Assembly (NCBI GenBank): GCA_009773565.1
Contig: WSXY01000006.1
Coordinates: forward strand, 1-64,000
Source: Actinomycetota bacterium
GTDB lineage: Bacteria > Actinomycetota > Coriobacteriia > Anaerosomatales > Anaerosomataceae
Reading direction: 5' to 3'
Length of the DNA: 64,000 nucleotides
Shown: one piece after another, positions 1-64,000 of the stretch
How positions within the stretch are numbered: position 1 is the stretch's first letter
Layout: every line of letters starts with the position of its first letter
Program-made: the position numbers and the translations under genes
The notes under the pieces: generated by a model
The model's input: only the letters and a program-made list of their open reading frames with translations
Told to the model about the DNA's origin: nothing
The model's database searches: none

Positions 1-122
1 TCGGAACACCTCCGTGCCGCAGGTTCTCCTACGTACACGGAATCATGCTCCGTTAGGTCACTAAAGTGTCTCGTATGTATCTGAACCTGGACAGGGCGCC
101 TCGATGCAGTCAGGAGAGTAGT

Positions 123-944
123 ATGTCTGAGGTCGACCATCTCGGTGCATTGCAAGGAGACCCCGTGACACCCGACACCGTCATCGCCACCAGCGGACTC
201 ACGAAGCGCTATCGCGACGTGCTCGCGGTCGACGCGCTCGAACTCGACGTCCGCCGGGGCGAGATCTACGGCTTCCTCGGCAGGAACGGCGCCGGGAAGA
301 CGACGACCATCCGCATGCTGCTCGGGCTCATCCGGCCGACGTCGGGCGACGTGAGCGTGCTCGGGCAGCGCGTGCGCGAGGGCGACCAGACCTGGCTCGG
401 GCGCGTCGGCTACCTCGTTGAGACCGCGACGGCATACCCCAACCTCACGGTGCGCGAGAACCTCGACATCCAGCGGCGACTCACGGGTGCGCCTCGCGGG
501 GCGGTCGACGACGCGATCGAGCGCCTGTCGCTCGGCACGTACGCGGACAGGCGGGCGGGGCAGCTGTCGCTCGGCAACAAGCAGCGGCTGTCGCTCGCTC
601 GCGCGCTCCTGCACGCGCCCGAGGTGCTTCTGCTCGACGAGCCCGCCAACGCGCTCGACCCGGCGGGCATCGTGGAGGTCCGCGAGATGCTGCGCGCACT
701 CGCCAACGAGCAGGGCGTGACGGTCTTCATGTCGAGCCACATCCTCGCCGAGGTCGCGCACCTGGCCGACCGCATCGGTATCGTGCACGAAGGCCGTCTC
801 ATTGAGGAGTCCGGCCGAGACGAGCTCGCCGCCAAGGCGCGGTCGTTCTCGACGACGGCACTCACGGAGCAGGAACGCGCCGACGCGCTCCTGACGATGG
901 ACTTGGAACGCTACTTCCTCTGGCGGACGGGAGGCGATGCATGA
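123..944 (+). CDS. ABC transporter ATP-binding protein (ABC-2 exporter type)
   Basis: Cytoplasmic ATPase that should drive the membrane partner encoded directly downstream. The protein has a Walker A motif (GRNGAGKTT), a signature reading LSLGNKQRL, as is common in bacitracin/DrrA-type exporters, and Walker B plus D-loop (LLLDEPANALDP). At 273 aa it is a normal size for a single nucleotide-binding domain. ATG 123 has AGGAG six bases upstream. GTG 165 has an equally good AAGGAG and leaves the conserved domain intact, so the start could be either. The stop overlaps the ATG of the permease, so the two are cotranscribed. The substrate cannot be read from sequence; a drug, lantibiotic or lipid exporter is the usual role. 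Confidence 0.9.
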   Translation: MSEVDHLGALQGDPVTPDTVIATSGLTKRYRDVLAVDALELDVRRGEIYGFLGRNGAGKTTTIRMLLGLIRPTSGDVSVLGQRVREGDQTWLGRVGYLVETATAYPNLTVRENLDIQRRLTGAPRGAVDDAIERLSLGTYADRRAGQLSLGNKQRLSLARALLHAPEVLLLDEPANALDPAGIVEVREMLRALANEQGVTVFMSSHILAEVAHLADRIGIVHEGRLIEESGRDELAAKARSFSTTALTEQERADALLTMDLERYFLWRTGGDA

Positions 945-1723
945 TGTTCGGACAAGTCCTCGCCACCGAGTTCCTTAAACTTCGCCGCAGCAATGTCACG
1001 TGGGCCACGCTTGGCGGGCTCTCGATGGGGCCGCTCGGCCTCGCGCTCTTCATGTGGATCGTGCGCGAACCCGGCCGCGCGACACAGCTGGGTCTCCTCG
1101 GCACGAAGGCGAACCTCTCGGGACTTGAGGCGACGTGGCCGTCGTTCCTGTCGATGATGACGCTGCTGGTGGGTATCGGCGGCATGATCCTGCTGTCGTT
1201 CATCGTCGCGTACGTCTTCGGGCGGGAGTACACCGAGGTCACCGCCAAGAACATGCTCGCGCTGCCGGTGGGAAGGCACTGGTTCGTGGTCACCAAGCTC
1301 ATCGTGGCGCTTGCGTGGTGGCTGGTGCTCGTCGTCGCCGTGCTTGCCGAGGCATTCGTCATCGGATTTGCGCTCGGACTGCCCGGCTTCTCGTCGAGCA
1401 TGGCGCTGGCTTCCGCAGGCAACGCGCTTCTGGCGGCGGGCATCTCGTACCTGCTCGTGCCGGTGGTGGCGTGGATCACGGTCGCCGGGCGCGGCTACAT
1501 GCCACCGCTCGGGTTCGCGATCGCGATGATGGCGCTTGGCAACGTCTTCGGCAAGACCGGCTGGGCCGGATGGTTCCCGTGGTCGATCGTGCCGTCGATG
1601 GTGGGCATGGTCGGGAAGCCACAGACCCTGCCGGCGGGCAGCTACGTGGTGCTCGCGCTCACGTTCGTTGCCGGCGTCGCGGCCACGATCGCGCAGCTCC
1701 GCCACGCGGATAACTCGCAGTAA
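941..1723 (+). CDS. ABC-2 family transporter permease
   Basis: Integral membrane partner of the upstream ATPase, 260 aa. There are about six hydrophobic segments: one near residues 20-42, one after the cytoplasmic FGREYTEVTAKN stretch typical of ABC-2 permeases, and a last one before the C-terminus. The FGREYTEVTAKNML segment lies in the coupling loop that meets the ATPase. The start overlaps the ATPase stop by four bases (ATGA), which implies translational coupling. The gene ends 27 bases from the stop of the convergent parvulin gene. The exported substrate is unknown. Confidence 0.85.
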   Translation: MMFGQVLATEFLKLRRSNVTWATLGGLSMGPLGLALFMWIVREPGRATQLGLLGTKANLSGLEATWPSFLSMMTLLVGIGGMILLSFIVAYVFGREYTEVTAKNMLALPVGRHWFVVTKLIVALAWWLVLVVAVLAEAFVIGFALGLPGFSSSMALASAGNALLAAGISYLLVPVVAWITVAGRGYMPPLGFAIAMMALGNVFGKTGWAGWFPWSIVPSMVGMVGKPQTLPAGSYVVLALTFVAGVAATIAQLRHADNSQ

Positions 1724-1750
1724 CGGAGCCACAGGGCCGACCGGACGCGC

Positions 1751-2032
1751 CTAGTCCTCGCGCTTGGTGACCTCGATGAGGTGATAGCCGAACTGCGTCT
1801 GCACGGGACCGTGGACAACGCCGACGGCCTCGTTGAAGCACACGTCGTTGAACTCGCGAACCATCTGTCCGGGCGAGAACTCGCCAAGATCCCCACCGTC
1901 GCGGCCGGACGGGCACGATGAGTGCTCGCGGGCGACATCGGCGAAGTCTGCGCCGTCGGCGATCTGCTGCTTGAGGGTGTTGGCCTGCTCCTCGGTGGAC
2001 ACAAGGATGTGGCGGGCTGCTGCACGGGTCAT
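1751..2032 (-). CDS. Parvulin-type peptidyl-prolyl cis-trans isomerase
   Basis: A 93-aa single-domain PpiC/parvulin. Hallmarks are RHILV near the start, GGDLGEFSPGQMVREFNDVCF in the middle and a FGYHLIEV C-terminus. It has no signal peptide, so it is probably cytoplasmic and accelerates prolyl isomerisation during folding. The ATG at 2032 was chosen because AGGAGA sits five bases upstream and the domain starts four residues later; the open frame extends further upstream but shows no homology. A CATAAT hexamer on the minus strand near 2066-2071 is a candidate -10. It is transcribed divergently from the spermidine-synthase-like gene, with about 100 bases between starts. Confidence 0.92.
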   Translation of the reverse strand: MTRAAARHILVSTEEQANTLKQQIADGADFADVAREHSSCPSGRDGGDLGEFSPGQMVREFNDVCFNEAVGVVHGPVQTQFGYHLIEVTKRED

Positions 2033-2132
2033 AGGTATCTCCTGTCTCGCTGTCCTGACTTCGCGATTATGAATGCACCGCCGGCTTCGCGCCACCGTTT
2101 CTCGGCTCGTGCTGACCGCGTATAGTTGCCGC

Positions 2133-4361
2133 ATGACCACTGAAGAGGAACCCAGCTCGGCTCACGCCGCGGGCATTGCGCCTGGTCGCGCCGACCAACC
2201 GCTCTTCATCGCGACCATCGGCCTTTCGTCATTCACGCTCTTCTCTTTTGAGCTGCTCGCCGGTCGCCTGGTGCTGCCGGTGTTCGGTGGCGCTCCATCG
2301 GTGTGGACGACCGCGCTGTGCTTCTTCACTGGCGTCGTATTCTTCGGCTACCTGTACGCACACCTCATCGCAACGCGGTTAGGGCAGCGTGTTGGCGGAG
2401 TCGTACACCTGGCGGTCGCTATGACGGTTGCGGGGGCGGCACTTCTCGCACCGACCGACCTCACCACCCTGCGGTATCCGGGAATGCCGGCGGCGCTCAA
2501 TGTGCTCCTCGTGCTGCTTGTCGTGGCCGGTGCACCGGCGTTCCTGCTTGCTACCACGACGCCACTGCTCTCCGCGTGGTTCTCCGGGCGGGGTCGCAAT
2601 CCGTGGTGGCTCTACGCCGTGTCGAACGCTGCAAGCCTCGCCGGGCTGCTCGCATACCCGCTCTTGATCGAACCGTTCGTGCCGCTGTCTGCGCAGCGAA
2701 CGGCGGCGGGAATCGTGCTTGTGGTCTACCTGGTGTTGCTCTTGGGCGTCGTGGTGAGCGGTCTGCGAGCACGTCCGGCAGCACCTGTTACGCCGACACG
2801 AATCGAACGCTCCGCTCGGCCAGCGCTTCGGCAGCAGGCCGCGTGGCTGTTTGCCGCCGCCATACCCGCCGGTTTGCTGTCCGCGACGACCACCCACCTC
2901 GCGACCGACCACGTCTCGGCGCCGCTGTTGTGGATCGGGCCGCTCGGAATCTACCTCGGTAGCTTCGTCATCGCGTTCTCCGCACGTGGGCGGCGGGTGC
3001 TTCCACTGGCCGAGAAACTCGTTCCCGCAGCAGCAACGCTCATGTGGGTGCCGTTCATTGCGCGGGTCGCGTGGCCGGCGCCGGTGTTGATCGCGACGCT
3101 ACTTGCGTCGTTCGCCGTACTCGCGGTCGCCATCCACGGCAGGCTGGCGCTTTCGCGCCCCGATGAGCGGCACCTCACCGGCTTCTACCTCGTCGTCTCT
3201 GCTGGCGGCCTCCTGGCCACCGCCTTTGTGGCGCTTGTGGCCCCGCTCGTCTTAAACGACGTCTACGAGTACCCGATCCTGCTCGTTGGCGGCCTGGTCG
3301 CACTTTCGCTGCTCCCAGGGGCTGCCTGGACGCCCAAAGCAGGCCGCGGGGCTGCACTGCAGGCCGCAGGTACCCGCCTCCTGCCGTACCTCGCTATGAG
3401 CGCGCTGGTGGTCGGAGCGGTGGCCGTACAGTCGCTCGACTCGGCGCTGTTCGTGGGTGCTCTATCGATGGTCGGGGCGCTGGCGATCATCGCCGGACGT
3501 AGCCCGCGTGCACTTGCGGTGGCCTCGACGCTCGCCATCCTCGCGACGCTGCTTGTCTTCTCACCAACGCCCCTCGTGCGGGTCCGCAGCTTCTTTGGCA
3601 TAACCGAGGTGCGCGAGGCACGAAGCGGCACGGCGCGCTCCGCGATCCACGGGACCACGCTTCACGGGCTGCAGTTCGCCGACGCCCGCCGCCTCGAACC
3701 GACTGCGTACTATGTGCGCTCCGGACCGCTTGGCGACGTGATCGACAACCTACACGAACGCCGCCCCGCGGGAGCGAACATCGGCCTTGTGGGTCTCGGT
3801 ATCGGAACGAGCGCCGCATACCAAAGGCCGACCGACTCCATGACCTACTTCGAGATCGACCAAAGCGTCGTCGACCTCGCACGCGACCGGCGATACTTCA
3901 CCTACCTGTCCGACGCGCCGAACACTCCCCGCATCGTGATAGGAGACGGACGCCTCTCGCTCGCCACGGAGCCCTCGGCCACATTCGACCTACTCATACT
4001 CGATGCGTTCTCCTCAGATGTAGTTCCCGCGCACCCGCTCACGCGAGAGGCCATGCGCGGATACGTGCGCGCTCTCAAGCCCGGGGGCGTCATCGCGTTC
4101 CATCTGACCAACAGGCACTTCGAGCTTGTGCCTGCGGTTGCCGAAACCGCGCGGTCCATCGGTCTCGACGCACGGGCGCGCACGTACGCGCCGGACGCGG
4201 GCGAACAGGAGCGCCTCGCCGCCGAGCCGTCAATGTGGCTGGTGATTGGCGGCCCTGAGGATATGGCCTGGTTCGATGCGGCCGACTGGGTTGAGCCGGG
4301 AGTCGGACCCATTCTCACCGATGACTACTCGGACACGATGCGACTCCTGCGCTGGCGCTGA
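2133..4361 (+). CDS. Fused multi-TM / spermidine synthase-like protein
   Basis: A 742-aa polytopic protein. The first ~480 residues are a run of hydrophobic helices resembling the membrane part of fused MFS/spermidine-synthase proteins. The C-terminal ~200 residues are a Rossmann fold with a GLGIGT nucleotide-binding loop near residue 555, an acidic YFEID strand end, an LDAFSSDVVPAHPLT motif and KPGGVIAFHLTN, as in spermidine synthase-like methyltransferase folds. Whether it makes polyamines is unproven; membrane-fused members are largely uncharacterised. No Shine-Dalgarno precedes ATG 2133, but TATAGT lies six bases upstream, which fits a leaderless transcript. Confidence 0.85.
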   Translation: MTTEEEPSSAHAAGIAPGRADQPLFIATIGLSSFTLFSFELLAGRLVLPVFGGAPSVWTTALCFFTGVVFFGYLYAHLIATRLGQRVGGVVHLAVAMTVAGAALLAPTDLTTLRYPGMPAALNVLLVLLVVAGAPAFLLATTTPLLSAWFSGRGRNPWWLYAVSNAASLAGLLAYPLLIEPFVPLSAQRTAAGIVLVVYLVLLLGVVVSGLRARPAAPVTPTRIERSARPALRQQAAWLFAAAIPAGLLSATTTHLATDHVSAPLLWIGPLGIYLGSFVIAFSARGRRVLPLAEKLVPAAATLMWVPFIARVAWPAPVLIATLLASFAVLAVAIHGRLALSRPDERHLTGFYLVVSAGGLLATAFVALVAPLVLNDVYEYPILLVGGLVALSLLPGAAWTPKAGRGAALQAAGTRLLPYLAMSALVVGAVAVQSLDSALFVGALSMVGALAIIAGRSPRALAVASTLAILATLLVFSPTPLVRVRSFFGITEVREARSGTARSAIHGTTLHGLQFADARRLEPTAYYVRSGPLGDVIDNLHERRPAGANIGLVGLGIGTSAAYQRPTDSMTYFEIDQSVVDLARDRRYFTYLSDAPNTPRIVIGDGRLSLATEPSATFDLLILDAFSSDVVPAHPLTREAMRGYVRALKPGGVIAFHLTNRHFELVPAVAETARSIGLDARARTYAPDAGEQERLAAEPSMWLVIGGPEDMAWFDAADWVEPGVGPILTDDYSDTMRLLRWR

Positions 4362-4386
4362 ATCGCTCGTGCGCCGTAAGCCCGAA

Positions 4387-4854
4387 CTATGCCGTCGCGG
4401 CGACCGCCCGAAGCGACCGGAGTCGCTCGGTCTCTCGCGCCGGGTCCGGCGCCGGGCCGTTGCCGGTCAGGTAGCACATCACCTTGTCGGCGGCCTTGAT
4501 CGCACCGAGACACACGAGATCGTCGTCGTACTCAAGCGATACGCGGAAGATGCCGTGTCCGTCGCGCTTGAAGTCCCACGAGGTCTCGCCCTTCAGTGAC
4601 CGAGGCGATCCGGCCTGGGCCATGAGCTCCATCACGACATGCTCGAACAGATGCGGCACCTCGGTGTCGGCCATCTCCTCGGCAAATGAGCGGCTGTCCT
4701 CGTTGTCGCACGTATGCCGCTCCAGGCCCGGAAGCAAGGTGAGCGCACGCTCGGCGATGGACTCGTCAGCCGTCGTTCGAAGTGTCTCTGCGTCGCCGAC
4801 GTCAACGAGAACATCGACCCGATCCGCACATACGGTCACGCTATGGACGCGCAT
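4387..4854 (-). CDS. Stand-alone cyanophycin-synthetase N-terminal-like domain protein
   Basis: A 155-aa soluble protein of unassigned function. The central part resembles the N-terminal domain of cyanophycin synthetase (CphA): a LLPGLERHTC segment, then HLFEHVVMELMAQAG (CphA: HIVEHIALELQxLAG), a short GET turn, and FRVSLEYDDDLVCLGAIKAA (CphA: YNVVFEYxxEExGxYA). The ATP-grasp and Mur-ligase domains that carry catalysis in CphA are absent here and in the neighbours, so it cannot polymerise on its own. In CphA this domain is associated with polymer binding. The match is from motif memory, not from a search. It converges on the spermidine-synthase-like gene with a 25-base gap. Confidence 0.6.
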   Translation of the reverse strand: MRVHSVTVCADRVDVLVDVGDAETLRTTADESIAERALTLLPGLERHTCDNEDSRSFAEEMADTEVPHLFEHVVMELMAQAGSPRSLKGETSWDFKRDGHGIFRVSLEYDDDLVCLGAIKAADKVMCYLTGNGPAPDPARETERLRSLRAVAATA

Positions 4855-4881
4855 GATTCCCCCAATACATGCTGACGGCGA

Positions 4882-5076
4882 TCAGACGTAGCGCCTACGG
4901 CTCCCCAGGTAGTAGGCAAGAGCAACGGCAGCGACCACGACAGCGACCCCCGCTACCACGACTTGCGTCGCACGTTCATCGCGAAGATGACGCACCTCTG
5001 AATCAGCGATATCCCTGACCCGCATGGCTTTGCGCCGCAGGTCTTCAACCGTGATCGGACGCTCGGTCGGCGTCAT
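4882..5076 (-). CDS. Small membrane-anchored protein, function unknown
   Basis: A 64-aa protein with a charged N-terminal half (an amphipathic, probably helical PITVEDLRRKAMRVRDIAD stretch) and one C-terminal transmembrane helix rich in Val/Ala, ending in SRRRYV. The ATG at 5076 overlaps the stop of the upstream holin-like gene by four bases, which decides the start and indicates coupled translation. Actinobacterial holin-superfamily III genes often travel with a small DUF3618-like partner, and this may be its counterpart; that is inference. The tail is positive, so it is probably N-out/C-in or a peripheral anchor. Confidence 0.65.
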   Translation of the reverse strand: MTPTERPITVEDLRRKAMRVRDIADSEVRHLRDERATQVVVAGVAVVVAAVALAYYLGSRRRYV

Positions 5077-5411
5077 TTCTGCATCAACCTCACCTTGATG
5101 ACGATGAACACAACAGAGCCGAGCAGGTACACGCCGCCCACCGCGAGCAGCGCACCGGGATACGTCAGCCACTCCGCAAGCAACAAGAACAGCGCGACAC
5201 CGATAAAGATGAGGCCGACCACGGCGAGACATCCGGCCGCTGAGGCCGACGCAAGTGTAAGACCGAGTCGCTGGATAGGCGCGACGATCTTGTCGCGGAC
5301 GACAGCCTCCGCCTCCTGCCGCACCCAGTCAGTCGCGGTCTGGAGCAGGTCGGCGATCGAATCGATGATCGAGCCGAGTGCATCTTTCTTTGGAGCGCCG
5401 GCATCCGGCAT
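5073..5411 (-). CDS. Phage-holin superfamily III-like membrane protein
   Basis: A 112-aa protein with an amphipathic N-terminus (SIIDSIADLLQTATDWVRQEAEAVVRDKI) and two transmembrane helices separated by a short LTYPG turn, the usual layout of the Holin_X family (PF07332-like). Chromosomal members are not phage genes; they are common in Actinobacteria and presumed to act at the membrane. ATG 5411 is preceded by GGGAGGT eight bases upstream; an earlier in-frame ATG lacks one. It is the first gene of a two-gene unit with the 64-aa protein. Confidence 0.75.
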   Translation of the reverse strand: MPDAGAPKKDALGSIIDSIADLLQTATDWVRQEAEAVVRDKIVAPIQRLGLTLASASAAGCLAVVGLIFIGVALFLLLAEWLTYPGALLAVGGVYLLGSVVFIVIKVRLMQK

Positions 5412-5520
5412 GTGTCGTGACCTCCCTCGGGAAAAGCGAGATGGTTCATACATACCCTAACCGATGAAGCAGCGAGCGACACGGGTGGAAATCGGCTGAT
5501 CGAACGTCCGGGAAACGAAA

Positions 5521-5554
5521 TGCGGCGCCAGAAGCTCTCACTCCCGGCGCCGCA
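5521..5554 (-). terminator. Rho-independent terminator of the RlpA-like gene
   Basis: A nine-base perfect stem (TGCGGCGCC with GGCGCCGCA) around a 16-base loop, 19 bases past the stop codon, followed on the minus strand by ATTTCGTTT. Confidence 0.8.
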
Positions 5555-5572
5555 ATCAAGTACAGGCGGAAT

Positions 5573-6166
5573 CTACCTGATGACCCGCCACGTAATCGTG
5601 CCGACGCCCCCGAAGCCAAGCGCTTGTGCCGTGCCGGGTCCAAGATCGAACGTCCTGCCGGCAATAAAGGGGCCACGGTCCTGAACGACCGCGATAGTGG
5701 TCTTGCCCTTGTACGTGATCTGAACTCGCGTACCAAACTTCATGGTTCGGTGAGCAACTACCATGCTCTTGGGGGTGAGAGTGCCACCGCCTGCCATCGT
5801 GTGCCCGTAGAATCCGGGACCATACCACGACACCTTGGCGGACGACCACGAGCTGAGCGGGACAATGGCCTTCTTCGCTGCGGCGGCCGCTGCGGCGGCC
5901 CGTGCGGCCAGAACCGCCTTATACGCCTTGACGCGGGCCACCTTCGTGAGTGGCTCGGTCGTCGATGCGACGCCGATACGTGCGGCATTGCGCGTGCTCG
6001 TGATACTCAAACGGGAAGTTCTCGCACCCGAGCCGGTCGTGGCTGGGGTTGCAGCCCTTGCAGACTGCGTAGGATAGAGACCGGCGCCTGTAGTGACGAC
6101 CAACGCGATGAGAAGAACGCTGGCGACCGCCTGGACAGGCTTCAAGAACAGACTATGCACCTTCAC
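5573..6166 (-). CDS. RlpA-like double-psi beta-barrel secreted protein
   Basis: A 197-aa exported cell-wall protein. Residues 1-38 form a signal peptide with cleavage after SARA. A low-complexity Ala-rich helix (residues ~80-100) leads to an RlpA-type double-psi barrel with SWYGPGFYGHTMAGGG, AAHRTMKFGTRVQITYKG-like and VVQDRGPFIAGRTFDLG motifs. Proteobacterial RlpA is a lytic transglycosylase acting on naked glycans; whether this short protein without a SPOR domain is catalytic is open. The Asp in DRGPF, important in the family, is present. It stands alone with its own terminator and a leader of over 300 bases. Confidence 0.85.
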   Translation of the reverse strand: MKVHSLFLKPVQAVASVLLIALVVTTGAGLYPTQSARAATPATTGSGARTSRLSITSTRNAARIGVASTTEPLTKVARVKAYKAVLAARAAAAAAAAKKAIVPLSSWSSAKVSWYGPGFYGHTMAGGGTLTPKSMVVAHRTMKFGTRVQITYKGKTTIAVVQDRGPFIAGRTFDLGPGTAQALGFGGVGTITWRVIR

Positions 6167-6514
6167 ACATGACCTCCGGGTCCGGATACAGGACAGACGA
6201 CGACCCGGGGCATGGACAGACTGCTAGAAGAACTAGAGGAGAAGACGAGGAGAGCTAGCTGTCTCGACCCGGTCGTGCGGACTGGCACTACGCCGTCTAC
6301 GACCTAACAAGCACAAGCTATGCTGTTGGGTTTGGACCGTGATCCGACTCCCGGTCGACCTCTTGGCCAACGCACTGGAGCCCTTTTTCGTCGGATGTCG
6401 ACACCCTCGACGCCGGTTCCAGTGCAACCCACATAGGGCGGGTCGCACACGCCGAGCGGCATCCTGCAAGCACAACGAGTACGGACTTTAGCACAGTTCG
6501 TGCCAGAAACACCA
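6167..6514 (-). promoter_or_regulatory. Long structured 5' leader upstream of the RlpA-like gene
   Basis: Gene-free, about 350 bases. Read on the minus strand it can form an 11-bp stem (6415-6425 with 6372-6382, one G-U pair). Seven bases in the loop (6390-6396) are perfectly complementary to 6342-6348 outside the stem, an H-type pseudoknot. A polypurine/polypyrimidine stretch and AGCTAGCT follow, and GGAGGT lies eight bases before the ATG. Such leaders before cell-wall lytic genes of Actinobacteria often hold a c-di-AMP riboswitch, but the conserved core of that class is not evident here. Confidence 0.4.
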
Positions 6515-6542
6515 CCTGAGGGAGCCCCACGGCCCCCTCAGG
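6515..6542 (-). terminator. Terminator of the HEAT/HD-GYP/UPF0182 operon
   Basis: Twelve-base stem with a four-base loop, 11 bases after the UPF0182 stop. It is fully paired (one G-U) only when read as minus-strand RNA, which fixes its direction. The U-tract is weak (GTGGTGTTTCT). Confidence 0.7.
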
Positions 6543-6553
6543 TATGGAAGTTC

Positions 6554-9286
6554 TTAGGGCGCCGGAGTCGTCTCCGCGCTCCCGGTCAGCGTCTCAAGCG
6601 CCTTACCCAGACTCTCGATCGCCTTGCCATAGGCGGCCCAATCGCCGGCCTTCTGCGCTTCGATCGCCTTGAGATACAGATCGCGAGCCGCGCCGACAGT
6701 AAGGTTTGGGACACCGGCGCCAGCGCTAGTGTCCGCGCTCGGCGCTGCGCCAAAGACGGCAGCGAGCGCACTCGTGAGGTCTGGCTGCATCGCGACCGAG
6801 TCACCGTACGCAACGAGGACGCGCGTGAGCTGCGGCATCGCGGTCTTCTCGGCTTGTAGGTAGAGCGGCTGCACGTAAACGATCGAGTTCTCGATCGGGA
6901 TTACCAGCATATTGCCGAACAAGACGCTGCTCCCCCGCTGGTTCCACAGCGTGAGTTGCTGGCTGATGACCGGATCCTGATTGACCCGCGCGCTCACCTG
7001 TTGCGGCCCCAGGACAAGCTTCTGCTTCGGGAAGGTGTAGACAACGCGCCTACCGTAGTCAGCAGGATCTGACGACGCCGCCATCCAGCCGATCATGTTG
7101 TCCTTGTTTCGCGGCGTGAACGGAAGCATGAGCATGAAGTCCTCGGTCTTCTCGCCCGGGAGCTTCATGAGCACGTAGAACGGATCCATCGGCGTACCGT
7201 CAACCTCGCCGGGAAGCGCCCACTGGTCTTCTTTGTTGTAGAAGACGAGCGGGTCAAGCATGTGATACGTCTTGTAGACCTCGGCCTGCACGCGGAAAAG
7301 GTCCTCGGGGTAACGAAGGTGAGCCCGCACGGAATCAGGCATCTTGGACCCATCCACAACGAGGTCGGGGAAGACCTTGCGCCATGTGGCAAGCACCGGA
7401 TCCTTCTCGTCAAACGCATAGAACGTGACCGTGCCGTCATAGGCGTCGACGGTGATCTTGACGGAGTTGCGGATGTAGCTGATGCCATTGATTCGCTCCG
7501 AGTACGGATATCGATCAGACGTGGTGTACGCATCCACGATCCACATAAGCTTGCCGTCGATAACAGCGGCATAGGGGTCGCGATCGAGCGTGAGCCACGG
7601 CGCGAGCGCCCCGATGCGCTCCGTGAGCGTGCGACGGAAGAGCACTTTGCTCTCCGGGGTGATGTAGCTGCTGAAAAGCATCTGCGGTGCCGAGAAGCGC
7701 AGCGCGAATGCGGCCCGGCGAACAACGCCGCCGACCGATACACCGGTCTTGCCGGTATACGACGTATTCGCATTCTGGTCGCCGACGGGATAGTCGAACT
7801 CCTTGATCTTCGTTGCAGCGATAACGTAGTTCGTGGTGAGTTCGCCGTAATAGACTCCGGGTCGGTCGACCTTGAGGTCGGTGGAACCGGTCGGCGGGAT
7901 ATCTCGCACGATGAACTTGGGGAGACCCTGCCCGCTCGACTCGTTGACGGGGCTTACCACAGCGCCATAGCCGTGGGTGTACACAAGGTGCTGGTTCACC
8001 CAGGTCTTGGCCTGCTCGGCAAGCTGCCCGATGTTCATCTCACGGAGAGAAACCAGCACCTGGCGCCGCTCGCCGTCGACGGTATAGCGGTCGACATCGA
8101 CATCGACGAAATCGTAGTACGGGCGGATACCCTGCAGCTGCTTGTACGACTGCGAGACGATTGCAGGATCCCACAGACGGATGTTCTTGATCGTATCGCT
8201 GTCGCCCGCGACGGCCGAGGCGGTCAGGCTCTCCTCGGCAGGGAACGGCCGCACGACTACGTCGTCGATCGTGAATGCCTTGCGGGTCATTGCGATGTTG
8301 CGCTCGAGGTACGGCGTCTCGGCCGCGACCTCGTTGGGGGCGACGCGGAACTGCTGCACCAGCGCGGGGTACACGCCACCGACCAGAACCGAGGCGGTGA
8401 TCCATACGCCAAGTGCGATCGCCGGCAGCTTCCAGCCCTTGAAGCGAATGTTGAGCATGAGCGCGAGACCCGTAAGAATCGCGACGACGATGAGAATCTC
8501 GTACGCGGGAATCTGCGCGTGCACATCGGTGTACGAGGCTCCGATGACCTGACCACGCGGCGAGAAGCTGAGCTCGAAGATATCGAGCCAGTACTTGAAG
8601 CCCTGGACGACGATCATGAGGCCAGCGAGCACGGAGAGGTGCGCTTTCACGTGCGGGTCAAAGCCCTTGAGGCGCGCCCACGGGCGAATCGCCCCGGTAA
8701 GCACGTGGACGACCGCCGTCACCAGAAGCGTGAAGACGAGCGTTCCCATGAGCCAGTCAGCTGCGGTACGAAGCGCTGGCGTCGTGAAGAAGAAGAATGA
8801 GAGGTCGCGCCCGAACTGCGGATCGACCTCGCCGAACGGCACCGCCGCCAAAGCGAGCCTGAATGTCGTCCACTGTGCGGCAGCTGCAGCACCCGCAACA
8901 AGGGCGGAGACCGCGCTCACGGCGAGAATCGCAGCCGTTGAGAATCGGGCGAGCGCATCGCGAACCTGCTGAAGCGCCATCTCGAAGCGGAAACCAACCT
9001 CATCGGTGGCTCTGAGAGTTGCCTTCGGCGCCATCTTCCTCGCAAGCGCGATGTTCGCAAAGAGAATCGCGAAGAAGAGAACGCCGAACACGACCCCGGT
9101 AGTCCACTCCGAGGTGAGCCGCGTCCAGAAGACCCCGGACTGACCCAGGTCCTTGAACCACAGCGCGTCGGTGTAGAAAGTAGCGATTCCGCCAGACGCG
9201 ACAAAGAGCGCGATGACGACTCCAAAGATCACCGAGAATGTTCTGTTCTGTCCTCCGGGAACGCGCGGTTCCGGTGTGCCAGCCAT
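6554..9286 (-). CDS. UPF0182 family membrane protein
   Basis: A 910-aa protein of the UPF0182 (COG1615) family, common in Actinobacteria and of unknown biochemical role. About seven transmembrane helices occupy the first ~305 residues (for example residues 18-40, 62-83 and 110-137). They are followed by a ~570-residue extracytoplasmic region with typical family strings such as [36 protein letters not shown] and GGLVVP-like [18 protein letters not shown]. An Ala/Thr-rich C-terminal tail contains a [19 protein letters not shown] helix, also usual in the family. It lies 30 bases downstream of the HD-GYP gene on the same strand and is probably the last gene of that operon. Confidence 0.92.
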
Positions 9287-9316
9287 GGTGCCTCCTACAA
9301 GGGGGATTGCCGCAGT

Positions 9317-10867
9317 CTACAGGAAGTCGGACACGTCGACGTTGAGACCGGCCGGGTCGAGACAACGCTCGATCGTGCGGCCCTCGGATTCTTCGGCATT
9401 GGAAAGGTCGATATCGCGCGGCTCGGTCATGGTGCCGTCTGCCGCCGCGATGATCCGAACGCGCGGCGCAGTGACGTCGTGGGGGTTGGGCGCTACGACC
9501 ACGCCAGTCTCGCCCGAGCTGAGCAAAACGACCGAACGCGGCGGGTAGAGACCCATCAGATTGACGAACAACCGCACGAGCGCCGGATCGAGCGCGCTAT
9601 CAGCATTCTTGACGAGTGTCAGGATCGCATCGTCCTGGCGTCGCGCAACGCTGTACGAACGCCGGGATGTCATAGCGTCGTACGCATCGGCGACGGCCAC
9701 GATTCTACTTGCGAGGTGCTGCTGCCGGGGCGGGACCCGGTGCGGGTATCCCGTCAGGTCGTAGCGCATGTGATGCTCAAGCACGATCACCACGGCCGCC
9801 TTGTCCAGCCCGGGTGTCAGTGCAGCGCCTTCGGCGCCGAACACGGGGTGCTGCCGGATTGTCGCCCACTCGTCTGAGTTCAGCGGCCCGGTCTTGTTGA
9901 GCGTGTTGATGTCAATGGACATCTTGCCAAGATCGTGGAGGAGGGCACCCACGCCAAGCGTCGAAAGGAACCGAAAATCGTGTGTGAGCATCGAGCCGAG
10001 CGCAAGCGAGAGGATCGCCACGTTCACGGAGTGGTAGAACGTGTACTCGTCGAAGCTCTTGAGTCCGGTCAGTTCCAGCGTGGCATATCGGTTGTTGAGC
10101 ACATTCTCGATCAGGCTCCGAACAGTCCCTTTGACCCGGGCGACGTTCAGAACCTGACTGGACCGGATGAGGCGCTCGAGTTCTCTCATCAACTCAAGCG
10201 CATTTGCGTATGACGCGCGCGCAAGCCTGTCGGCGTCCTCGTCGAGAACGTCCTCCTGCTCACGCGAAACGGCCACTCCGCTGATAGATATGTGCTCAAG
10301 TGCTGCGGACTCGACCATCGCCCCAACACCACCGGCGGCGATAACAGTCTCCGGATCGCTCGCAATGATAGTTGCGAATCGAGTCAACTCCGCAGAGGTA
10401 AGGCCTCGCTCGAACACGATGTTCCCGGCGCCGATGGAAGTCATGTCGCGAATGAGTTGGTCAAACAGCACGCTGTCCTCGGCAAGCAGTTGTTCGCCAA
10501 GGAGCAACTCGTCCTCGTAGAACGTGATGGGTACGTCGACGCCTTCTTCGTGATACGTCTTGATGACGGCGGCCACATCCTCGACGGCCTGCGCGACGGC
10601 GGGGTGCTCAAGCGGATAGAAGCGCTTCGCGCGTCGCAACGCATACAGCTTTGCGAGCATGTCGCGTGCGCGACGAACCTGTTTCGCGGAGAACGAGACG
10701 GCCCGCGCCGGAGCCTCCGCGGCTGGCGTTTCGGCAGCAGCGGGTGCGTCGCTGGCTACGGCGGCAGCGTCACTGACATCAGCCGCCATGATTGCGTCGG
10801 ACACCACAGTACCCTGGGATGCAGGCTCGCGTGGCTGCCAGGACGCTTTCCTCTCTTCGTCAGTCAT
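9317..10867 (-). CDS. HD-GYP domain protein with shared N-terminal module (module 1)
   Basis: A 516-aa cytoplasmic protein; HD-GYP domains hydrolyse cyclic di-GMP. Residues ~1-55 are an Ala-rich linker. Residues ~60-200 are the N-terminal domain shared with three other proteins here (RFYPLEHPAVAQAV, GLTSAELTRFATII, GGVGAMVES). The HD-GYP domain follows, with HSVNVAIL, HDLGK (His311/Asp312), NKTGPL, RQHPVFG, LEHHMRYDLTGYP and ADAYDAMTS, so the GYP loop and metal ligands are kept. A ~70-residue C-terminal beta segment (SVVLLSSGETGVVVAPN to VDVSDFL) is also found in the second HD-GYP protein. The start overlaps the upstream HEAT-protein stop by four bases. Confidence 0.92.
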   Translation of the reverse strand: MTDEERKASWQPREPASQGTVVSDAIMAADVSDAAAVASDAPAAAETPAAEAPARAVSFSAKQVRRARDMLAKLYALRRAKRFYPLEHPAVAQAVEDVAAVIKTYHEEGVDVPITFYEDELLLGEQLLAEDSVLFDQLIRDMTSIGAGNIVFERGLTSAELTRFATIIASDPETVIAAGGVGAMVESAALEHISISGVAVSREQEDVLDEDADRLARASYANALELMRELERLIRSSQVLNVARVKGTVRSLIENVLNNRYATLELTGLKSFDEYTFYHSVNVAILSLALGSMLTHDFRFLSTLGVGALLHDLGKMSIDINTLNKTGPLNSDEWATIRQHPVFGAEGAALTPGLDKAAVVIVLEHHMRYDLTGYPHRVPPRQQHLASRIVAVADAYDAMTSRRSYSVARRQDDAILTLVKNADSALDPALVRLFVNLMGLYPPRSVVLLSSGETGVVVAPNPHDVTAPRVRIIAAADGTMTEPRDIDLSNAEESEGRTIERCLDPAGLNVDVSDFL

Positions 10868-13032
10868 CGCGCACCCCCCTCGCCCTTCGCATCAAGAACG
10901 GCCAGTGCGGATTCTGCAGCCGCTCTGATTTCCCGAACTCGTCCGGGGCGGAGAATCGCGCGTCTACCCGCAAGTTCGTTCAGCGCGGCCCGGGCCTCCG
11001 GCGCGCCGATGCGACCGAGCGCCTCGATCGCCTCGACACGCGGGCCGACATCGCGGTTTCCGCGACCTTCACCCCGCGCCACCGCAACAAGCGCTGTCAT
11101 TGCACCGCGCGCACCGATCGTGCCGAGGTATCGTGCGGAAAGGCGCACGTTCTGTGGGTCCTCGTCAGAAAGTGCGGCGACGAGCATCTCCTCGGACAGG
11201 CGGTCCTGCACGTTTGAGAGCGCCCGGATTGTCTCGCGGCGAACGCGTGCATCAGGATGCCTGAGTGTTCGGCTCAGGTACGGCAGGACGTCGGAACCGC
11301 GCGTCCCGCCGAGCATGCTCACGACATTGCGCACGAAATACCAGCGCGGGTCAGTGACCTTCTCGCCAAGGCGCTGCACGTACCCCGGTGCGATATCCGA
11401 AACAAGGTCGACAAGCGCTTTGCGGGCACCCATGTCCTGCTCGTCAGCGAGCACTTCGAGAAGCGGACCGATCGCATGGCCGCCGAGAATGCTCAACAGT
11501 CGGCGACACGTCGCGTGTTCCGGCGAATCTTGACGGAACACGCGCATCGCCTTGGCGATAATCCGAATCTGGTCCGGCTGTGCAAGCTTATCGATGGTCT
11601 CTTCAACCCGGGCGTGCTGCGCGTCGTCGAGCGAATCATCGCTCGCAAGCGTTGAGAGTGCCGAAGCGGCATCGGCGGCAATCTCGAACTCTCCCCACTC
11701 GAGCAACATGACAAGGTTGTCTTCCACCAGTGCGATGAGCGAGCTGAATATCTCCGGTCGCCGCTCGAGTGTCGTCAGTGTGACAAGGGTCATGAGAACG
11801 TCTCCGTCACTCACTCCCGCATGCGCCTCTGCGCGAAGAAGCTGCAGCTCCTCATCGTCGTCGTCCGAAACGAGGTCCCGGGATGGCGCAAGATCGATGA
11901 GCTTGAGTATCCCGTCAAGCGTGGTTGTCTCGTGCTCCTCAACTTTGCGCGCGATGTGCAGACGCGTAGGCAACGCCTGCTCAAGGAGTTCGTCAACCTC
12001 CTCGGCACTTTCGCCAACACCGTGAAACGCAGCGCGCGCGACATCGGCAACCTCATCCTTTGACGCCATGGAGATGAGCGCGAGATTCCTCAAGGCCCGG
12101 GAGATGCCGTCGCGCGACACCGGGTCGGGGCTCAGACCTTCGGCCAGGGCGCGGCAGATCTCCTCGAGGTCGAGTTGTCGGATAACCTCGGCGACAGCAT
12201 CGTCGATGCGCGCGTCGGCGAGCAGGCGGTCGACGAGTAGCCTGTGGCGCGTCCCTGAATCGAGCGCCATGATCGCTTCTGCGACCGAGCGGAAGAGTGC
12301 AGAACGATCCTCGGCAAGCTCACCGTGCGCGACGCGAGCCATCGTTGTGACACGCTCAGCAAGCATCGAAACTGCGGATGCGGGGCCCCGAGAGAGCACG
12401 GCATCATGCAAGTAGCGCGACACGAGTTTCGGACTCGCCATGAATCGCACAAGCAAACGCTGGTCGCGAGGGCGCAGGGCGTGCGCCATAGCGAGAAGCT
12501 CCTCGATGCGCACGTCTTCCGGCGGCCACTGTTCGCTCTCAACCGGCGCCTGCTCAAGCGCATCGGAAACGACCGCATCGATAATCTTCGTCGCAACCTC
12601 ACCAACAGTGATGCTGTCGATCTGGCGATCCCAAAGACGTGACTCAAAGCCGCCTGCGCCGTCTATATCAGCGGGATCTTCGAGGATGATACCGAGGAAT
12701 GCCACGACATCTTGCTCGGAGACTCCGGAGTGAAAGCGTACGTCGCAAATCTTGCGAGAGTAAAACTCGCGCGCAAACGTGATGAAGGCCGCCTGCTTCG
12801 GCAGGATAGGGAGACCCTCGAACAACAACCCTTCCTTCGTCACGACGAGTCGAACGGCCGATCGCTCGCGTAGTAGGGCACGCAGAGTACCCACGACTTC
12901 GCGGGCGTTCTCGCGCGGGATTGTGCTTGACGGCGGATAAAGATTGACCGCTTTGAACGTCACTAGAAGTTGCTTAACGAGGCCTTCGATGGCGGCAGGC
13001 GCTTGCTCTCCCGATGTCCTGGCATTCGCCAC
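10864..13032 (-). CDS. HEAT-repeat protein with shared N-terminal module (module 1)
   Basis: A 722-aa soluble protein without signal peptide or membrane helix. Residues ~10-165 match the N-terminal domain of the neighbouring HD-GYP protein (VNLYPPSSTIPRENA, GVSEQDVVAFLGIILEDPADIDGAGG). The rest is helical, and the C-terminal ~200 residues are clear HEAT repeats (ARVRRETIRALSNVQD, EDPQNVRLSARYLGTIG, VGPRVEAIEALGRIG), as in protein-protein scaffolds. GTG 13032 is preceded by GGGAGGA at eight bases. The four-base overlap with the HD-GYP gene suggests fixed stoichiometry and a complex. A role as scaffold or regulator of the HD-GYP enzyme is inference. Confidence 0.85.
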   Translation of the reverse strand: MANARTSGEQAPAAIEGLVKQLLVTFKAVNLYPPSSTIPRENAREVVGTLRALLRERSAVRLVVTKEGLLFEGLPILPKQAAFITFAREFYSRKICDVRFHSGVSEQDVVAFLGIILEDPADIDGAGGFESRLWDRQIDSITVGEVATKIIDAVVSDALEQAPVESEQWPPEDVRIEELLAMAHALRPRDQRLLVRFMASPKLVSRYLHDAVLSRGPASAVSMLAERVTTMARVAHGELAEDRSALFRSVAEAIMALDSGTRHRLLVDRLLADARIDDAVAEVIRQLDLEEICRALAEGLSPDPVSRDGISRALRNLALISMASKDEVADVARAAFHGVGESAEEVDELLEQALPTRLHIARKVEEHETTTLDGILKLIDLAPSRDLVSDDDDEELQLLRAEAHAGVSDGDVLMTLVTLTTLERRPEIFSSLIALVEDNLVMLLEWGEFEIAADAASALSTLASDDSLDDAQHARVEETIDKLAQPDQIRIIAKAMRVFRQDSPEHATCRRLLSILGGHAIGPLLEVLADEQDMGARKALVDLVSDIAPGYVQRLGEKVTDPRWYFVRNVVSMLGGTRGSDVLPYLSRTLRHPDARVRRETIRALSNVQDRLSEEMLVAALSDEDPQNVRLSARYLGTIGARGAMTALVAVARGEGRGNRDVGPRVEAIEALGRIGAPEARAALNELAGRRAILRPGRVREIRAAAESALAVLDAKGEGGAR

Positions 13033-13122
13033 GCTCGAATTCCTCCCGAATCGTCCCCGGCTAACGCATCAGCCTGTATGCGATTATGCCCCGAGACGCG
13101 CCGCGGTGCTATCATCGCCCGC

Positions 13123-13797
13123 ATGGAAACTGCGAACTCTTGTATCGTCTTGGCCTCGGCGTCGCCTCGCCGACGCCGACTTATCGGCTGGCTTGGCGTA
13201 TCCGTAGACGCAGTAGCTGTCGATACCGCCGAGGACATCACCTCCCCGCTTGCGGCGTTTCCGCCACAGCTGGCCGCGTCGATCGCGGCCGAGAAGGCAG
13301 TCGCCGCACGTGAAGAGCACGGCGACGGTTCGCTCATTCTCGCGTTCGACACGATCGTCGTGCTCGATGGCGCGATTCTTGGCAAGCCGGTCGATCTACC
13401 GGACGCCTACCGCATGCTTCGCGCACTCTCGGGTCGCACGCACGAGGTCGTCACCGGTGTGGCCCTCTTCACGCCGAACGCCGACTCACCGCGAACGTTC
13501 GCGGTCACGACACACGTCACGATGCGAGCACTTTCCGAGGATGATCTCGCTACCTGGGCGGCAAAGGGCGAGCTCCTCGGATGTGCCGGCGCCTACAACA
13601 TCGAACACCATATGGCTTCGGTCGGGCTGCACGAGTGCTACCACAACGTCGCCGGATTGCCGCTCTGCCATCTCTACGCGGCGCTTGTTTCGGGCGAGTT
13701 CGGCGACGTCCCCGATGGTCTCACGGCGCCGGCGGCAGCGTGTGATGCGGCTCGCGGAGTACAGTGCGCTCTCGGCCCGGAACTGTGCGGCGCCTAA
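13123..13797 (+). CDS. maf: Maf family nucleotide pyrophosphatase
   Basis: A 224-aa cytoplasmic house-cleaning enzyme that hydrolyses non-canonical or methylated nucleoside triphosphates to monophosphates. The diagnostic N-terminal VLASASPRRRRLI (SxSPRR) is followed by DTIVVLDGAILGKPVDLPDAY, SGRTHEVVTGVAL and a C-terminal GAYNIEHHMAS equivalent of the usual GAYxIQGxxA. A short, non-conserved extension of about 25 residues makes it slightly longer than the usual ~195. No Shine-Dalgarno precedes ATG 13123; TATCAT lies seven bases upstream, so the mRNA is probably leaderless. Its stop codon overlaps that of the convergent methyltransferase. Confidence 0.92.
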   Translation: METANSCIVLASASPRRRRLIGWLGVSVDAVAVDTAEDITSPLAAFPPQLAASIAAEKAVAAREEHGDGSLILAFDTIVVLDGAILGKPVDLPDAYRMLRALSGRTHEVVTGVALFTPNADSPRTFAVTTHVTMRALSEDDLATWAAKGELLGCAGAYNIEHHMASVGLHECYHNVAGLPLCHLYAALVSGEFGDVPDGLTAPAAACDAARGVQCALGPELCGA

Positions 13798-14621
13798 CCG
13801 CGAAGCGCCGTCACGATCATCGATTCGTCCGCATCTGCATCGAGCGGCCTTCCCGTGTGATCGCCGAGAAACCGAACTTCGCGGAAGCCTGCGCGCGCAA
13901 GCTCACGCTCGATCAGCGCAGGTGGCATCGAGAAGTGAAGCGAGCGGCGCGAGCGCAGGCTCCAACCGCCGGTCGGGTCTACATCGAGCGTCTTCGGCCA
14001 CGAGTCAATCGTGTACGCACCGGCATGAACCGCAGGGTCGCGGACGGCGGTCACGAAGTCGAACAGGACGCCGTCGCCGTTAGCGGTGTAGTCGAGAAGT
14101 CGCATGAAGAACTTGTCGCCCCCGGGCGTCTCGCGAAAGACGGGGTTCATGGTACGGACGCGGTGTTTGAGCAATCGTTCGTGATTGAGGTAGTGCAGCA
14201 CGAGTAGACCGCCGGGCTGAAGCGCGGTCGCGAAGTCCGCGAGCGCCGCCTGTAGCCCCGCGAGCGAGCGCACGTGCGGGAGCGCGTTACCCGTGCACGT
14301 GACAGCGTCGACCTTCTCGCCGAGGATACCCGCGACTTCGCCAAAACTGCCCTCGACGATGCGCACATCGCTCGCTGCAGCCGCCGCGTTCTCGCGCGCG
14401 AGCTCAAGCATGTCGGCGCCCGGGTCGATGGCCGTCACATCGAGTCCCCATGAACGGAACATGATCGCGTGCCGAGCACTACCGGCGCCGACATCGGCAA
14501 CCGATCGAACGCCGCTCTCCGCGAACATCCGCCTGAAGAACGGCGCCTCGCGGGTCAGCCGACGGTCCCAGTCGACAAGTTCGTCGTACTCTCGCTCCTG
14601 GTTGTGCTTGGCCTCGAACAC
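13794..14621 (-). CDS. SAM-dependent methyltransferase (class I)
   Basis: A 275-aa cytoplasmic protein with a class I methyltransferase fold: motif I VADVGAGSARHAIMF, an acidic residue at the end of strand 2 (VTAIDPGADMLELAREN), DAVTCTGNALPHVRS and LQPGGLLVLHYLNHERLL. The start is taken as GTG 14621, two bases after the amidohydrolase stop; the frame upstream of it is only the antisense shadow of that gene. EYDELVDWDRRLTREAPFF is the usual N-terminal cap. The substrate is unknown. It is the last gene of the minus-strand operon that starts with the CNNM-type gene. Confidence 0.87.
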   Translation of the reverse strand: MFEAKHNQEREYDELVDWDRRLTREAPFFRRMFAESGVRSVADVGAGSARHAIMFRSWGLDVTAIDPGADMLELARENAAAAASDVRIVEGSFGEVAGILGEKVDAVTCTGNALPHVRSLAGLQAALADFATALQPGGLLVLHYLNHERLLKHRVRTMNPVFRETPGGDKFFMRLLDYTANGDGVLFDFVTAVRDPAVHAGAYTIDSWPKTLDVDPTGGWSLRSRRSLHFSMPPALIERELARAGFREVRFLGDHTGRPLDADADESMIVTALRG

Positions 14622-14623
14622 GA

Positions 14624-15550
14624 CTATCCGTCCAGCCCGAAGATACGAACCGCGTTGCCGCGACAGATGAGGTCGCGGTCCCGATCGGATAGTCCGAGCT
14701 CCTCGAGCGTGCGAATCTGCTGATACTTGATCCACTTGCGATACGGCGCCGTCGTGCCCGAGTCGGTGCCGAACAGGATTCGCTCGGGACCCATCGCCGT
14801 GAGACACCGCTCGAAGACGTCTGCCAGCGTCATCTTCGGCGCATAGTAATCCATCCAGTTGTTCGTGCCGCTCGAGTCCACACACACGTTCTTGCACTGG
14901 TATGCGAGGCGCAGCACGCTGTCGAGCCACCCGGCACCGAAATGCGCGACCACGAACGTAAGCTCAGGGAAGTCGCGCGCGACCGGCGACAGATCGATCG
15001 GATCCGCGTAGCGCAGGTCACCGGTCGGATCCACGGTGACGCCATAGTGGATGATCATATGGGCGCCAAGCTCCGCAGCCTTCTCGAGGAACGGCCTGCA
15101 CGCCGGATCCGACAACTTGTAGCAGCGATTGCTCGCAAGAAGCTTCACGCCTTTGAAGCCGGCGGCCATCTCGCGCTCGAGCAACGCGGGCGCGCCCGGG
15201 TCACGCGGGTCGACATTGCAGAGCGCCGCAACGTGCCCGCCCGCTGCCGCCACAACATCGCGCATGTACTGCGAGTCGGGCAACACCGAGACCACGAGCG
15301 CCTTCGCAAGCCCCGCGTCACGCAGACGCTCTACGTACCAGGCAGCCATCTCTGCGGGCGCGAGGTCCGGCAACGACTCGTTGCGACGGCCGAACTTCTT
15401 GTCGCGAGCTGCCTTCTGAAAGCGTTCCGCCGCTTCCGGGTTTGAAGCGATGAACTCCTCGAAGATCGCTACCGAGAAGAGATGCACGTGCGCATCAACG
15501 ATGTCCCCAGGTTTGGTCGCTGCAGCCAGTTCGATAGACGTTTCGCTCAT
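14624..15550 (-). CDS. Amidohydrolase family protein (TIM-barrel metal hydrolase)
   Basis: A 308-aa cytoplasmic protein of the amidohydrolase_2 type. The metal-binding DAHVHLF is at the N-terminus, then FKGVKLL, MIIHYGV, VVAHFGAGW and a C-terminal RILFGTDSGTTAPY with the catalytic Asp, in the order expected for the family. It ends with the usual GNAVRIFGL. The physiological substrate cannot be predicted; members include decarboxylases and lactonases. ATG 15550 was chosen because the longer frame overlaps the preceding PspC gene. The gene follows that PspC gene with a seven-base gap. Confidence 0.85.
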   Translation of the reverse strand: MSETSIELAAATKPGDIVDAHVHLFSVAIFEEFIASNPEAAERFQKAARDKKFGRRNESLPDLAPAEMAAWYVERLRDAGLAKALVVSVLPDSQYMRDVVAAAGGHVAALCNVDPRDPGAPALLEREMAAGFKGVKLLASNRCYKLSDPACRPFLEKAAELGAHMIIHYGVTVDPTGDLRYADPIDLSPVARDFPELTFVVAHFGAGWLDSVLRLAYQCKNVCVDSSGTNNWMDYYAPKMTLADVFERCLTAMGPERILFGTDSGTTAPYRKWIKYQQIRTLEELGLSDRDRDLICRGNAVRIFGLDG

Positions 15551-15557
15551 GGCGCCA

Positions 15558-16016
15558 CTAGCCGACCGGCGGTGATGGTGGCTGAAAACCAGCACTCACT
15601 TCGGGCTCGAGGGGCACAACGACTGAAAGCACCAGATACGCGATAAGCGCCGTTCCAAAGTCCACGAGGAACGCGAGCGCGAGATACCCGAGCCTCAGGA
15701 GCGTCGTGTCGATCCGGAAGTACGTCGCAAGCCCGCCGAGAACGCCGGACACCCATTTGTCTGAGCGGGAGCGATAGAGCCGCGTGCCTTTCGCCGGCAT
15801 GTTGATCCGGGCCCCGCGCGTGGCGAGCAGTATCACGACGACGCCGATGAGCACGAGCGCGATCGCGTTGTCGGCACGCCGGACGAGCTCCCACGCGCGA
15901 ACGAGCGCGTGCGGGATCAGATCGAGTTCGCGTGCGCCAAACCACATGCCCAATGCGATAAGGGCACCGCCGATGATGAGCAGCGGTCCGTTGTTGTCGT
16001 TGCGATTCTCGGTCAC
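15558..16016 (-). CDS. PspC-domain membrane protein (C-terminal PspC)
   Basis: A 152-aa protein with two N-terminal transmembrane helices (LLIIGGALIALGMWFG, IALVLIGVVVILLA) followed by a PspC domain (LYRSRSDKWVSGVLGGLATYFRIDTTLLRL), a further hydrophobic pair and a Pro-rich tail. PspC proteins sense envelope stress or bind effector proteins at the membrane. GTG 16016 has AGGAGG six bases upstream. The domain order is the reverse of the second PspC protein two genes upstream, so the pair are not simple duplicates. Confidence 0.85.
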   Translation of the reverse strand: MTENRNDNNGPLLIIGGALIALGMWFGARELDLIPHALVRAWELVRRADNAIALVLIGVVVILLATRGARINMPAKGTRLYRSRSDKWVSGVLGGLATYFRIDTTLLRLGYLALAFLVDFGTALIAYLVLSVVVPLEPEVSAGFQPPSPPVG

Positions 16017-16025
16017 ATTCGCCTC

Positions 16026-16973
16026 CTAGTAGAACTCGATGCGGACGGAGCTGATTCCTGCGTCCAGCGTGATGTCCCAGAACGCGGCGTCCGAGAACCC
16101 TTCAGTCTCGTAGACCTTCTTGTCCGAGGTTCCCTGCACTTCTACAAATTCCGAAGCCTTGTTCACGCTGCTCAGGCCGGTATCGACATGCAGGCGAACG
16201 CTTTCGCCGCGCTTGATCCGGACGGTGATGCTTGAGACACCCGTGTCGAGCATGACCGGCACGCCGCCATCAGTCGCAATCGAGTCAACCTCGCCAAGCG
16301 CGATGGTCCCCTTCGAGACGCCGGATTTCACCACAAGCTTCGACAGCGACAGCTTCGAGAGATCGGCGTCGATCGTGCTGACGCCCGCATCGATCTCGAC
16401 ATCCCAGACGACATCCCGGTCGAGTGTCACATCGAGGCGACCCACATCCCGGGGAGACACCCAGCTGCCGTCGCCCATGCTCAGGTCGACGTTCGCTTCG
16501 TTTCCGGATACACCGACCTCAAACACCGGAGTGAACGGGCTTCTGCCCGACGAAGTCGCGAGCGCGGTTCCGCCGTTGATATTGAGCTGCCCGACACCAC
16601 CCTTCACCTGCGCGCGACCCTTCGTGACCGCACTCGTGTGCGGCTCACTGAAGTCGAACGATTTCGTCGGGGTCGTTGCAGACGACGGTAGTGTCATGAC
16701 GAACGGCCATTCAATTGACCTCTCGGTGCTGGCGGGCATCACCAGAGCGCCATACACGAGCCCCGCAATGACGACCAGGCTCGAAAGCACGCGCAGCCAC
16801 GAGTTGTCCGTCCCGCGTCCGATGATGTCGACACCCGCAGCCACCAGCAGGATCGGCCACAGCGAGAGGATGTTCCACCACACACCCCATGGAATCATGC
16901 CGAGCGTATTCCCGAGGAGAATCAGACCGACTGCGACGAGGGTCAAGCCCTCGGCAGCGCGCTTGAGTTCCAT
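16026..16973 (-). CDS. LiaF/DUF5668-type membrane protein with beta-rich C-terminal domain
   Basis: A 315-aa envelope protein. Residues 1-80 hold three hydrophobic segments of the LiaI/LiaF-like DUF5668 kind (GLTLVAVGLILLGNTLGMIPWGVWW, LWPILLVAAGVDII). A long extracytoplasmic beta-helical domain follows, with repeating short strands such as IDAGVSTIDADLSKL, VKSGVSKGTIALGEV and LDTGVSSITVRI, resembling the toast-rack/DUF4097 adhesin-like fold. In Firmicutes, LiaF controls a cell-envelope stress kinase; no kinase is in this operon, so any such role is inference. It starts directly after the PspC gene stop. Confidence 0.8.
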   Translation of the reverse strand: MELKRAAEGLTLVAVGLILLGNTLGMIPWGVWWNILSLWPILLVAAGVDIIGRGTDNSWLRVLSSLVVIAGLVYGALVMPASTERSIEWPFVMTLPSSATTPTKSFDFSEPHTSAVTKGRAQVKGGVGQLNINGGTALATSSGRSPFTPVFEVGVSGNEANVDLSMGDGSWVSPRDVGRLDVTLDRDVVWDVEIDAGVSTIDADLSKLSLSKLVVKSGVSKGTIALGEVDSIATDGGVPVMLDTGVSSITVRIKRGESVRLHVDTGLSSVNKASEFVEVQGTSDKKVYETEGFSDAAFWDITLDAGISSVRIEFY

Positions 16974-17504
16974 CTAGCGTCGCACCCCCTTGAAGACGGC
17001 GCTCAGGCCGACAGCAACGATGAGGAGTGGCCAAAAGCGCCATACATCGACGCCCGGCACGAACTCATTAACGAGCAATATGATCCCGATGAGCACCAGC
17101 ACGAGACCGAAGCCCACGCCGCGACCTGTTGAGCGCTTCTTCGCGGGCGCTTCCAGCGTCGTCGCGGCGGGCGACTGCGCCCAGGACGTCGCCTCGGGCG
17201 CAGCTGGCTCGGGCATACCCGGATCGATGACCGGCCCGTTACTCTCACTCACTATGAGCACCTCCAGGTCTTGAGGCACCTGCACGTGAGGTGCCGCCTC
17301 CACAGTACCCATACCCTCAGGCTCTTCGGGCACAACAACAGACATGATGAGATACGCGAGAACGATGCCGCCCTGCGTAACGACTGCGAGAAACACCGTA
17401 CCGACCCTGACAAGCGTCGGATCGATCGAGAAGTAATCGGCCACGCCTGCACACACGCCGCTGATCATGCGGTCGCTACTGCTGCGATACAGTTTCTTTT
17501 CCAT
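16974..17504 (-). CDS. PspC-domain membrane protein (N-terminal PspC)
   Basis: A 176-aa protein. An N-terminal PspC domain (LYRSSSDRMISGVCAGVADYFSIDPTLVRV, then a hydrophobic pair with VLAYLIMSVVVPEEPEG) is joined by a ~60-residue acidic/Pro-Ala linker to a C-terminal DUF5668-like hairpin (GLVLVLIGIILLVNEFVPGVDVWRFWPLLIVAVG). ATG 17504 is set by AAGGAGG six bases upstream; the much longer open frame is antisense-shadow sequence. The start lies inside the 3' end of the CNNM gene (29-base overlap) and the stop abuts the LiaF-like start, so it is firmly within one operon. Confidence 0.87.
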   Translation of the reverse strand: MEKKLYRSSSDRMISGVCAGVADYFSIDPTLVRVGTVFLAVVTQGGIVLAYLIMSVVVPEEPEGMGTVEAAPHVQVPQDLEVLIVSESNGPVIDPGMPEPAAPEATSWAQSPAATTLEAPAKKRSTGRGVGFGLVLVLIGIILLVNEFVPGVDVWRFWPLLIVAVGLSAVFKGVRR

Positions 17505-18816
17505 GCGTGCCTCCTTCATCACGGACTTCGCCCCTGGACACACGAAGTCGCGAGATACGCCTACGCCGAACCAACTCGACACGTACCGTAAGGTCACCGT
17601 GAGCGACGATTTCGCCTTGCACGGGGATGTGGCCGAGCTCCATAAGGACCCAACCTGCGACGGTCTCGTACTCCTCAGACTCCGGCACGTCCAGATCGAG
17701 GAGATCGCGCGCCTCCTCAACCGAAAGCAGCCCGTCGATGACCCACTCGTCGGGACCGAGCGTGGTGATGTACCGCCGCTCACGGTCAAACTCGTCCGCC
17801 ACTTCGCCGATGATCTCCTCGACGATATCCTCAATTGTCACCAACCCGGCAGTGCCACCGTACTCGTCCACAACGACCGCGAGATGGTTGCGCGCCCGCT
17901 GCATATCCGACAGCATCGCGAGAATCGGCTTGGTCTCGGGCACAAAGACCGCCGGGCGCGCGTACTTGGTGACTGACTCCGACACGCTTCCCGCCGAGGC
18001 CGGCCCGACCAGGTCCTTCAGAAGCAGGATTCCCACGACCGAATCCGGGTCGCCGCTGTAGACCGGCAACCGCGAGTAACCCGACGTGCGGAAGAGCTCG
18101 ATCGCCTCTTTGATCGTCGCTGTATCCTCGAGCATCACCGCATCAACGCGGGGAACCATTACCTCTTTGGCGACGGTATCCCCGAGCGCGAAGATCTCGT
18201 GGATCATGCGCTTCTCCTCGTCGAGAAGCGTTCCCTGCTCGGTAACGAGGAGCTTGATCTCTTCCTCGGTCACACCGGGTCGCACCGACCCCGGCTTCAC
18301 GCCAAGGATCCGTGCGGCCGCATCGGTGGAGCGCGACAGTACCCAGATGAGAGGCGCGGTCACCCGCTGTAAAACGGTGATCGGACCGGCAACCGACTTC
18401 GCTACACTCTCGGCCCGCTGAAGTCCGAGACGCTTCGGGGCGAGTTCGCCGAAAACAAGTGTCAGATATGAGATGACGACCGTCACAAGAAAGACCGACA
18501 GCCCCGCCGAGATGTTCGACACCCAGCCGATACCGAACGTCTTCAGCCAGGTGGCGATCGGCCTGGCCAGCGATACCGCCGCGGTCGCCGAAGCGCCAAA
18601 CCCGACGAGTGTGATCCCGACCTGCGTAGCGGCAAGAAAGCGCGAAGGATCACTGGTGAGTTTGAGAACAGCACGTGCCCGGCTCGAACCATCCTCGGCG
18701 TCGGCCTTGAGCGCGGCCCTGCGGGCGCTCACAAGCGCAATCTCGGCAGCGGCGAAATAGCCGTTAAGCACAATGAGTACCGCGACGAGGAACAACTCTC
18801 CGATGTATGCGTCCAT
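17476..18816 (-). CDS. CNNM/HlyC-CorC-type transporter with CBS pair
   Basis: A 446-aa membrane protein of the CNNM (DUF21) family, implicated in Mg2+/Co2+ homeostasis. The DUF21 transmembrane region includes VLIVLNGYFAAAEIALVSARR and GELAPKRLGLQRAE. Two CBS domains follow (VMVPRVDAVMLEDTATIKEAI, GYSRLPVYSGDPDSVVGILLLKDLV, then VVDEYGGTAGLVTIEDIVEEIIGEV), and a C-terminal CorC_HlyC domain. ATG 18816 has no Shine-Dalgarno but has TAACCT seven bases upstream, suggesting a leaderless message. It heads the minus operon that continues with the PspC/LiaF-like genes. Confidence 0.92.
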   Translation of the reverse strand: MDAYIGELFLVAVLIVLNGYFAAAEIALVSARRAALKADAEDGSSRARAVLKLTSDPSRFLAATQVGITLVGFGASATAAVSLARPIATWLKTFGIGWVSNISAGLSVFLVTVVISYLTLVFGELAPKRLGLQRAESVAKSVAGPITVLQRVTAPLIWVLSRSTDAAARILGVKPGSVRPGVTEEEIKLLVTEQGTLLDEEKRMIHEIFALGDTVAKEVMVPRVDAVMLEDTATIKEAIELFRTSGYSRLPVYSGDPDSVVGILLLKDLVGPASAGSVSESVTKYARPAVFVPETKPILAMLSDMQRARNHLAVVVDEYGGTAGLVTIEDIVEEIIGEVADEFDRERRYITTLGPDEWVIDGLLSVEEARDLLDLDVPESEEYETVAGWVLMELGHIPVQGEIVAHGDLTVRVELVRRRRISRLRVSRGEVRDEGGTHGKETVSQQ

Positions 18817-18964
18817 GCCGATAAGGTTACCGTAAGTGAGCTCTAACAAACGACGCGGTTCGAAGATACTGAATAACACTGCGGGCCAACGGGTTTACGG
18901 CACGCCCTGGTTGCCGGAGAATCAGGACGGCCCGAGTGGTCTGCTGAATGGGGGTGAGCGATCG

Positions 18965-20941
18965 GTGGTCGATGAAGCAACTCAACACGTGATCGACACC
19001 GTCGTCAGATCACTCGCGACCGCCGTGAAGACGCTACGGCTCTACCCTCCCACAAGCCCGATCCCCCGACAGACCGCCGAAGCCGCGGTTGACGCGCTTA
19101 CCCGCTTCTTCGTCGGCGAGCCGGTCCTCGCCCTGACAGTCGTCCGCAACGGCTTCTCATACGCCGGGGCACCGATCAGCGCTCCGGGTTCTGTGGAACT
19201 CGCGGACATGCTTACCGGCCACGGCATCGCCGAGGTCGACATCATGCCCGGTGTGCTCACGGATGACCTCATCGCATTCCTCGGCGTCATTCTGAAAGAC
19301 CCGGAGAACGTGCGTGCTGCTGGCGGTCCCGGCGCGATGCTCGCGGCGATCGGGATCGAGACCGTCCGCGTTTCTGACGTTGCGCTGACGGTTATGGAAG
19401 CTGACTCCTTCGCGCAGGCCGAGGACGTCGACGAGTTCCTGCGCGAGCTTGCAAGCGACCCTGACAAACTCGCCCTGTGGCTCTCAAGCGCAACGACCGG
19501 CGATCCGGCCGCGCTTGCCGAGGGCCTCGCGGAACTCTCCACGGTCGTCGGCGCTGGCGGCCTCGAAAACCTCATGACCTCACTTACCTCGGCATTCCTT
19601 CAGCAACAACAAGACGGCCGCGACGTTCTCCTGAAGCTGGCGGTCAAGAACGAGAATACGAGTGCGCTCATGTCCTCGGTGCTGGGGAACCTGAAAACGG
19701 GTGATATCGCGACATCTCTGGCAGGCGGCCTCTTTGGCAAGAACGTGCTCTCCATGTCGAGCATGCTTGCAGGCCTGCCGCTGGGGGCGCGAGTCTCCGA
19801 GGTTCTCGCCGAGGTAAAGCCGCTTCTCGCAACTGCGGGACACTCCGCCAGGGAGCTCTCATACCTCGAGCACATGCTTGAAGTTCGCGAGCGCGAGACG
19901 CCCGAGGCACCCATCACCGAGCAGCGCCCTGACTACGCAAAGGTCGCCGCGATCGCCGAGGTGAAACCCGAGGAGTACGAGCGGGCGCGATCCGAAGTCC
20001 AGTCCTCAATGGCTCGCATGAACGCCACCAGCGTGGCGACGATGTTGCAGCTCCTCGACCAGCAAAGCGATTTTGACCTCTACTGCAAGACGCTCGATGG
20101 TCTTGCTTCCATCATGCCCGCGCTCTTTGAGATGCGGGACCTCGCGCTTGCCAACAAGGTCATCGTCGAACTCGCATCTCGCGAGGCACGGACGGATAAT
20201 CCATGGCCCGAACTCACCGCGCGACTTCGCGAAACGATCGCCAAAGCGACCGGCCCCCGGTCGATGTCAGCCCTCCTACATGCAGTGGCCGACGACCCCT
20301 CACTCGCAGCGGTCGCACGAGATGTCATGCGCCGATCCGGCACTGCCGGACAGGCAGCATTCGTCCGCGAGGCGATCGGCATGCGCGACGGCGACGGCCT
20401 TAAGCTTGCCGAGGAGGTTCTCGGACGTCGCATCATCGACCTGCTGATTGCCGAGGCACCGCAGGCCCAGTGGTTCTCCCTCGGAGCCATCGTTGGACGA
20501 CTCGCCTTAGAAGGCGATCCCCGAAGCCAGAGCGCCATCGAAGCGCTCATGAAACGGTCGGACGAACCTTCCCGACAAGAAGTTGCCAAGGCACTCACCT
20601 CCGTCGGTTCGGACATGGCGCTCAGACAGATCGCAGCGCTGATGCGTGACCCAAGTCCGGAGGTGGCGATCATCGCAATACGTGCGGCGGGACGCTCCGT
20701 TGCCCCCGGTGCCGCAAGCGCCCTCGGGAAGCGCTTCGATGAGCTTGATTGTGACAACAAGGACTTCCTCGCATGCCGGGACATCATTTCCGCGCTCAGT
20801 CGCTCGGTCGACCCGGGTGCCCGCGGGGTACTTGAGAAGATCGCCGCGAGAAAAGCGCTGATCAAGCGCGGGCACTTTGCCGAGATAGGCGATCTTGCCA
20901 GAGAGGCGCTCGCCGCCTGCAACAAGGAAGGCGGCCGCTGA
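18965..20941 (+). CDS. HEAT-type protein with shared N-terminal module (module 2)
   Basis: A 658-aa soluble, mostly helical protein paralogous to the HEAT protein of module 1. Residues ~5-150 carry the shared domain (RLYPPTSPIPRQTAEAA, GVLTDDLIAFLGVILKDPENVRAAGG). The middle is helical and unassigned. The C-terminal ~200 residues contain HEAT-like repeats (RQEVAKALTSVGSDMALRQIAALMRDPSPEVAIIAIRAAG). GTG 18965 was preferred because GGGGGTGAG precedes it and the shared domain begins just after; GTG 18836 would add 43 non-conserved residues. Its TGA overlaps the ATG of the HD-GYP gene by one base, mirroring module 1. Confidence 0.83.
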   Translation: MVDEATQHVIDTVVRSLATAVKTLRLYPPTSPIPRQTAEAAVDALTRFFVGEPVLALTVVRNGFSYAGAPISAPGSVELADMLTGHGIAEVDIMPGVLTDDLIAFLGVILKDPENVRAAGGPGAMLAAIGIETVRVSDVALTVMEADSFAQAEDVDEFLRELASDPDKLALWLSSATTGDPAALAEGLAELSTVVGAGGLENLMTSLTSAFLQQQQDGRDVLLKLAVKNENTSALMSSVLGNLKTGDIATSLAGGLFGKNVLSMSSMLAGLPLGARVSEVLAEVKPLLATAGHSARELSYLEHMLEVRERETPEAPITEQRPDYAKVAAIAEVKPEEYERARSEVQSSMARMNATSVATMLQLLDQQSDFDLYCKTLDGLASIMPALFEMRDLALANKVIVELASREARTDNPWPELTARLRETIAKATGPRSMSALLHAVADDPSLAAVARDVMRRSGTAGQAAFVREAIGMRDGDGLKLAEEVLGRRIIDLLIAEAPQAQWFSLGAIVGRLALEGDPRSQSAIEALMKRSDEPSRQEVAKALTSVGSDMALRQIAALMRDPSPEVAIIAIRAAGRSVAPGAASALGKRFDELDCDNKDFLACRDIISALSRSVDPGARGVLEKIAARKALIKRGHFAEIGDLAREALAACNKEGGR

Positions 20942-22263
20942 TGGACGAGCGACTCGCAGTCGCAGCAGTCGGGGCGCTGTCGGCGACTCGAAAGGCGATG
21001 CACCTCTACCCTCCGGCACACCCGAAGTACCGCGAGACGGTCGATGACCTTGTCACGTCACTTGGTGCGTGTGTCATCGATGAGCCATTCACGCTCAACG
21101 CCCATCTCGGGCGTCTCTACCATGAGAGTCAGGTGCTTTCCTCCGACGCTCCCGGAATGCGATCGATGACCGAGGCGTTCGAAGCGCACCGGATCGAGAG
21201 CCTAACGTTCCAGAGCGACCTCTCAGAACACGACGCAGTCACGCTTGTAGAAGTGCTCGGACTGCGGCCGTCAGCCTCACTGGATATCGCAGAGGAGCTT
21301 GAGCGGCGCGGCGTCAGCAGCATCGCGGTGTGCGCCTTCATCGATGAGGAAGCTGAAGAGGCCGAGGAGCGCGACCGCGTACGCGAGCAAGATCGCGCGC
21401 TCTACCGGCGGTTGCTTGGCGTGCTGCGCACGCTCACGGCCCGAATCCAGCAGACCGGCGACCCGCAGGTGGGCGACGCCGGAATCATCGTCGAAGGTAT
21501 CCTCGCCCGCCTCATGGACGACAGCGCTGCGGTACTTGGTCTGGCGACGATGGGTGGACAGAGCGAGTCGCGCCTCTTCCACTCCATCAACACGATGATC
21601 TACGCGCTTACACTCGGCGCAGCACTCGGGATTCCCGAGGAAGGACTCACCTCACTTGGTGTGGCGGCGTTGCTTCACGATATCGGCAAGGTCGCCTTCG
21701 ATGAGGACGATCCTGAACAGGCCGACGCCGTGCACTTCCTCCACCCGAAAGTCGGCGCCGATATTCTGTCCCGCCTCCCCGAGCAAGACAGGGCACCGAT
21801 GCTTGTGGCCTACGAGCATCATATGGCTGCGGATGGATCTGGTTTCCCGGAGCGCGAGGCGGACTACGTCACCCACCCGTACAGCAGGATGGTGGCAATC
21901 GCCGATCGTTACGATCGTCTGACGACACCGGAAAACGGCGACCTGGCCCTTACGCCCGATCAGGCGGTCATTCAGCTCCTGCGTGACACGCTGGGGCTCC
22001 TCGACCAGACGCTCACGCGGCTGTTCGTCAAGGCGCTTGGAGTCTTCCCGGTCGGGTGTGTTGTGCGGCTGACGGATCACTCCGTCGGCGTCGTCTGTGC
22101 GCCCGGCGAGGACCCGCTCTTGCCGAGGGTGCGCCTCATGTACGACAGCGACGGGCTCGAAGACGCCTCGGGGCGCGAGATTGAGACGGCAGAATCGGGC
22201 CGAAGCATCGTTGAGATCGTCAGCCCGGACAACCTCGCAGTGACCGTGTCCGATCACCTCTAG
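20941..22263 (+). CDS. HD-GYP-related protein with shared N-terminal module (module 2)
   Basis: A 440-aa cytoplasmic protein. Residues 1-145 are the shared domain (MHLYPPAHPKYRETVDDL, DLSEHDAVTLVEVLGL). The HD domain has HSINTMIY, HDIGK (His246/Asp247), LHPKVGADIL, YEHHMAADGSGFP and IADRYDRLTT. Compared with canonical HD-GYP, the conserved Lys-x-Gly-x-Leu loop is replaced by an acidic stretch (FDEDDPEQADA) and GYP by GFP. The metal-binding His/Asp set appears complete, so activity on c-di-GMP or another cyclic dinucleotide is plausible but uncertain. The C-terminal ~70 residues (CVVRLTDHSVGVV to VTVSDHL) match the end of the module 1 HD-GYP protein. Confidence 0.88.
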   Translation: MDERLAVAAVGALSATRKAMHLYPPAHPKYRETVDDLVTSLGACVIDEPFTLNAHLGRLYHESQVLSSDAPGMRSMTEAFEAHRIESLTFQSDLSEHDAVTLVEVLGLRPSASLDIAEELERRGVSSIAVCAFIDEEAEEAEERDRVREQDRALYRRLLGVLRTLTARIQQTGDPQVGDAGIIVEGILARLMDDSAAVLGLATMGGQSESRLFHSINTMIYALTLGAALGIPEEGLTSLGVAALLHDIGKVAFDEDDPEQADAVHFLHPKVGADILSRLPEQDRAPMLVAYEHHMAADGSGFPEREADYVTHPYSRMVAIADRYDRLTTPENGDLALTPDQAVIQLLRDTLGLLDQTLTRLFVKALGVFPVGCVVRLTDHSVGVVCAPGEDPLLPRVRLMYDSDGLEDASGREIETAESGRSIVEIVSPDNLAVTVSDHL

Positions 22264-22280
22264 AGCCAGGCGCGCCCTGC

Positions 22281-22631
22281 TCAGGAGTGCGGGTTGATCT
22301 TGCGAAGCACGAGGGCGATCAGCGCGAGTCTACGGTTCCGGTCCTGGCAACCATCCACAAAACTCGTGACCGTGTCGCGCATCTCAATCGAAGGCTTGTA
22401 ACGGATAAGTCCGCCAGCGAGCGCAAGGATCTTGCCGTCACACAACGCGATGATCTCGGGATTGAGTTCCTCGGCGCGACGTCCGAGTCGAGATGCCAGA
22501 CCCTCGATATCGAGGACGGCGTCAGGGTTGCGATGAAAGAAAACAAGGATGTCCCACGTCAGCAGCGAGCGCACGTGACGGTCGACGAAGGCCATGACTG
22601 ATGGTCCGAGGACCCCTTCGAGGTCGTACAC
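22281..22631 (-). CDS. Small protein with predicted winged-helix fold, function unknown
   Basis: A 116-aa protein not recognised as a named family. The pattern VRSLLTWDILVFFHRNPDAVLDIEGLASRLGRRAEELNPEI, then a strand-turn-strand GKILALAGGLIRYKPS, looks like a helix-turn-helix with a beta wing, so DNA binding is possible. GTG 22631 has AGGAAGG six bases upstream and is preferred to GTG 22661. It converges on the module 2 HD-GYP gene with a 17-base gap. The ~290 bases upstream hold three direct repeats and no other gene. Confidence 0.55.
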   Translation of the reverse strand: MYDLEGVLGPSVMAFVDRHVRSLLTWDILVFFHRNPDAVLDIEGLASRLGRRAEELNPEIIALCDGKILALAGGLIRYKPSIEMRDTVTSFVDGCQDRNRRLALIALVLRKINPHS

Positions 22632-22783
22632 CCGTTGCCTTCCTCGAAACCGCAACCACACAGGACAAAACCTCGCGATGCCTCGCGAACGCTTGCGGCG
22701 GGTGCCCCTCCTCGTCGCGTGCTACGGCCGGCATCTCTCGAGCACACTCATTTAGTGTAGCGCATCACAAACAACTTACTACG

Positions 22784-22840
22784 CCCTGGGAATAAACGGA
22801 TATTCTGCGAGTATAAACGGTTTCCCTGGGTGATGAACGG
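22784..22840. repeat. Three spaced direct repeats (A/G)T(A/G)AACGG with flanking CCCTGGG
   Basis: ATAAACGG at 22792-22799 and 22813-22820 and ATGAACGG at 22833-22840 recur at 21- and 20-base intervals, two helical turns, so a regulator could bind one face. CCCTGGG occurs at 22784 and 22824, 40 bases apart. They lie 150-210 bases upstream of the winged-helix-like gene. The rest of 22632-22921 holds no gene; a minus-strand TACACT near 22754-22759 is a possible -10. Confidence 0.5.
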
Positions 22841-22921
22841 CTTGACGAGCGGTCGTCTCTGCGCGGATTCGCGGCGCCTTCAGGTGCTCGCGGCGTGCGG
22901 AAAACGTGGAGCCAACTGCCC

Positions 22922-23629
22922 CTATTTGTACCCGGCAAAGACCTCGTACGAGACACTTTCGTGGGCTAGGCCGAGATCATCGACGACCTTCCGCATCGCC
23001 TCAACCATCGGCGGCGGCCCCGCGACGATCCAGTGCAGCGAGACCGGATCGTCCACGTTCGCGCGGACAAGCTCCGCCGAGATGAAGCCAGACGCGCCAC
23101 TCCAGTCAGGGCCAGGGTGATCCAGTGTCTCCACATACGCGAAGCCCGGAACGCTGGTAGCGTAGCCACGAAACTCCTCGCCATACGGTATGCACGTCTC
23201 ATCCCTGTTGCCATAGAAGAGCGTGATGCTCAGGTCGCTCTTCCGCAGAACCGCGTGACGGATGATGCTGTGCGCCGGTGTAATCCCGATGCCACCCGCG
23301 AGAAAGCCGATCGCGCGCGCATCGTCGGGGACGGCGAGCCGCCCTTTCGGCCCGCTGACCGAAACCGCCGCTCCCGGCTCGAGCGCCAGCAGCGCATCCT
23401 TGAAAGCAGATCCGGTCAGCCTTGTGGTGAGCTCGATTGCCGGATCGTCCGGGGCATCAGCATGCGAGAAGGGCTTCGAAACCACGCCATCGCGAGTATC
23501 AAGCGTCAGCATGAAGAACTGGCCCGGCTTGAAGTCATAGCCCTCGGGCCGAGAGAAGCGGAATGTCGCGACACCCTCGCCGCAATCGGTCCGACCGATG
23601 AAGACGACCTCGTACTCCCCCGCACTCAT
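22922..23629 (-). CDS. FAD/NAD(P)-binding flavin or ferredoxin reductase
   Basis: A 235-aa cytoplasmic oxidoreductase of the ferredoxin-NADP reductase fold without a fused 2Fe-2S domain. The FAD-binding part has PGQFFMLTLD and KPFSHADAP (equivalent of the RxYS motif, with Lys-Pro-Phe-Ser), and the NAD(P)-binding part has GFLAGGIGITPAHSIIRHA and WIVAGPPPMVEAM. The aromatic end FAGYK is typical. The electron partner is unknown. The start overlaps the stop of the GGDEF-EAL gene by four bases, an unusual pairing that may tie a redox enzyme to c-di-GMP signalling. Confidence 0.88.
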   Translation of the reverse strand: MSAGEYEVVFIGRTDCGEGVATFRFSRPEGYDFKPGQFFMLTLDTRDGVVSKPFSHADAPDDPAIELTTRLTGSAFKDALLALEPGAAVSVSGPKGRLAVPDDARAIGFLAGGIGITPAHSIIRHAVLRKSDLSITLFYGNRDETCIPYGEEFRGYATSVPGFAYVETLDHPGPDWSGASGFISAELVRANVDDPVSLHWIVAGPPPMVEAMRKVVDDLGLAHESVSYEVFAGYK

Positions 23630-25317
23630 GAAATACCTGCCCAGGGCGTTCCTCGCTGGATGATCGCGGCAAGGTCGTCAGCCGGAATCGGCCGGCTGAA
23701 GAGGAACCCTTGCGCCATATCGCACTTGAGAAGTCGCAGGTACTGCAGTTGATCTGGCGTCTCAACGCCTTCTCCGACTGCATGGGACCTGAAACTGTGT
23801 GCGAGGGCAATAACAGCGGCAACGATTGCAGCATCGCCGGCGTTGCTGTCGATGCCGTCGATAAAGGAGCGATCGATCTTGAGCGAATCGAAGTGGAATC
23901 GCTTGAGATAACTGAGTGACGAGTAACCGGTTCCAAAGTCGTCCATCGCCACCTTGACTCCCATGGAGCCTATCTCGGACATGATCTCGGCCGATGCGAC
24001 GGGATCCTCCATGATGATGCTCTCGGTGATCTCCGTGGTGAGATGGCGACCCTCGATGCCGTTCTCGCTGATTGCATCTCGCAATGAGCCACACACGTCG
24101 CCATCCTTGAACTGACGTGCACTCACGTTGACAGACACCGAGAGTTCCGCCAGCCCGGCTTCTCGCCACACACGAACCTGACGACATGCCTCGTGGATGA
24201 CCCAGTCGCCCATCGGAACGATTAGCCCGCTATCTTCCGCGACCGATATGAACGCGCCGGGCGCGAGTAGGCCATCGGTGGGATGATTCCAGCGAAGGAG
24301 CGCTTCTACCGCCGTCATATCGCCGCCGGGTATCGTCACGATCGGCTGGTAATACAGGGCGAACTCTCCTTGCTCAAGCCCACGTCGAAGATCCGCCTCC
24401 GTTCGCGAGTATCGCTCCGCCTCGTGCTGTAAGCTCTCGTCGAAGATCTCGTAGCGGCCGTGACCTTGTTGCTTGGCCCGGTGCATCGCCGAATCGGCGT
24501 TTCGGATGATCGCATCCGTTTGGAGCTGAGAAGCGCCACCGCCGATCACGGCTCCGAGGCTCGCTGACAACACAACCGACTCGCTGTCGCTCGCAAATGG
24601 CGAATTGAAGGCGCCGAGTATGCGCTCGAGCAGCTTCAGGGGTCCGCTACCTCCAGCGTCCACGTCCGAGAGGATGGCAAACTCGTCGCCACCGGTACGG
24701 GCGACCACGTCATCGGGGTGAACCGCCTCGACAAGACGACCGCCGACCTGGGCGAGAATGCGATCGGCCGCCATGTGTCCCACGCGCGCATTCACCTGGC
24801 GGAAGCCGTCGAGATCGAGATAGACGACCGCAAAGCGGTACTCCGCATCATGCGACGCCCGGCTCACCATGAGCCGTAGCCGATCGAGAAAGTGTGCGCT
24901 ATTCGAAACACCCGTAAGCGCATCGCGTGTCGCGCCCTCGGCAAGTGAACGTTCCCGTGCAAGGTCATCGGTCAGGTCCGTTACGATGAGCAGGAGTGCG
25001 GGTGTACCCTCGAATTCGACACTCGTGCAGTAGACCCCGGCGTCGAAGGCATGACCTGACTCATCGGTGTGCGTCCAGGGGCCGGAACGGTGTCCTGCTG
25101 CTGCAGCCTCGACGAGCATGACTTCAAGTCCTACCCGCTCTGTCTCCCGCCAGAGAAGTTCTGCAGATGTACCCGTAAGCCCGCCGGTCACGCCATAGGT
25201 ATCCTCGGCGCGGGCGTTCGCAGCAAGTATCTTCAGGCCCGGGCGCTCCAGAACGAGCGCAGGCAGCGGACTATTCTGGAAGAGGTCCTGGCGATGGCTC
25301 TCTGTTTGAGCTGTCAT
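23626..25317 (-). CDS. PAS-GGDEF-EAL cyclic di-GMP signalling protein
   Basis: A 563-aa cytoplasmic protein. Residues ~8-125 form a PAS-like sensor (LFQNSPLPALVLERPGLKILAANARAED). The GGDEF domain keeps the motif at residues 209-213 (TGGDEFAIL) and the EAL domain keeps EAL at residues 338-340 with DDFGTGYSSLSYLKRF, GEGVETPDQ and QGFLFSRP. Both catalytic halves look intact, so it could make or degrade c-di-GMP. It has no membrane helix. It is divergent from the Mo-cofactor lipoprotein; a perfect inverted repeat lies between them. Confidence 0.93.
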   Translation of the reverse strand: MTAQTESHRQDLFQNSPLPALVLERPGLKILAANARAEDTYGVTGGLTGTSAELLWRETERVGLEVMLVEAAAAGHRSGPWTHTDESGHAFDAGVYCTSVEFEGTPALLLIVTDLTDDLARERSLAEGATRDALTGVSNSAHFLDRLRLMVSRASHDAEYRFAVVYLDLDGFRQVNARVGHMAADRILAQVGGRLVEAVHPDDVVARTGGDEFAILSDVDAGGSGPLKLLERILGAFNSPFASDSESVVLSASLGAVIGGGASQLQTDAIIRNADSAMHRAKQQGHGRYEIFDESLQHEAERYSRTEADLRRGLEQGEFALYYQPIVTIPGGDMTAVEALLRWNHPTDGLLAPGAFISVAEDSGLIVPMGDWVIHEACRQVRVWREAGLAELSVSVNVSARQFKDGDVCGSLRDAISENGIEGRHLTTEITESIIMEDPVASAEIMSEIGSMGVKVAMDDFGTGYSSLSYLKRFHFDSLKIDRSFIDGIDSNAGDAAIVAAVIALAHSFRSHAVGEGVETPDQLQYLRLLKCDMAQGFLFSRPIPADDLAAIIQRGTPWAGIS

Positions 25318-25351
25318 CCCACGCTCCTGTTACTCTCGCGCCGCTGTCTGA

Positions 25352-25390
25352 TTGTACCCGCATTCGGAAACCGCTCTCACACGGGTACAA
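25352..25390. promoter_or_regulatory. Perfect 9-bp inverted repeat between divergent genes
   Basis: TTGTACCCG (25352-25360) and CGGGTACAA (25382-25390) flank 21 bases in the 99-base divergent region between the GGDEF-EAL gene and the Mo-cofactor lipoprotein gene. TACATACT just downstream could be a -10, so the right arm overlaps a likely -35 position. Operator or RNA hairpin; not decided by sequence. Confidence 0.5.
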
Positions 25391-25416
25391 ACTACATACT
25401 CGGCCTGGAGGTATAC

Positions 25417-26112
25417 ATGCGAATGCGAATGCGACTCATAGCGGTCATCCTACTCATCGCCGCGGTTCTCACCGGGTGTAGTGGACCCGCTACCGGGGGC
25501 GGTCCCCAGAACGCACCTCGAGGCGATGTGACCAGGCTCGATGGAGTCCAGATTCGTGAGTACAAAGGCGAGAAGCTCGGGTCAGTCGACGACTTCAGAG
25601 AGAACTCGATCAAGGGCCCCCAGCAGGTGGACAGGGAGACCTACCGACTACGCGTGAAGGGCCTCGTGAATGCTCCTCGCGACTACACCTACTCGCAGAT
25701 CACCAGCGGGCATGCGGCGTACGAGAAGGTCGTCCAGCTCGACTGCGTGGAGGGCTGGAGCGTGAAGGTGCTCTGGCAGGGCATTCTTGTCAGTGACCTC
25801 ATCAAGGAAGTCGGTGCCAAGGGCTCGGCGAATACGGTGATCTTCCGGGCCGCCGATGGTTACTCGACCTCGCTGCCCCTCTCGTATATCGAGGACAACG
25901 CGATACTCCTTGCGTACCGGATGAACGGCGTCACCCTCCCGGCGGAGCGCGGATTCCCGCTGCAGCTCGTCGCTGAAGACAAGTGGGGCTACAAGTGGGC
26001 CAAGTGGATCACCGAAATCGAGCTTTCGGACGACCCGGCGTACCGCGGCTACTGGGAGAGCCGGGGCTACTCGAACTCCGGAGACAGGGACAAGAGTTCG
26101 CGTGGCGACTAG
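25417..26112 (+). CDS. Secreted molybdopterin-dependent oxidoreductase, lipoprotein
   Basis: A 231-aa extracytoplasmic protein. A basic N-terminus and hydrophobic stretch end in the lipobox VLTGC (Cys21), so it is probably lipid-anchored. The remainder is a single sulfite-oxidase/MsrP-type Mo-cofactor domain with VVQLDCVEGWSVKVLW, in which Cys110 is the expected Mo ligand, and PLSYI, GFPLQLVAEDKWGYKWAKW. Only the Moco domain is present; the dimerisation domain of sulfite oxidases is missing, as in MsrP-like proteins. GGAGGT precedes ATG 25417; two further ATGs follow within 12 bases. The substrate is unknown. Confidence 0.87.
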   Translation: MRMRMRLIAVILLIAAVLTGCSGPATGGGPQNAPRGDVTRLDGVQIREYKGEKLGSVDDFRENSIKGPQQVDRETYRLRVKGLVNAPRDYTYSQITSGHAAYEKVVQLDCVEGWSVKVLWQGILVSDLIKEVGAKGSANTVIFRAADGYSTSLPLSYIEDNAILLAYRMNGVTLPAERGFPLQLVAEDKWGYKWAKWITEIELSDDPAYRGYWESRGYSNSGDRDKSSRGD

Positions 26113-26128
26113 ATATGGGCGTTTTGCG

Positions 26129-26833
26129 CTAGGCCTGCGGTAGTACGAAGAGCATGACCGCGAGGAAGTGGCACACGCTTCCGCCCAGCACGAACAGGTG
26201 CCATACGGCATGCATATACGGGATCTTCTTGAGGACGTAGAAGATCGTCCCGAGCGTGTAAGCAAGACCCCCTGCAGCAAGCAGCCAGACGCCGGTCGGC
26301 GCGAGGTTCTCGATGAGCGGACCCATCGCAACCACGACCAGCCAGCCCATACCGAGATAGACGGCCGCCGATACCCACTTTGGCCGATAGACCCAGAACG
26401 CCTCCAGGGCGATTCCCGCGGCGGCGAGCGACCAGACGATACCGAACAGCCACCACCCGCCTGAATCCCGAAGCGTGACAAGCGTGAACGGCGTATAGGT
26501 GCCGGCTATGAGTAGATAGATTGCGGAGTGATCGATGATCTTGAAGACGTGGCGCGCCTTCTCGCCGGGAATACTGTGATAGAGCGTCGATGCCATATAC
26601 AGCAGAAACAGGGTGACGCCGTACACGATGGAACTTGCGAGATGCCAGCCGTTGCCCCTGGTCGCAGCCACTGCCACTAGCAGTATGAGCGCGGCAATAC
26701 TGAGGGCGACGCCAAGGCCGTGGGTGATCGCGTTGGCGATCTCCTCGCCAAGCGAGTAGCTCCGGCGCTCCTTGGCGGGCTTCTCATCTGACAGGCTGTT
26801 CATGGTCGCGTCAGTTCCCGACATCGATGACAT
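26129..26833 (-). CDS. Haemolysin III / PAQR family membrane protein
   Basis: A 234-aa seven-helix protein of the HlyIII (YqfA/PAQR) family. Hallmarks are EEIANAITHGLGVALS, ASTLYHSIPGEKARHVFKIIDHSAIYLLIAGTYTPF and the C-terminal HAVWHLFVLGGSVCHFLAV. The His residues in these three motifs form the conserved metal site of the fold. The function in bacteria is not established; cytolysis is shown only for a few. GGAGGG precedes ATG 26833. The start overlaps the end of the mini-cytochrome gene by 23 bases, so the two are cotranscribed. Confidence 0.92.
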   Translation of the reverse strand: MSSMSGTDATMNSLSDEKPAKERRSYSLGEEIANAITHGLGVALSIAALILLVAVAATRGNGWHLASSIVYGVTLFLLYMASTLYHSIPGEKARHVFKIIDHSAIYLLIAGTYTPFTLVTLRDSGGWWLFGIVWSLAAAGIALEAFWVYRPKWVSAAVYLGMGWLVVVAMGPLIENLAPTGVWLLAAGGLAYTLGTIFYVLKKIPYMHAVWHLFVLGGSVCHFLAVMLFVLPQA

Positions 26834-27038
26834 CTGTACCCTCCGTAACGATATGGCACGCCACGCACGGGCGACCGAAGTGACCGGCTGGCTTCTCCTG
26901 ATCGGGCGAAACCGGCAGGATCATCACATGCACTGCAACAAAAGCAAGACCCGCGACCGCGAGGAAGCCGACGACCACGTACATCGCGCGTTTCCACAGC
27001 GGGAGCGGCTGGTTTGAATCGATTGGCTCTTCAGTCAT
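26811..27038 (-). CDS. Membrane-anchored mini c-type cytochrome (single CxxCH)
   Basis: A 75-aa protein with one N-terminal transmembrane helix (residues ~18-43, no cleavage site) and a single haem-binding motif CVACH (Cys58, Cys61, His62) near the C-terminus, on the outer face if the Lys/Arg-in rule holds. It is shorter than standard class I cytochromes and resembles a minimal NapC/NirT-like segment. It should need the cytochrome c maturation machinery, none of which is in this window. GAGAGG precedes ATG 27038. Divergent from the ferredoxin gene. Confidence 0.72.
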   Translation of the reverse strand: MTEEPIDSNQPLPLWKRAMYVVVGFLAVAGLAFVAVHVMILPVSPDQEKPAGHFGRPCVACHIVTEGTDVIDVGN

Positions 27039-27097
27039 GGACCTCTCCTCTGGAATACAATGTGTACTGTACCACCGTAAATCGGGAAGGCGAGCGT

Positions 27098-27934
27098 ATG
27101 TGCGAGTTCTGCGTGCAGCACGGCGACGGAAAGCTCTGGTATCTCGAGGCGTCGAATTACGCGTATGACCTCGAAAACGATCTGGAGCGACGAGGATACC
27201 TCGTCGAGTTCGTCACCACCTTCGATAAGCGAATGACGACCGGCATCAAGGTGCTCGACATGATGAAGGTCGTCCCCCGGCCGATCGGTGACGCGATACG
27301 AGGCGTCGTTTCCAAGCGCCAGCAGAAGGACCACTTCGGTCAGCCGGTTCCACTCGAAGACTGCGAGAAGATCCTCGACATCGCCACGAGCGTCGTGCAG
27401 CTGCCCTGCGTGTGTCGCCACCGCGAGGGAGAGCCCGAAGAGGGCTACTGTCTCGCAATCACGGTCGGTCCGGTCGACGGGGCGCTGGATGAAGCGTTTC
27501 GCGGCTTTGCAGACGGACCCGACACTTCGAAGTTCCAGCGCCTTAGCAAGGACGAAGCGCTTGCCGTGCTTCGCCGTTGCGAGTCCGAAGGGCTGATGCA
27601 CTCCGTCTGGACATTCAAGACGCCGTTCATCTCGGCAATCTGTAACTGCAACCTGGCCTCCGGCTGCATGGCGATGAAGACGACGCTGGATTACCACCTC
27701 AAGGTCATGTGGAAGGGCGAGTACGTCGCCTCGGTCGATTCCGATCTCTGCACCGCCTGCGGGGCATGCTTCGGCCGCTGCCCGTTCTCCGCGATCAAGC
27801 CCGACCTTGCGAAGCGGGCCGTCGTGACAGCAGAGGACTGCTACGGATGCGGAACATGCCGCTCGGCCTGCCGGAAGAACGCCATCTCACTTCGCGCGCG
27901 CGGGCTCGTACCGGAAGTCGCGAACAGCTGGTAG
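27098..27934 (+). CDS. 4Fe-4S ferredoxin-domain protein with extra cysteine motifs
   Basis: A 278-aa cytoplasmic Fe-S protein. The C-terminus has two ferredoxin motifs (CTACGACFGRCP and CYGCGTCRSAC) enough for two 4Fe-4S clusters. Upstream are CEFCVQH at the start, LPCVCRHREG with a later GYC, and ICNCNLASGC, resembling the CxCR...CNCC pattern of ferredoxin-like proteins found in anaerobes, which may bind a further cluster. The redox partner is unknown. ATG 27098 has GGAAGG eight bases upstream; TACAAT at 27056-27061 is a candidate -10. It lies between the mini cytochrome (divergent) and a convergent nitroreductase. Confidence 0.82.
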   Translation: MCEFCVQHGDGKLWYLEASNYAYDLENDLERRGYLVEFVTTFDKRMTTGIKVLDMMKVVPRPIGDAIRGVVSKRQQKDHFGQPVPLEDCEKILDIATSVVQLPCVCRHREGEPEEGYCLAITVGPVDGALDEAFRGFADGPDTSKFQRLSKDEALAVLRRCESEGLMHSVWTFKTPFISAICNCNLASGCMAMKTTLDYHLKVMWKGEYVASVDSDLCTACGACFGRCPFSAIKPDLAKRAVVTAEDCYGCGTCRSACRKNAISLRARGLVPEVANSW

Positions 27935-27940
27935 GAACAG

Positions 27941-28744
27941 CTACCGCGGCGCGAACCGACCGACATCGTCTCCGTCGAGAAGCTCCCAGTCGCCCTCGAC
28001 TCCCTCGCCGAGCGCGCCGAGTTCTGCATGGAGCATGGCGATGCCACAATCGAGGCGCCTGGATACCTTCGGCGTCTTCAGCCCCTCGCAGCCGATGACG
28101 AGCGCGCCTTCTTCGAGGCGAAGCTTCCAGGGCTGACGGTGCATCGCCGACGGCGCTACCTGAACAGCGGCCGCTGCGGCCCGGGCCCAGGTGGGCCACT
28201 CGTCAGAGCCAGGAGCGAACTCAGCGACATCTTTGCGGCGCTTGGGCCTGCCAAGACCGAAGACAACCCGCTCCTTCATGCTGATCCGGTCGACGGCGTG
28301 ACCGAGCGGACTAACCGCAAACAGCCGCTCGCCCGAGCGTGCACCCGCGAGCCTCGTCCCTTGTGCCGGATCGAAGAGCCCGCCAATCCAGCAGGTTGCA
28401 AGACCAAGGCGCGAGGCCTCAAGCACCGCAGCTTCTCCGGTATAGCCGATAGCGGCATCGACGCCTGCCTCGCCTGCCCGGCCGATGAACGCGAGTGCGG
28501 ATGGTGCATTCGAGACGCCCCCATACGACCCGAGAATCCCCAGGAAGAGTGCCTGCGGTGCGCTCGGAATGAGCACGACCCGCGCCGTATCAAACGGGCG
28601 GAACGTCTCGCAGTGCTGCGCGAGCGCCTCGAGGGCCTCGGCACCCAGCGCGATTCCATCGTACGAGCGCCGTGAACGACGCTCCCAGAGGGCCTCAAGC
28701 CACCCGGCCGCGAGGGCCGGATCCGCAAGTCGCGCCACGGCCAT
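27941..28744 (-). CDS. Nitroreductase-fold oxidoreductase
   Basis: A 267-aa cytoplasmic protein of the TM1586-like nitroreductase group. Both halves of the monomer look like tandem nitroreductase folds: WERRSRRSYDG, AAIGYTGEAAVLEASRLGLATCWIGGLFD and then VQVAPSAMHRQPWKLRLEEGAL. The WERRSxRxY start and SAMHRQPW motif are FMN-contacting regions in the family. The substrate is unknown. Its ATG overlaps the TGA of the upstream kinase-like gene by one base, so it is the last gene of the minus operon descending from the ABC exporter. Confidence 0.8.
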   Translation of the reverse strand: MAVARLADPALAAGWLEALWERRSRRSYDGIALGAEALEALAQHCETFRPFDTARVVLIPSAPQALFLGILGSYGGVSNAPSALAFIGRAGEAGVDAAIGYTGEAAVLEASRLGLATCWIGGLFDPAQGTRLAGARSGERLFAVSPLGHAVDRISMKERVVFGLGRPKRRKDVAEFAPGSDEWPTWARAAAAAVQVAPSAMHRQPWKLRLEEGALVIGCEGLKTPKVSRRLDCGIAMLHAELGALGEGVEGDWELLDGDDVGRFAPR

Positions 28745-30771
28745 CAGCTACACCGAAGCGGAATGCGGAGCGTGAACGCCGCGCCTCGACCGGGCTCGCT
28801 CTTGACGCTGATGCTTCCCTGGAGAACCCCTGCCAGACGCTTGCTTACGGCAAGGCCGAGGCCGGTTCCCTCGTGGGTCCCCGCCGACTGCCTTGTGACC
28901 TGGCGAAACTCCTCAAAGATGTGGGGCAACTCGGCGGATTCGATCCCGACTCCCGTATCGCTCACCGTGATCACGCACTCGTCTTCAGCGTAGGTCGCCT
29001 CAATCGTGACAGTGCCCGCAGTCGTGTACTTCAGAGCATTCGAGAGCAACTGCAGGATGATTTGCTCAAGCTTGTTTCGGTCGGTGTACGCATCAAGCGA
29101 TACATCCTGCGGCATGCGAACCTCCAGGCGGAGGCCACGCTCTTCGGCAACAGGCCTGATACCGAGAGCGACCGAGTCTATCAGCTCACCCACATCAAAC
29201 TGTTCGGGGTCACAGCGCTCGACACCGGTATCGAGCCGGGAAAGTTCAAGCACGTCATCGAGAAGTGCGGCGAGCGTTCGTCCGGCATCAAGGATCATGT
29301 TCGTCTGAACCTGCTGTTCGTCATTAAGTGGGCCCGCCATGCCCCGACTCATCAGGTCGCTGAAGCCGATGATCGTGTGCAGCGGCGTTCTAAGCTCAAG
29401 GCCGACGTTCTCGTAGAACGATTCGCTCGCGATCGTTGTCTGCTGAAGCTCGGCGTTGGATTTCATGAGGTCATCGGTGCGGCGGCGCAGCAGACGCTCG
29501 AGTTCCTTCTTGTAACGCTCAAGCTCAGAGGCGGCGTGATGGCGCTCGGTGACGTCGTGGATGATGGTGTAGAGGAGTTGTCGTCCGTGCACCGCGATCG
29601 GACCCGAGTAGACCTCGACGTCGCGAACCGACCCGTCAGCAAGCCGATGGTGGAACTGGAAGTAGTCGCGCGTTCCGTCGGCCGCCCGCGACAGCTCTTT
29701 GCGAACATCGTCAGGATCGAGCGTGTTGATCTGCATGACGCTCATCGTGGTGAGATCCTCATGTGTGTGCCCGTAGAAGGCGCATGCAGCGTTGTTTGCG
29801 TCGAGAATCTGTGTGGAAACGGGATCGACGAGCATGATCGGCAGATGGCTGTCCTCGAAGAGGGCCGAGTAGCGCTCCTCGCTTTCGCGCAGGTCACGCT
29901 CCGCGCGTAAGTGCCGGAGAGACGGCGCGATCCGGGCTGCGAACAGCCGCACCATGCCGCGAACAATCGCTGGGGACTCGATCGGGTCGCGAGAGTAGAC
30001 GCCCAACACGCCAACCCGACCGCCGTATTCATCGAAGAGGTAGGTGCCGACGTACGATTCGAAACGCTCTTTAGCCGCCCAACTGTCGTCAGGGTAGGCC
30101 GCGAGCAACCCGTTCGCCTGGACCATTGCACGGCGCCCGCGAGAGCCGGTTGCCGGGGTCCCGACCATCTCCCACTGGAAGTCCGTAAGAATCTCGCCGT
30201 CGAGAACAGCGGCAAGCGTATTCCCGTGTGTAGGCCGGTCGGGCTCAATCTCAGCCAACACGCCGCCGTCAGATCCAAGCCGCTCCACGAGCAGCCGGAG
30301 AATCGGGAGGAACGACACATCCTCCGCCCCCGCCGATGCGTCGAGAGGATGTGGATGCAGCGCAGCACCGTCGCGCTCGTCAGGTGAGTCATAGGCGAAG
30401 ACGATCGCACCGCCGGGGGCACCATGGCCAGTCGCGAGCGGCGCCACCACAAACGACGTATCCTCCGACCGCGACGTCGCTGTTCGAATGCGACCTTCGA
30501 TCGTGAAGAACGAGGCAGCATCTTTAGACTTGCTCGTGATGAGCTCCCAGAGATCCATTCCGTCGAATGTGAGAACGCGCCGGTCAAGCCGGTCCGGGGC
30601 TGCGACGAGAAGGTGCTCTGCGGGACGATTCACCAGCGTTATGCGACCGTCGCCTGCGTAGACAACGATCGGGGTCGGCATCATTTCCGCGAGCGCGTCA
30701 ATGAACGCCAGGGGGCCTAGTTCAGCCGCCTGCGAAATCGCGCCCGGGCTGCGGTCGTCGAGTTGGCTCAC
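28744..30771 (-). CDS. Histidine kinase-like protein lacking the phosphoacceptor His
   Basis: A 675-aa soluble sensor. It has an N-terminal PAS (MPTPIVVYAGDGRITLVNRPAE), a GAF-like domain (residues ~155-290), a second PAS (ALFEDSHLPIMLVDP), a short coiled coil, HisKA and HATPase_c. The H-box reads FYENVGLELRTPLHTIIGF where FxxxxSHELRTPL is expected, so residue 458 is Leu (codon CTT). The ATP-binding N, G1 and G2 boxes (NKLEQIILQLLSNALKYT, SDTGVGI, GTGLGLAVS) look intact. It may act as a phosphatase, an ATP-binding pseudokinase or a heterodimer partner. GTG 30771 has AAGGAT upstream; a longer start at 30843 is possible. Confidence 0.85.
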   Translation of the reverse strand: MSQLDDRSPGAISQAAELGPLAFIDALAEMMPTPIVVYAGDGRITLVNRPAEHLLVAAPDRLDRRVLTFDGMDLWELITSKSKDAASFFTIEGRIRTATSRSEDTSFVVAPLATGHGAPGGAIVFAYDSPDERDGAALHPHPLDASAGAEDVSFLPILRLLVERLGSDGGVLAEIEPDRPTHGNTLAAVLDGEILTDFQWEMVGTPATGSRGRRAMVQANGLLAAYPDDSWAAKERFESYVGTYLFDEYGGRVGVLGVYSRDPIESPAIVRGMVRLFAARIAPSLRHLRAERDLRESEERYSALFEDSHLPIMLVDPVSTQILDANNAACAFYGHTHEDLTTMSVMQINTLDPDDVRKELSRAADGTRDYFQFHHRLADGSVRDVEVYSGPIAVHGRQLLYTIIHDVTERHHAASELERYKKELERLLRRRTDDLMKSNAELQQTTIASESFYENVGLELRTPLHTIIGFSDLMSRGMAGPLNDEQQVQTNMILDAGRTLAALLDDVLELSRLDTGVERCDPEQFDVGELIDSVALGIRPVAEERGLRLEVRMPQDVSLDAYTDRNKLEQIILQLLSNALKYTTAGTVTIEATYAEDECVITVSDTGVGIESAELPHIFEEFRQVTRQSAGTHEGTGLGLAVSKRLAGVLQGSISVKSEPGRGAAFTLRIPLRCS

Positions 30772-30847
30772 GCCTGTATCCTTCGTGACTCGGTGAGGGT
30801 ATCTCCGATGATGACGTTTGAGGAGGGTCGACGCAACGAGCACGCAC

Positions 30848-31732
30848 CTAGTCCGAGGCCGGACGCCGCCCCTTCATTGTGACGAGCGTGACGCCAACGA
30901 GGGCAACTGCGCCGCCGAGTAGCGTCATGAGACCCGGCACCTCATGTATCCATATCCAGGCAATGACCGTCGCATTCACCGGCTGTACGTACAGGAAGCT
31001 TGAGGCGATGGACGCCGGGAGCTTCGAGAGTGCGTGCGAGTACAGCACGTAGGCGATGGCGCCCGGAAAGATGCCCATGTAGACGACCGCCACGATGGGT
31101 CCCGTCCCCGCATGCGGAAACTGCTCGAGCAATCCTGGAAGGAACACGAGCATCGGTAGCGTCCCGAGCCAGATTGAGTACGAGGTGAACGCAACCGGGC
31201 TGTACTTGTCGAGCAGCGGCTTGGAAACCACGAAGTAGCCTGCTGTGCTGACTGCCGCGAGCAGTACAAGAAGCGCCGCAGGCTGCAGCGCCACGCCGCC
31301 GCCCTCGCCGAGCGTGATCAGCGCGACACCCGAGAACGCGACGGCGATACCCACCCAGCCCCACACGGTGAGGCGCTCGCCAAGAAGGACCATCGCCATC
31401 AACGCCGTGAAGATCGGCCCGGAGGAGATGATGAGACTCGCCGCGCCCGCCGTCACCGCCACCTCGCCGAAGTTCAGCGCGATGTGATAGATGGTGATGC
31501 CGAGAACACCGGCAAGCGCGATTCTCGGCACATCGGCGAAGTCGGGTAGTCGCATACGCGTCGCCAGTGCAAAGACTGCGAGGACCGCGGAAGCGGTCCC
31601 GAAGCGAAGCAGGGCGACCTGGCCGGGACCGAAGCCGACAAGCCCGGCCTTGATGCCCGCGAACGCGGACGCCCACAGCAGGAGCGCGACGGCGACTGCG
31701 ATGCCGGTTGCGGCGTCGATTCTTCTCGGCAC
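30848..31732 (-). CDS. EamA/DMT-family transporter
   Basis: A 294-aa inner-membrane protein with ten hydrophobic segments arranged as two EamA repeats (WASAFAGIKAGLVGFGPGQVALLRFGTA in the first; FTSYSIWLGTLPMLVFLPGLL and VQPVNATVIAWIWIHE in the second). DMT transporters export amino acids or metabolites. It starts at GTG 31732, one base after the stop of the ABC permease, so it is part of that operon. The substrate cannot be predicted. Confidence 0.88.
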   Translation of the reverse strand: MPRRIDAATGIAVAVALLLWASAFAGIKAGLVGFGPGQVALLRFGTASAVLAVFALATRMRLPDFADVPRIALAGVLGITIYHIALNFGEVAVTAGAASLIISSGPIFTALMAMVLLGERLTVWGWVGIAVAFSGVALITLGEGGGVALQPAALLVLLAAVSTAGYFVVSKPLLDKYSPVAFTSYSIWLGTLPMLVFLPGLLEQFPHAGTGPIVAVVYMGIFPGAIAYVLYSHALSKLPASIASSFLYVQPVNATVIAWIWIHEVPGLMTLLGGAVALVGVTLVTMKGRRPASD

Positions 31733-31733
31733 G

Positions 31734-32912
31734 CTACTCGAACCTCAGCAGGCGTGAGCCAAGGAGGAGCGATACGGCCGCAAAACCGAGGAGGACGAGC
31801 GACGGGACGACCGCCGCCTCCATCCCCTGGTTGCGTGCGACGACGTCAGTGAGACCCATGACCGCCCAGCCGGTGGGCGTGAACTTCGCGATCGTCTGCA
31901 TGAAGGGCGCCACGACCTCGATCGGCCACAGACAGCCACCGAGCATCGCAAGGCCTGTCGAGATGAGCGGGCTGAGGCCGCTCAGTTGATCGCGCGTGCG
32001 CACGAGCGCGGACACGAGCACGGCGAGCCCGGTGCCGGCAAGCACGTAGGACTCGAGCACGACGAAGACCGCGAGTGGATCGCGTCCCCACGGCACACCA
32101 AAGGCGAGCGCGCCAACACCGACGAGGATGAGCGCCTGGACCGAGGCGGCCAGGACGATACCGACGACTTTGCCGCTCATGATCGTGCCGCGCGAGATCG
32201 GTGCGACGAGCAGGCGTCGCAGGGTGCCCTGCTCGCGCTCCTCGAGAATGCCGCCGGCGCTCCCAAAGGTCATGAAGAGGATGAACCACACCGTGAACCC
32301 GATGGAGCTCAGGGTCGCGCCCTGCGCGATGACCGAGTCACCCCGGACCTCGGAGGCAACGACCGTCTCGCCCTTGGTGTAAATCGGCGGCGTCGGTTCC
32401 CACCGCGCGTTCGCGGCCTTGTAGACGGTGTCGAAGTCGGCCGCGCCCGGCGGCAGCATGCTCACCACGACCTCGGCAGCCCCGGCGTTCCCGGACATGC
32501 GCATCGCCACACCCTGCACGACCGAGATGACCGCGAACGAGTTCTGCGATGCCGGGTCGCGCAGCACCTCGATAGTGGCACCGCTTCCCTTGAGCGCGGT
32601 CTCAAAGCCCTTCGGGACGATGACGGCGACTGCCGCGTCGCCCTTCGCGATGAGGTTCTCAGCCTCGGCGCGCGTGACGGCGCTCGTCTCGAACGACTCC
32701 TCGGCATCGATGAGCGTGCCGACCTGCGCCGAGTACGAAGTGCCGTCCTCGTCGGCAAGCAACACCTGCATCGGCTTGGCTTCGCCGCCCGAGAACGCCG
32801 AGCCGAAGAGCATGGTGAGTGCGAGCGGCAGCACGATGACACCGACCATCTCGGCGGGATTGCGAAGGAGCTGGAGCGCGTTCAGCCACGCGAGGGCAAG
32901 TATCCTGCGCAT
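31734..32912 (-). CDS. ABC-2 permease subunit B (YhfO/NatB-like)
   Basis: A 392-aa membrane protein: one N-terminal helix, a ~150-residue extracytoplasmic domain, then five or six helices after VIAQGATLSSIGFTVWFILFMTF. The string EEREQGTLRRLLVAPISRGTIMSGKVVG is the typical coupling-helix loop of NatB/DrrB-type exporters. Its ATG overlaps the TGA of the paralogous permease by one base. The two permeases and the ATPase encoded upstream probably form one heteromeric exporter. The substrate is unknown. Confidence 0.88.
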   Translation of the reverse strand: MRRILALAWLNALQLLRNPAEMVGVIVLPLALTMLFGSAFSGGEAKPMQVLLADEDGTSYSAQVGTLIDAEESFETSAVTRAEAENLIAKGDAAVAVIVPKGFETALKGSGATIEVLRDPASQNSFAVISVVQGVAMRMSGNAGAAEVVVSMLPPGAADFDTVYKAANARWEPTPPIYTKGETVVASEVRGDSVIAQGATLSSIGFTVWFILFMTFGSAGGILEEREQGTLRRLLVAPISRGTIMSGKVVGIVLAASVQALILVGVGALAFGVPWGRDPLAVFVVLESYVLAGTGLAVLVSALVRTRDQLSGLSPLISTGLAMLGGCLWPIEVVAPFMQTIAKFTPTGWAVMGLTDVVARNQGMEAAVVPSLVLLGFAAVSLLLGSRLLRFE

Positions 32913-34138
32913 CACTCGAACCTCAATCGCCACACGCCGAATGCAAAGAGAGCGGCGCCGATTGCGAGAATGGCGGCGATGTTGGGCAATACGTCGGCGA
33001 CCGTTGCGCCGCGCATGACGTCAAGGAAGCCGTTCACTGTCCAGTACACGGGCGAGATGACCTGGACGGGCAGCAAGAACTTCGGGAGCTGCTCGGTGGG
33101 GACCATCGAGCCACCGGTTGCCGCGAACAGCATGATCGCCGCTGGTGCGATCCCGCCGATCGAACGCTCGGTCTTGCCAAGCGCGGCGAGCGTCATGGCG
33201 AGACCGGCAGCCGCGAGGGCCTCGGCAAATCCGATCATCAGCGTGGCAGCGACGCTCTGTCCCCAGTCGACACCGAAGAGCAGGCGCGTGCCGAGGAAGA
33301 GGACCGTGAACTGGCCGACGCCGATCATGAGAACGCCGATCGCCTTGCCGCCGACAATCGCCAGCCTGCTCGCAGGCGTGGAGAGCATGCGCGCGAGTGT
33401 CTGCTCGCGACGCTCCTGCACGAACGAGAACGCGCCGAACATGCTGCCGAACAGCAAGAACATGCCGGTCATTCCCGCTGCGTAGTACGAGATCATCGAG
33501 ATGCGCGCATCGACCTTCGCCTCGATCTCGCGAACGGCGACCGCGTCGAAGGTCATCGGGGGCAGCTGCGGCGGGGTGAGCATCGGACCGGCACTGGCGC
33601 CCGGTCCCCGAGCTCTCGGGCCCCCGGCGCCTGCGCCCGCGGCCGCTGCGAGCTCTTCGGTGAGTACCTTGCCCGCGATGATCTGCGCCGAGGCGTTCGC
33701 CGTACCGGCCTTGACCACGCTCACCCAGATCCCACCGGCGATCTTTGAGCCGGGATCCTGGATGACCTCAAGCCCGATCGGCTCGCCCGCCGTGATCTTC
33801 TCGGTCAGATTGCTCGGGATGATGAGCGCCGCCGTCAGGTTGCCCTTCTCGACGTCAGCGCGAACCGCTGCTGCGTCGTTACTGACGTCGATGTTGAACA
33901 GCGCAGCGAGCTCCTTGGATGAGGTCAGCCCGTCGACGAAGAGCTTGCCGGTCTCTCCGACGTCCTCGTTCACGATGGCCACGTCGATGCTGAGCGAGTC
34001 ACCCTCGCCGATGCTGCCGAGCGCCGAGCCGAGGATGAAGATGAGCGCGAGCGGCATCGCGAGCATGATGAGGAGCGCGACCCGGTCACGTGAGATGACG
34101 GTCGCTTCCTTGCGGGCGATGGTGAGCAGGTTTCGCAC
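32912..34138 (-). CDS. ABC-2 permease subunit A (NatB-like)
   Basis: A 408-aa membrane protein with the same architecture as the next gene: an N-terminal helix (MLAMPLALIFILGSALG), a large extracytoplasmic domain of about 180 residues with a Gly/Ala/Pro-rich insert (AAGAGAGGPRARGPGASAGP), and a C-terminal bundle with QERREQTLARMLSTPASRLAIVGGKAIG as the coupling loop. The start is GTG 34138, one base past the ATPase stop. The pair of related permeases implies a heterodimeric channel. Confidence 0.88.
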   Translation of the reverse strand: MRNLLTIARKEATVISRDRVALLIMLAMPLALIFILGSALGSIGEGDSLSIDVAIVNEDVGETGKLFVDGLTSSKELAALFNIDVSNDAAAVRADVEKGNLTAALIIPSNLTEKITAGEPIGLEVIQDPGSKIAGGIWVSVVKAGTANASAQIIAGKVLTEELAAAAGAGAGGPRARGPGASAGPMLTPPQLPPMTFDAVAVREIEAKVDARISMISYYAAGMTGMFLLFGSMFGAFSFVQERREQTLARMLSTPASRLAIVGGKAIGVLMIGVGQFTVLFLGTRLLFGVDWGQSVAATLMIGFAEALAAAGLAMTLAALGKTERSIGGIAPAAIMLFAATGGSMVPTEQLPKFLLPVQVISPVYWTVNGFLDVMRGATVADVLPNIAAILAIGAALFAFGVWRLRFE

Positions 34139-34139
34139 G

Positions 34140-35078
34140 TCAGTCCCTCAGGCTCTTGCCGGTGAGGTGCAGGAAGACGCTTTCCAGGTTGGGCTCGGTC
34201 ACGGCGATCGACGTGACGTGCGACCCTTCGGACTCAAGCGTCGCGACAAGCTTGCCGAGAACGGATCCGCTGCCCGGCGTCAGCACCTGAAGTGCGTCCT
34301 CGGTGCGGGTAGCCTGCTTGACTCCGGGAATCGCCCGGACTTGCTCGAGCACGAGATCGCTCACGCTCTCGACCTTCACGTCGACGACATCCATACCGCC
34401 GACGACTGCGCGCAACTCGTTGAGCGTCCCCATCGCGATGATCTTGCCGTGGTCCATGATCGCGATGCGGTCGCAGAGGAACTCGACTTCTTCCATGTAA
34501 TGACTCGTGTAGAGCACGGTCATACCCTTGCCGTTAAGCTCCTTGACCGTCTCGAGGATGTGGTTCCGTGACTGCGGGTCGATGCCGACGGTCGGCTCGT
34601 CCATCAGCAGCACTCTCGGCGTGTGAAGGATGCCGGCGGCGATATTGATGCGTCGCTTCATGCCGCCCGAGTACTTCTCGACGCGCTCCTTCGAGCGATC
34701 CTCAAGTCCGGCGAGCAGAAGGGCGTCGTCGACCGCCTTCTTGAGCGCGGCGCCCGAAAGGCCGTACATCCGCCCCCAGAACGCGAGGTTCTCGCCTGCT
34801 GAGAGCGTCGGGTAGAGCGCTATCTCCTGAGGCACGACGCCGAGCTCGCGCTTCACGGCCGTCACGTCACTGCGAACGGAGTGGCCACCTACAGTCACGT
34901 CGCCACCGTCCGGAGCGAGCAGACACGAGATCGTCGAGATCGTGGTGGTCTTGCCGGCACCGTTCGGGCCGAGCAAACCGAAGATCTCGCCCTCTTCGAT
35001 CGAGAACGACACGCCATCGACCGCCGTGAAGTCACCGAAGCGCTTCACCAGGTCTGTAACCTCGACGATGCTAGCCAT
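34140..35078 (-). CDS. ABC transporter ATP-binding protein (NatA/DrrA-like)
   Basis: A 312-aa cytoplasmic ATPase powering the two downstream permeases. It has Walker A GPNGAGKTT, the Q-loop in GVVPQEIALYPTLSAGEN, signature YSGGMKRRINIAAGILH, Walker B VLLMDEPTVGIDP and the His switch in YTSHYMEE. The C-terminal ~80 residues (VDVKVESVSDLV to FLHLTGKSLRD) are the usual DUF4162-like regulatory tail. It heads the operon: ATPase, permease, permease, EamA, kinase-like protein, nitroreductase. A weak hairpin at 35101-35117 separates it from the glutamine amidotransferase. Confidence 0.92.
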   Translation of the reverse strand: MASIVEVTDLVKRFGDFTAVDGVSFSIEEGEIFGLLGPNGAGKTTTISTISCLLAPDGGDVTVGGHSVRSDVTAVKRELGVVPQEIALYPTLSAGENLAFWGRMYGLSGAALKKAVDDALLLAGLEDRSKERVEKYSGGMKRRINIAAGILHTPRVLLMDEPTVGIDPQSRNHILETVKELNGKGMTVLYTSHYMEEVEFLCDRIAIMDHGKIIAMGTLNELRAVVGGMDVVDVKVESVSDLVLEQVRAIPGVKQATRTEDALQVLTPGSGSVLGKLVATLESEGSHVTSIAVTEPNLESVFLHLTGKSLRD

Positions 35079-35132
35079 GATTCCCCTCGATGTTCGAATG
35101 GTCGCCTCTCGGGCGACGGCATACAGTCGGTT

Positions 35133-35834
35133 TTACCCGAATTGCGTCATTGCGTCGAGCAGCGAGTACAGAAGGCGTCGGCACTCGGGACCGTGCACTC
35201 GCTCACCCGCGATGAACTTCTCGACCTTCACGACATGCGTGGCGGGAACAAGATCGGCCCCGCAGTTAGCGACCAAAGCCTCGACGTCGCGCGCTGTCCA
35301 CTCAAGGTGAAACTGCACGCCGACGACGCGTCCGCCATCAAACTCGAACGCCTGGTTCACGCAGGCGTCGCTCGATGCCGTGAGAATCGCTCCGCCCGGG
35401 ATGCCGAAGGTGTCACCATGCCACTGCCCGGCTACAAATGAAACCGGCAGGCCACCGAACACCTTCGACCGGCGACCGTTCTCATTGAGGACGACGGGGA
35501 ACCAGCCGATCTCCGGTTCCGGATTGCGGCTAACCTTCGCGCCGAGGACGTCGGCGAGGATCTGCGCGCCGAGACACACGCCCAGGACGAGTGCACCTGA
35601 GTCGACAGCCGAGCGAATCGCGCGCTTCTCGGCGGCAAGCCACGGGTTGAGCGCCTCGTCACCCGCGCCCATCGGGCCACCCAGGACAACGAGAAGGTCG
35701 TATTGATCCGGAGTAGGGAAGTCGCCGCGGAGAGCATCGACCGTGCGTGTGTCGTTACCGCGCTCGCGCGCCCATGCCCCGATGGCGCCCGCACCTTCGA
35801 ATGACGCGTGCTCGATGATGGCTACGCGCATCAT
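35133..35834 (-). CDS. Class I glutamine amidotransferase (GMP synthase-like)
   Basis: A 233-aa cytoplasmic protein of the class I GATase type, similar to the free-standing GMP-synthase glutaminase-like group. The nucleophile elbow is LGVCLGAQILA and the second catalytic pair is in VGVQFHLEW (His and Glu), so the triad is complete. DQYDLLVVLGGPMG marks the oxyanion strand. No synthetase domain or partner gene is adjacent; these proteins often release ammonia for, or hydrolyse, gamma-glutamyl compounds. No strong ribosome site distinguishes the two adjacent start codons. Confidence 0.85.
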   Translation of the reverse strand: MMRVAIIEHASFEGAGAIGAWARERGNDTRTVDALRGDFPTPDQYDLLVVLGGPMGAGDEALNPWLAAEKRAIRSAVDSGALVLGVCLGAQILADVLGAKVSRNPEPEIGWFPVVLNENGRRSKVFGGLPVSFVAGQWHGDTFGIPGGAILTASSDACVNQAFEFDGGRVVGVQFHLEWTARDVEALVANCGADLVPATHVVKVEKFIAGERVHGPECRRLLYSLLDAMTQFG

Positions 35835-36173
35835 GACTGCTGCTCGTCGTGGTGGTGCTGCGACTCCTCGTTATGCAGCGGGGCGCCGAGGAGAACAACC
35901 TGGCATTCACCTGCCATCGTAGCCCTTTCTCGACTTCGGAGTCCGCACTCCGGTCTCAGCATAAGCGCCCCCTGTCGATCTCTAAACAATCGGACAAGGA
36001 TGAATCAGAGGCGGTTCGACACGTAGTCATCTAGGATACCCGACCGATGACCGCACGCGACTGAAATGCCACGGTCATCGGTGAATCCTCGCGCTGGCGT
36101 CCCCTGGAGGAAGTCTCGTTGCATAATGGACGCATTGAGCGGAGGATGAACAGGCTGCTCAGGAGGCGACTCG
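35835..36173. promoter_or_regulatory. Gene-free region upstream of the phosphorelay cluster
   Basis: No convincing gene in 339 bases. It holds a perfect 11-bp inverted repeat (ACCGATGACCG 36043-36053 and CGGTCATCGGT 36072-36082, spacer 18) and a CATAAT hexamer at 36122-36127 that could be the -10 of the sensor operon. Confidence 0.45.
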
Positions 36174-38264
36174 ATGAACGGACTCAGCAGTCTCGCGTTC
36201 GCCGATGGTTGGAATGGCTCCCCGGGTTCCAGAGTGGGGAGGTGCTCTTGGCGCGCATGCGCGTCAATCGTAGCCCTCACTCTCTGTCTCGCGCTCGGCT
36301 CGGCTACAACTGCCGTCGCCGCCCCTCGGGTCGTCCGTGTCGGCGTTTACGAGAATGAACCGAAGGTCTTCACTGACAAAGACGGACGGTCCTCTGGTAT
36401 TTTCATCGATCTCATCGAGAAGATCGCTGCCGACGAGGGCTGGGACATCGAGTACGTACACGGTGACTGGGCGGACGATCTTGCGGCACTCGAAGAGGGC
36501 CGAATCGACCTCATGCCCGACGTGGCATACACCGAAGAGCGCGACCAACTGTTCGACTTTCACAAGACGCCTGTGGTCGAGAGCTGGTCGTACGTGTACG
36601 CGGCCTCCGGCCAGCGAATCGACCGCATCTCCCAACTCAACGGCAAGCGAGTGGCTGTGCTCACAGGGTCCATCCAGGAGACGACGTTCCGGGAGATGGT
36701 CGAAGGGTTTGGTCTGGACGTGACCATCGTCGGAGCCGATTCGCTGAAGGCGGCATTCGAACTGACGGCTAACGGCGGCGCGGACGCCGCGATCGCCAAC
36801 TATCTCTTCGGAGACTACTTCTACACGCAGTACGGGCTCACGAAGACCCCGATCGTCTTCAACGCAGTCCCCCTCTACTTCGCCACAGCTCAGGGGCGTA
36901 ATCCCGAGCTCCTGGCGGCGATCGATGCGCATCTGAACACGTGGATGCAGGAGCCGAACTCCGTCTACTTCACGATTCTCAGCAGCTACACCGCGAAGGA
37001 CCAGGCCCGCATCCCTGTCTACGTCTTCTGGACCCTTGGCGTCATCGGAGGGCTTCTTGCGATCTCAGCCGTGCTGCTCCTGGTGCTCCGACGCCTAGTG
37101 AACCGGCGCACACAACACCTCAGGCAGGCCCTCGTCGACCTCCAAGAGAGCGAAGGTAAGTACCGTCGGCTGGTCGAGGGTTCACCGGACATCATCTACT
37201 CCGTATCCCGGAAGCGTGGCGGGCTCTACCACTCCCAACGTGTCGAGGCGGTCCTCGGCTATACGCCTGAGTACCTCGCGGAATTCCCGTACTTCTGGGT
37301 GGAGTGTATTCATCCGGACGACCGCTCGGCGGTCGACGCCGCGCTGGAAGCCGCTCAGAACGGGGAGCCGCTCGACATCGAGTATCGGATCAAGGACAGC
37401 CGCGGGGAGTGGCACTGGTTGCGAGATCGGGCCATCGGCACCGTGAGCGTCGGGGATGACTTCATCACCGAAGGTGTGGTCACGGATATCACCGCCCGCA
37501 AGCAGGCAGAGGAGAAGGTGCTGCTGCTGAACGCCGAGCTAGAGCAACGGGTCGAAGAACGAACAGGGCAGCTGCAGAGTGCCAACAAGGAGCTCGAAGC
37601 ATTCTCCTACTCGGTTTCGCACGATCTGCGTGCCCCGCTGAGACACATCAACGGCTTCGTCGACTTGCTCATGTCGCGCTCGAGGGGCGAGCTCAGCGAC
37701 AAGTCCCGCCACTACCTCGACTCGATCGCGCAGGCGGCGGGCCAGATGGGAGCGCTCATCGATGACCTGCTCGCGTTCTCTCGGACGAGTCGCGCGGAGC
37801 TCCGAATGGGCGCTGTCGACATGAACGTCGCTGTCCGAGACGTAATCGCATCGCTCCGCGACGATCTCGACGGACGCGAAGTGGAATGGGATGTGTCGTC
37901 ACTGCCCGATGTGGTCGGCGACAGCGCCATGCTTCGGCAGGTGTGGGGCAACCTGCTCGAGAACGCCGTCAAGTACACCCGCGGCAAAGAGCCCGCACGC
38001 ATCGGAGTGGGTATAAGCGAAGAGGCGGATGATGTGGTGTTCTTCGTCCGTGACAACGGGGTGGGGTTCGACATGCAGTACGCGAGCAAACTCTTCGGCG
38101 TCTTCCAGCGCCTCCACACGTCGGCCGAGTTCGAGGGAACGGGAGTCGGCCTGGCCAACGTGCGTAGGATCGTCGACCGTCACGGTGGTCGGACATGGGC
38201 CGAGGCCGAGCCAGACCGGGGTGCCACGTTCTTCTTCTCGATCCCCAAGCGGAAGGTCATTTGA
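36174..38264 (+). CDS. Sensor kinase with periplasmic solute-binding domain
   Basis: A 696-aa transmembrane sensor. A signal anchor (residues ~30-50) precedes an SBP_bac_3-type periplasmic binding domain (residues ~52-270: VRVGVYENEPKVFTDKDGRSSGIF, GRIDLMPDVAYTEERD). One helix follows (residues ~280-305), then a PAS domain (VEGSPDIIYSVSRKRGG), a coiled coil, HisKA with His483 in YSVSHDLRAPLRH and an HATPase_c with N and G boxes. The H-box is of the phytochrome-like (CikA/Cph1) type. Ligands are probably small molecules such as amino acids. AGGAGG precedes ATG 36174. Its stop overlaps the response regulator start (TGATG). Confidence 0.92.
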   Translation: MNGLSSLAFADGWNGSPGSRVGRCSWRACASIVALTLCLALGSATTAVAAPRVVRVGVYENEPKVFTDKDGRSSGIFIDLIEKIAADEGWDIEYVHGDWADDLAALEEGRIDLMPDVAYTEERDQLFDFHKTPVVESWSYVYAASGQRIDRISQLNGKRVAVLTGSIQETTFREMVEGFGLDVTIVGADSLKAAFELTANGGADAAIANYLFGDYFYTQYGLTKTPIVFNAVPLYFATAQGRNPELLAAIDAHLNTWMQEPNSVYFTILSSYTAKDQARIPVYVFWTLGVIGGLLAISAVLLLVLRRLVNRRTQHLRQALVDLQESEGKYRRLVEGSPDIIYSVSRKRGGLYHSQRVEAVLGYTPEYLAEFPYFWVECIHPDDRSAVDAALEAAQNGEPLDIEYRIKDSRGEWHWLRDRAIGTVSVGDDFITEGVVTDITARKQAEEKVLLLNAELEQRVEERTGQLQSANKELEAFSYSVSHDLRAPLRHINGFVDLLMSRSRGELSDKSRHYLDSIAQAAGQMGALIDDLLAFSRTSRAELRMGAVDMNVAVRDVIASLRDDLDGREVEWDVSSLPDVVGDSAMLRQVWGNLLENAVKYTRGKEPARIGVGISEEADDVVFFVRDNGVGFDMQYASKLFGVFQRLHTSAEFEGTGVGLANVRRIVDRHGGRTWAEAEPDRGATFFFSIPKRKVI

Positions 38265-38719
38265 TGCTCGAACTGAAGACAATCCTGCTCGCCGAGGACA
38301 ACGAGATGGACGTCGAGCTCACGCTCGAGGCACTCGCCGACCACAACCTTGCGAACTCCGTGATCGTCGTTAGCGACGGCGTCGAGGCAATGGAGTACCT
38401 ACGACGTGAAGGCGCGTACGCCGATCGCCCGTCAGGCAATCCCGCGGTCATGCTGCTGGATATCAAGATGCCACGGATGGACGGGCTCGAGGTACTGCGC
38501 GAAGTACGTGCAGACCCCGAGCTCCAGATGCTCCCGGTCGTCGTCTTGACCTCTTCGCGTGAGGAGCAGGACTTGCTCACCGCATACGCTCTCGGCGTGA
38601 ATGCGTACGTCGTCAAACCGGTCGCCTTCGCGGATTTCATAGACGCGGTGACAAAGCTCGGCGTCTTCTGGGGGATCATCAACGAGCAGCCCCCAAGAGG
38701 GGTGTCACGAGATGACTGA
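38264..38719 (+). CDS. Single-domain response regulator (Rcp1-like)
   Basis: A 151-aa receiver with no output domain. The acidic pocket (LLAEDNEMDVELT), phosphoacceptor Asp66 (VMLLDIKMPRMDG), Thr/Ser (VVLTSSREEQD) and Lys (YVVKP) are all present. Rcp1-type regulators pair with phytochrome-like kinases, in keeping with the gene upstream. The start is fixed by the one-base overlap with that kinase, and the end overlaps the next kinase by eight bases. It probably shuttles phosphate between the two kinases or signals by protein contact. Confidence 0.92.
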   Translation: MLELKTILLAEDNEMDVELTLEALADHNLANSVIVVSDGVEAMEYLRREGAYADRPSGNPAVMLLDIKMPRMDGLEVLREVRADPELQMLPVVVLTSSREEQDLLTAYALGVNAYVVKPVAFADFIDAVTKLGVFWGIINEQPPRGVSRDD

Positions 38720-40295
38720 ACGCGAAGTGATTCGGGAGCCCCTGACCGTCCTATGCCTCGAAGACATGCCGGCAGACGCTGAGCTGATCCGCGAGCATCT
38801 CGCCGATGAGGAGTTCGACCTCACGATGGACGTCGCCGCGGACCGGGCGCAGTTCGTGCAACTCCTCGATTGCGGAGCGTACGGCGTCATCCTCGCCGAC
38901 TACACGCTTCCGGACTTCGATGCTCCGGCCGCTCTGGAGCTGGCGAAGGCGCGTTGCCCTGACACGCCGTTCATCTGCGTGTCGGGAACAATCGGCGAAG
39001 ACCGCGCGGTAGAGCTGCTCAAGCTCGGCGCGACAGACTACGTCCTAAAAGATCGTATGGGCAGGCTCGCTTTCGCGATTCGTCGTGCGCTCGACTCGGC
39101 CAGGCGACAGAGAGAGCGCCGCGCGAGCGACGATCTCAATCGGCTCCTGGTGGAGAACATGGCTGACGTCCTGTGGGTGATGGACGCGGCATCGCGCAGG
39201 TTCACCTACGTCAGCCCGTCGGTGGAGCGACTCCGGGGCTTCTCGGCCGAGGAGGTCATGGCGGAACCCGTCGAGGCGACCATGCGACCTGAGGTGGCAC
39301 GCGAGGTGATTGGTACGTTGCCCGCTCGCATCGAGTCGTTCGTGTCCGGAGACCCCGGCGTGGTTTCACGGGTTGACGAGATCGAGCAGATACACAAGGA
39401 CGGCTCGGTCCTGCAGACTGAAGTCGCAACGACGCTCCGGCTCAACGATCACGGTGGAGTCGATATCATCGGCGTCACACGGGATATCAGCAAGCGAAAG
39501 CGGGTCGAGGGCGAACTCGCCGACTACCGCGCGCACCTCGAAGAACTGGTGGAGGAGCGCACGGAGCGGCTGCGGCAGGCCAACCTCGCACTTGAGGAGG
39601 CCGACCACGCGAAGAGTGCATTCCTCGCGCAGATGAGCCACGAACTGCGGACACCGCTCAACTCGGTCATCGGGTTCTCAGACATCCTGCTGACTGGAAT
39701 GGCCGGGGAACTCAACGACGAGCAGTCGAAGCAGATCGGGATGATCAACCAATCGGGAAAGCACCTGCTGGCCCTCATCAACGACATCCTGGACCTGTCC
39801 AAGGTGGAGGCGGGCAGTGTCGTCGTGGTGCCCGAGCCGGTCGACGTATCTGCGCTCGTGGAGGACGTGGTAGCGAGCTTCTCCGTCCAGGCGAAAGAAC
39901 GCGGGCTTGCGCTCGTCAAGGAGCTCCCCCCGACTCAGGTGACGCTCACCACCGATGAGCGGCTGGTCAGGCAGATACTCCTGAACCTGCTGAGCAATGC
40001 GGTCAAGTTCACCGAGAGCGGCTCTATCACAGTGGCGGTTTCCACCCGTGAGCACTCGCTAGACCTGGCCGTGCGCGATACGGGGACGGGTATCGCCGCC
40101 GAGCATCTGTCGCAGGTATTCGATGAGTTCTGGCAGATTCCCGATGCCGTGAAGACCAACCGGACAGGCACGGGCCTGGGGTTGACTATCTCAGCGCACC
40201 TGGCTGCGCTCCTGGGCGGCAGCCTGACGGTCGAGAGCACATTCGGTGAGGGTTCGACGTTCACGCTCACGCTACCGAAGGCGACTTCTGACTGA
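38712..40295 (+). CDS. Hybrid sensor kinase, receiver-PAS-HisKA-HATPase
   Basis: A 527-aa soluble kinase. An N-terminal receiver has Asp63 (VILADYTLPDFDAP), Ser/Thr (ICVSGTIG) and Lys (VLKDRMG). A PAS domain (ENMADVLWVMDAASRRFTYVSP), a coiled coil, HisKA (His310 in QMSHELRTPLNSVIGF) and HATPase_c follow. The receiver first, kinase second order suggests it receives phosphate or a signal from the upstream pair. Its HisKA region is closely related to those of the kinases at 40535 and 28744. A 27-base hairpin follows 40 bases after the stop. Confidence 0.92.
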   Translation: MTEREVIREPLTVLCLEDMPADAELIREHLADEEFDLTMDVAADRAQFVQLLDCGAYGVILADYTLPDFDAPAALELAKARCPDTPFICVSGTIGEDRAVELLKLGATDYVLKDRMGRLAFAIRRALDSARRQRERRASDDLNRLLVENMADVLWVMDAASRRFTYVSPSVERLRGFSAEEVMAEPVEATMRPEVAREVIGTLPARIESFVSGDPGVVSRVDEIEQIHKDGSVLQTEVATTLRLNDHGGVDIIGVTRDISKRKRVEGELADYRAHLEELVEERTERLRQANLALEEADHAKSAFLAQMSHELRTPLNSVIGFSDILLTGMAGELNDEQSKQIGMINQSGKHLLALINDILDLSKVEAGSVVVVPEPVDVSALVEDVVASFSVQAKERGLALVKELPPTQVTLTTDERLVRQILLNLLSNAVKFTESGSITVAVSTREHSLDLAVRDTGTGIAAEHLSQVFDEFWQIPDAVKTNRTGTGLGLTISAHLAALLGGSLTVESTFGEGSTFTLTLPKATSD

Positions 40296-40335
40296 CGACC
40301 GGGCACCGCAGACCCACGGCCACCCGTCACAAACG

Positions 40336-40362
40336 CAGAGGCCAGAAGCGAAACCGCCTCTG
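40336..40362. terminator. Hairpin between the kinase gene and tRNA-Ala (possibly bidirectional)
   Basis: CAGAGGC and GCCTCTG pair around a 13-base loop. On the minus strand it is followed by CGTTTGTG, so it may terminate tRNA-Ala; on the plus strand it may end the phosphorelay operon. Confidence 0.5.
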
Positions 40363-40378
40363 ACCTCGTGTGTTGCTA

Positions 40379-40454
40379 TGGTGGAGACGAAGGGGCTCGA
40401 ACCCTCGACCTCAGGCTTGCAAAGCCCGCGCTCTCCCAGCTGAGCTACGTCCCC
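40379..40454 (-). tRNA. tRNA-Ala (anticodon TGC)
   Basis: A 76-base cloverleaf with CCA encoded. The acceptor stem GGGGACG pairs with CGTCTCC (one G-U), the D-arm has GTAGCTCAGCTGGGAGAGC, the anticodon loop TTTGCAA gives UGC, and the T-arm carries GGTTCGAACCC. It lies between two kinase genes on the minus strand. Confidence 0.95.
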
Positions 40455-40464
40455 GCGACGCAAG

Positions 40465-40470
40465 AGTATA
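40465..40470 (-). promoter_or_regulatory. Probable -10 element of tRNA-Ala
   Basis: TATACT on the minus strand, ten bases before the tRNA 5' end; an ATGACG about 19 bases further upstream is a weak -35. Confidence 0.5.
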
Positions 40471-40534
40471 GCACCGTCGGACCCTTGCGCGTCATTTTCC
40501 TTCAAGCGAGAGCAACACCACCGGCGGCCGCGGA

Positions 40535-42874
40535 CTACGCCTTCGGAATCACCAGTGTGAATGTGGAGCCTTCGCCACTCTTGCTGAGCACCGTCAGCGT
40601 GCCACCCAGGAGCATCGCAAGACTGGCGGAAACCGCCAATCCCAGTCCCGTCCCGTCGGGCCTGTGGTCATGCACGCGCACCTGCGTGAACGCGTCGAAG
40701 ATCCGCTTCTGGTCGTCGAGGGCGATTCCCGGGCCTGTATCAGCGACCGCGATCTCGATATTTCCATCGCGCTCCGCAACACCCACATGCACTGATCCGC
40801 GCTCGGTGAACTTGATCGCGTTGCTCAGCAGATTGAGCAGGATCTGCCGGACCATTCGTGCGTCGGAAACGATCCCGAGCGGGTGATCCGCTCCGGTGGC
40901 CACGAGGTCAAGCGCGCCGGCATCGGCCTGCGGGCGCACCGTTTCAAGCACCTCAAGCACCTCGGCTGCCAGGTCAAACCGGCCCATTTCCACATCCATA
41001 CGACCGGCCTCGACCTTTGAGAGGTCGAGCACGTCATTGATAAGCAGCAGAAGGTGCTTGCCGGAACTGTTGATCATCTCCATCTGCCGCTGCTGCTCTT
41101 CGTTCAACTCGCCGGCGAGGCCATTGCGCATGATATCCGAGAAGCCGATGACCGAGTTGAGCGGCGTCCTGAGCTCATGACTCATGCTTGCGAGGAAGTC
41201 ACTCTTCGCGTCATCAGAACGCGCAAGCTCGGTGTTCAGCCGCTCAAGCTCTCGTGCGGATTCCGCGGCCTCTTCGTAAAGCGTCTGCATCTCCTCGTTC
41301 GAGCACTCCAACTCTTCATTGGTGGCAGCAAGCTCTTCATTGACGGCGGCGAGCTCCTCGTTTGAGGCCATAAGCTCTTCGTTCACCGCGGCAATCTCCT
41401 CGTTCACCTCTTGTAGTTGCGCGGTGCGCTCGGCCACGAGAAGCTCGAGGTGCTCGCGATGCGCCTCCAGCTCGATTTCTGTGGCTCGTCGCTCGGTGAT
41501 GTCGTTAGCCATAGCGAGGAAGACCTTGGCCCCGGCGCGCTCGGTAAGCTGCAGGTGAACCACGACGGGGTACTCGGTACCATCCTTGCGACGGTGGATC
41601 GTCTCGAAGATAATGACTCGCCGCTGACCGCTTTCGAGCGGCACGAGCATCGCCCGGAACAGTCCTTCCGAGAACTCCGGCTCGATATCCAGCGGCGTCA
41701 TGCCGCTGATCTCGGCCATCGAGAAACCGATGTTTGTGAGCGCTCCATAGTTGAGGTACTGGAGCCCCAGCGTATCCGCCTCAAACACGTACACCTCGTT
41801 GAGGCTGTCATCGATGGCGGCGGCAAGCCAGGAGCGTTCGGCCTCCGCTTCCCACTGCTCCCGATACAGACGCGAGGCCTGCATCCTCAGTACGAGAAGA
41901 AGACAGAGGAGCCCCAGGAGAAGGGCGCCGACTACCAGGCTGATAGTGGTGACCACGCGAGATCGAAGCGGCGCGTAGACCTCGGAGGCATCGACTCGAG
42001 CAACAACCGCCCATGGCGAACCGGCGATGAGCTTGGTCGCCGCGACGACCGGCGCCCCTCGATAGTCGACCCCGTCCACGATTCCCTCGTACCCGAGCGC
42101 TGCTCGCACTGCCGGAACCCGAGTCTGTGTAAGAGGGATGCGCAGGTTCAATGCCGCATCCTTCTGATACTTCAGATCATTCAAATAGAGGCAGTTGTTG
42201 CCATCCCGCTCGACAAGCAGCGTCTCTGCCGTCTTCTCGTCTCCAGGCCACTGCTGGATGTAGGGATACAGGAAGATGCTCGGGTCGGTCTTGAGCGCGA
42301 CCACCGCAATCGGGCGCCCAGTGCCATCGGCACCCAGAATCGGCGTCACTACCGAGAGGTGAACCGTGCCCGCGGATGCGGCATCCCGGTGAAAATCGGC
42401 GATTGCGACCTTACCTGTGCGCATCGCCGTAACCGCTTCGGCACTGAGGGCCGCGTCTACGATAGGCGAAGCCTTTGGCGACGAAAGAACTCGCGTGCCA
42501 GAAGCGTCGATGAGCGACACCTGCGCATAGCCGTTCGAAGTTCGGATTCTACCAAACCAAGCTTCAAGCGCTGCGCGCGCGCCCATCTGATCTGGCCCGT
42601 TGACCGCGCGCTCCACAAGTGTCGCAAACCCCGGAGAGCTCCGAAGCATCTCGCCATCACCTATGCGCTCCGAACGCCACGAGGAGATGTCGGTAGCCTT
42701 TAGGTTCGCAATTGATTTCAGCTGCCCGGCGACGCCGGCCCGCAATGAAGTGTCGTAGTTCGCAAAGGATAAGTAACCGCCAACAACAAAGGCGACCGAA
42801 AGGGCGGCATACAGCCAGAGAAGCAACCGGCGCGTACGTCTAACCTCGTCGTGCCCTAGCACCGGCTCATTCAC
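40535..42874 (-). CDS. Transmembrane sensor histidine kinase (dCache-PAS-HisKA)
   Basis: A 779-aa inner-membrane kinase. An N-terminal helix (LLLWLYAALSVAFVVGGYL) and a second near residue 310 enclose a ~260-residue dCache-like periplasmic domain. A PAS domain (RRKDGTEYPVVVHLQLTERAG) is followed by a coiled coil of tandem NEE(L/I/M) heptads, HisKA with His566 in SMSHELRTPLNSVIGF, and HATPase_c with intact N and G boxes. The start is uncertain: GTG 42874 was chosen since sequence upstream shows no homology; no clear Shine-Dalgarno is present and TAACAT lies close by. Divergent from amt. Confidence 0.87.
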   Translation of the reverse strand: MNEPVLGHDEVRRTRRLLLWLYAALSVAFVVGGYLSFANYDTSLRAGVAGQLKSIANLKATDISSWRSERIGDGEMLRSSPGFATLVERAVNGPDQMGARAALEAWFGRIRTSNGYAQVSLIDASGTRVLSSPKASPIVDAALSAEAVTAMRTGKVAIADFHRDAASAGTVHLSVVTPILGADGTGRPIAVVALKTDPSIFLYPYIQQWPGDEKTAETLLVERDGNNCLYLNDLKYQKDAALNLRIPLTQTRVPAVRAALGYEGIVDGVDYRGAPVVAATKLIAGSPWAVVARVDASEVYAPLRSRVVTTISLVVGALLLGLLCLLLVLRMQASRLYREQWEAEAERSWLAAAIDDSLNEVYVFEADTLGLQYLNYGALTNIGFSMAEISGMTPLDIEPEFSEGLFRAMLVPLESGQRRVIIFETIHRRKDGTEYPVVVHLQLTERAGAKVFLAMANDITERRATEIELEAHREHLELLVAERTAQLQEVNEEIAAVNEELMASNEELAAVNEELAATNEELECSNEEMQTLYEEAAESARELERLNTELARSDDAKSDFLASMSHELRTPLNSVIGFSDIMRNGLAGELNEEQQRQMEMINSSGKHLLLLINDVLDLSKVEAGRMDVEMGRFDLAAEVLEVLETVRPQADAGALDLVATGADHPLGIVSDARMVRQILLNLLSNAIKFTERGSVHVGVAERDGNIEIAVADTGPGIALDDQKRIFDAFTQVRVHDHRPDGTGLGLAVSASLAMLLGGTLTVLSKSGEGSTFTLVIPKA

Positions 42875-43186
42875 CCCTATGTTATGTGGTCGACACAAGC
42901 ATATTCCCCGAACAGATTGCGCGCCACCACGCGCGAAGAGCACACATGAGTGTTTATCGGCATTTATCGAACTGGAAACGAACACGCAATGTACGGCCCC
43001 TAGGCTGAAACACGAGAGGACTCGCCCGCCGTTTCCCGGCGACGCTCCCGTCCGCACAACCGGCAGACAATGGCGTCTGCCGAACCGGCACAGGTCTTTT
43101 AGACACCGGTTCGGCGACGAGCGATCAGCGATCTGCGGTGGCCCCCTCTGGACAGTGAGGTTGTCGGACAACAGGAGGTGTGACTC
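42875..43186. promoter_or_regulatory. Divergent control region between sensor kinase and amt
   Basis: No gene in 312 bases. Near its right end, GCCGAACCGG (43079-43088) and CCGGTTCGGC (43106-43115) form a perfect 10-bp inverted repeat whose 17-base loop contains a second pairable element (GTCT, TTT, AGAC). The nested hairpin ends 71 bases before the amt ATG and could be an attenuator or operator. AGGAGGT precedes amt. Confidence 0.5.
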
Positions 43187-44806
43187 ATGAAGTCACGCAA
43201 GAAGGCGGTCTGCAAGACGCTCACATGGCGAGATATCGCACTACGCGCGGGAGTACGGACGCTCATCCTGACGGTGCTCGCGGTCGTTCTCATGACCGGC
43301 ATCGCGTACGCGGCGGGTGACCCCACCGGCGCCGCCACAGGTGGAATCGGCGACGTGACGGCCGCCACCGCAGGCGCACCGACGCTCGCCGAGGTGGCGG
43401 GCGACCTCGGGCACCTCGAGATCGCGACGAACATCTTCTTCGTGATCATCGGTATGGCGCTCATCTTCTTCATGCAGGCGGGCTTCATGCTCGTTGAGAC
43501 CGGCTTCTGCCGCGGTAAGAACGCCGCGCACGTCGCAATGACGAACTTCGTCATCTTCGCGATCGGCGCACTTGCCTACTGGGCAGTCGGTTTCGCGCTA
43601 CAGTTCGGCTCGTTCGGGCCGATCGGGCTTCTCGGCGGCGCGCAGGGTGTTCTCGACGGGGATGCGTTCAAGATCTTTGGGCAGGCCGTCGCAGGTACCA
43701 AGGGCTTCTTCCTTGGCTCACTTGGTGATGGAACGCTCGATGTTGGCGCCTTCGCGTTCTTCTTGTTCCAGATGGTGTTCATGGACACCGCCGCCACGAT
43801 CGTCACTGGCGGCATGGCCGAGCGCTGGAAGTTCTCGGCATTCGTTCCCTTCGGCGTGTATATGGCCGTGTTCACCTACCCGCTCTACGGCATGTGGATC
43901 TGGGGCGGCGGCTGGCTTGCGCAGCTCGGCGTCAACTACGGCCTGGGACACGGTGCGGTCGACTTCGCCGGGTCAAGTGTTGTGCACGCAGTCGGTGGCT
44001 TCTCCGCACTCGCAGGAGCACTCGTCATCGGGCCGAGGATCGGCAAGTTCAAGGCCGACGGTACCCCCGTGGCCATCCCCGGTCATCACATCCCGATGGC
44101 CATCCTCGGCACGATCATCCTCGTGTTTGGCTGGATGGGCTTCAACGGCATGAGCACGCTGTCTGCCGGTGACCTCCGCTTCCCGATCATCATCGCCAAC
44201 ACCATGCTCGCTGGCGCGGCTGGTTGCCTCGCGGCGATGTTCCTGGTGTGGAAGCTCTGGGGCCATCCCGACCCCTCGATGACCGCAAACGGTATGCTCG
44301 CCGGTCTCGTTGCGATCACCGCTCCGTGCGCGTTCGTCACCCCGTGGGCGGCGATCCTCATCGGCCTCATCGCCGGACTGCTCGTTGTCGGCTCGGTCAT
44401 CTTCTGGGAGCGCAAGATGAAGATTGACGACCCGGTCGGTGCGGTCTCGGTCCATGGCATCAACGGTATCTGGGGCATGCTCGCCCTCGGCCTCTTCGCC
44501 GACGGCACCTACGGAGCCGGCTGGAACCTGGTAGACGGTGGCGTGACCGGTCTGTTCTACGGTGACGCCGGTCAGTTTGCAGCGCAGCTCATCGCAAGCG
44601 TCGTCGTTGCAGCGTGGGCGTTCGGCACCATGTACGTGTTCTTCAAGATCCAGTCCAAGACGACGGGCCTCCGCTCGAGCGAAGCTGACGAGATCGCCGG
44701 CCTTGACGCGACCGAGATGGGTGTCCTCGCCTATCCCGACTTCGCGGGAAGTGGCGCACTCAGCACCGGTTCGTACACCGAGGCACCTGTTGGGAGTGAG
44801 GCATAG
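43187..44806 (+). CDS. amt: Ammonium transporter Amt
   Basis: A 539-aa inner-membrane ammonium channel. A cleavable N-terminal hydrophobic segment (cleavage near AYAAG) is followed by 11 helices. The periplasmic Phe gate region and the twin-His pore are recognisable: SSVVHAVGGFSALAGA (first His) and VSVHGINGIWGMLALG (second His), along with GFMLVETGFCRGKNAAHV and FMDTAATIVTGGMAERW. It is longer than the typical ~400 aa because of the N-terminal extension and a ~50-residue C-terminal tail. AGGAGGT precedes ATG 43187. The stop abuts the P-II start, the usual amtB-glnK arrangement. Confidence 0.95.
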   Translation: MKSRKKAVCKTLTWRDIALRAGVRTLILTVLAVVLMTGIAYAAGDPTGAATGGIGDVTAATAGAPTLAEVAGDLGHLEIATNIFFVIIGMALIFFMQAGFMLVETGFCRGKNAAHVAMTNFVIFAIGALAYWAVGFALQFGSFGPIGLLGGAQGVLDGDAFKIFGQAVAGTKGFFLGSLGDGTLDVGAFAFFLFQMVFMDTAATIVTGGMAERWKFSAFVPFGVYMAVFTYPLYGMWIWGGGWLAQLGVNYGLGHGAVDFAGSSVVHAVGGFSALAGALVIGPRIGKFKADGTPVAIPGHHIPMAILGTIILVFGWMGFNGMSTLSAGDLRFPIIIANTMLAGAAGCLAAMFLVWKLWGHPDPSMTANGMLAGLVAITAPCAFVTPWAAILIGLIAGLLVVGSVIFWERKMKIDDPVGAVSVHGINGIWGMLALGLFADGTYGAGWNLVDGGVTGLFYGDAGQFAAQLIASVVVAAWAFGTMYVFFKIQSKTTGLRSSEADEIAGLDATEMGVLAYPDFAGSGALSTGSYTEAPVGSEA

Positions 44807-45145
44807 ATGAAGAAGATAGAGTCGATTGTCCGCCCCGAGAAGCTCGAAGCGGTCAAGGAGGCGCTCGTTGGCCTCGGACACGCTGGCCTGACAGTCACCG
44901 AGGTCAAGGGTCACGGAATCCAGAAGGGCATCACCCAGCAGTGGCGCGGTCAGGAGTACTCGATCGACTTGCTGCCCAAGGTCATGATCATGGCCGTCGT
45001 GAACGACCATGAGGTCTCCGATGTCATCGCCGCAGTGAGCGATGCTGCCAGGACCGGCATGATCGGTGACGGCAAGATCTTCGTAAGCAGCGTGGAAGAT
45101 ATTGTGCGGATTCGTACCGGCGAGAGTGGAACCGAGGCGATCTAG
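44807..45145 (+). CDS. glnK: P-II nitrogen regulatory protein
   Basis: A 112-aa trimeric signalling protein that binds ATP, ADP and 2-oxoglutarate and gates Amt through its T-loop. Tyr51, the uridylylation or adenylylation site, is kept in the T-loop (QQWRGQEYSIDLLPK), and the C-terminal ATP-binding IGDGKIFVSSVEDIVRIRTGE is canonical. It starts immediately after the amt stop codon. A strong hairpin 48 bases after the stop ends the operon. Confidence 0.96.
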   Translation: MKKIESIVRPEKLEAVKEALVGLGHAGLTVTEVKGHGIQKGITQQWRGQEYSIDLLPKVMIMAVVNDHEVSDVIAAVSDAARTGMIGDGKIFVSSVEDIVRIRTGESGTEAI

Positions 45146-45193
45146 CCTCACCCCCGCGGTACTGTCGGTCCTCCCCCCGGGTCCGCGACACAA

Positions 45194-45222
45194 GAAGGCG
45201 GGTGCTCATCGCACCCGCCTTC
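45194..45222 (+). terminator. Terminator of amt-glnK
   Basis: A perfect 12-bp stem, GAAGGCGGGTGC with GCACCCGCCTTC, around a five-base loop. No clear U-tract follows on the plus strand; on the minus strand it is followed by TTGTG, so it may work both ways. Confidence 0.75.
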
Positions 45223-45616
45223 GTCGCGTATCGTAGCCGGAACGGCCTTCGCACCGCCTGAGTCGCCCCTCCAAAGGGCTATCCTGAGGAGATTTCGGCC
45301 AAGTGAGTGGTCCCTCTCGGCCTCACCCTCGTATAGGCAGAGGCTTATGCCCGATCTTCCGCAAACCGTGCCCCTTAGTGCTGATTCTCAACTCACACTA
45401 CGATGCGTCGCCTTCCGGCGACCTACACGAAACACGAGCAGAATTCATGCAACAACTGCGGAAACCTTCATCTACCGTTCCGGCCAAAACGTGGAAGTCA
45501 CACTCAACCGCCGAGATAGACTCACCTCCGTCAAATCTCCCGTGACTCGTGGGCCCGTGCAAGGGCCCTCATTGGTGTTGTACCCCTTCGCAGAAATCCA
45601 AACACCGGGAAACGCA
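45223..45616. other. Gene-free interval of locally lower GC
   Basis: About 390 bases between the amt-glnK terminator and the terminator of the rhodanese-thioredoxin gene. Short open frames occur on the plus strand but have no ribosome site or recognisable sequence. Local repeats include a GGGCCC pair (45551-45556 and 45563-45568) able to form a hairpin. I see no known RNA motif. Confidence 0.4.
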
Positions 45617-45647
45617 AACGCTGGTTGAGCGGTACTCAACCAGCGTT
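45617..45647 (-). terminator. Terminator of the rhodanese-thioredoxin gene
   Basis: A perfect 13-bp stem, AACGCTGGTTGAG with CTCAACCAGCGTT, and a five-base loop, 28 bases past the stop; on the minus strand the stem ends in TT and TGCGTTTCC follows. Confidence 0.85.
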
Positions 45648-45674
45648 CGGCGGGTGCCTTCCGGTGATACTCGG

Positions 45675-46409
45675 CTACTTGAGCTTGTCGAGCGCCTTTG
45701 TGAGCTGCGCCTCGGTGACCTCGCCAACGATCTGATCGCTCGTGCTGCCGTCGGTATTCACAAACACGAACGTCGGCACGAACTGCGCACCGAACTGCTG
45801 CGCAAGCTGAGCGCCTTCCTTGCTCTTCTCGACGTCATAGAGCAGGAATGCGACTTTGCCCTCGTACTGCTTCTTCAGCCCGTCGACCACGGGCTTCATC
45901 GTTTTGCACGATGGTCACCAATCGGTGTAGAACTCGTACATGATCGGCAGACCGCCAGCCGCAGCGTTGATTCCTCCGCCTGCAGCAACCGCACCCCCCG
46001 GAGCAGTGGTGACCTCGCCGTCCCAGGCCACGATGCCCTGCGTCAGGTTGTAAACCGTCTTGAAACCGGCGCCCGTGAGAATCGTCATCGCCTCGGCCGA
46101 GCGCGCCCCCGTTGCGCAGTACACGAGCACGGGCTTCGCGGGATCCCACGCGGTGAGCGCAGTCGGGAGCTGGTCCAGTGGGACGTTTTCGGCTCCGCGC
46201 ACGTGGCCCGCATCAAACTCCGAGGGAGTTCGCACATCGACGAAACGCACGCCCTTGTCGGCGAGCGCCTTGGCGGTCTTGTTATCAACGTTGCCTGCGG
46301 TCGGCATGGCGCTGTTGCAGCCAGTCATCGTAAGCACTCCGACAACTGCGACAGCAGCTAGAACAAATGTTAGCCAGCGGCTCACTGATACTGCGGTGCG
46401 TCGGTCCAT
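45675..46409 (-). CDS. Predicted selenoprotein: rhodanese-thioredoxin fusion lipoprotein (in-frame UGA as Sec)
   Basis: A 244-codon frame interrupted only by TGA at 45917-45915 (codon 165). A lipoprotein signal (residues 1-31, lipobox TMTGC) precedes a rhodanese domain (VRFVDVRTPSEFDAGHVRGA, active-site loop VYCATGARS with Cys). After a Gly/Ala linker comes a thioredoxin domain: YEFYTDW-UGA-PSCKTMKPVVDGLKKQY, then the cis-Pro VPTFVF. The UGA falls exactly at the first Cys of the thioredoxin WCxxC motif, the classical Sec position, and the frame continues to a complete fold. The protein is probably an exported sulfur or disulfide reductase. Alternatives are a sequencing error or a decayed gene. 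GGGAGGA precedes ATG 46409. Confidence 0.82.
45878..45894 (-). promoter_or_regulatory. SECIS-like hairpin downstream of the UGA
   Basis: On the mRNA strand GCCCGT and ACGGGC form a six-base stem with loop GGUCG; the loop begins 27 bases after the UGA, within the usual bacterial range. A second small hairpin (45897-45913) lies between. Confidence 0.6.
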
Positions 46410-46429
46410 CGTTCCTCCCTGGAGGTGAT

Positions 46430-46458
46430 GATATACCCTGGGTGGTATTCTACAGCAA
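46430..46458 (-). promoter_or_regulatory. Promoter of the rhodanese-thioredoxin gene
   Basis: TTGCTG (46458-46453) and TATATC (46435-46430) on the minus strand with a 17-base spacer; start about 46423, 14 bases before the ATG and over the Shine-Dalgarno region. Confidence 0.6.
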
Positions 46459-46568
46459 GCCGCGTGCCGCGTCGGGGACCGTCACCCGGGGTCATTCCGT
46501 GGCACAATGGTGCGGGAATCCCCTGGTGGCTCTTGTCGACCGGGAGCCGACGGACTGAAAGCGTGAAG

Positions 46569-49500
46569 ATGGCCCGAGCGGGAGATGTAGAGCACTGGAG
46601 CATGCCGCCGGGAGACGAGCCCCTGCGGACGGAACTTCTCGGCTCAGAGCGTCTCTCGGAAGCCGCGCGCGGTCTTGCGTCCGGGCAGCAGTGGACCGCC
46701 GCCGAGTCTTTGCGAGCGACCCCCTTGCTCTCGCTCCTCGAGCGTGCAGAAGAGTCGCTTCACGCGGTGTACAACCACCTTGCGATCGCGGCACGCGACC
46801 AGATACCTGTATCTGTCTCGGCGGAGTGGCTTCTCGACAACTTCTACATGGTGGAAGAGCAGATTCGCACCGTCAGAGACGACCTGCCCGACGACTACGG
46901 CACCGAGCTGCCCCGACTGACAGCGGGCGCACTCCGGGACTTCCCGCGCGTGTTCGAGGCGGTCGCCCTTCTCGTCGCATCCACCGACGCGCGCCTCGAC
47001 CGCGAGCACCTTGTGCGGTTCGTGACTGCGTTCCAGGATGTCTCGCCGCTCACCATCGGCGAGGTCTGGGCCGTTCCGATCATGCTCCGTGTCTGCCTTG
47101 TTGAGAGCCTGCGGCGCGTCGGTCTGCGGGTTCTCGCCTCGCACGACGCGGGAGTCGAAGCCGACGCGTGGGCGAACCGCATTCTTGCGGCCGCGCAGCA
47201 AACGCCAGCTACCGTCGCGGGGCTCGTCCGCGATTTGGAACGCTCGCAGCGTGACGCTCCCGGGGCGTTCCTCATCCGGCTGCTCCACCGTCTCCAGGAC
47301 CAGGATCCGGCAGTCGAGTCGACGGTCGCCTGGATCGAACGCACCCTTGCGGGGCGCGGAGCGACCTTCCAGCGGTTGACGCTTACTGAACACCAGGAAC
47401 AGGCCGTCGACCAGGTCTCCGTCGCGAACGCGATCACCAGCATCCGGTTCCTTGGCGCACTCGAATGGCGTGAGTTCTTCGAGGAGTGCTCGCTTGTCGA
47501 GCACGTGCTGCGAGAAGACCCTGCAGGTGTGTACTCCCGCATGGACTTCGTGTCACGCGACCGATACCGCCACGCCATCGAGGAGCTTGCGGACCGGAGC
47601 GACCTGTCGGAGATTGGCGTCGCCGAAGCGGTCATGAGTCACGCGCTCGAAGCGCTTCGACGCGACGCTTCTGACCCCATCGGCGGCCACGTCGGTCAGT
47701 ACCTCATCAGCAGCGGACGGTACCGTCTCGAGAAGAGCATCGGCTACCGCCCTCGCGCGCGCGAACTCGCCTACCGCGGGCCGCTCGCCAGCAAAGGCCT
47801 CATCTACTGGGGGCTTCTCGGAACCATTACCGCCTTGCTCGCGCTCGGCCTTGGGGCGTATCTGACGGGACGCGGCGTTTCTGCGGGCTGGATCATCGCG
47901 CTCATGATGCTCTCACTCGTACCGCTCTCCGACCTGGCGATCAACGTCGTCAACCGCGTCGCGGCGTCGGTCTGGCCAGCGCGCATGCTGCCTAAGCTCG
48001 ACTACCGCAAGCCCGTGGCAGCCGCGCATCGTACGATGGTCGCGATCCCGGCGCTGCTCACCTCGGCGAGCGGGACTCAGGCGATCATCGACAACCTCGA
48101 GATCGCCTACCTCGCGAACCGCGACCAAAACGTGATCTTCGGCCTCGTCGGCGACCTGCGCGGCGGTGCGGATGAGGTGCAGCCCGGTGACGCCGCGGTC
48201 ATCGACGCGGCACGGAGCGGAATCGCCGCACTCAACGAAACCTACGGCGAGAACGGGTGCGGCCCCTTCCACCTCTTCGTCCGTGCACGCCGGTACAACA
48301 AAGTGGATAACGTCTGGATGGGCTGGGAGCGTAAGCGGGGGGCGCTGCACGAGTTCAGCCAGCTCCTCCGGGGCGCTCCCGACACGAGCTTCTCCGTGCG
48401 AGAGGGTGACGCCGCGGCACTGCCGGAGGTGACGTTCGTCATCACGCTCGATGCCGACACAGTGTTGCCTCGCGACGCGGCCCGCAAGCTCATCTCGACG
48501 ATCGCGCACCCGCTCAACCGCGCGCAACTTGATGCGTCGAAGCGCCGGGTCGTCCGGGGCTACGGGCTTGTCCAGCCGCGCGTGGGCATGTCGCTTGAGG
48601 GCGCCGAGCGTTCCCCGTTCGCGTGGCTCTACTCGGGCGTGACCGGCGTCGACCCGTATGCAGGCGCCGTCTCCGACACCTACCAGGACGTCTTCGGCGA
48701 AGGCTCTTTCACCGGAAAGGGCATCTTCGAGGTCGATGTCATGAACGCCGTGCTCGAGAACCGGTTCCCCGAGAACACGCTCCTCAGCCATGACTTGCTT
48801 GAGGGATGCTACCTGCGAACGGCGCTCGCAAGCGATGTTGAGGTGCTTGACGATCAACCCGCTAGCTACGTCTCGCATAGCGCGCGCCTACATCGCTGGG
48901 TGCGCGGCGACTGGCAAACGCTCCCCTGGCTTGGCTTCACGGTCCCGACTCCGAACGGGCGCGAGCGCAATCCCCTCTCGGCGATCAACCGCTGGAAGAT
49001 CATCGACAACCTGCGCAGGAGCGTTCTGGCACCGGCGATGATGCTCTTCGCGGGCGCCGGCTGGTTTGTGCTACCGGGCCGTGACTGGGTGTGGCTTGCC
49101 GCCGTCTTCGCGATTGTGCTCTTCCCGGTCTATTTCAGCATCGCTGACTCGCTACTCTTCCGACCGCGCGGCGTCGACGTGCGCGGCGACACGCACTCGA
49201 TCGTAAGCGACTTCTGGCGCGACTCCGCACGTGCGCTGCTCAGTCTCTCGGTGCTGCCGCACCAGGCCGCGGTCATGCTCGACGCCATCATCCGGGCCCT
49301 CTGGCGGATGCTCTTCTCGCATCACAACATGCTTGAATGGGAGACTGCGGCCGAGGTGGAGCGCCGCCTCGGTTCCACTTCCGCCGGCTTCCTTCGCCGT
49401 ATGTGGACAGGCGAGCTGGTTGTGGCCACGATTGCCCTTCCTGCGGCAATCACGGACCCCGCTTCGCTTGTGTCGGCGGCGCCGCTTCTGCTGGCCTGGG

Positions 49501-52500
49501 TCCTGGCCCCGTACGCCGCCTGGCGCGTCAGCGTTCTGACGCCACACGAGCCGCCCGTCATTTCCGCGGCCGACACGGCGGCGCTGCGCCGGATCGCGCG
49601 CAAGACCTGGCGCTTCTTCGAGACATTTGTGACCGTCGGCGATCACTGGCTCGCACCGGACAACTTCCAAGAAGACCCCAAGGGCGTCGTCGCGCACCGG
49701 ACATCACCAACGAACATCGGGCTCCAGCTCATCTCGGCGCTCACTGCGTATGACCTCGGTTATATCAGCGTGAGCGGCCTTGTCGAGCGCGAGTCGAGAA
49801 CGCTTTCGACGATGGCCGGCATGGAGCGGTTCCGCGGCCACTTCTTCAACTGGTACGACACCGAGACCCTGCAGCCGCTGCGCCCCGGATACCTGTCGAC
49901 GGTCGATAGCGGCAACCTGGCAGGGCATCTGATCGTGCTGCGCACGGGCCTGACCGAGGTGGCGGAACGGCCGCTGATTGGCCCGCAGGTCCTCAACGGG
50001 CTCGCCGACACTGTGCGCACCGCACTTGAGGATCTCCTCGGACAACGCGACCGGGTCGGCCCGGGAGCCGTGGCAACCGAGCTGCGAACCTCGCTTGAAG
50101 AACTCCTGCGACGCATTCGACTCGACTCGGCGCCGTCGGACCTCGGCGAGTGGCACGTGCTGTTGACCGGTCTTGCAGCGGTGACCGACACGCTCCCCGC
50201 TCGCCTCTCTACCCTCACCGGCGAAGTCGACAGCCTCGAGGTGATTCGTTCGGCGGTCGATGCTGTGCGCCGGGACCTCAACGGACACCTGAGCGATCTG
50301 GAGACCTACACGCCCTGGGCCCGGCTCATCAGCACCATCCCGCCCGCGCTTCGTGAGGGCGAAACGGCGGATCTTCTCGCACCGATGACACGCAATGTCC
50401 CAAGCCTCGTCGGCCTCGCAGAAGGGCTCGATCCCGCCCTGGGTGAACTTACCCGCATCGCATCTGGCGATGACGCCGTAGCCGCCGCCTGGGCGCTCAA
50501 GCTGGCCGACTCGCTGCGCGAACGCCGCACTGCATGCGTCAATCTCCTCGCGGAGTTGCGTCTCGACGCGGAGATGGCGCGCGAGATGTGGGAGAAGACC
50601 GACTTCCGCATGCTGTTCGACAGCAGCCGCATGGTGTTCTCAATCGGCTTCAATACCGCCGAGGGGCGCCTCGACAACTCGTTCTACGACATGCTCGCCT
50701 CGGAATGCCGCCTCGCAAGCTACGTCGCGATCGCGAAAGGCGACGTTCCTCAAGAGCATTGGTTCCGGCTTGGCCGTGGCATCACGAAGACCGATGGCGG
50801 TCGGGCGCTCGTCTCGTGGAGCGCGAGCATGTTCGAGTACCTCATGCCGCTTCTCGTGATGAAGACGTGGCCGGGAACGCTGCTCGATCAGACATACAGA
50901 AGCGTGGTGAAGCGGCAGATTCAGTACGGTCGCCAGCGCGGCGTTGCGTGGGGCGTTTCGGAGTCGGCGTTCAACGCCAAGGATGTCGAGCTCACGTATC
51001 AGTATCAGGCCTTTGGAGTGCCGGGCCTCGGCCTCAAGCGAGGACTGTCCGAAGACGTCGTCGTCGCGCCGTACGCAAGCGTGCTCGCGCTGCCGGTGAA
51101 TACCCGCGCTGCACTCGACAACCTGGATGCCCTCTCGAGGCTGGGCGCCGAGGGTCGTTACGGCTACTTCGAAGCGGTCGACTACACCCCCGGCCGCGTT
51201 CCTGCCGGAAAGGAGCGCGCCATTGTAAAGGCGTACATGGCGCATCACCAGGGAATGAGCCTCGTTGCCATCGGCAATATGCTCACGCATGACCACATGC
51301 AGGAGCGCTTCCACGCCGATCCGAGCATGCACGCTGCCGAACTCCTGCTCCAGGAGCGCGTCCCGCGTCGCATCCAACTTGCGCAGCCGCACGTCGAAGA
51401 GGTTGCTTTCATACGATCGGTCCGCGAGATACAAACGCCGCTCCAGCGTTCGTATCCGCTTGCAGGAACACCGGTACCCTCGACACACTTCCTCAGCAAC
51501 GGGTCATACTCGGTCATGGTCACCAACGGTGGCGGCGGATACAGCCGCTGGCGCGACGACACGGTGACCCGCTATCGCGAAGACGTGACCCGCGACAACT
51601 GGGGAATGTTCTTCTACCTGAAAGACGTCGAAAACGGCGCCGTGTGGTCGGCGGCCTTCCAGCCTTCGCTCGCCGAACCCGACGAATACCATGTCACCTT
51701 CTCGGCGGATAAGGCTGAGTACCGACGCATCGACGGCGATGTCGAGACGCACACCGAGGTCGTCGTATCGCCGGCAGATGACGTCGAGGTACGCCGCATC
51801 ACCGTCACGAACCGACGCCGCGAACCGCTGCTGCTCGAGGTCACGTCGTACTTCGAGGTGACGCTCGCCGAGCGAGGCGCGGATCACGCCCACAAGGCGT
51901 TTAGCAACCTCTTCATGGAGACCGAGGCTGTTCCGGAGTTCGACGCGCTGCTGTTCAGCCGCCGCCCGCGATCGGCACATGAAGAGCGGCCGTGGGGCGT
52001 GCACGCCCTCGCATGCGACCTCGGCGAGAAGTGCAACTGGACGTACGAGACCGACCGCGAGGCGTTCCTCGGCAGGCTCCACACGCCGACCGACCCGCAT
52101 GCGATTGCCGGCGGCGGACGACTCACGGGGACCGTCGGCGCGGTCATCGACCCGATCTGCTCGATCCGCCAGACGCTCACGATCGAGCCCGGCGCTACGG
52201 CGCGCCTCGCGTTCGCGACAGGAGTGGCCGAGACGCGCGAAGGTGCGCTCGCACTTGCGGAGCGCTACCACGACATCCGGGCCGCGCAGCGCGCGCTCGA
52301 TCTCGCATGGTCCACCAGCCAGATCGAACTCCGGGACCTCGGCATCACGCCCGAGGAGGCCGTCGTCTTCCAGCGCCTCGCGTCCCGCCTGCTCCTGACC
52401 GACCCGCGCTCCCGCCTCAAGGTGCTCACTGCGGTCGAGAACCGCTCGCCGATGTCGGGGCTGTGGTCGATCGGCATCTCCGGCGACGACCCGATCCTCC

Positions 52501-55322
52501 TCGTGAAGATCGAGCGACTTGAGGAGACTCCCCTTGTACGGCAGGCCCTCCTCGCGCACCAGTACTGGCGCTCGAAAGGCTTCGAGTGCGACCTCGTCAT
52601 CCTCAACACGAAGCCGAGTGCGTACTCGTCGGAGCTTGACGGACGACTCCGGATGCTGCTCAGGACCGGCCACGCGCTCGAGCTGCAGGATAGGCCCCGC
52701 GGCGTACACCTGCGCGCTGCCGACCAGATGCCGGCCGAGGTCGCCAACCTGCTCGACAGCGTCGCGCGAGCAGTCCTCACGGGCGATAGCGGTCCGATCG
52801 GTCTCCAGCTCAACCTCCGGGCTGTACACGCTGCGCTCCCGGATCCGCTCACGCCACGCGCCGCACCCGTCGATGACCCGGCGCCTCTGTTCGAGCGCCC
52901 CGTGCTCGAGAACGACAACGGCTACGGCGGCTTCGATCCGGCAACCGGCGAGTACGTCATCATCCTCGAAGGCGCGCGGACAACACCCGCACCATGGGTG
53001 AACGTCCTGGCGAATCCGACGTTCGGTGCTCTCGTCTCGGAGGCCGGAATCGGCTGCACCTGGGCGCAGAACAGTCACGAGAACCGCATCACCACCTGGA
53101 ACAACGACCCGGTGAGCGACGGAACCGGCGAGGTCTTCTACGTCCGAGACGAGGAGACCGGCGAGTTCTGGAGTCCGACGCCGCTGCCGGTTCGCTCGAC
53201 CGAGCCCTATACTATTCGCCACGGGCACGGGTACACGCGATTCGAGCACACGTCACACGGCATCTCGCATGAACTCGACTGGTTTGTGGCAGCTGCGGAT
53301 CCGGTTCGTGTCGTGCAGATGCGCCTCACCAACAACTCCGACCGTGTGCGTCACCTCTCAATCACGCACTTCATCGAGTGGGCGCTCGGCGATTCGCGCA
53401 GCCGCGCCCAGCAGCGCGTCGTCACGTGGTGGGATGATGACGCTCACATGCTCCTGGCACATAACTGGTTCAACCTGGACTTCCCGGGCCTGCCGGCGTT
53501 CCTCGCCTGCGATTGCGAGGCGGACTCCTACACGGCGAGCCGGACCGAGTTCATCGGCCGCAACGGCGACCCCCGCGACCCGGCGGCGATGCACCGACGG
53601 ACCCTCGGCGGCTCGACGGGACGCTTCATCGACAACTGCGGCGCAATCATGCGCAAGCTCACGCTTGAACCAGGAGTGAGCACGACTATCACCTTCCTTC
53701 TCGGTCAGACCGAAACAGTCGAGGAGGCGCACGATCTCGTGCGGCGATACCGGGAACCTGGCACCGCGACGACCGCACTTGCCGACGTGTGCGCCACGTG
53801 GGGCGGCATCCTCGGCGCAGTCGAGGTTTCCACGCCGGACGCAGCGCTGGACCGCATGATCAACGGGCAGGCGCTCCACCAGGCGCTCGCATGCCGCTTC
53901 TGGGGGCGCACGGCGACCTACCAGTCCTCCGGGGCGTTCGGCTTCCGCGACCAGCTACAGGATTGCCTCGCGCTCCTGTACACGCGCCAGGACCTCGTGC
54001 GCGAGCACATCATCGAGGCCGCCCGCCACCAGTTCCCCGAGGGTGACGTGCTCCACTGGTGGCAGCCGGTTTCCGGGCGCGGCGTTCGCACGCGATTTGC
54101 CGATGACCGCCTGTGGTTGCCGTTCGTCGTCGCCGAATACGTTCGCTCCACGGGAGACGCGACGGTCCTGGATGTCGAGGTCCCCTACCTTGAGGGGCCG
54201 ACCGTGCCCGATGACCGGGAGGACCTCTACTTGCAGGTGCAGCCGTCGCTACGCGTGGCGAGCGTCTACGAGCATTGCTGCGCAGCCATCGAGGTGAGCA
54301 GCGGGATCGGCGATCACGGCCTTCCGCTCATGGGCGGTGGCGACTGGAACGACGGCATGAATCGCGTTGGCATTGGCGGCAAGGGCGAAAGCGTCTGGAT
54401 GGCGTGGTTCCTCGACGTCGTCCTGCGCACGTTCGCGCCAATCGCGGACTCACGCGGAGAAGCCGCACTGGCCGAGACGTGCCGCGAACGTGCGGCCGCG
54501 TTTGTGGCGGCCATCGAGCGCGAGGCGTGGGACGGCGCGTGGTACCGGCGGGCGTTCTTCGACGACGGTACGCCGCTTGGGAGCAAGTTCTCCGAGGAGT
54601 GCAAGATCGACGCGATCGCGCAGGCATGGGCGACCATCTCGGGAAGCGGCGACCCTTCTCGCGCTCAGCGAGCTCTGGAGAGCGTCGAGGAGAAGCTGGT
54701 GCGGTGGGATGACGGGCTCGTCGCGCTCCTCGCCCCGCCATTCGACCACATGGCGCAGGATCCCGGCTACATCAAAGGCTACGTCCCAGGCGTTCGCGAG
54801 AACGGCGGCCAGTACACGCACGCGGCCGTATGGGTAGCGCTCGCGTACGCGCTCGTGGGCGACGGCGACGAGGCGGTCGCGCTCCTCGACCTCATCAACC
54901 CGATCAATCACGCGCTTGATGAAGCGTCGGCCGACAGATATCGCGTGGAGCCCTACGTCTTAGCCGCGGACGTCTACGCAGTAGAGCCGCACACCGGTCG
55001 CGGCGGGTGGACGTGGTACACGGGTTCAGCGAGTTGGTACTACCGCGTGGCCGTGCGCGACATACTCGGCTTGCACCTGGAGGCCGACGACGGGGTTCGT
55101 TACCTACGCGTCGACCCGTGCGTTCCCAAGTCATGGACGTCATATCGGATGACGTTCCGCGACGGAGCGACGACATACGAGATAGCGGTCGAGAATCCAC
55201 GAGGAACAAACCGCGGGGTCGAGCGCGTACTGGTCGATGGTGTAGCGCGAAACGACATGCGCGTTCCCCTACTCGGTGATGGCGGGTCACATGAGGTGCG
55301 CGTCACCCTGCTCGGCGGCTAG
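46569..55322 (+). CDS. Cyclic beta-1,2-glucan synthase-like giant glycosyltransferase/phosphorylase
   Basis: About 2,917 aa, a membrane enzyme of the NdvB/Cgs type that makes beta-1,2-glucan. The N-terminal part is soluble and helical; membrane helices lie near residues 410-455 and around 820-880. Between them is a GT84-type domain with LDADTVLPRDAARKL (metal-binding Asp near residue 627), HDLLEGCYLRTAL and HRWVRGDWQ. The middle has a glucoamylase-like domain (SWSASMFEYLMPLLVMKTW, MAHHQGMSLVAIGNML). The C-terminus holds two beta-sandwich domains and a GH94 phosphorylase domain with GGDWNDGMNRVG (near residue 2590), which sets ring or chain size in Cgs. The start is uncertain: ATG 46569, GTG 46563 or ATG 46602; none has a good Shine-Dalgarno. 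Confidence 0.88.
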   Translation: MARAGDVEHWSMPPGDEPLRTELLGSERLSEAARGLASGQQWTAAESLRATPLLSLLERAEESLHAVYNHLAIAARDQIPVSVSAEWLLDNFYMVEEQIRTVRDDLPDDYGTELPRLTAGALRDFPRVFEAVALLVASTDARLDREHLVRFVTAFQDVSPLTIGEVWAVPIMLRVCLVESLRRVGLRVLASHDAGVEADAWANRILAAAQQTPATVAGLVRDLERSQRDAPGAFLIRLLHRLQDQDPAVESTVAWIERTLAGRGATFQRLTLTEHQEQAVDQVSVANAITSIRFLGALEWREFFEECSLVEHVLREDPAGVYSRMDFVSRDRYRHAIEELADRSDLSEIGVAEAVMSHALEALRRDASDPIGGHVGQYLISSGRYRLEKSIGYRPRARELAYRGPLASKGLIYWGLLGTITALLALGLGAYLTGRGVSAGWIIALMMLSLVPLSDLAINVVNRVAASVWPARMLPKLDYRKPVAAAHRTMVAIPALLTSASGTQAIIDNLEIAYLANRDQNVIFGLVGDLRGGADEVQPGDAAVIDAARSGIAALNETYGENGCGPFHLFVRARRYNKVDNVWMGWERKRGALHEFSQLLRGAPDTSFSVREGDAAALPEVTFVITLDADTVLPRDAARKLISTIAHPLNRAQLDASKRRVVRGYGLVQPRVGMSLEGAERSPFAWLYSGVTGVDPYAGAVSDTYQDVFGEGSFTGKGIFEVDVMNAVLENRFPENTLLSHDLLEGCYLRTALASDVEVLDDQPASYVSHSARLHRWVRGDWQTLPWLGFTVPTPNGRERNPLSAINRWKIIDNLRRSVLAPAMMLFAGAGWFVLPGRDWVWLAAVFAIVLFPVYFSIADSLLFRPRGVDVRGDTHSIVSDFWRDSARALLSLSVLPHQAAVMLDAIIRALWRMLFSHHNMLEWETAAEVERRLGSTSAGFLRRMWTGELVVATIALPAAITDPASLVSAAPLLLAWVLAPYAAWRVSVLTPHEPPVISAADTAALRRIARKTWRFFETFVTVGDHWLAPDNFQEDPKGVVAHRTSPTNIGLQLISALTAYDLGYISVSGLVERESRTLSTMAGMERFRGHFFNWYDTETLQPLRPGYLSTVDSGNLAGHLIVLRTGLTEVAERPLIGPQVLNGLADTVRTALEDLLGQRDRVGPGAVATELRTSLEELLRRIRLDSAPSDLGEWHVLLTGLAAVTDTLPARLSTLTGEVDSLEVIRSAVDAVRRDLNGHLSDLETYTPWARLISTIPPALREGETADLLAPMTRNVPSLVGLAEGLDPALGELTRIASGDDAVAAAWALKLADSLRERRTACVNLLAELRLDAEMAREMWEKTDFRMLFDSSRMVFSIGFNTAEGRLDNSFYDMLASECRLASYVAIAKGDVPQEHWFRLGRGITKTDGGRALVSWSASMFEYLMPLLVMKTWPGTLLDQTYRSVVKRQIQYGRQRGVAWGVSESAFNAKDVELTYQYQAFGVPGLGLKRGLSEDVVVAPYASVLALPVNTRAALDNLDALSRLGAEGRYGYFEAVDYTPGRVPAGKERAIVKAYMAHHQGMSLVAIGNMLTHDHMQERFHADPSMHAAELLLQERVPRRIQLAQPHVEEVAFIRSVREIQTPLQRSYPLAGTPVPSTHFLSNGSYSVMVTNGGGGYSRWRDDTVTRYREDVTRDNWGMFFYLKDVENGAVWSAAFQPSLAEPDEYHVTFSADKAEYRRIDGDVETHTEVVVSPADDVEVRRITVTNRRREPLLLEVTSYFEVTLAERGADHAHKAFSNLFMETEAVPEFDALLFSRRPRSAHEERPWGVHALACDLGEKCNWTYETDREAFLGRLHTPTDPHAIAGGGRLTGTVGAVIDPICSIRQTLTIEPGATARLAFATGVAETREGALALAERYHDIRAAQRALDLAWSTSQIELRDLGITPEEAVVFQRLASRLLLTDPRSRLKVLTAVENRSPMSGLWSIGISGDDPILLVKIERLEETPLVRQALLAHQYWRSKGFECDLVILNTKPSAYSSELDGRLRMLLRTGHALELQDRPRGVHLRAADQMPAEVANLLDSVARAVLTGDSGPIGLQLNLRAVHAALPDPLTPRAAPVDDPAPLFERPVLENDNGYGGFDPATGEYVIILEGARTTPAPWVNVLANPTFGALVSEAGIGCTWAQNSHENRITTWNNDPVSDGTGEVFYVRDEETGEFWSPTPLPVRSTEPYTIRHGHGYTRFEHTSHGISHELDWFVAAADPVRVVQMRLTNNSDRVRHLSITHFIEWALGDSRSRAQQRVVTWWDDDAHMLLAHNWFNLDFPGLPAFLACDCEADSYTASRTEFIGRNGDPRDPAAMHRRTLGGSTGRFIDNCGAIMRKLTLEPGVSTTITFLLGQTETVEEAHDLVRRYREPGTATTALADVCATWGGILGAVEVSTPDAALDRMINGQALHQALACRFWGRTATYQSSGAFGFRDQLQDCLALLYTRQDLVREHIIEAARHQFPEGDVLHWWQPVSGRGVRTRFADDRLWLPFVVAEYVRSTGDATVLDVEVPYLEGPTVPDDREDLYLQVQPSLRVASVYEHCCAAIEVSSGIGDHGLPLMGGGDWNDGMNRVGIGGKGESVWMAWFLDVVLRTFAPIADSRGEAALAETCRERAAAFVAAIEREAWDGAWYRRAFFDDGTPLGSKFSEECKIDAIAQAWATISGSGDPSRAQRALESVEEKLVRWDDGLVALLAPPFDHMAQDPGYIKGYVPGVRENGGQYTHAAVWVALAYALVGDGDEAVALLDLINPINHALDEASADRYRVEPYVLAADVYAVEPHTGRGGWTWYTGSASWYYRVAVRDILGLHLEADDGVRYLRVDPCVPKSWTSYRMTFRDGATTYEIAVENPRGTNRGVERVLVDGVARNDMRVPLLGDGGSHEVRVTLLGG

Positions 55323-55339
55323 GCGCCCGCTCCGCCAAT

Positions 55340-57532
55340 CTAGTAGCGAATCCTCATGAGGTCGCCCTGGACGTACTTGCTCACCGCGCCGGCGCCGCCG
55401 TAAATGGTGACCGGGACCCCATCGGAACCGAACTCCTGAAGAACAGCCCGGGCACCCGCCGAAAGCTTGTTCGGCGCTGTCAGCAAAAGGATGCCGCCAC
55501 CTGATCCGCACGCTACGCTGCCCGTAAGCGCGTCGGGAAAGTTGGCGCCGGTCGCCACCCCAAAGGAAGCTCCTGATGACCATCCGCGCGTGATACCACC
55601 TCTGGCGATTAGTTCTGCGGTCGCATAACGATCAGTGCCTCCCCAGCGCGCTATGGAAATGGTAGCAGGCAAGGCGCTTAAGGCGCTCACGACACCGGCA
55701 CCAACGGCTCCCGAGCCACCGAGCACCACGACATCGGTCGCGCCTATGCTTACCAGCGCAATCCGCGTCGAGTCAGGTAGCGAGCCGGATCGGGTTAGCA
55801 GCACCGGAATTCCCTGCGAATACGCGTAAGGGGCCGCTGCAAGCGCGTCCGGGAACAGATCGCCGCGCGCGAGAAACGCGGCTGGCAACCGTCCGCCGCC
55901 AAGGACGGCCCGAAGCCTACTCGCCACCGCAGCAGCCGTCGAATACCGGTCAGATCCGGCGATTCGCTCAACAGAGAGGCCTGCAGCCGTGAGCGCGCTC
56001 GAGACCGGCGTATCAATTGCACCGGTTCCTCCCACGATCACGACGCGCTTCGTTCCTATGCGCCCGAGCTCGACAAGTAGTCCGGGCGGTAGCGATAACC
56101 TGCTTGTCAGCAGCAGCGGCCCACCATACGCTCCGGCAAGTGACGATGCCGCCAATGCATCCGGGAAGTTCTCTCCGCTCGCGATAACTGTTGTTGTCGC
56201 AGTCCCCGTCTCCAGCATCGAACGCGAAATCGCAAGCGCCGTCTGGTACCGATCGGACCCCTCAATACGAGACACCTGCGGAGACGGAGCATCGAGCGCA
56301 TCGAGCGCCGCGCGCACCTGCATCAGTCCGAAGCCGTAATACTGGTCCCAGCCCGAAGCGCCAAGATCCTGAGTGGTAGAGAGAAGCGCCGACTCGATCT
56401 CGGCGGGCGTTGCCGCCGGGACGTAGGAAAGCATGAGCGCTACAGCACCGGCCACATGTGGACTCGCCATCGACGTCCCAGAAAGGTACGCATACCGATC
56501 GTTCGGAAACGTTGAGAGAATCCGGGATGCATCGTCACCGCCTGGCGCGACGATATCCACCGGCGGCCCGTAGTTTGAGTACGGCGCGCGCGCGTTAGTC
56601 TGGGTGGTGGCCCCGACGGCAATCACGCCCGTGCACGCCGCCGGGTAGAAGACTCCTGTCGCGGGGTCATAATCGCTGTTAGTCGCATCGTTACCGGTCG
56701 CCGCCACGAGCACAACGCCCTTCGAGCGCGCGTAGTCGACCGCCTGCTGCATGAGCACGACGCCCCCGGGGCCGAGATCGGCGGCAGTACTCCCGAGGCT
56801 CATATTCGCAACCTCAACACCCAGGTCGGCCGCGTACATGAGGCCGTCGATGAAGTCAGCGGTTGTCCCGTAACTACGACCCATCACCTTGATCGGGACG
56901 ATTCGGACGCCTGGCGCGGCGCCGGCAATACCGGTCGCATTGTCGCTTGCGGCGGCGATGATCCCGGCCACATGCGTTCCGTGACCGTTCAGGTCGTCCG
57001 CAGTGTCGTCACCCGAAAAGAAGTCCCGGTCATTGACCATGTCAAGGTTCGCGACAAGATCCGGGTGGTCAAGATCCGCACCCGTGTCGATTACTGCAAC
57101 TTCAACAAATGCCTCACCGCGTTCGATATCCCAGGCATTCTCCATGTCAGTCTTCGCATATGACCACTGTGAGCCGTAGAGCGGATCGCTCGGTGTCCAC
57201 AGAGGACGGATGACCGCGCGGTCTTCAGCGGCGATGCTCACCCCGGAAATGCCAGCGATTCGACCGGTCAGCGCAGCCGCGTCACTCCCCGCGGGAATCG
57301 AGACAACGACGCCGCGATCGCGATACAACCCGCGCTGCACTGAAAGCCCGCGCTGCGCAAGCTCAGCACGCACCCGCGCGCCAAAGCCCGCCTTGAACTG
57401 CACGATGATGCCAGACGCGCGTGGGCGCACGCGCACCCGTGCCTCCGTTCGCGCGCCCGCAGGACCGGCAAGGCCGAGCATTATCGCGAAGGTCACGATG
57501 ACGGCAAGTGCGCTCTGGCTGACGCGGTACAT
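55340..57532 (-). CDS. Subtilisin-like serine protease with cell-wall-binding repeats
   Basis: A 730-aa exported protein. A signal peptide (residues 1-27, cleavage at GAR) and an inhibitor-I9-like prodomain (residues ~40-105) precede an S8 peptidase with Asp149 (VAVIDTGADLDHPDL), His184 (NGHGTHVAGI), the oxyanion Asn281 and Ser354 (SGTSMASPHVAG). Three cell-wall-binding-repeat-2 units (PF04122-like, beginning RIEGSDRYQTALAISR, RIAGSDRYSTAAAVAS and RWGGTDRYATAELIAR) fill residues ~430-730 and should tether it to the wall. GAGGAG precedes ATG 57532. The gene lies just downstream of the tRNA-Ile terminator. Confidence 0.94.
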   Translation of the reverse strand: MYRVSQSALAVIVTFAIMLGLAGPAGARTEARVRVRPRASGIIVQFKAGFGARVRAELAQRGLSVQRGLYRDRGVVVSIPAGSDAAALTGRIAGISGVSIAAEDRAVIRPLWTPSDPLYGSQWSYAKTDMENAWDIERGEAFVEVAVIDTGADLDHPDLVANLDMVNDRDFFSGDDTADDLNGHGTHVAGIIAAASDNATGIAGAAPGVRIVPIKVMGRSYGTTADFIDGLMYAADLGVEVANMSLGSTAADLGPGGVVLMQQAVDYARSKGVVLVAATGNDATNSDYDPATGVFYPAACTGVIAVGATTQTNARAPYSNYGPPVDIVAPGGDDASRILSTFPNDRYAYLSGTSMASPHVAGAVALMLSYVPAATPAEIESALLSTTQDLGASGWDQYYGFGLMQVRAALDALDAPSPQVSRIEGSDRYQTALAISRSMLETGTATTTVIASGENFPDALAASSLAGAYGGPLLLTSRLSLPPGLLVELGRIGTKRVVIVGGTGAIDTPVSSALTAAGLSVERIAGSDRYSTAAAVASRLRAVLGGGRLPAAFLARGDLFPDALAAAPYAYSQGIPVLLTRSGSLPDSTRIALVSIGATDVVVLGGSGAVGAGVVSALSALPATISIARWGGTDRYATAELIARGGITRGWSSGASFGVATGANFPDALTGSVACGSGGGILLLTAPNKLSAGARAVLQEFGSDGVPVTIYGGAGAVSKYVQGDLMRIRY

Positions 57533-57620
57533 GTGTGGCTCCTCGGCAAGTGGCACTGGTCGGAGTCCGTACAGCGTCGCACTTTGCACGCTTCGCGCCA
57601 AGTGCTGCCCGGGGTGCAAG

Positions 57621-57645
57621 AAAGCCCCGACATTGTCGGGGCTTC
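57621..57645 (-). terminator. Terminator of tRNA-Ile
   Basis: A 10-bp perfect stem AAGCCCCGAC/GTCGGGGCTT with a three-base loop, followed on the minus strand by TCTTGC; 12 bases past the tRNA 3' end. Confidence 0.85.
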
Positions 57646-57655
57646 ATCGTTTGTG

Positions 57656-57732
57656 TGGTGGGCCCGGATGGACTCGAACCATCGACCTCACGGTTATCAG
57701 CCGTGCGCTCTAGCCAGCTGAGCTACGGGCCC
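57656..57732 (-). tRNA. tRNA-Ile (anticodon GAT)
   Basis: A 77-base cloverleaf with encoded CCA. Acceptor GGGCCCG pairs perfectly with CGGGCCC, the D-arm GTAGCTCAGCTGGCTAGAGC and T-arm GGTTCGAGTCC are standard, and the anticodon loop CTGATAA gives GAU. No rRNA genes are near. Confidence 0.96.
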
Positions 57733-57753
57733 GCGCCAAGGAACAGCCTGGAT

Positions 57754-57783
57754 ACCATAGCCTAGCCCCCGTGCGAGCGTCAA
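57754..57783 (-). promoter_or_regulatory. Promoter of tRNA-Ile
   Basis: TTGACG (57783-57778) and TATGGT (57759-57754) on the minus strand, 18-base spacer, 21 bases upstream of the mature 5' end. Confidence 0.6.
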
Positions 57784-57879
57784 GGAGAACAAACATCCCT
57801 TTTGCACGGTCCACTTTCAACGTTAACCGTTGCCGTATCCCGTGGTACGGTGAGGTATCGATACTCGATTGGAGCCCCG

Positions 57880-58374
57880 GTGATAGAAGTCCGTATCGCG
57901 AGCCTGAACGCCGACGCCAACTCGGGACAACCCGTGCTGCTCCTCAAGCCCCTCGACGAAGTCGACAACCGCGATGATCGCCTGCTGCCCATCTGGATCG
58001 GCCACGCCGAGGCGACCGCCATCCTGGTGGCGCTCCACGGGGCGGAGATACCCCGACCGATGACACACGACCTGCTGGCTAACCTCATCGAGGCTCTCGG
58101 CTTCGTGGCAGAGCGTGTTGAGGTCACCCGGCTAGAAGAGGGAACGTACTTCGCCGCTATCGTCTTGCGCGGCGAGGAGCGCACGTTCGTCATCGATGCC
58201 CGTCCCTCGGATAGCCTCGCACTCGCGGTGCGCGTGGGGTGCCCCATCCTCGTCGCCAACGACGTATGGGAGCGAGGCGCGGTGGCTGTATCCTCTGTCG
58301 ACGAAGAAGAGGAAGAGGTCGAGCGCTTCCGGGAGTTCCTCAACCACGTCGATCCGAACGACTTCATGTCGTAG
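57880..58374 (+). CDS. Bifunctional nuclease family protein (BFN/DUF151)
   Basis: A 164-aa cytoplasmic protein of the BFN_dom (DUF151) family, characterised in plants and a few bacteria as having DNase and RNase activity, though the role in actinobacteria is unclear. The conserved core is LLLKPLDEVDNRDDRLLPIWIGHAEATAILVAL, then RPMTHDLLANLIEALG and IDARPSDSLALAVRVGCPILVANDVWE; an acidic tail follows. GTG 57880 has GGAG five bases upstream and starts right at the domain. It is convergent with the MacB-like permease. Confidence 0.9.
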   Translation: MIEVRIASLNADANSGQPVLLLKPLDEVDNRDDRLLPIWIGHAEATAILVALHGAEIPRPMTHDLLANLIEALGFVAERVEVTRLEEGTYFAAIVLRGEERTFVIDARPSDSLALAVRVGCPILVANDVWERGAVAVSSVDEEEEEVERFREFLNHVDPNDFMS

Positions 58375-58407
58375 CGCCGGCGGCTGTGCTACTCGCCACC
58401 GAACTCT

Positions 58408-59597
58408 CTACTCGTAGCGAAGGGCCTCGATTGGATCGAGCTGGCTCGCCTTCCACGCGGGATACACGCCGAAGAACACGCCAACACCCGCCGCGAAGAA
58501 GAACGCCATCGCAACAGCCCAAGGGGTCACGTTCGTCGGCACCGGCGTAAGTGCGGTCATCGCCGCGGAGCCGCCCCATCCGATAGCGATTCCGACGATT
58601 CCCCCAAGGACCGAGAGGCCGACTGCCTCTATGACGAACTGCGACAGAATGTCGTAGGTCCTTGCTCCGACCGCCTTACGGATACCGATCTCGCGCGTGC
58701 GCTCACTCACGCTCACGAGCATGATGTTCATGATGCCGATACCGCCGACGAGGAGCGATATCCCCGCGATCCCCGCGAGCATATAGGTAAGCGTTCCGAG
58801 AAGATTCGAGAGTAACCCCAGTGTCTGCTCCTGGGTGAAGACGGTGAACTCCTCGCCGTAGCGCGGTATGAGCACACGGCGGATATCGGCCTTCACGCGC
58901 TCGATCTCATTCGGGTCGGTCGCCTTCACGACGATGGTACTCACGTAGTTGACGTTGAAGATGCGCTGGGCCGTGGTTACCGGTATGTAGACCTGGCTAT
59001 CCTGATCTCCCGCGAGACCGCCACCAAGCGCCTCGTAATACCCCACAACGGTGAATCGCTGTCCCGCAAGCGTGATCGTCTTGCCAACCGGGTCCTGGTT
59101 GGGGAACAGCGCCGTGCGAACGGATGATCCCAGGGCGACAACCCGCGAGCCGGCCTGGACCTCGCTCCGCCGATAGTGCCGACCACCCGCAAGCGTGGAG
59201 CTGAATACCTCGCTACCGGCCGCATTACCGCCGGCCACGGTTACACGAATCGACCGGTTTCCGGCCTTCGCCGTCGACCCGGACTGAAGGACCGGCACCA
59301 CCGCATCGAGCCCGGGGACTTTTCGCTCGATAAGGTCGGAGTCTTCAAGGGTGAATCGCCGCGACGGGGGTGCCTGATCTCCGCCCATCCCGCCACCATA
59401 CTGTCCGGGAATGATGAAGAGCAGGTTGCTGCCGAGGCCCTCTACCTGCCCGGTGATCTCGCCCTGCACCCCGGTGCCGATGGCAACAAGCACGATAACC
59501 GCCGCGACGCCGATGATGACACCGAGCATCGTGAGTAGGCTTCGCGCCTTGTTCGACGCGAGCGCACGTAGGGCGATCCGGAAACTCTCGGTGAAGT

Positions 59598-59601
<4 letters not shown>
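58408..59601 (-). CDS. MacB-type ABC permease (FtsX superfamily)
   Basis: A 397-aa membrane protein of the MacB/FtsX class. The N-terminal helix (ALRALASNKARSLLTMLGVIIGVAAVIVLVAIG) is followed by a ~230-residue periplasmic domain with a MacB_PCD-like pattern, then three C-terminal helices including SLLVGGIGIMNIMLVSVSERTREIGIRKAVGA, the diagnostic family string. It has no fused ATPase domain, which is the separate gene directly upstream. The stop codes RYE, the usual MacB end (DPIEALRYE). It overlaps the ATPase gene by four bases. Confidence 0.93.
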
Positions 59602-60365
<764 letters not shown>

Positions 60366-60368
60366 GCG

Positions 60369-61871
60369 CTACTTCACCCTTATCGCGACGCCGTCTTTGA
60401 GGCTTCCGATACCGGTCACGATAACCTCGTCGCCCGCCTTCAGGCCTGTGAGAACCTCGGCCCGCGTGTCGGTCGTCCGACCCGTGGTCACTTCGGTTCT
60501 CACCGCTTTTCCACCCTGCGCCAGGAAGAGGTAGCTCTTGCCACCCTCATCGAGGACAGCCTCAACGGGAACCGTTACCGCCTCACCGATGGATTCGACT
60601 TCGATATCGACGCTACCGTTCATGCCAAGCAAAACCCGGTCATTCACGTTCTTAAGCCTGATGAGGACCGAGAAAGCCGTCCCGCCGGTGGGCGTGACAA
60701 CCGAGGTCTTATCGATGCGCTCGACTTCAGCCTCAAAGGTCTCGGCCGTCAGGGCATCGAGGGAGATCTTGACCTTCATCCCGGGCTTGACCTTATCGAT
60801 ATCGGCCTCGTCGACCTGCGCGTTGAATACAAGCTGATCGAAGAGCACGACACTGAAGGGCGCCGAGGCTGGCGATACGGCTGAGCCGACAGACGGCTTT
60901 CCAGAGCCACCTAGACCTGCGGCAGCGAGTGACGCGCTTGCTCCACCGTTGAAGATGACCGTTCCGTCCATCGGGGCGCGCATCGTCGCCTTCTCGAGAT
61001 TCGACACCGCATAGTCGAGCGCGGCACGGGCAGCACGTGCGCCCGCGCTTGCCGACGACTGGGCGGCGCTGGTGTCAGCTCCGGCAAGTTTCGCCTGCTG
61101 GGCAAGAGCGCCTTGGTACGCGGCCCACGCCTGATCGCGCGCGGTCTTCGCTCCGACAAGCGCCGCAGTCTTGTCTTGTCCTGCTACAAGAAGCGCAAGG
61201 CTCCGCTGCGCATTCGCAAGGTTCGCGGCCGCCTGGTCGCGGGCGAGGCTGAGGGCAGCAAGCGCGGTCTCCATCGCTGCATCGCGCGGAAGCGTCGCGG
61301 GGTCGTAGACGGTCGTCTTGTAGGTGTCATACGCAGTCTGTGCTGCGTCGTAGGAAAGCTGTGCGGCAGCAACCGCCGCCTCTGCTTGTGTGATCGCAGC
61401 CGCATCGGGTGTCGCGCTCTTCAGCGCGTTGTACTGGCTGAGTGCCGCGTTATAGGCTCCATAGGCGGCGGACACAGAGGCGGAAGCGGCCTTCTCGTCG
61501 GCCGAAGACGGGGCCGACTGAGAGATGCTGTCGGCCTGGGCGAGCGCGCCTTCGTACGCAGCCTGCGCCTGAGCGATCTGTAGCTCGAATGGCGTCGTGT
61601 CCATCGTGGCGATGATGTCGCCCTCTTTGACGGAAGCGCCTTCGGTCACCGATATGCTCTCGAGCATGCCTGCGGCGGGCGGGAAGATGTCGCGCTTCGC
61701 ATCGGCCTCAGTCTTGCCCGAGGCGCTTACCGTCACCGTGAGTGCGCCTGTTCCGGCCCGCTCTACGGTCACTTCAGGCGCGCTCGCACCCTTGCCCAGA
61801 ACGACCGCTGCAACAATACCCGCAACGACCAGAAGTCCGACAACAGCTGCGATGATCTTTCCCTTGGACAC
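60369..61871 (-). CDS. MacA-like periplasmic adaptor (HlyD/RND membrane fusion protein)
   Basis: A 500-aa envelope protein with an N-terminal signal anchor (AAVVGLLVVAGIVAAVVLG). A lipoyl/beta-barrel half (VTVSASGKTEADAKRDIFPP, EGASVKEGDIIATMD) is followed by a long, Ala-rich helical hairpin (residues ~90-270) interrupted by several AxxxYDxA repeats, and then the second lipoyl half (MRAPMDGTVIFNGGASASLAAAGLGGSGKP), a beta-barrel and a membrane-proximal domain. In a Gram-positive envelope such adaptors serve MacB-type exporters. It is the first gene of the tripartite exporter operon. Confidence 0.9.
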   Translation of the reverse strand: MSKGKIIAAVVGLLVVAGIVAAVVLGKGASAPEVTVERAGTGALTVTVSASGKTEADAKRDIFPPAAGMLESISVTEGASVKEGDIIATMDTTPFELQIAQAQAAYEGALAQADSISQSAPSSADEKAASASVSAAYGAYNAALSQYNALKSATPDAAAITQAEAAVAAAQLSYDAAQTAYDTYKTTVYDPATLPRDAAMETALAALSLARDQAAANLANAQRSLALLVAGQDKTAALVGAKTARDQAWAAYQGALAQQAKLAGADTSAAQSSASAGARAARAALDYAVSNLEKATMRAPMDGTVIFNGGASASLAAAGLGGSGKPSVGSAVSPASAPFSVVLFDQLVFNAQVDEADIDKVKPGMKVKISLDALTAETFEAEVERIDKTSVVTPTGGTAFSVLIRLKNVNDRVLLGMNGSVDIEVESIGEAVTVPVEAVLDEGGKSYLFLAQGGKAVRTEVTTGRTTDTRAEVLTGLKAGDEVIVTGIGSLKDGVAIRVK

Positions 61872-61995
61872 AGAGTCCTCCTCGAATAACGGCTCGTGCT
61901 TATCCGTTCAACTTTACCCTACACAGACGCACATTCTCACGGTGCTTCATATTAATTCACCGCGATTCCCTGATTTCTGGTGACGCTCGCGGCTC

Positions 61996-62700
61996 CTAGG
62001 CCTCCGGGCGATCGCTCCTGCTGCTAAAAAGCAGGCCCGGCAGGGCTCGCACGTCGTTGATTATGTAGTCGCACCCCGCAGCAGTAAGCACCTCAGCACT
62101 CGCCACGCCCCATGTAGCGGCGATTGCCACCGCTCCGGCACTGCGTGCAGATTCCATATCGTGCGGACTGTCGCCGATATACGCGCACTGGCCCGCCTCG
62201 AGGCCCAATAGCGCAGCCGCGTGACGGACCGGATACGGATCCGGTTTATGAAGCGGGACATCGTCGGCAGTCACAATGACCGAGAAGAAGTCGGCGATTC
62301 CAAAGAGGTTGATTCCTCGCATGGCCATCGGCGTGCCCTTTGAGGTGACAACACCCATCGGCATGCCGTAGTCGCGAACCGCAGAGAGAGCCTCTATGGC
62401 ACCCGGGAAGAGGCGAACCATTGCATCGTGCGTGGCATGGTTGAACGTGCGATATGACACAAGTAGCGCATCCGCAGTCGCGGTATCACCCTGCGACAAG
62501 ATGAGCATCTGCTGTGCAAGAGGAATACCGACGTCTCGCAAGAGCACCTCGTCGGGAAGCACTTCGCCGAGAATATCCGCGCTCGCATGCCTGAATGACG
62601 CGAGGATGTGCGGGATGGTATCCGCAAGCGTGCCGTCAAAATCGAAGAGAACAGCCTTTAGGCCGAGGAGGCGTGCATCGGGGTCTGCTGGAATCGTCAT
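61996..62700 (-). CDS. HAD-superfamily phosphatase (phosphoglycolate phosphatase-like)
   Basis: A 234-aa cytoplasmic hydrolase. HAD motif I is AVLFDFDGTLADT (the two Asp are the nucleophile and acid/base), motif II lies in VVTSKGTPMAMRG, motif III includes the Lys of LHKPDPYPV, and motif IV is YIGDSPHDMESARSAG. A helical cap (residues ~35-85) places it with PGP/PpaX-type enzymes. The substrate may be phosphoglycolate or pyrophosphate-like; not decided by sequence. Overlaps the MFS stop by four bases, so the two are one operon with MFS first. Confidence 0.9.
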   Translation of the reverse strand: MTIPADPDARLLGLKAVLFDFDGTLADTIPHILASFRHASADILGEVLPDEVLLRDVGIPLAQQMLILSQGDTATADALLVSYRTFNHATHDAMVRLFPGAIEALSAVRDYGMPMGVVTSKGTPMAMRGINLFGIADFFSVIVTADDVPLHKPDPYPVRHAAALLGLEAGQCAYIGDSPHDMESARSAGAVAIAATWGVASAEVLTAAGCDYIINDVRALPGLLFSSRSDRPEA

Positions 62701-63977
62701 GGGCGCGATTCTAGCACGGCTGGCGCAACGGGCACCTCGATCTTCACCTTACGGAGCAGTATGAATGTCATCGCGGCGCCGACTGCGTAGAACACGCCGG
62801 TAAGGTACCAGGGAAGCGTGTATGAATGCTGCATCAATCGACCACCCAGGACGCTTCCGCCAAGCCAGGCGACCGCCCACCCGAACCGAACCCATCCCAC
62901 AACAAGCGGGCGCTCCAGGGGCGGAATACCCGCGGTTGAAAGCTGGTTGTACACCGGCCACGACATGTTCATCAGGACGCCGCGGAACAAGAGCATCACA
63001 GCGGCAAACGGCAACCCTGTGGCCAGCGGCACGGCGACGAGGAACGGTAGCGAAAGAAGCTCCATTGCCACCACGGCGCCCACGTGACCAAGCTTGCGCG
63101 CAAGCCATGGTGAGCCGAACGCGGCGACAGCCATCCCGATCGAGCTCGCCGCCTGGATCATACCTATCTGACCGACCGTCGCCCCCAGTTGGTGTCTGAG
63201 GAAGAGCGCGACGAATGGGATCGACAGCCCGGCGCCAAACGAGATGAGCACTTCAGGGATTAGAAGACGCACGAGCCTGCTCCACGATGTGAATCCCCTG
63301 ATCGCGGCACGGTACGACGTGGACACATCAGCCGGGTGGGTGTGCTCGATCGCCATTGCTGGCACCGCTGACGCCAACATGGAACATGCGGCCACAGCAA
63401 TAGCAACCCGAAGCCCGACGGTCTCAGTCGCGCCGGCCGCGAGGACTGCCGCCGGGATGATGCCACCAAGCAGCGCGCCAACGAACATCGAGCCGACACG
63501 GAGCGTGTAGTCGATCGTGAACAGATGGGTCAGCGCACGGGCCGGTGCCGCCTCCGAGAGAAACGCTATCCCGAGCGTCTGCATCGCGCCGTCACCGATG
63601 CCGTAGAGAAGCCCGAGTCCGACCACGACCACCGCCGTAGGCGCGAATGCCTGGCCAAGGCGTGAAAGCCCGAGCGCCAGCGCGGCAATCACCATCAGCC
63701 GACGATAGCCAACGCGCGCGACAAGCGGAGGAAGTGCCAGACAGGTGACAGCCCCCGCCAGCGCAAGCGCACCCTCGACGTCGCCGACGACCGCCTCGGT
63801 CATGCCGGCGTCCTTAATATAGATCGCGAACACGGTGCCGAGAATCCCGAGGCCGATGCTCTGGAGCGCGGCTACCATCAGGTACCGCCACGCGTCCCGT
63901 GAAAAGGTCCGTGCTGCCACGCGATAGTCACGTGGCAGCACGGACGCGATGATGCGCTTCAATCCGGTCAGGCGCAT
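62697..63977 (-). CDS. MFS transporter
   Basis: A 426-aa inner-membrane protein with 12 predicted helices in two halves, typical of the major facilitator superfamily (LQSIGLGILGTVFAIYIKDAGM in the first helix; GYRRLMVIAALALGLSRLGQA as the cytoplasmic loop 2-3 region). No specific drug or sugar signature is recognisable. GGGAGGAAC precedes ATG 63977, ahead of which only 23 bases of the window remain. Confidence 0.88.
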   Translation of the reverse strand: MRLTGLKRIIASVLPRDYRVAARTFSRDAWRYLMVAALQSIGLGILGTVFAIYIKDAGMTEAVVGDVEGALALAGAVTCLALPPLVARVGYRRLMVIAALALGLSRLGQAFAPTAVVVVGLGLLYGIGDGAMQTLGIAFLSEAAPARALTHLFTIDYTLRVGSMFVGALLGGIIPAAVLAAGATETVGLRVAIAVAACSMLASAVPAMAIEHTHPADVSTSYRAAIRGFTSWSRLVRLLIPEVLISFGAGLSIPFVALFLRHQLGATVGQIGMIQAASSIGMAVAAFGSPWLARKLGHVGAVVAMELLSLPFLVAVPLATGLPFAAVMLLFRGVLMNMSWPVYNQLSTAGIPPLERPLVVGWVRFGWAVAWLGGSVLGGRLMQHSYTLPWYLTGVFYAVGAAMTFILLRKVKIEVPVAPAVLESRP

Positions 63978-64000
63978 GCGGGTTCCTCCCGAACGGGCGA

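Follow-up and report, generated by a model that had tools for sequence, protein, structure and literature searches.

The window (the whole stretch of 64,000 nucleotides analyzed here, contig WSXY01000006.1) carries on its reverse strand, at 28744–30771, the gene of a pseudo-histidine kinase of 675 amino acids, with a GTG start at 30771 and a TGA stop at 28744–28746. The assignment is based on the open frame, the Pfam domains (PAS, HisKA, and HATPase_c), and the syntenic orthologs. On the same strand, the ATG of a TM1586-type nitroreductase gene (27941–28744) shares one base with the kinase stop (TGATG), which makes co-translation of the two genes probable in this genome. A nitroreductase gene is found also 3′ of the kinase gene in the genera g6, g7, and g2 and in genomes G013 and G022, but not in all loci. 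Two conserved neighbors were used as synteny markers: on the 5′ side, an EamA transporter gene (30848–31732, reverse strand) and, on the 3′ side, a convergent gene for a [4Fe-4S] ferredoxin-like protein (27014–27934, forward strand). The nitroreductase overlap and the ferredoxin neighbor hint at redox physiology, although the nitroreductase is absent from some loci. Farther on the 3′ side, at 20941–25317, occur HD-domain and GGDEF-EAL genes (of the c-di-GMP type), which belong to the conserved 3′ neighborhood in several genera. In the loci examined, there is no cognate response regulator beside the gene. The promoter and terminator scan gave nothing above shuffled sequences, and there was no plasmid match at E 1e-60.

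The protein contains no transmembrane segment (maximum Kyte–Doolittle value of 1.4). All its domains are given here on the reverse strand. In the predicted structure (mean pLDDT 72), the N-terminal part is a PAS-like domain (about residues 30–128, 30388–30684), followed by an α/β domain tentatively assigned as GAF-like (about residues 155–265, 29977–30309). The latter assignment derives from the predicted structure and from a full-length Foldseek match to a bacteriophytochrome with the PAS–GAF order, and concerns a low-confidence part of the model (pLDDT about 50–75) over which Pfam gave no match. A second PAS domain (residues 299–411, 29539–29877; Pfam PAS_8, PAS_4, and PAS) is the most conserved input domain, with a mean identity of 57% in clade I and 66% in clade II of the orthologs (clade I comprises genera g1, g3, g5, and g9, and clade II genera g2, g4, g8, g10, and g11). 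The DHp helices (residues 448–525, 29197–29430) are recognized by Pfam HisKA (7.9e-13) and by alignment, and their fold matches HK853, DivL, and RetS. The CA domain (residues 526–675, 28747–29196) is defined by Pfam HATPase_c (9.5e-28; both values are above the cut-offs), by alignment, and by the predicted structure, where the pLDDT is mostly above 90.

The H box of the protein reads SESFYENVGLELRTPLHTIIGF, with Leu at position 458, the phosphoacceptor site. The codon at 29398–29400 is CTT (read as the complement), as the earlier note had it, and the paralogous boxes that it quoted for comparison, QMSHELRTPL at 38712 and SMSHELRTPL at 40535, are likewise correct. Of the 28 HisKA domains in the genome, the remaining 27 all have the His. 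The published rate of HisKA domains without His is 0.9%, or 722 of 76,471 (PMC12632262), a rate that predicts about 0.25 such domains among 28; one case alone is therefore unremarkable, and the notable part is the pattern across the family. Set against this rate and the 27 paralogous domains, the absence of the His from 21 of 25 syntenic orthologs (window included) exceeds chance. Of the features of an active HisKA kinase, the protein has the HisKA DHp and HATPase_c domains and the G1 (DTGVG), F (F619/F622), and G2 (GTGLG) boxes; it has neither the His nor the N-xxx-N of the N box, which is Q-xxx-N. It is thus a pseudo-histidine kinase as defined in PMC12632262, with a kinase fold lacking the residues for at least one kinase function. 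By its sequence, the protein is incapable of autophosphorylation at the canonical site.

Full-length syntenic orthologs are present in 24 of the 26 other genomes of the same taxonomic family, a small sample (27 genomes, many of them metagenome assemblies). The family is placed in the Anaerosomatales (Coriobacteriia) from named relatives that are metagenome assemblies. In 34 other genomes of the order, the full-length query found no full-length relative, and only the PAS–HisKA–HATPase part matches. At 22 of the 25 loci, the EamA gene was detected on the 5′ side, and at 24 the ferredoxin gene lies on the 3′ side. In the tree, the orthologs form one branch apart from the paralogs (support 100/99); this and the synteny rule out a horizontal or paralogous mix-up. 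Over the full gene, dN/dS is between 0.08 and 0.21 in seven close pairs (NG86; a rough estimate, since some pairs have dS above 1), 55 residues are invariant across the family, and the frame is uninterrupted in 24 of 25 full-length genes. Open frames and low dN/dS rule out a pseudogene. The sequences thus show a gene under purifying selection that keeps one chromosomal position throughout a whole bacterial family. In G022, which gave no full-length hit, the gene is cut by the contig end. In G019, a g9 genome (L231:7948-8772, G019:C125), the kinase, nitroreductase, and ferredoxin genes are cleanly missing together between EamA and hemolysin III, a joint loss of all three. The ortholog of G023 (HGW-Actinobacteria-6) is frameshifted near residue 185, with two tblastn pieces in different frames (L035:6530-6543, G023:C2 around 30270).

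At site 458, 21 of the 25 orthologs (window included) are without His: Leu occurs in the window protein and three g3 proteins, Ala in the four g9 proteins, Val in g5 (one protein), Gln in seven proteins of g2, g4, and g8, and Arg in five of g10 and g11. Three proteins, from g6 and g7, have His458 within a canonical SHELRTP. In G012 (g3), His is present at 458 but the adjoining Glu is Gln, so that His and the neighboring Glu occur together only in g6 and g7. The earlier note saw no annotation artifact in the substitution, and this stands: His was sought in close relatives, and the nearest genus, g9 (four genomes), has Ala, with a canonical box in no clade I member, which rules out a sequencing error or a recent mutation. 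On the tree, His versus not-His requires at least three changes. The gene tree favors two losses of the His, and one loss is not rejected (AU test, p 0.40); in the RpoB–RpoC tree, the order of the three clades is not settled. The RpoB of clade II genera is itself about 30–50 residues longer, with open frames of 1220–1226 amino acids versus 1170–1191 elsewhere in the family (L187-L190, L192, L195).

The N, G1, and G2 boxes had been described in the earlier note as looking intact. This is so for the second N-box Asn (N578) and for the G1, F, and G2 boxes, but the first N-box residue, canonically Asn, is Gln574 (codon CAG, 29050–29052, reverse strand). The CA residues N578, K581, D605, G607, G609, F619, F622, G635, G637, and G639 are all in place. 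With that first Asn excepted, the retention of nucleotide contacts proposed in the note extends throughout clade I, where all the other contact residues checked are intact. Residue 574 is Gln or Glu in 10 of 10 clade I members (Gln in g1, g9, and g5; Glu in g3) versus 0 of 163 other cores. In CpxA, Glu249 contacts both His248 and Asn356, and N356Y is kinase-deficient (PMC3904827). The window protein has therefore lost two of three autokinase residues: Leu stands in place of the His, and Gln in place of the Asn by which the His-activating Glu is oriented. In clade II, the first N-box Asn is kept, with P463S, the second F-box Phe missing, an ATP lid shorter by 7 residues, and a changed G2 box. 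In the partial gene of G022, both N-box Asn are lost. The two clades have changed different catalytic features, and thus the kinase was dismantled in different ways. In clade I, including the window protein, ATP probably continues to bind, with an allosteric role; in clade II, with its shortened lid, ATP binding is probably poor or nil. The g3 orthologs L013, L014, L015, and L016 display E-xxx-N, the signature of GHKL ATPases, in a histidine-kinase-like protein.

The DHp face around the lost His is retained. Among the orthologs, T462, L464, T466, I467, and G469 are invariant and E459 and R461 vary once each, while site 458 (entropy 2.43) is more variable than the protein median (1.81). The E-xx-T motif of HisKA phosphatases (Glu at H+1, Thr at H+4) is present, with E459 in 24 of 25 and Thr462 (29386–29388, reverse strand) in 25 of 25. 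In CrdS and HK853, the H+1 Glu is needed for the kinase activity only and the H+4 Thr/Asn for the phosphatase activity only; the His enhances the phosphatase activity and is not required for it (PMC3510030).

Excluding the window protein, the His has been lost in 20 of 24 readable counterparts while the rest of the gene was kept, and for this reason the product is most likely a functioning signaling protein, and a kinase no longer. Somewhat better than even is the chance that it acts as a cytosolic pseudo-histidine kinase with its output via the retained DHp face, either as a phosphatase of a response regulator or as an integrator that binds one. In such a mechanism, the dimeric sensor would be retained, the PAS and GAF-like domains would read a cytosolic signal (redox, ligand, or nucleotide), and this reading would move the DHp–CA core. 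The output would reach a response regulator, with moderate confidence, through the face E-x-R-T-x-L-x-T-I-x-G. One option is dephosphorylation of the regulator, for which Thr462 and Glu459 are kept and the His would not be strictly needed; the other is binding of a phosphorylated receiver, as DivL does with DivK∼P (PMC4211667). The lack of a cognate response regulator next to the gene in the loci examined counts against either option. The invariant Thr462 is compatible with a phosphatase role. Still, the conservation of T462 is common to its structural neighbors and may serve docking of the regulator or helix packing instead of phosphatase chemistry. Against a phosphatase speaks also P463S of clade II, adjoining T462: in CrdS, mutation of the corresponding Pro lowers the phosphatase activity (PMC3510030). 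Glu459, a kinase residue by the CrdS/HK853 data, is kept although a pure phosphatase would not need it. Neither does the database distribution of His-less domains favor phosphatase activity as the general role of pseudo-kinases (PMC12632262). The earlier note had offered dominant-negative, phosphatase, and ATP-gated roles; sequence alone does not separate them.

DivL of Caulobacter (Tyr550 for His; PDB 4q20), the nearest studied analog, is itself neither kinase nor phosphatase (PMC4211667), another point against the phosphatase option. The likeness lies in PAS repeats followed by a DHp–CA core without the phosphoacceptor His and in a substitution conserved across a species group; by sequence, DivL ranks second among the PDB matches (E 1.4e-26), and by fold it is one of the best (Z 23.3). 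However, DivL is not an ortholog of the window protein, and Tyr is nearly fixed in DivL orthologs, whereas here five residues occur beside a His-bearing sister branch, with Tyr in 0 of 25 orthologs. The top fold match is the crystal of HK853 H260A (6rh8, Z 24.5). The canonical HisKA kinases HK853 and CpxA share the fold and the boxes but have both the His and the first N-box Asn.

A second reading, to which we give a real but distinctly minor chance, is that the DHp bundle pairs with an active kinase encoded elsewhere in the genome and sets its activity, in the manner of RetS–GacS, RocA–CovS, or ChrS–HrrS. The DHp helices are conserved, and several of the 27 His-bearing HisKA proteins of the genome are about 40% identical to the protein in PAS–HisKA–HATPase. 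RetS of Pseudomonas (PDB 6dk7), a kinase-like protein whose target is another kinase, has the closest whole-core fold by rmsd (Z 21.6, 1.9 Å over 210 residues); it is a hybrid protein of the membrane, and its receiver domains have no counterpart in the window protein. RocA of Streptococcus pyogenes is a precedent as a pseudokinase acting without autophosphorylation (PMC7028121), but it has six transmembrane segments, its candidate His is dispensable rather than absent, and its partner, CovS, is known. The ChrS variant of Corynebacterium glutamicum is an actinobacterial pseudo-histidine kinase that alters the signaling of a paralog (PMC9491836); it differs in being a laboratory-evolved CA truncation rather than a natural family.

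Such pairing meets the difficulty that the kinases near the gene do not accompany it in the ortholog loci and that no co-conserved partner was found. At 36174–45145, the window contains three more histidine kinases (with solute-binding, REC-PAS, and Cache-like sensors) and a single-domain receiver (38195–38719), which overlaps kinase genes on both sides and so suggests one operon; these genes adjoin an ammonium transporter and PII-like pair (43187–45145). Control of the kinases at 38712 and 40535, suggested in the earlier note, is unsupported: none of the 24 ortholog loci has their distinctive N-terminal parts within about 9 kb of the gene, save that in G004 one sequence partially matches the sensor region of 40535. 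Nor is the kinase at 36174 or the receiver at 38195 encoded within that distance in any of the 24 loci. A partnership with the kinases at 36174, 38712, and 40535 thus finds no support in synteny. Output to a response regulator, as phosphatase or as sensor of a phospho-receiver, is favored over control of another kinase in a heterodimer because the surface that faces the regulator is intact in the DHp–CA core and because the H+4 Thr/Asn serves a phosphatase activity for which the His is not required (PMC3510030), but the sequence does not decide between the two.

We regard as improbable that the clade I core has been reused as an ATP-driven switch, a nucleotide clamp of the GHKL type. The E-xxx-N of g3 is the motif of GyrB/Hsp90-type ATPases, in which a Glu in the first place of the N box acts as the general base (PMC3904827), and all other nucleotide-contact residues accompany the Gln or Glu at 574. 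The catalytic Glu of the GyrB/Hsp90/MutL type is, however, found only in the g3 orthologs; the Q-xxx-N of the window protein would be expected to bind without hydrolysis. Gln or Glu may equally be drift tolerated once activation of the His was unneeded, and clade II keeps the Asn and loses the lid instead. Slow decay toward loss of the gene appears very unlikely: the clean absence from G019, the loss of both N-box Asn in G022, and the frameshift of G023 would fit it, but the open frames, the low dN/dS, and the invariant residues speak against it. Least credible of all is transfer of the phosphate to His465 (H+7, 29377–29379, reverse strand), the sole His of the H-box region, one heptad past the lost site: a His at +7 is confined to this genus and g9, both with Leu or Ala at 458, and is found in 0 of 36 non-orthologous kinases of the alignment, but the remaining His-less branches have Gln at +7 and the His-bearing branch has Tyr, residue 574 has changed too, and Glu459 does not adjoin His465.

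Pseudo-histidine kinases are a kind already known. What is new is a family-wide locus with canonical and His-less orthologs, a replacement residue that is not fixed, and a linked change of Asn into Gln or Glu. We consider it unlikely, though worth stating, that the locus holds an evolutionary series from a canonical kinase (g6, g7) to two differently built pseudo-kinases in the orthologs: one would keep the ATP contacts with Q-xxx-N or E-xxx-N, possibly as an ATP-gated or ATP-hydrolyzing switch free of phosphotransfer, and the other would drop the ATP lid and work without nucleotide. The well-known bacterial pseudo-histidine kinases are few, and usually the derived state alone is at hand. Here, a His-bearing form and two His-less sorts occur at one locus in related genomes, together with linked substitutions of the Asn by which the His-activating Glu is positioned. 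With such a locus, one can test directly what a sensor kinase is still able to do once phosphotransfer is gone and in what sequence its catalytic residues then disappear.

Follow-up and report, generated by a model that had tools for sequence, protein, structure and literature searches.

A predicted membrane-anchored rhodanese-selenothioredoxin fusion in one order of actinobacteria

A gene in the analysed window (a stretch of 64,000 nucleotides, positions 1 to 64,000 of contig WSXY01000006.1 in assembly GCA_009773565.1) appears to encode an extracytoplasmic selenoprotein anchored to the membrane, which joins a rhodanese to a thioredoxin with a U-P-S-C motif and probably acts as a sulfane-sulfur reductase. 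On sequence grounds, the in-frame UGA at codon 165 is almost certainly read as selenocysteine (Sec), and this reading passed every computational test made. The predicted fusion is kept throughout one order of actinobacteria and would represent a new and, as far as checked, undescribed selenoprotein architecture, the Sec counterpart of a fusion for which a Cys version is known too.

The reading frame and its protein parts

The minus-strand frame between 46409 and 45675 runs through 164 codons to a UGA (45917-45915), continues for 79 codons and ends in a TAG (45677-45675). The first-pass annotation had described a rhodanese frame meeting a UGA at the first Cys of a thioredoxin WCxxC motif, which is exact for codon 165, and its reading YTDW-U-PSCK was recovered within EFYTDW-U-PSCKTMKP as the single internal UGA in 244 residues. 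The features of the gene are the following.

45675..46409, minus strand: complete coding sequence of the rhodanese-selenothioredoxin fusion, 244 residues with UGA 165 as predicted Sec and a TAG stop; 46 orthologues aligned
46414..46419, minus strand: Shine-Dalgarno sequence GGGAGG, four bases 5' of the ATG, read from the sequence
46317..46409, minus strand: predicted signal peptide with lipobox LTMTG-C31, from the sequence and the alignment of relatives
46020..46274, minus strand: rhodanese domain, residues 46-130 (PF00581, E 5e-20; pLDDT mostly >90)
46116..46118, minus strand: rhodanese active-site Cys98 in the loop CATGARS, at least 90% conserved in 46 orthologues
45687..45944, minus strand: thioredoxin domain, residues 156-241 (PF00085, E 4e-15; Foldseek thioredoxins, E 8e-9)
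45915..45917, minus strand: UGA codon 165, predicted Sec of W-U-P-S-C; UGA in 46/46 orthologues, Cys in Persicobacter full-length homologues
45906..45908, minus strand: resolving Cys168 of UxxC, invariant in 46 orthologues
45774..45776, minus strand: cis-Pro212 of the thioredoxin fold, invariant in 46 orthologues
45877..45895, minus strand: predicted bacterial SECIS hairpin AGCCCGU-GGUCG-ACGGGCU, apical loop 45888-45884, from pairing, covariation, the recoding null and -12.0 kcal/mol

In a Pfam search of the read-through product, the rhodanese domain matched PF00581 with 72 bits and the thioredoxin domain matched PF00085 with 56.2 bits against a cut-off of 23.5, the two being connected by a short Gly/Ala-rich linker. 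The former shows the fold of a single-domain rhodanese together with an active-site loop that opens with the catalytic Cys (Cys98, CATGARS). The latter combines the thioredoxin fold, a CxxC-type motif and the cis-Pro, which lies in VPTFVF (residues 211-216), and PF00085 matches all 46 orthologues as well. The claim that the 79 codons after the UGA form a full thioredoxin fold with cis-Pro was thereby confirmed by both the reading frame and PF00085. The NCBIfam equivalog for thioredoxin, TIGR01068, was missed with 55.8 bits against a cut-off of 96.8, indicating a thioredoxin domain, yet no canonical TrxA.

The AlphaFold2 model contains two confident domains with most residues at pLDDT >90, while the linker and the relative placement of the domains are of low confidence (pTM 0.55). 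Foldseek matched thioredoxins and rhodaneses separately, with thioredoxins as the top matches (E 8e-9), and the best 60 solved-structure matches covered one domain apiece.

The N-terminus of the window protein carries the lipobox-like LTMTG-C, and its closest relatives have VVAGC, GLAGC or GLTGC at this place. This type is found in about 10 of the 46 relatives, the remainder having an N-terminal membrane helix that looks uncleaved. The earlier designation as a lipoprotein hence fits the predicted N-termini of the window's clade, whereas 'membrane-anchored' is the term that fits the whole group. At one locus (L040:2190-2277), repeated NTKA units stand at the N-terminus ahead of the membrane helix.

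Selenocysteine at UGA 165

The alignment comprised 46 full-length fusion orthologues from many families of one order, with identity to the window protein down to 37%. Codon 165 is UGA in all 46 and Cys in none, Cys168, Pro212 and further fold residues are invariant, and the rhodanese Cys98 and UxxC are retained jointly across the set. One divergent relative (L081 of genome G029), bearing GAG at the aligned place, was excluded. Both the placement and the conservation of the UGA are far beyond chance. Full-length fusions on two plasmids of Persicobacter read ATWCGSCK and ATWCATCK, with the Cys aligned exactly to UGA 165, suggesting that Cys is the non-seleno counterpart, and Cys occupies the same position in the Cys thioredoxins L085, L090 and L091 and in the paralogue L083. 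Homologues had been expected to be non-random at codon 165, and they proved so, with UGA order-wide and Cys in the Persicobacter fusions and the divergent in-order paralogue.

Downstream of the UGA, the window contains a hairpin with a 7-bp stem and the loop GGUCG, with 26 nt from UGA to loop and an energy of -12.0 kcal/mol, which satisfies the published bSECIS model with its constraints as quoted in PMC13188914. Judged on the 19-nt hairpin, 67 of 68 loci conform to this model in loop and energy. The distance between hairpin and UGA is constant and indel-free in every sequence. Among 65 distinct sequences, pairing is maintained in 99.5% of cells, both members are altered in four of the six pairs, and covariation scores 0.347, compared with 0.133 in shuffles and at most 0.175 for slid partners. 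Because the hairpin RNA is also coding, a synonymous-recoding null was used, in which each sequence was recoded 1000 times with local codon usage: all six pairs are present in 63 of the 65 real sequences, whereas the recoded sets averaged 3.6 and never exceeded 10. Certain compensations alter amino acids on both sides, for instance from PVVDG to PLVEG. A genome-wide search for the exact SECIS pattern CCYGTGGTCGACRGG recovered the fusion gene only, and no other gene thus shares the hairpin letter for letter.

The genome of the window (2.27 Mb, 98.5% complete) was searched for selA, selB, selC and selD as the first-pass annotation had proposed, and all four are present. The tRNA-Sec scored 63 bits, above the cut-off, and was called by ARAGORN as tRNA-SeC with anticodon UCA (tca); selA (605 bits), selB (380 bits) and selD (371 bits) likewise exceeded their cut-offs, and the four genes are grouped within 14-26 kb of contig C16. 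A gene for a multihaem c-type cytochrome-like protein with many CxxCH motifs (L001:214-1401) adjoins the tRNA-Sec gene. As an in-genome Sec control, GRDA (PF04723) was uninformative, having no match in the genome and likewise none in the control set, and the UGA of SelD was taken instead. The SelD gene (L112, G000:C16:24695-25612), located near selA, selB and the tRNA-Sec gene, itself contains an in-frame UGA, placed as usual in GUxxK (GUAAKWGPGDL) and accompanied by a SECIS-like hairpin, and thus serves as an internal positive control that the genome uses Sec.

The sequence-level marks of a bacterial selenoprotein are accordingly present, namely a conserved in-frame UGA at a catalytic redox position, Cys homologues, a SECIS and selA/selB/selC/selD, and the Sec interpretation put forward in the first-pass annotation is supported. 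Counter-evidence comes from the relatives. A selB gene was detected in 45 of 61 relatives. A UGA gene of the fusion/Sec-thioredoxin family without any selB match was counted in 13 genomes; four of these 13 have selA, three of them cut by a contig end. Neither selA nor selB was detected in 9 of the 54 genomes carrying a UGA gene, and completeness does not exceed 86% in six of the nine. The missing genes may reflect assembly gaps, given that selA and selB lie side by side in the examined genomes, or recent losses of Sec decoding. Three exceptions are not easily dismissed: G013 (98% complete, 10 contigs) and G010 (96%), which carry fusions with UGA, and G025 (93% complete, 7% contaminated), which carries a Sec-thioredoxin with UGA, all with selA/selB undetected.

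Three other explanations of the UGA were weighed. Were UGA 165 a true stop, the product would be a rhodanese only, and the downstream frame a remnant or a separate gene. Standard gene calling would indeed stop at this codon and show the fusion as a truncated 164-residue rhodanese, and a downstream ATG (MKPVVDG) begins a 74-codon ORF. This explanation is exceedingly improbable, as the product of that ORF would be missing the WCxxC of its fold as well as the first strand, no other stop interrupts the frame in 46 orthologues with the resolving Cys and cis-Pro conserved, and both a conserved SECIS and the Sec machinery exist. A genome-wide reassignment of UGA to a different amino acid, for which nothing was found beyond the readthrough itself, is refuted by the use of UGA as a stop in this genome: several long genes of the window end in UGA, and the orthologues L019, L020 and L027 use UGA internally, as predicted Sec, and also as the final stop. 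A sequencing or assembly error, which like a frameshift had been considered unlikely from the start, is refuted too, because the identical UGA stands at this site in every orthologue, in dozens of separately assembled genomes.

Distribution and known relatives

Of 61 relatives sampled, 60 gave a domain-level match of some kind. When 298 genomes of the class were searched with a profile, 53 full-length fusions were recovered; each contained a single UGA, all came from the window's order, and solely separate rhodaneses and thioredoxins turned up elsewhere in the class. No full-length fusion beyond the order was added by 396 genomes sampled across the phylum, and neither the 298 class genomes nor the 396 phylum genomes yielded a full-length Cys fusion. 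G181 (L082:909-1676), from another family of the class, was rejected as a Cys-type fusion, being two adjacent genes, a rhodanese gene followed by a thioredoxin gene, in an unfused version of the pairing. L043/L066 (UBA3086) was rejected as a split gene, the break being NN in the assembly.

Short Sec-thioredoxins without a rhodanese (L062-L080) are found in the same order, with the same UGA site and SECIS position, and a thioredoxin-domain tree built on few columns placed them among the fusions. Two divergent paralogues have a rhodanese domain without the catalytic Cys: L083 (821-1663) has a Cys-type CDVC thioredoxin part, and L084 has lost both motifs.

Related selenoproteins are known. The 2026 inventory of prokaryotic selenoproteins includes Sec-thioredoxin, listed as experimentally verified, several Sec-rhodaneses and the two-Sec rhodanese/DsbD-like TsoB (PMC13188914). 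Sec-thioredoxin (Trx, PF00085, UxxC) shares with the fusion the thioredoxin fold, a Sec in first place, the resolving Cys and a bacterial SECIS. It is listed simply as a thioredoxin, whereas the window protein is predicted to be exported and membrane-anchored, with a rhodanese in front. TsoB (NF045694) is likewise a single selenoprotein that has a rhodanese together with a thioredoxin-like end, and the thioredoxin part of the fusion aligns to positions 470-551 of the 572 in its profile. However, TsoB has two Sec residues in UxxxxU over these 572 positions, in contrast to one Sec in UxxC over 244 residues, the fusion is too short for the DsbD-like membrane part of TsoB, and its score of 42.2 bits lies far under the cut-off of 805. 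The window protein fell under the cut-off of every NCBIfam family among the matches listed, as did the other fusion members examined. The rhodanese-like selenoproteins of forms 1-4 (PF00581/NF041203; UxxS, UxxG, CxU) also contain a rhodanese domain, but their Sec motif is listed under the rhodanese family, while the fusion keeps the rhodanese Cys and has its predicted Sec in the thioredoxin.

The Persicobacter proteins (L119 and L121, Bacteroidota) have the same order of parts as the fusion, a lipobox-like N-terminus, a rhodanese with active Cys and a thioredoxin. They differ in having Cys for Sec, in an identity of only ~27-29% and in belonging to a different phylum, and they indicate that the fusion architecture is not restricted to Sec. 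The single-domain rhodaneses PspE and GlpE of E. coli, of which PspE is periplasmic, have the rhodanese chemistry in common, but they are devoid of an attached reductase and require a separate acceptor, while the fusion carries its own thioredoxin domain. The first-pass annotation knew of no described example, which holds, as far as checked, for the fusion architecture itself, whereas the wider idea has precedents in Sec-thioredoxin and TsoB (PMC13188914). No rhodanese-selenothioredoxin with a single UxxC was found in the PMC13188914 inventory, nor any published description of the arrangement. A sulfurtransferase and a selenothioredoxin in one exported protein, order-wide, would add an architecture to the selenoproteins of PMC13188914.

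Proposed chemistry and genomic neighbourhood

It is proposed that SelB and tRNA-Sec would insert Sec at UGA 165, directed by the SECIS hairpin just downstream. Cys98 of the rhodanese would accept sulfane sulfur from thiosulfate, polysulfide or a persulfide to form a cysteine persulfide, which would be attacked by Sec165; Cys168 would then resolve the intermediate, sulfide would leave, and the Se-S bond would be re-reduced via a CcdA/DsbD-type membrane protein. The genome encodes four DsbD_TM-family membrane proteins as candidate re-reductants. The whole would be a self-contained sulfane-sulfur reductase on the cell exterior. Thioredoxins are able to serve as acceptors of rhodanese persulfides. 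Periplasmic PspE gives its sulfur to a dithiol acceptor with release of sulfide (PMC2593051). The specific chemistry, in which Sec165/Cys168 reduce the sulfur carried on Cys98 outside the membrane, is given an even chance of being correct.

The main competing proposal retains the Sec and regards the protein as a general extracytoplasmic disulfide reductase or isomerase, whose rhodanese binds or senses and passes no sulfur to Sec165. The rhodanese-less Sec-thioredoxins of the same order imply that a Sec-thioredoxin functions without a rhodanese, Tyr replaces the rhodanese Cys in one orthologue (L026), and the paralogue L083 has a Cys-less rhodanese fold beside a Cys thioredoxin. This proposal is tenable yet rather unlikely, since Cys98 is at least 90% conserved, the fusion is retained in most families of the order, Persicobacter has the equal pairing with Cys, and a rhodanese gene lies directly ahead of a thioredoxin gene in G181.

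UGA 165 might also act as a selenium-dependent switch, giving the fusion with selenium and a functional anchored rhodanese-only protein without it. The UGA lies just past the signal peptide and a complete rhodanese domain, so termination would leave a folded product, and no orthologue within the order shows a reversion to Cys; the same appearance is expected of any selenoprotein with a late Sec, and such a switch is improbable. That the protein is a selenium-gated enzyme, in which the selenium supply sets whether the surface carries the sulfurtransferase by itself, as a persulfide donor, or the whole sulfane-sulfur reductase, is similarly quite unlikely; if true, selenium status would govern extracytoplasmic sulfur chemistry.

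Sulfur or thiosulfate reduction has been reported for Anaerosoma tenue (OPB41 group; PMC9686372), to which the window's source is probably close. Should this metabolism extend to members of the order, the fusion would be a concrete candidate for dealing with sulfane sulfur at the membrane. Its neighbour is a glucan enzyme gene and not a set of sulfur-metabolism genes: in the window, and likewise in each of the 20 relatives examined (L092-L111), the fusion forms a divergent pair with a very large gene of the GH94/glucoamylase type (46425-55322 in the window, where the longest ORF has 2965 codons), and in about half of the relatives glnK or an amt-glnK pair is convergent on the other side. The synteny of fusion and GH94 gene is old and vertically kept, and leaves the sulfur chemistry unexplained. 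The rhodanese part of the fusion also matches the NCBIfam family rhoda_near_glyco (NF045521), below its cut-off.
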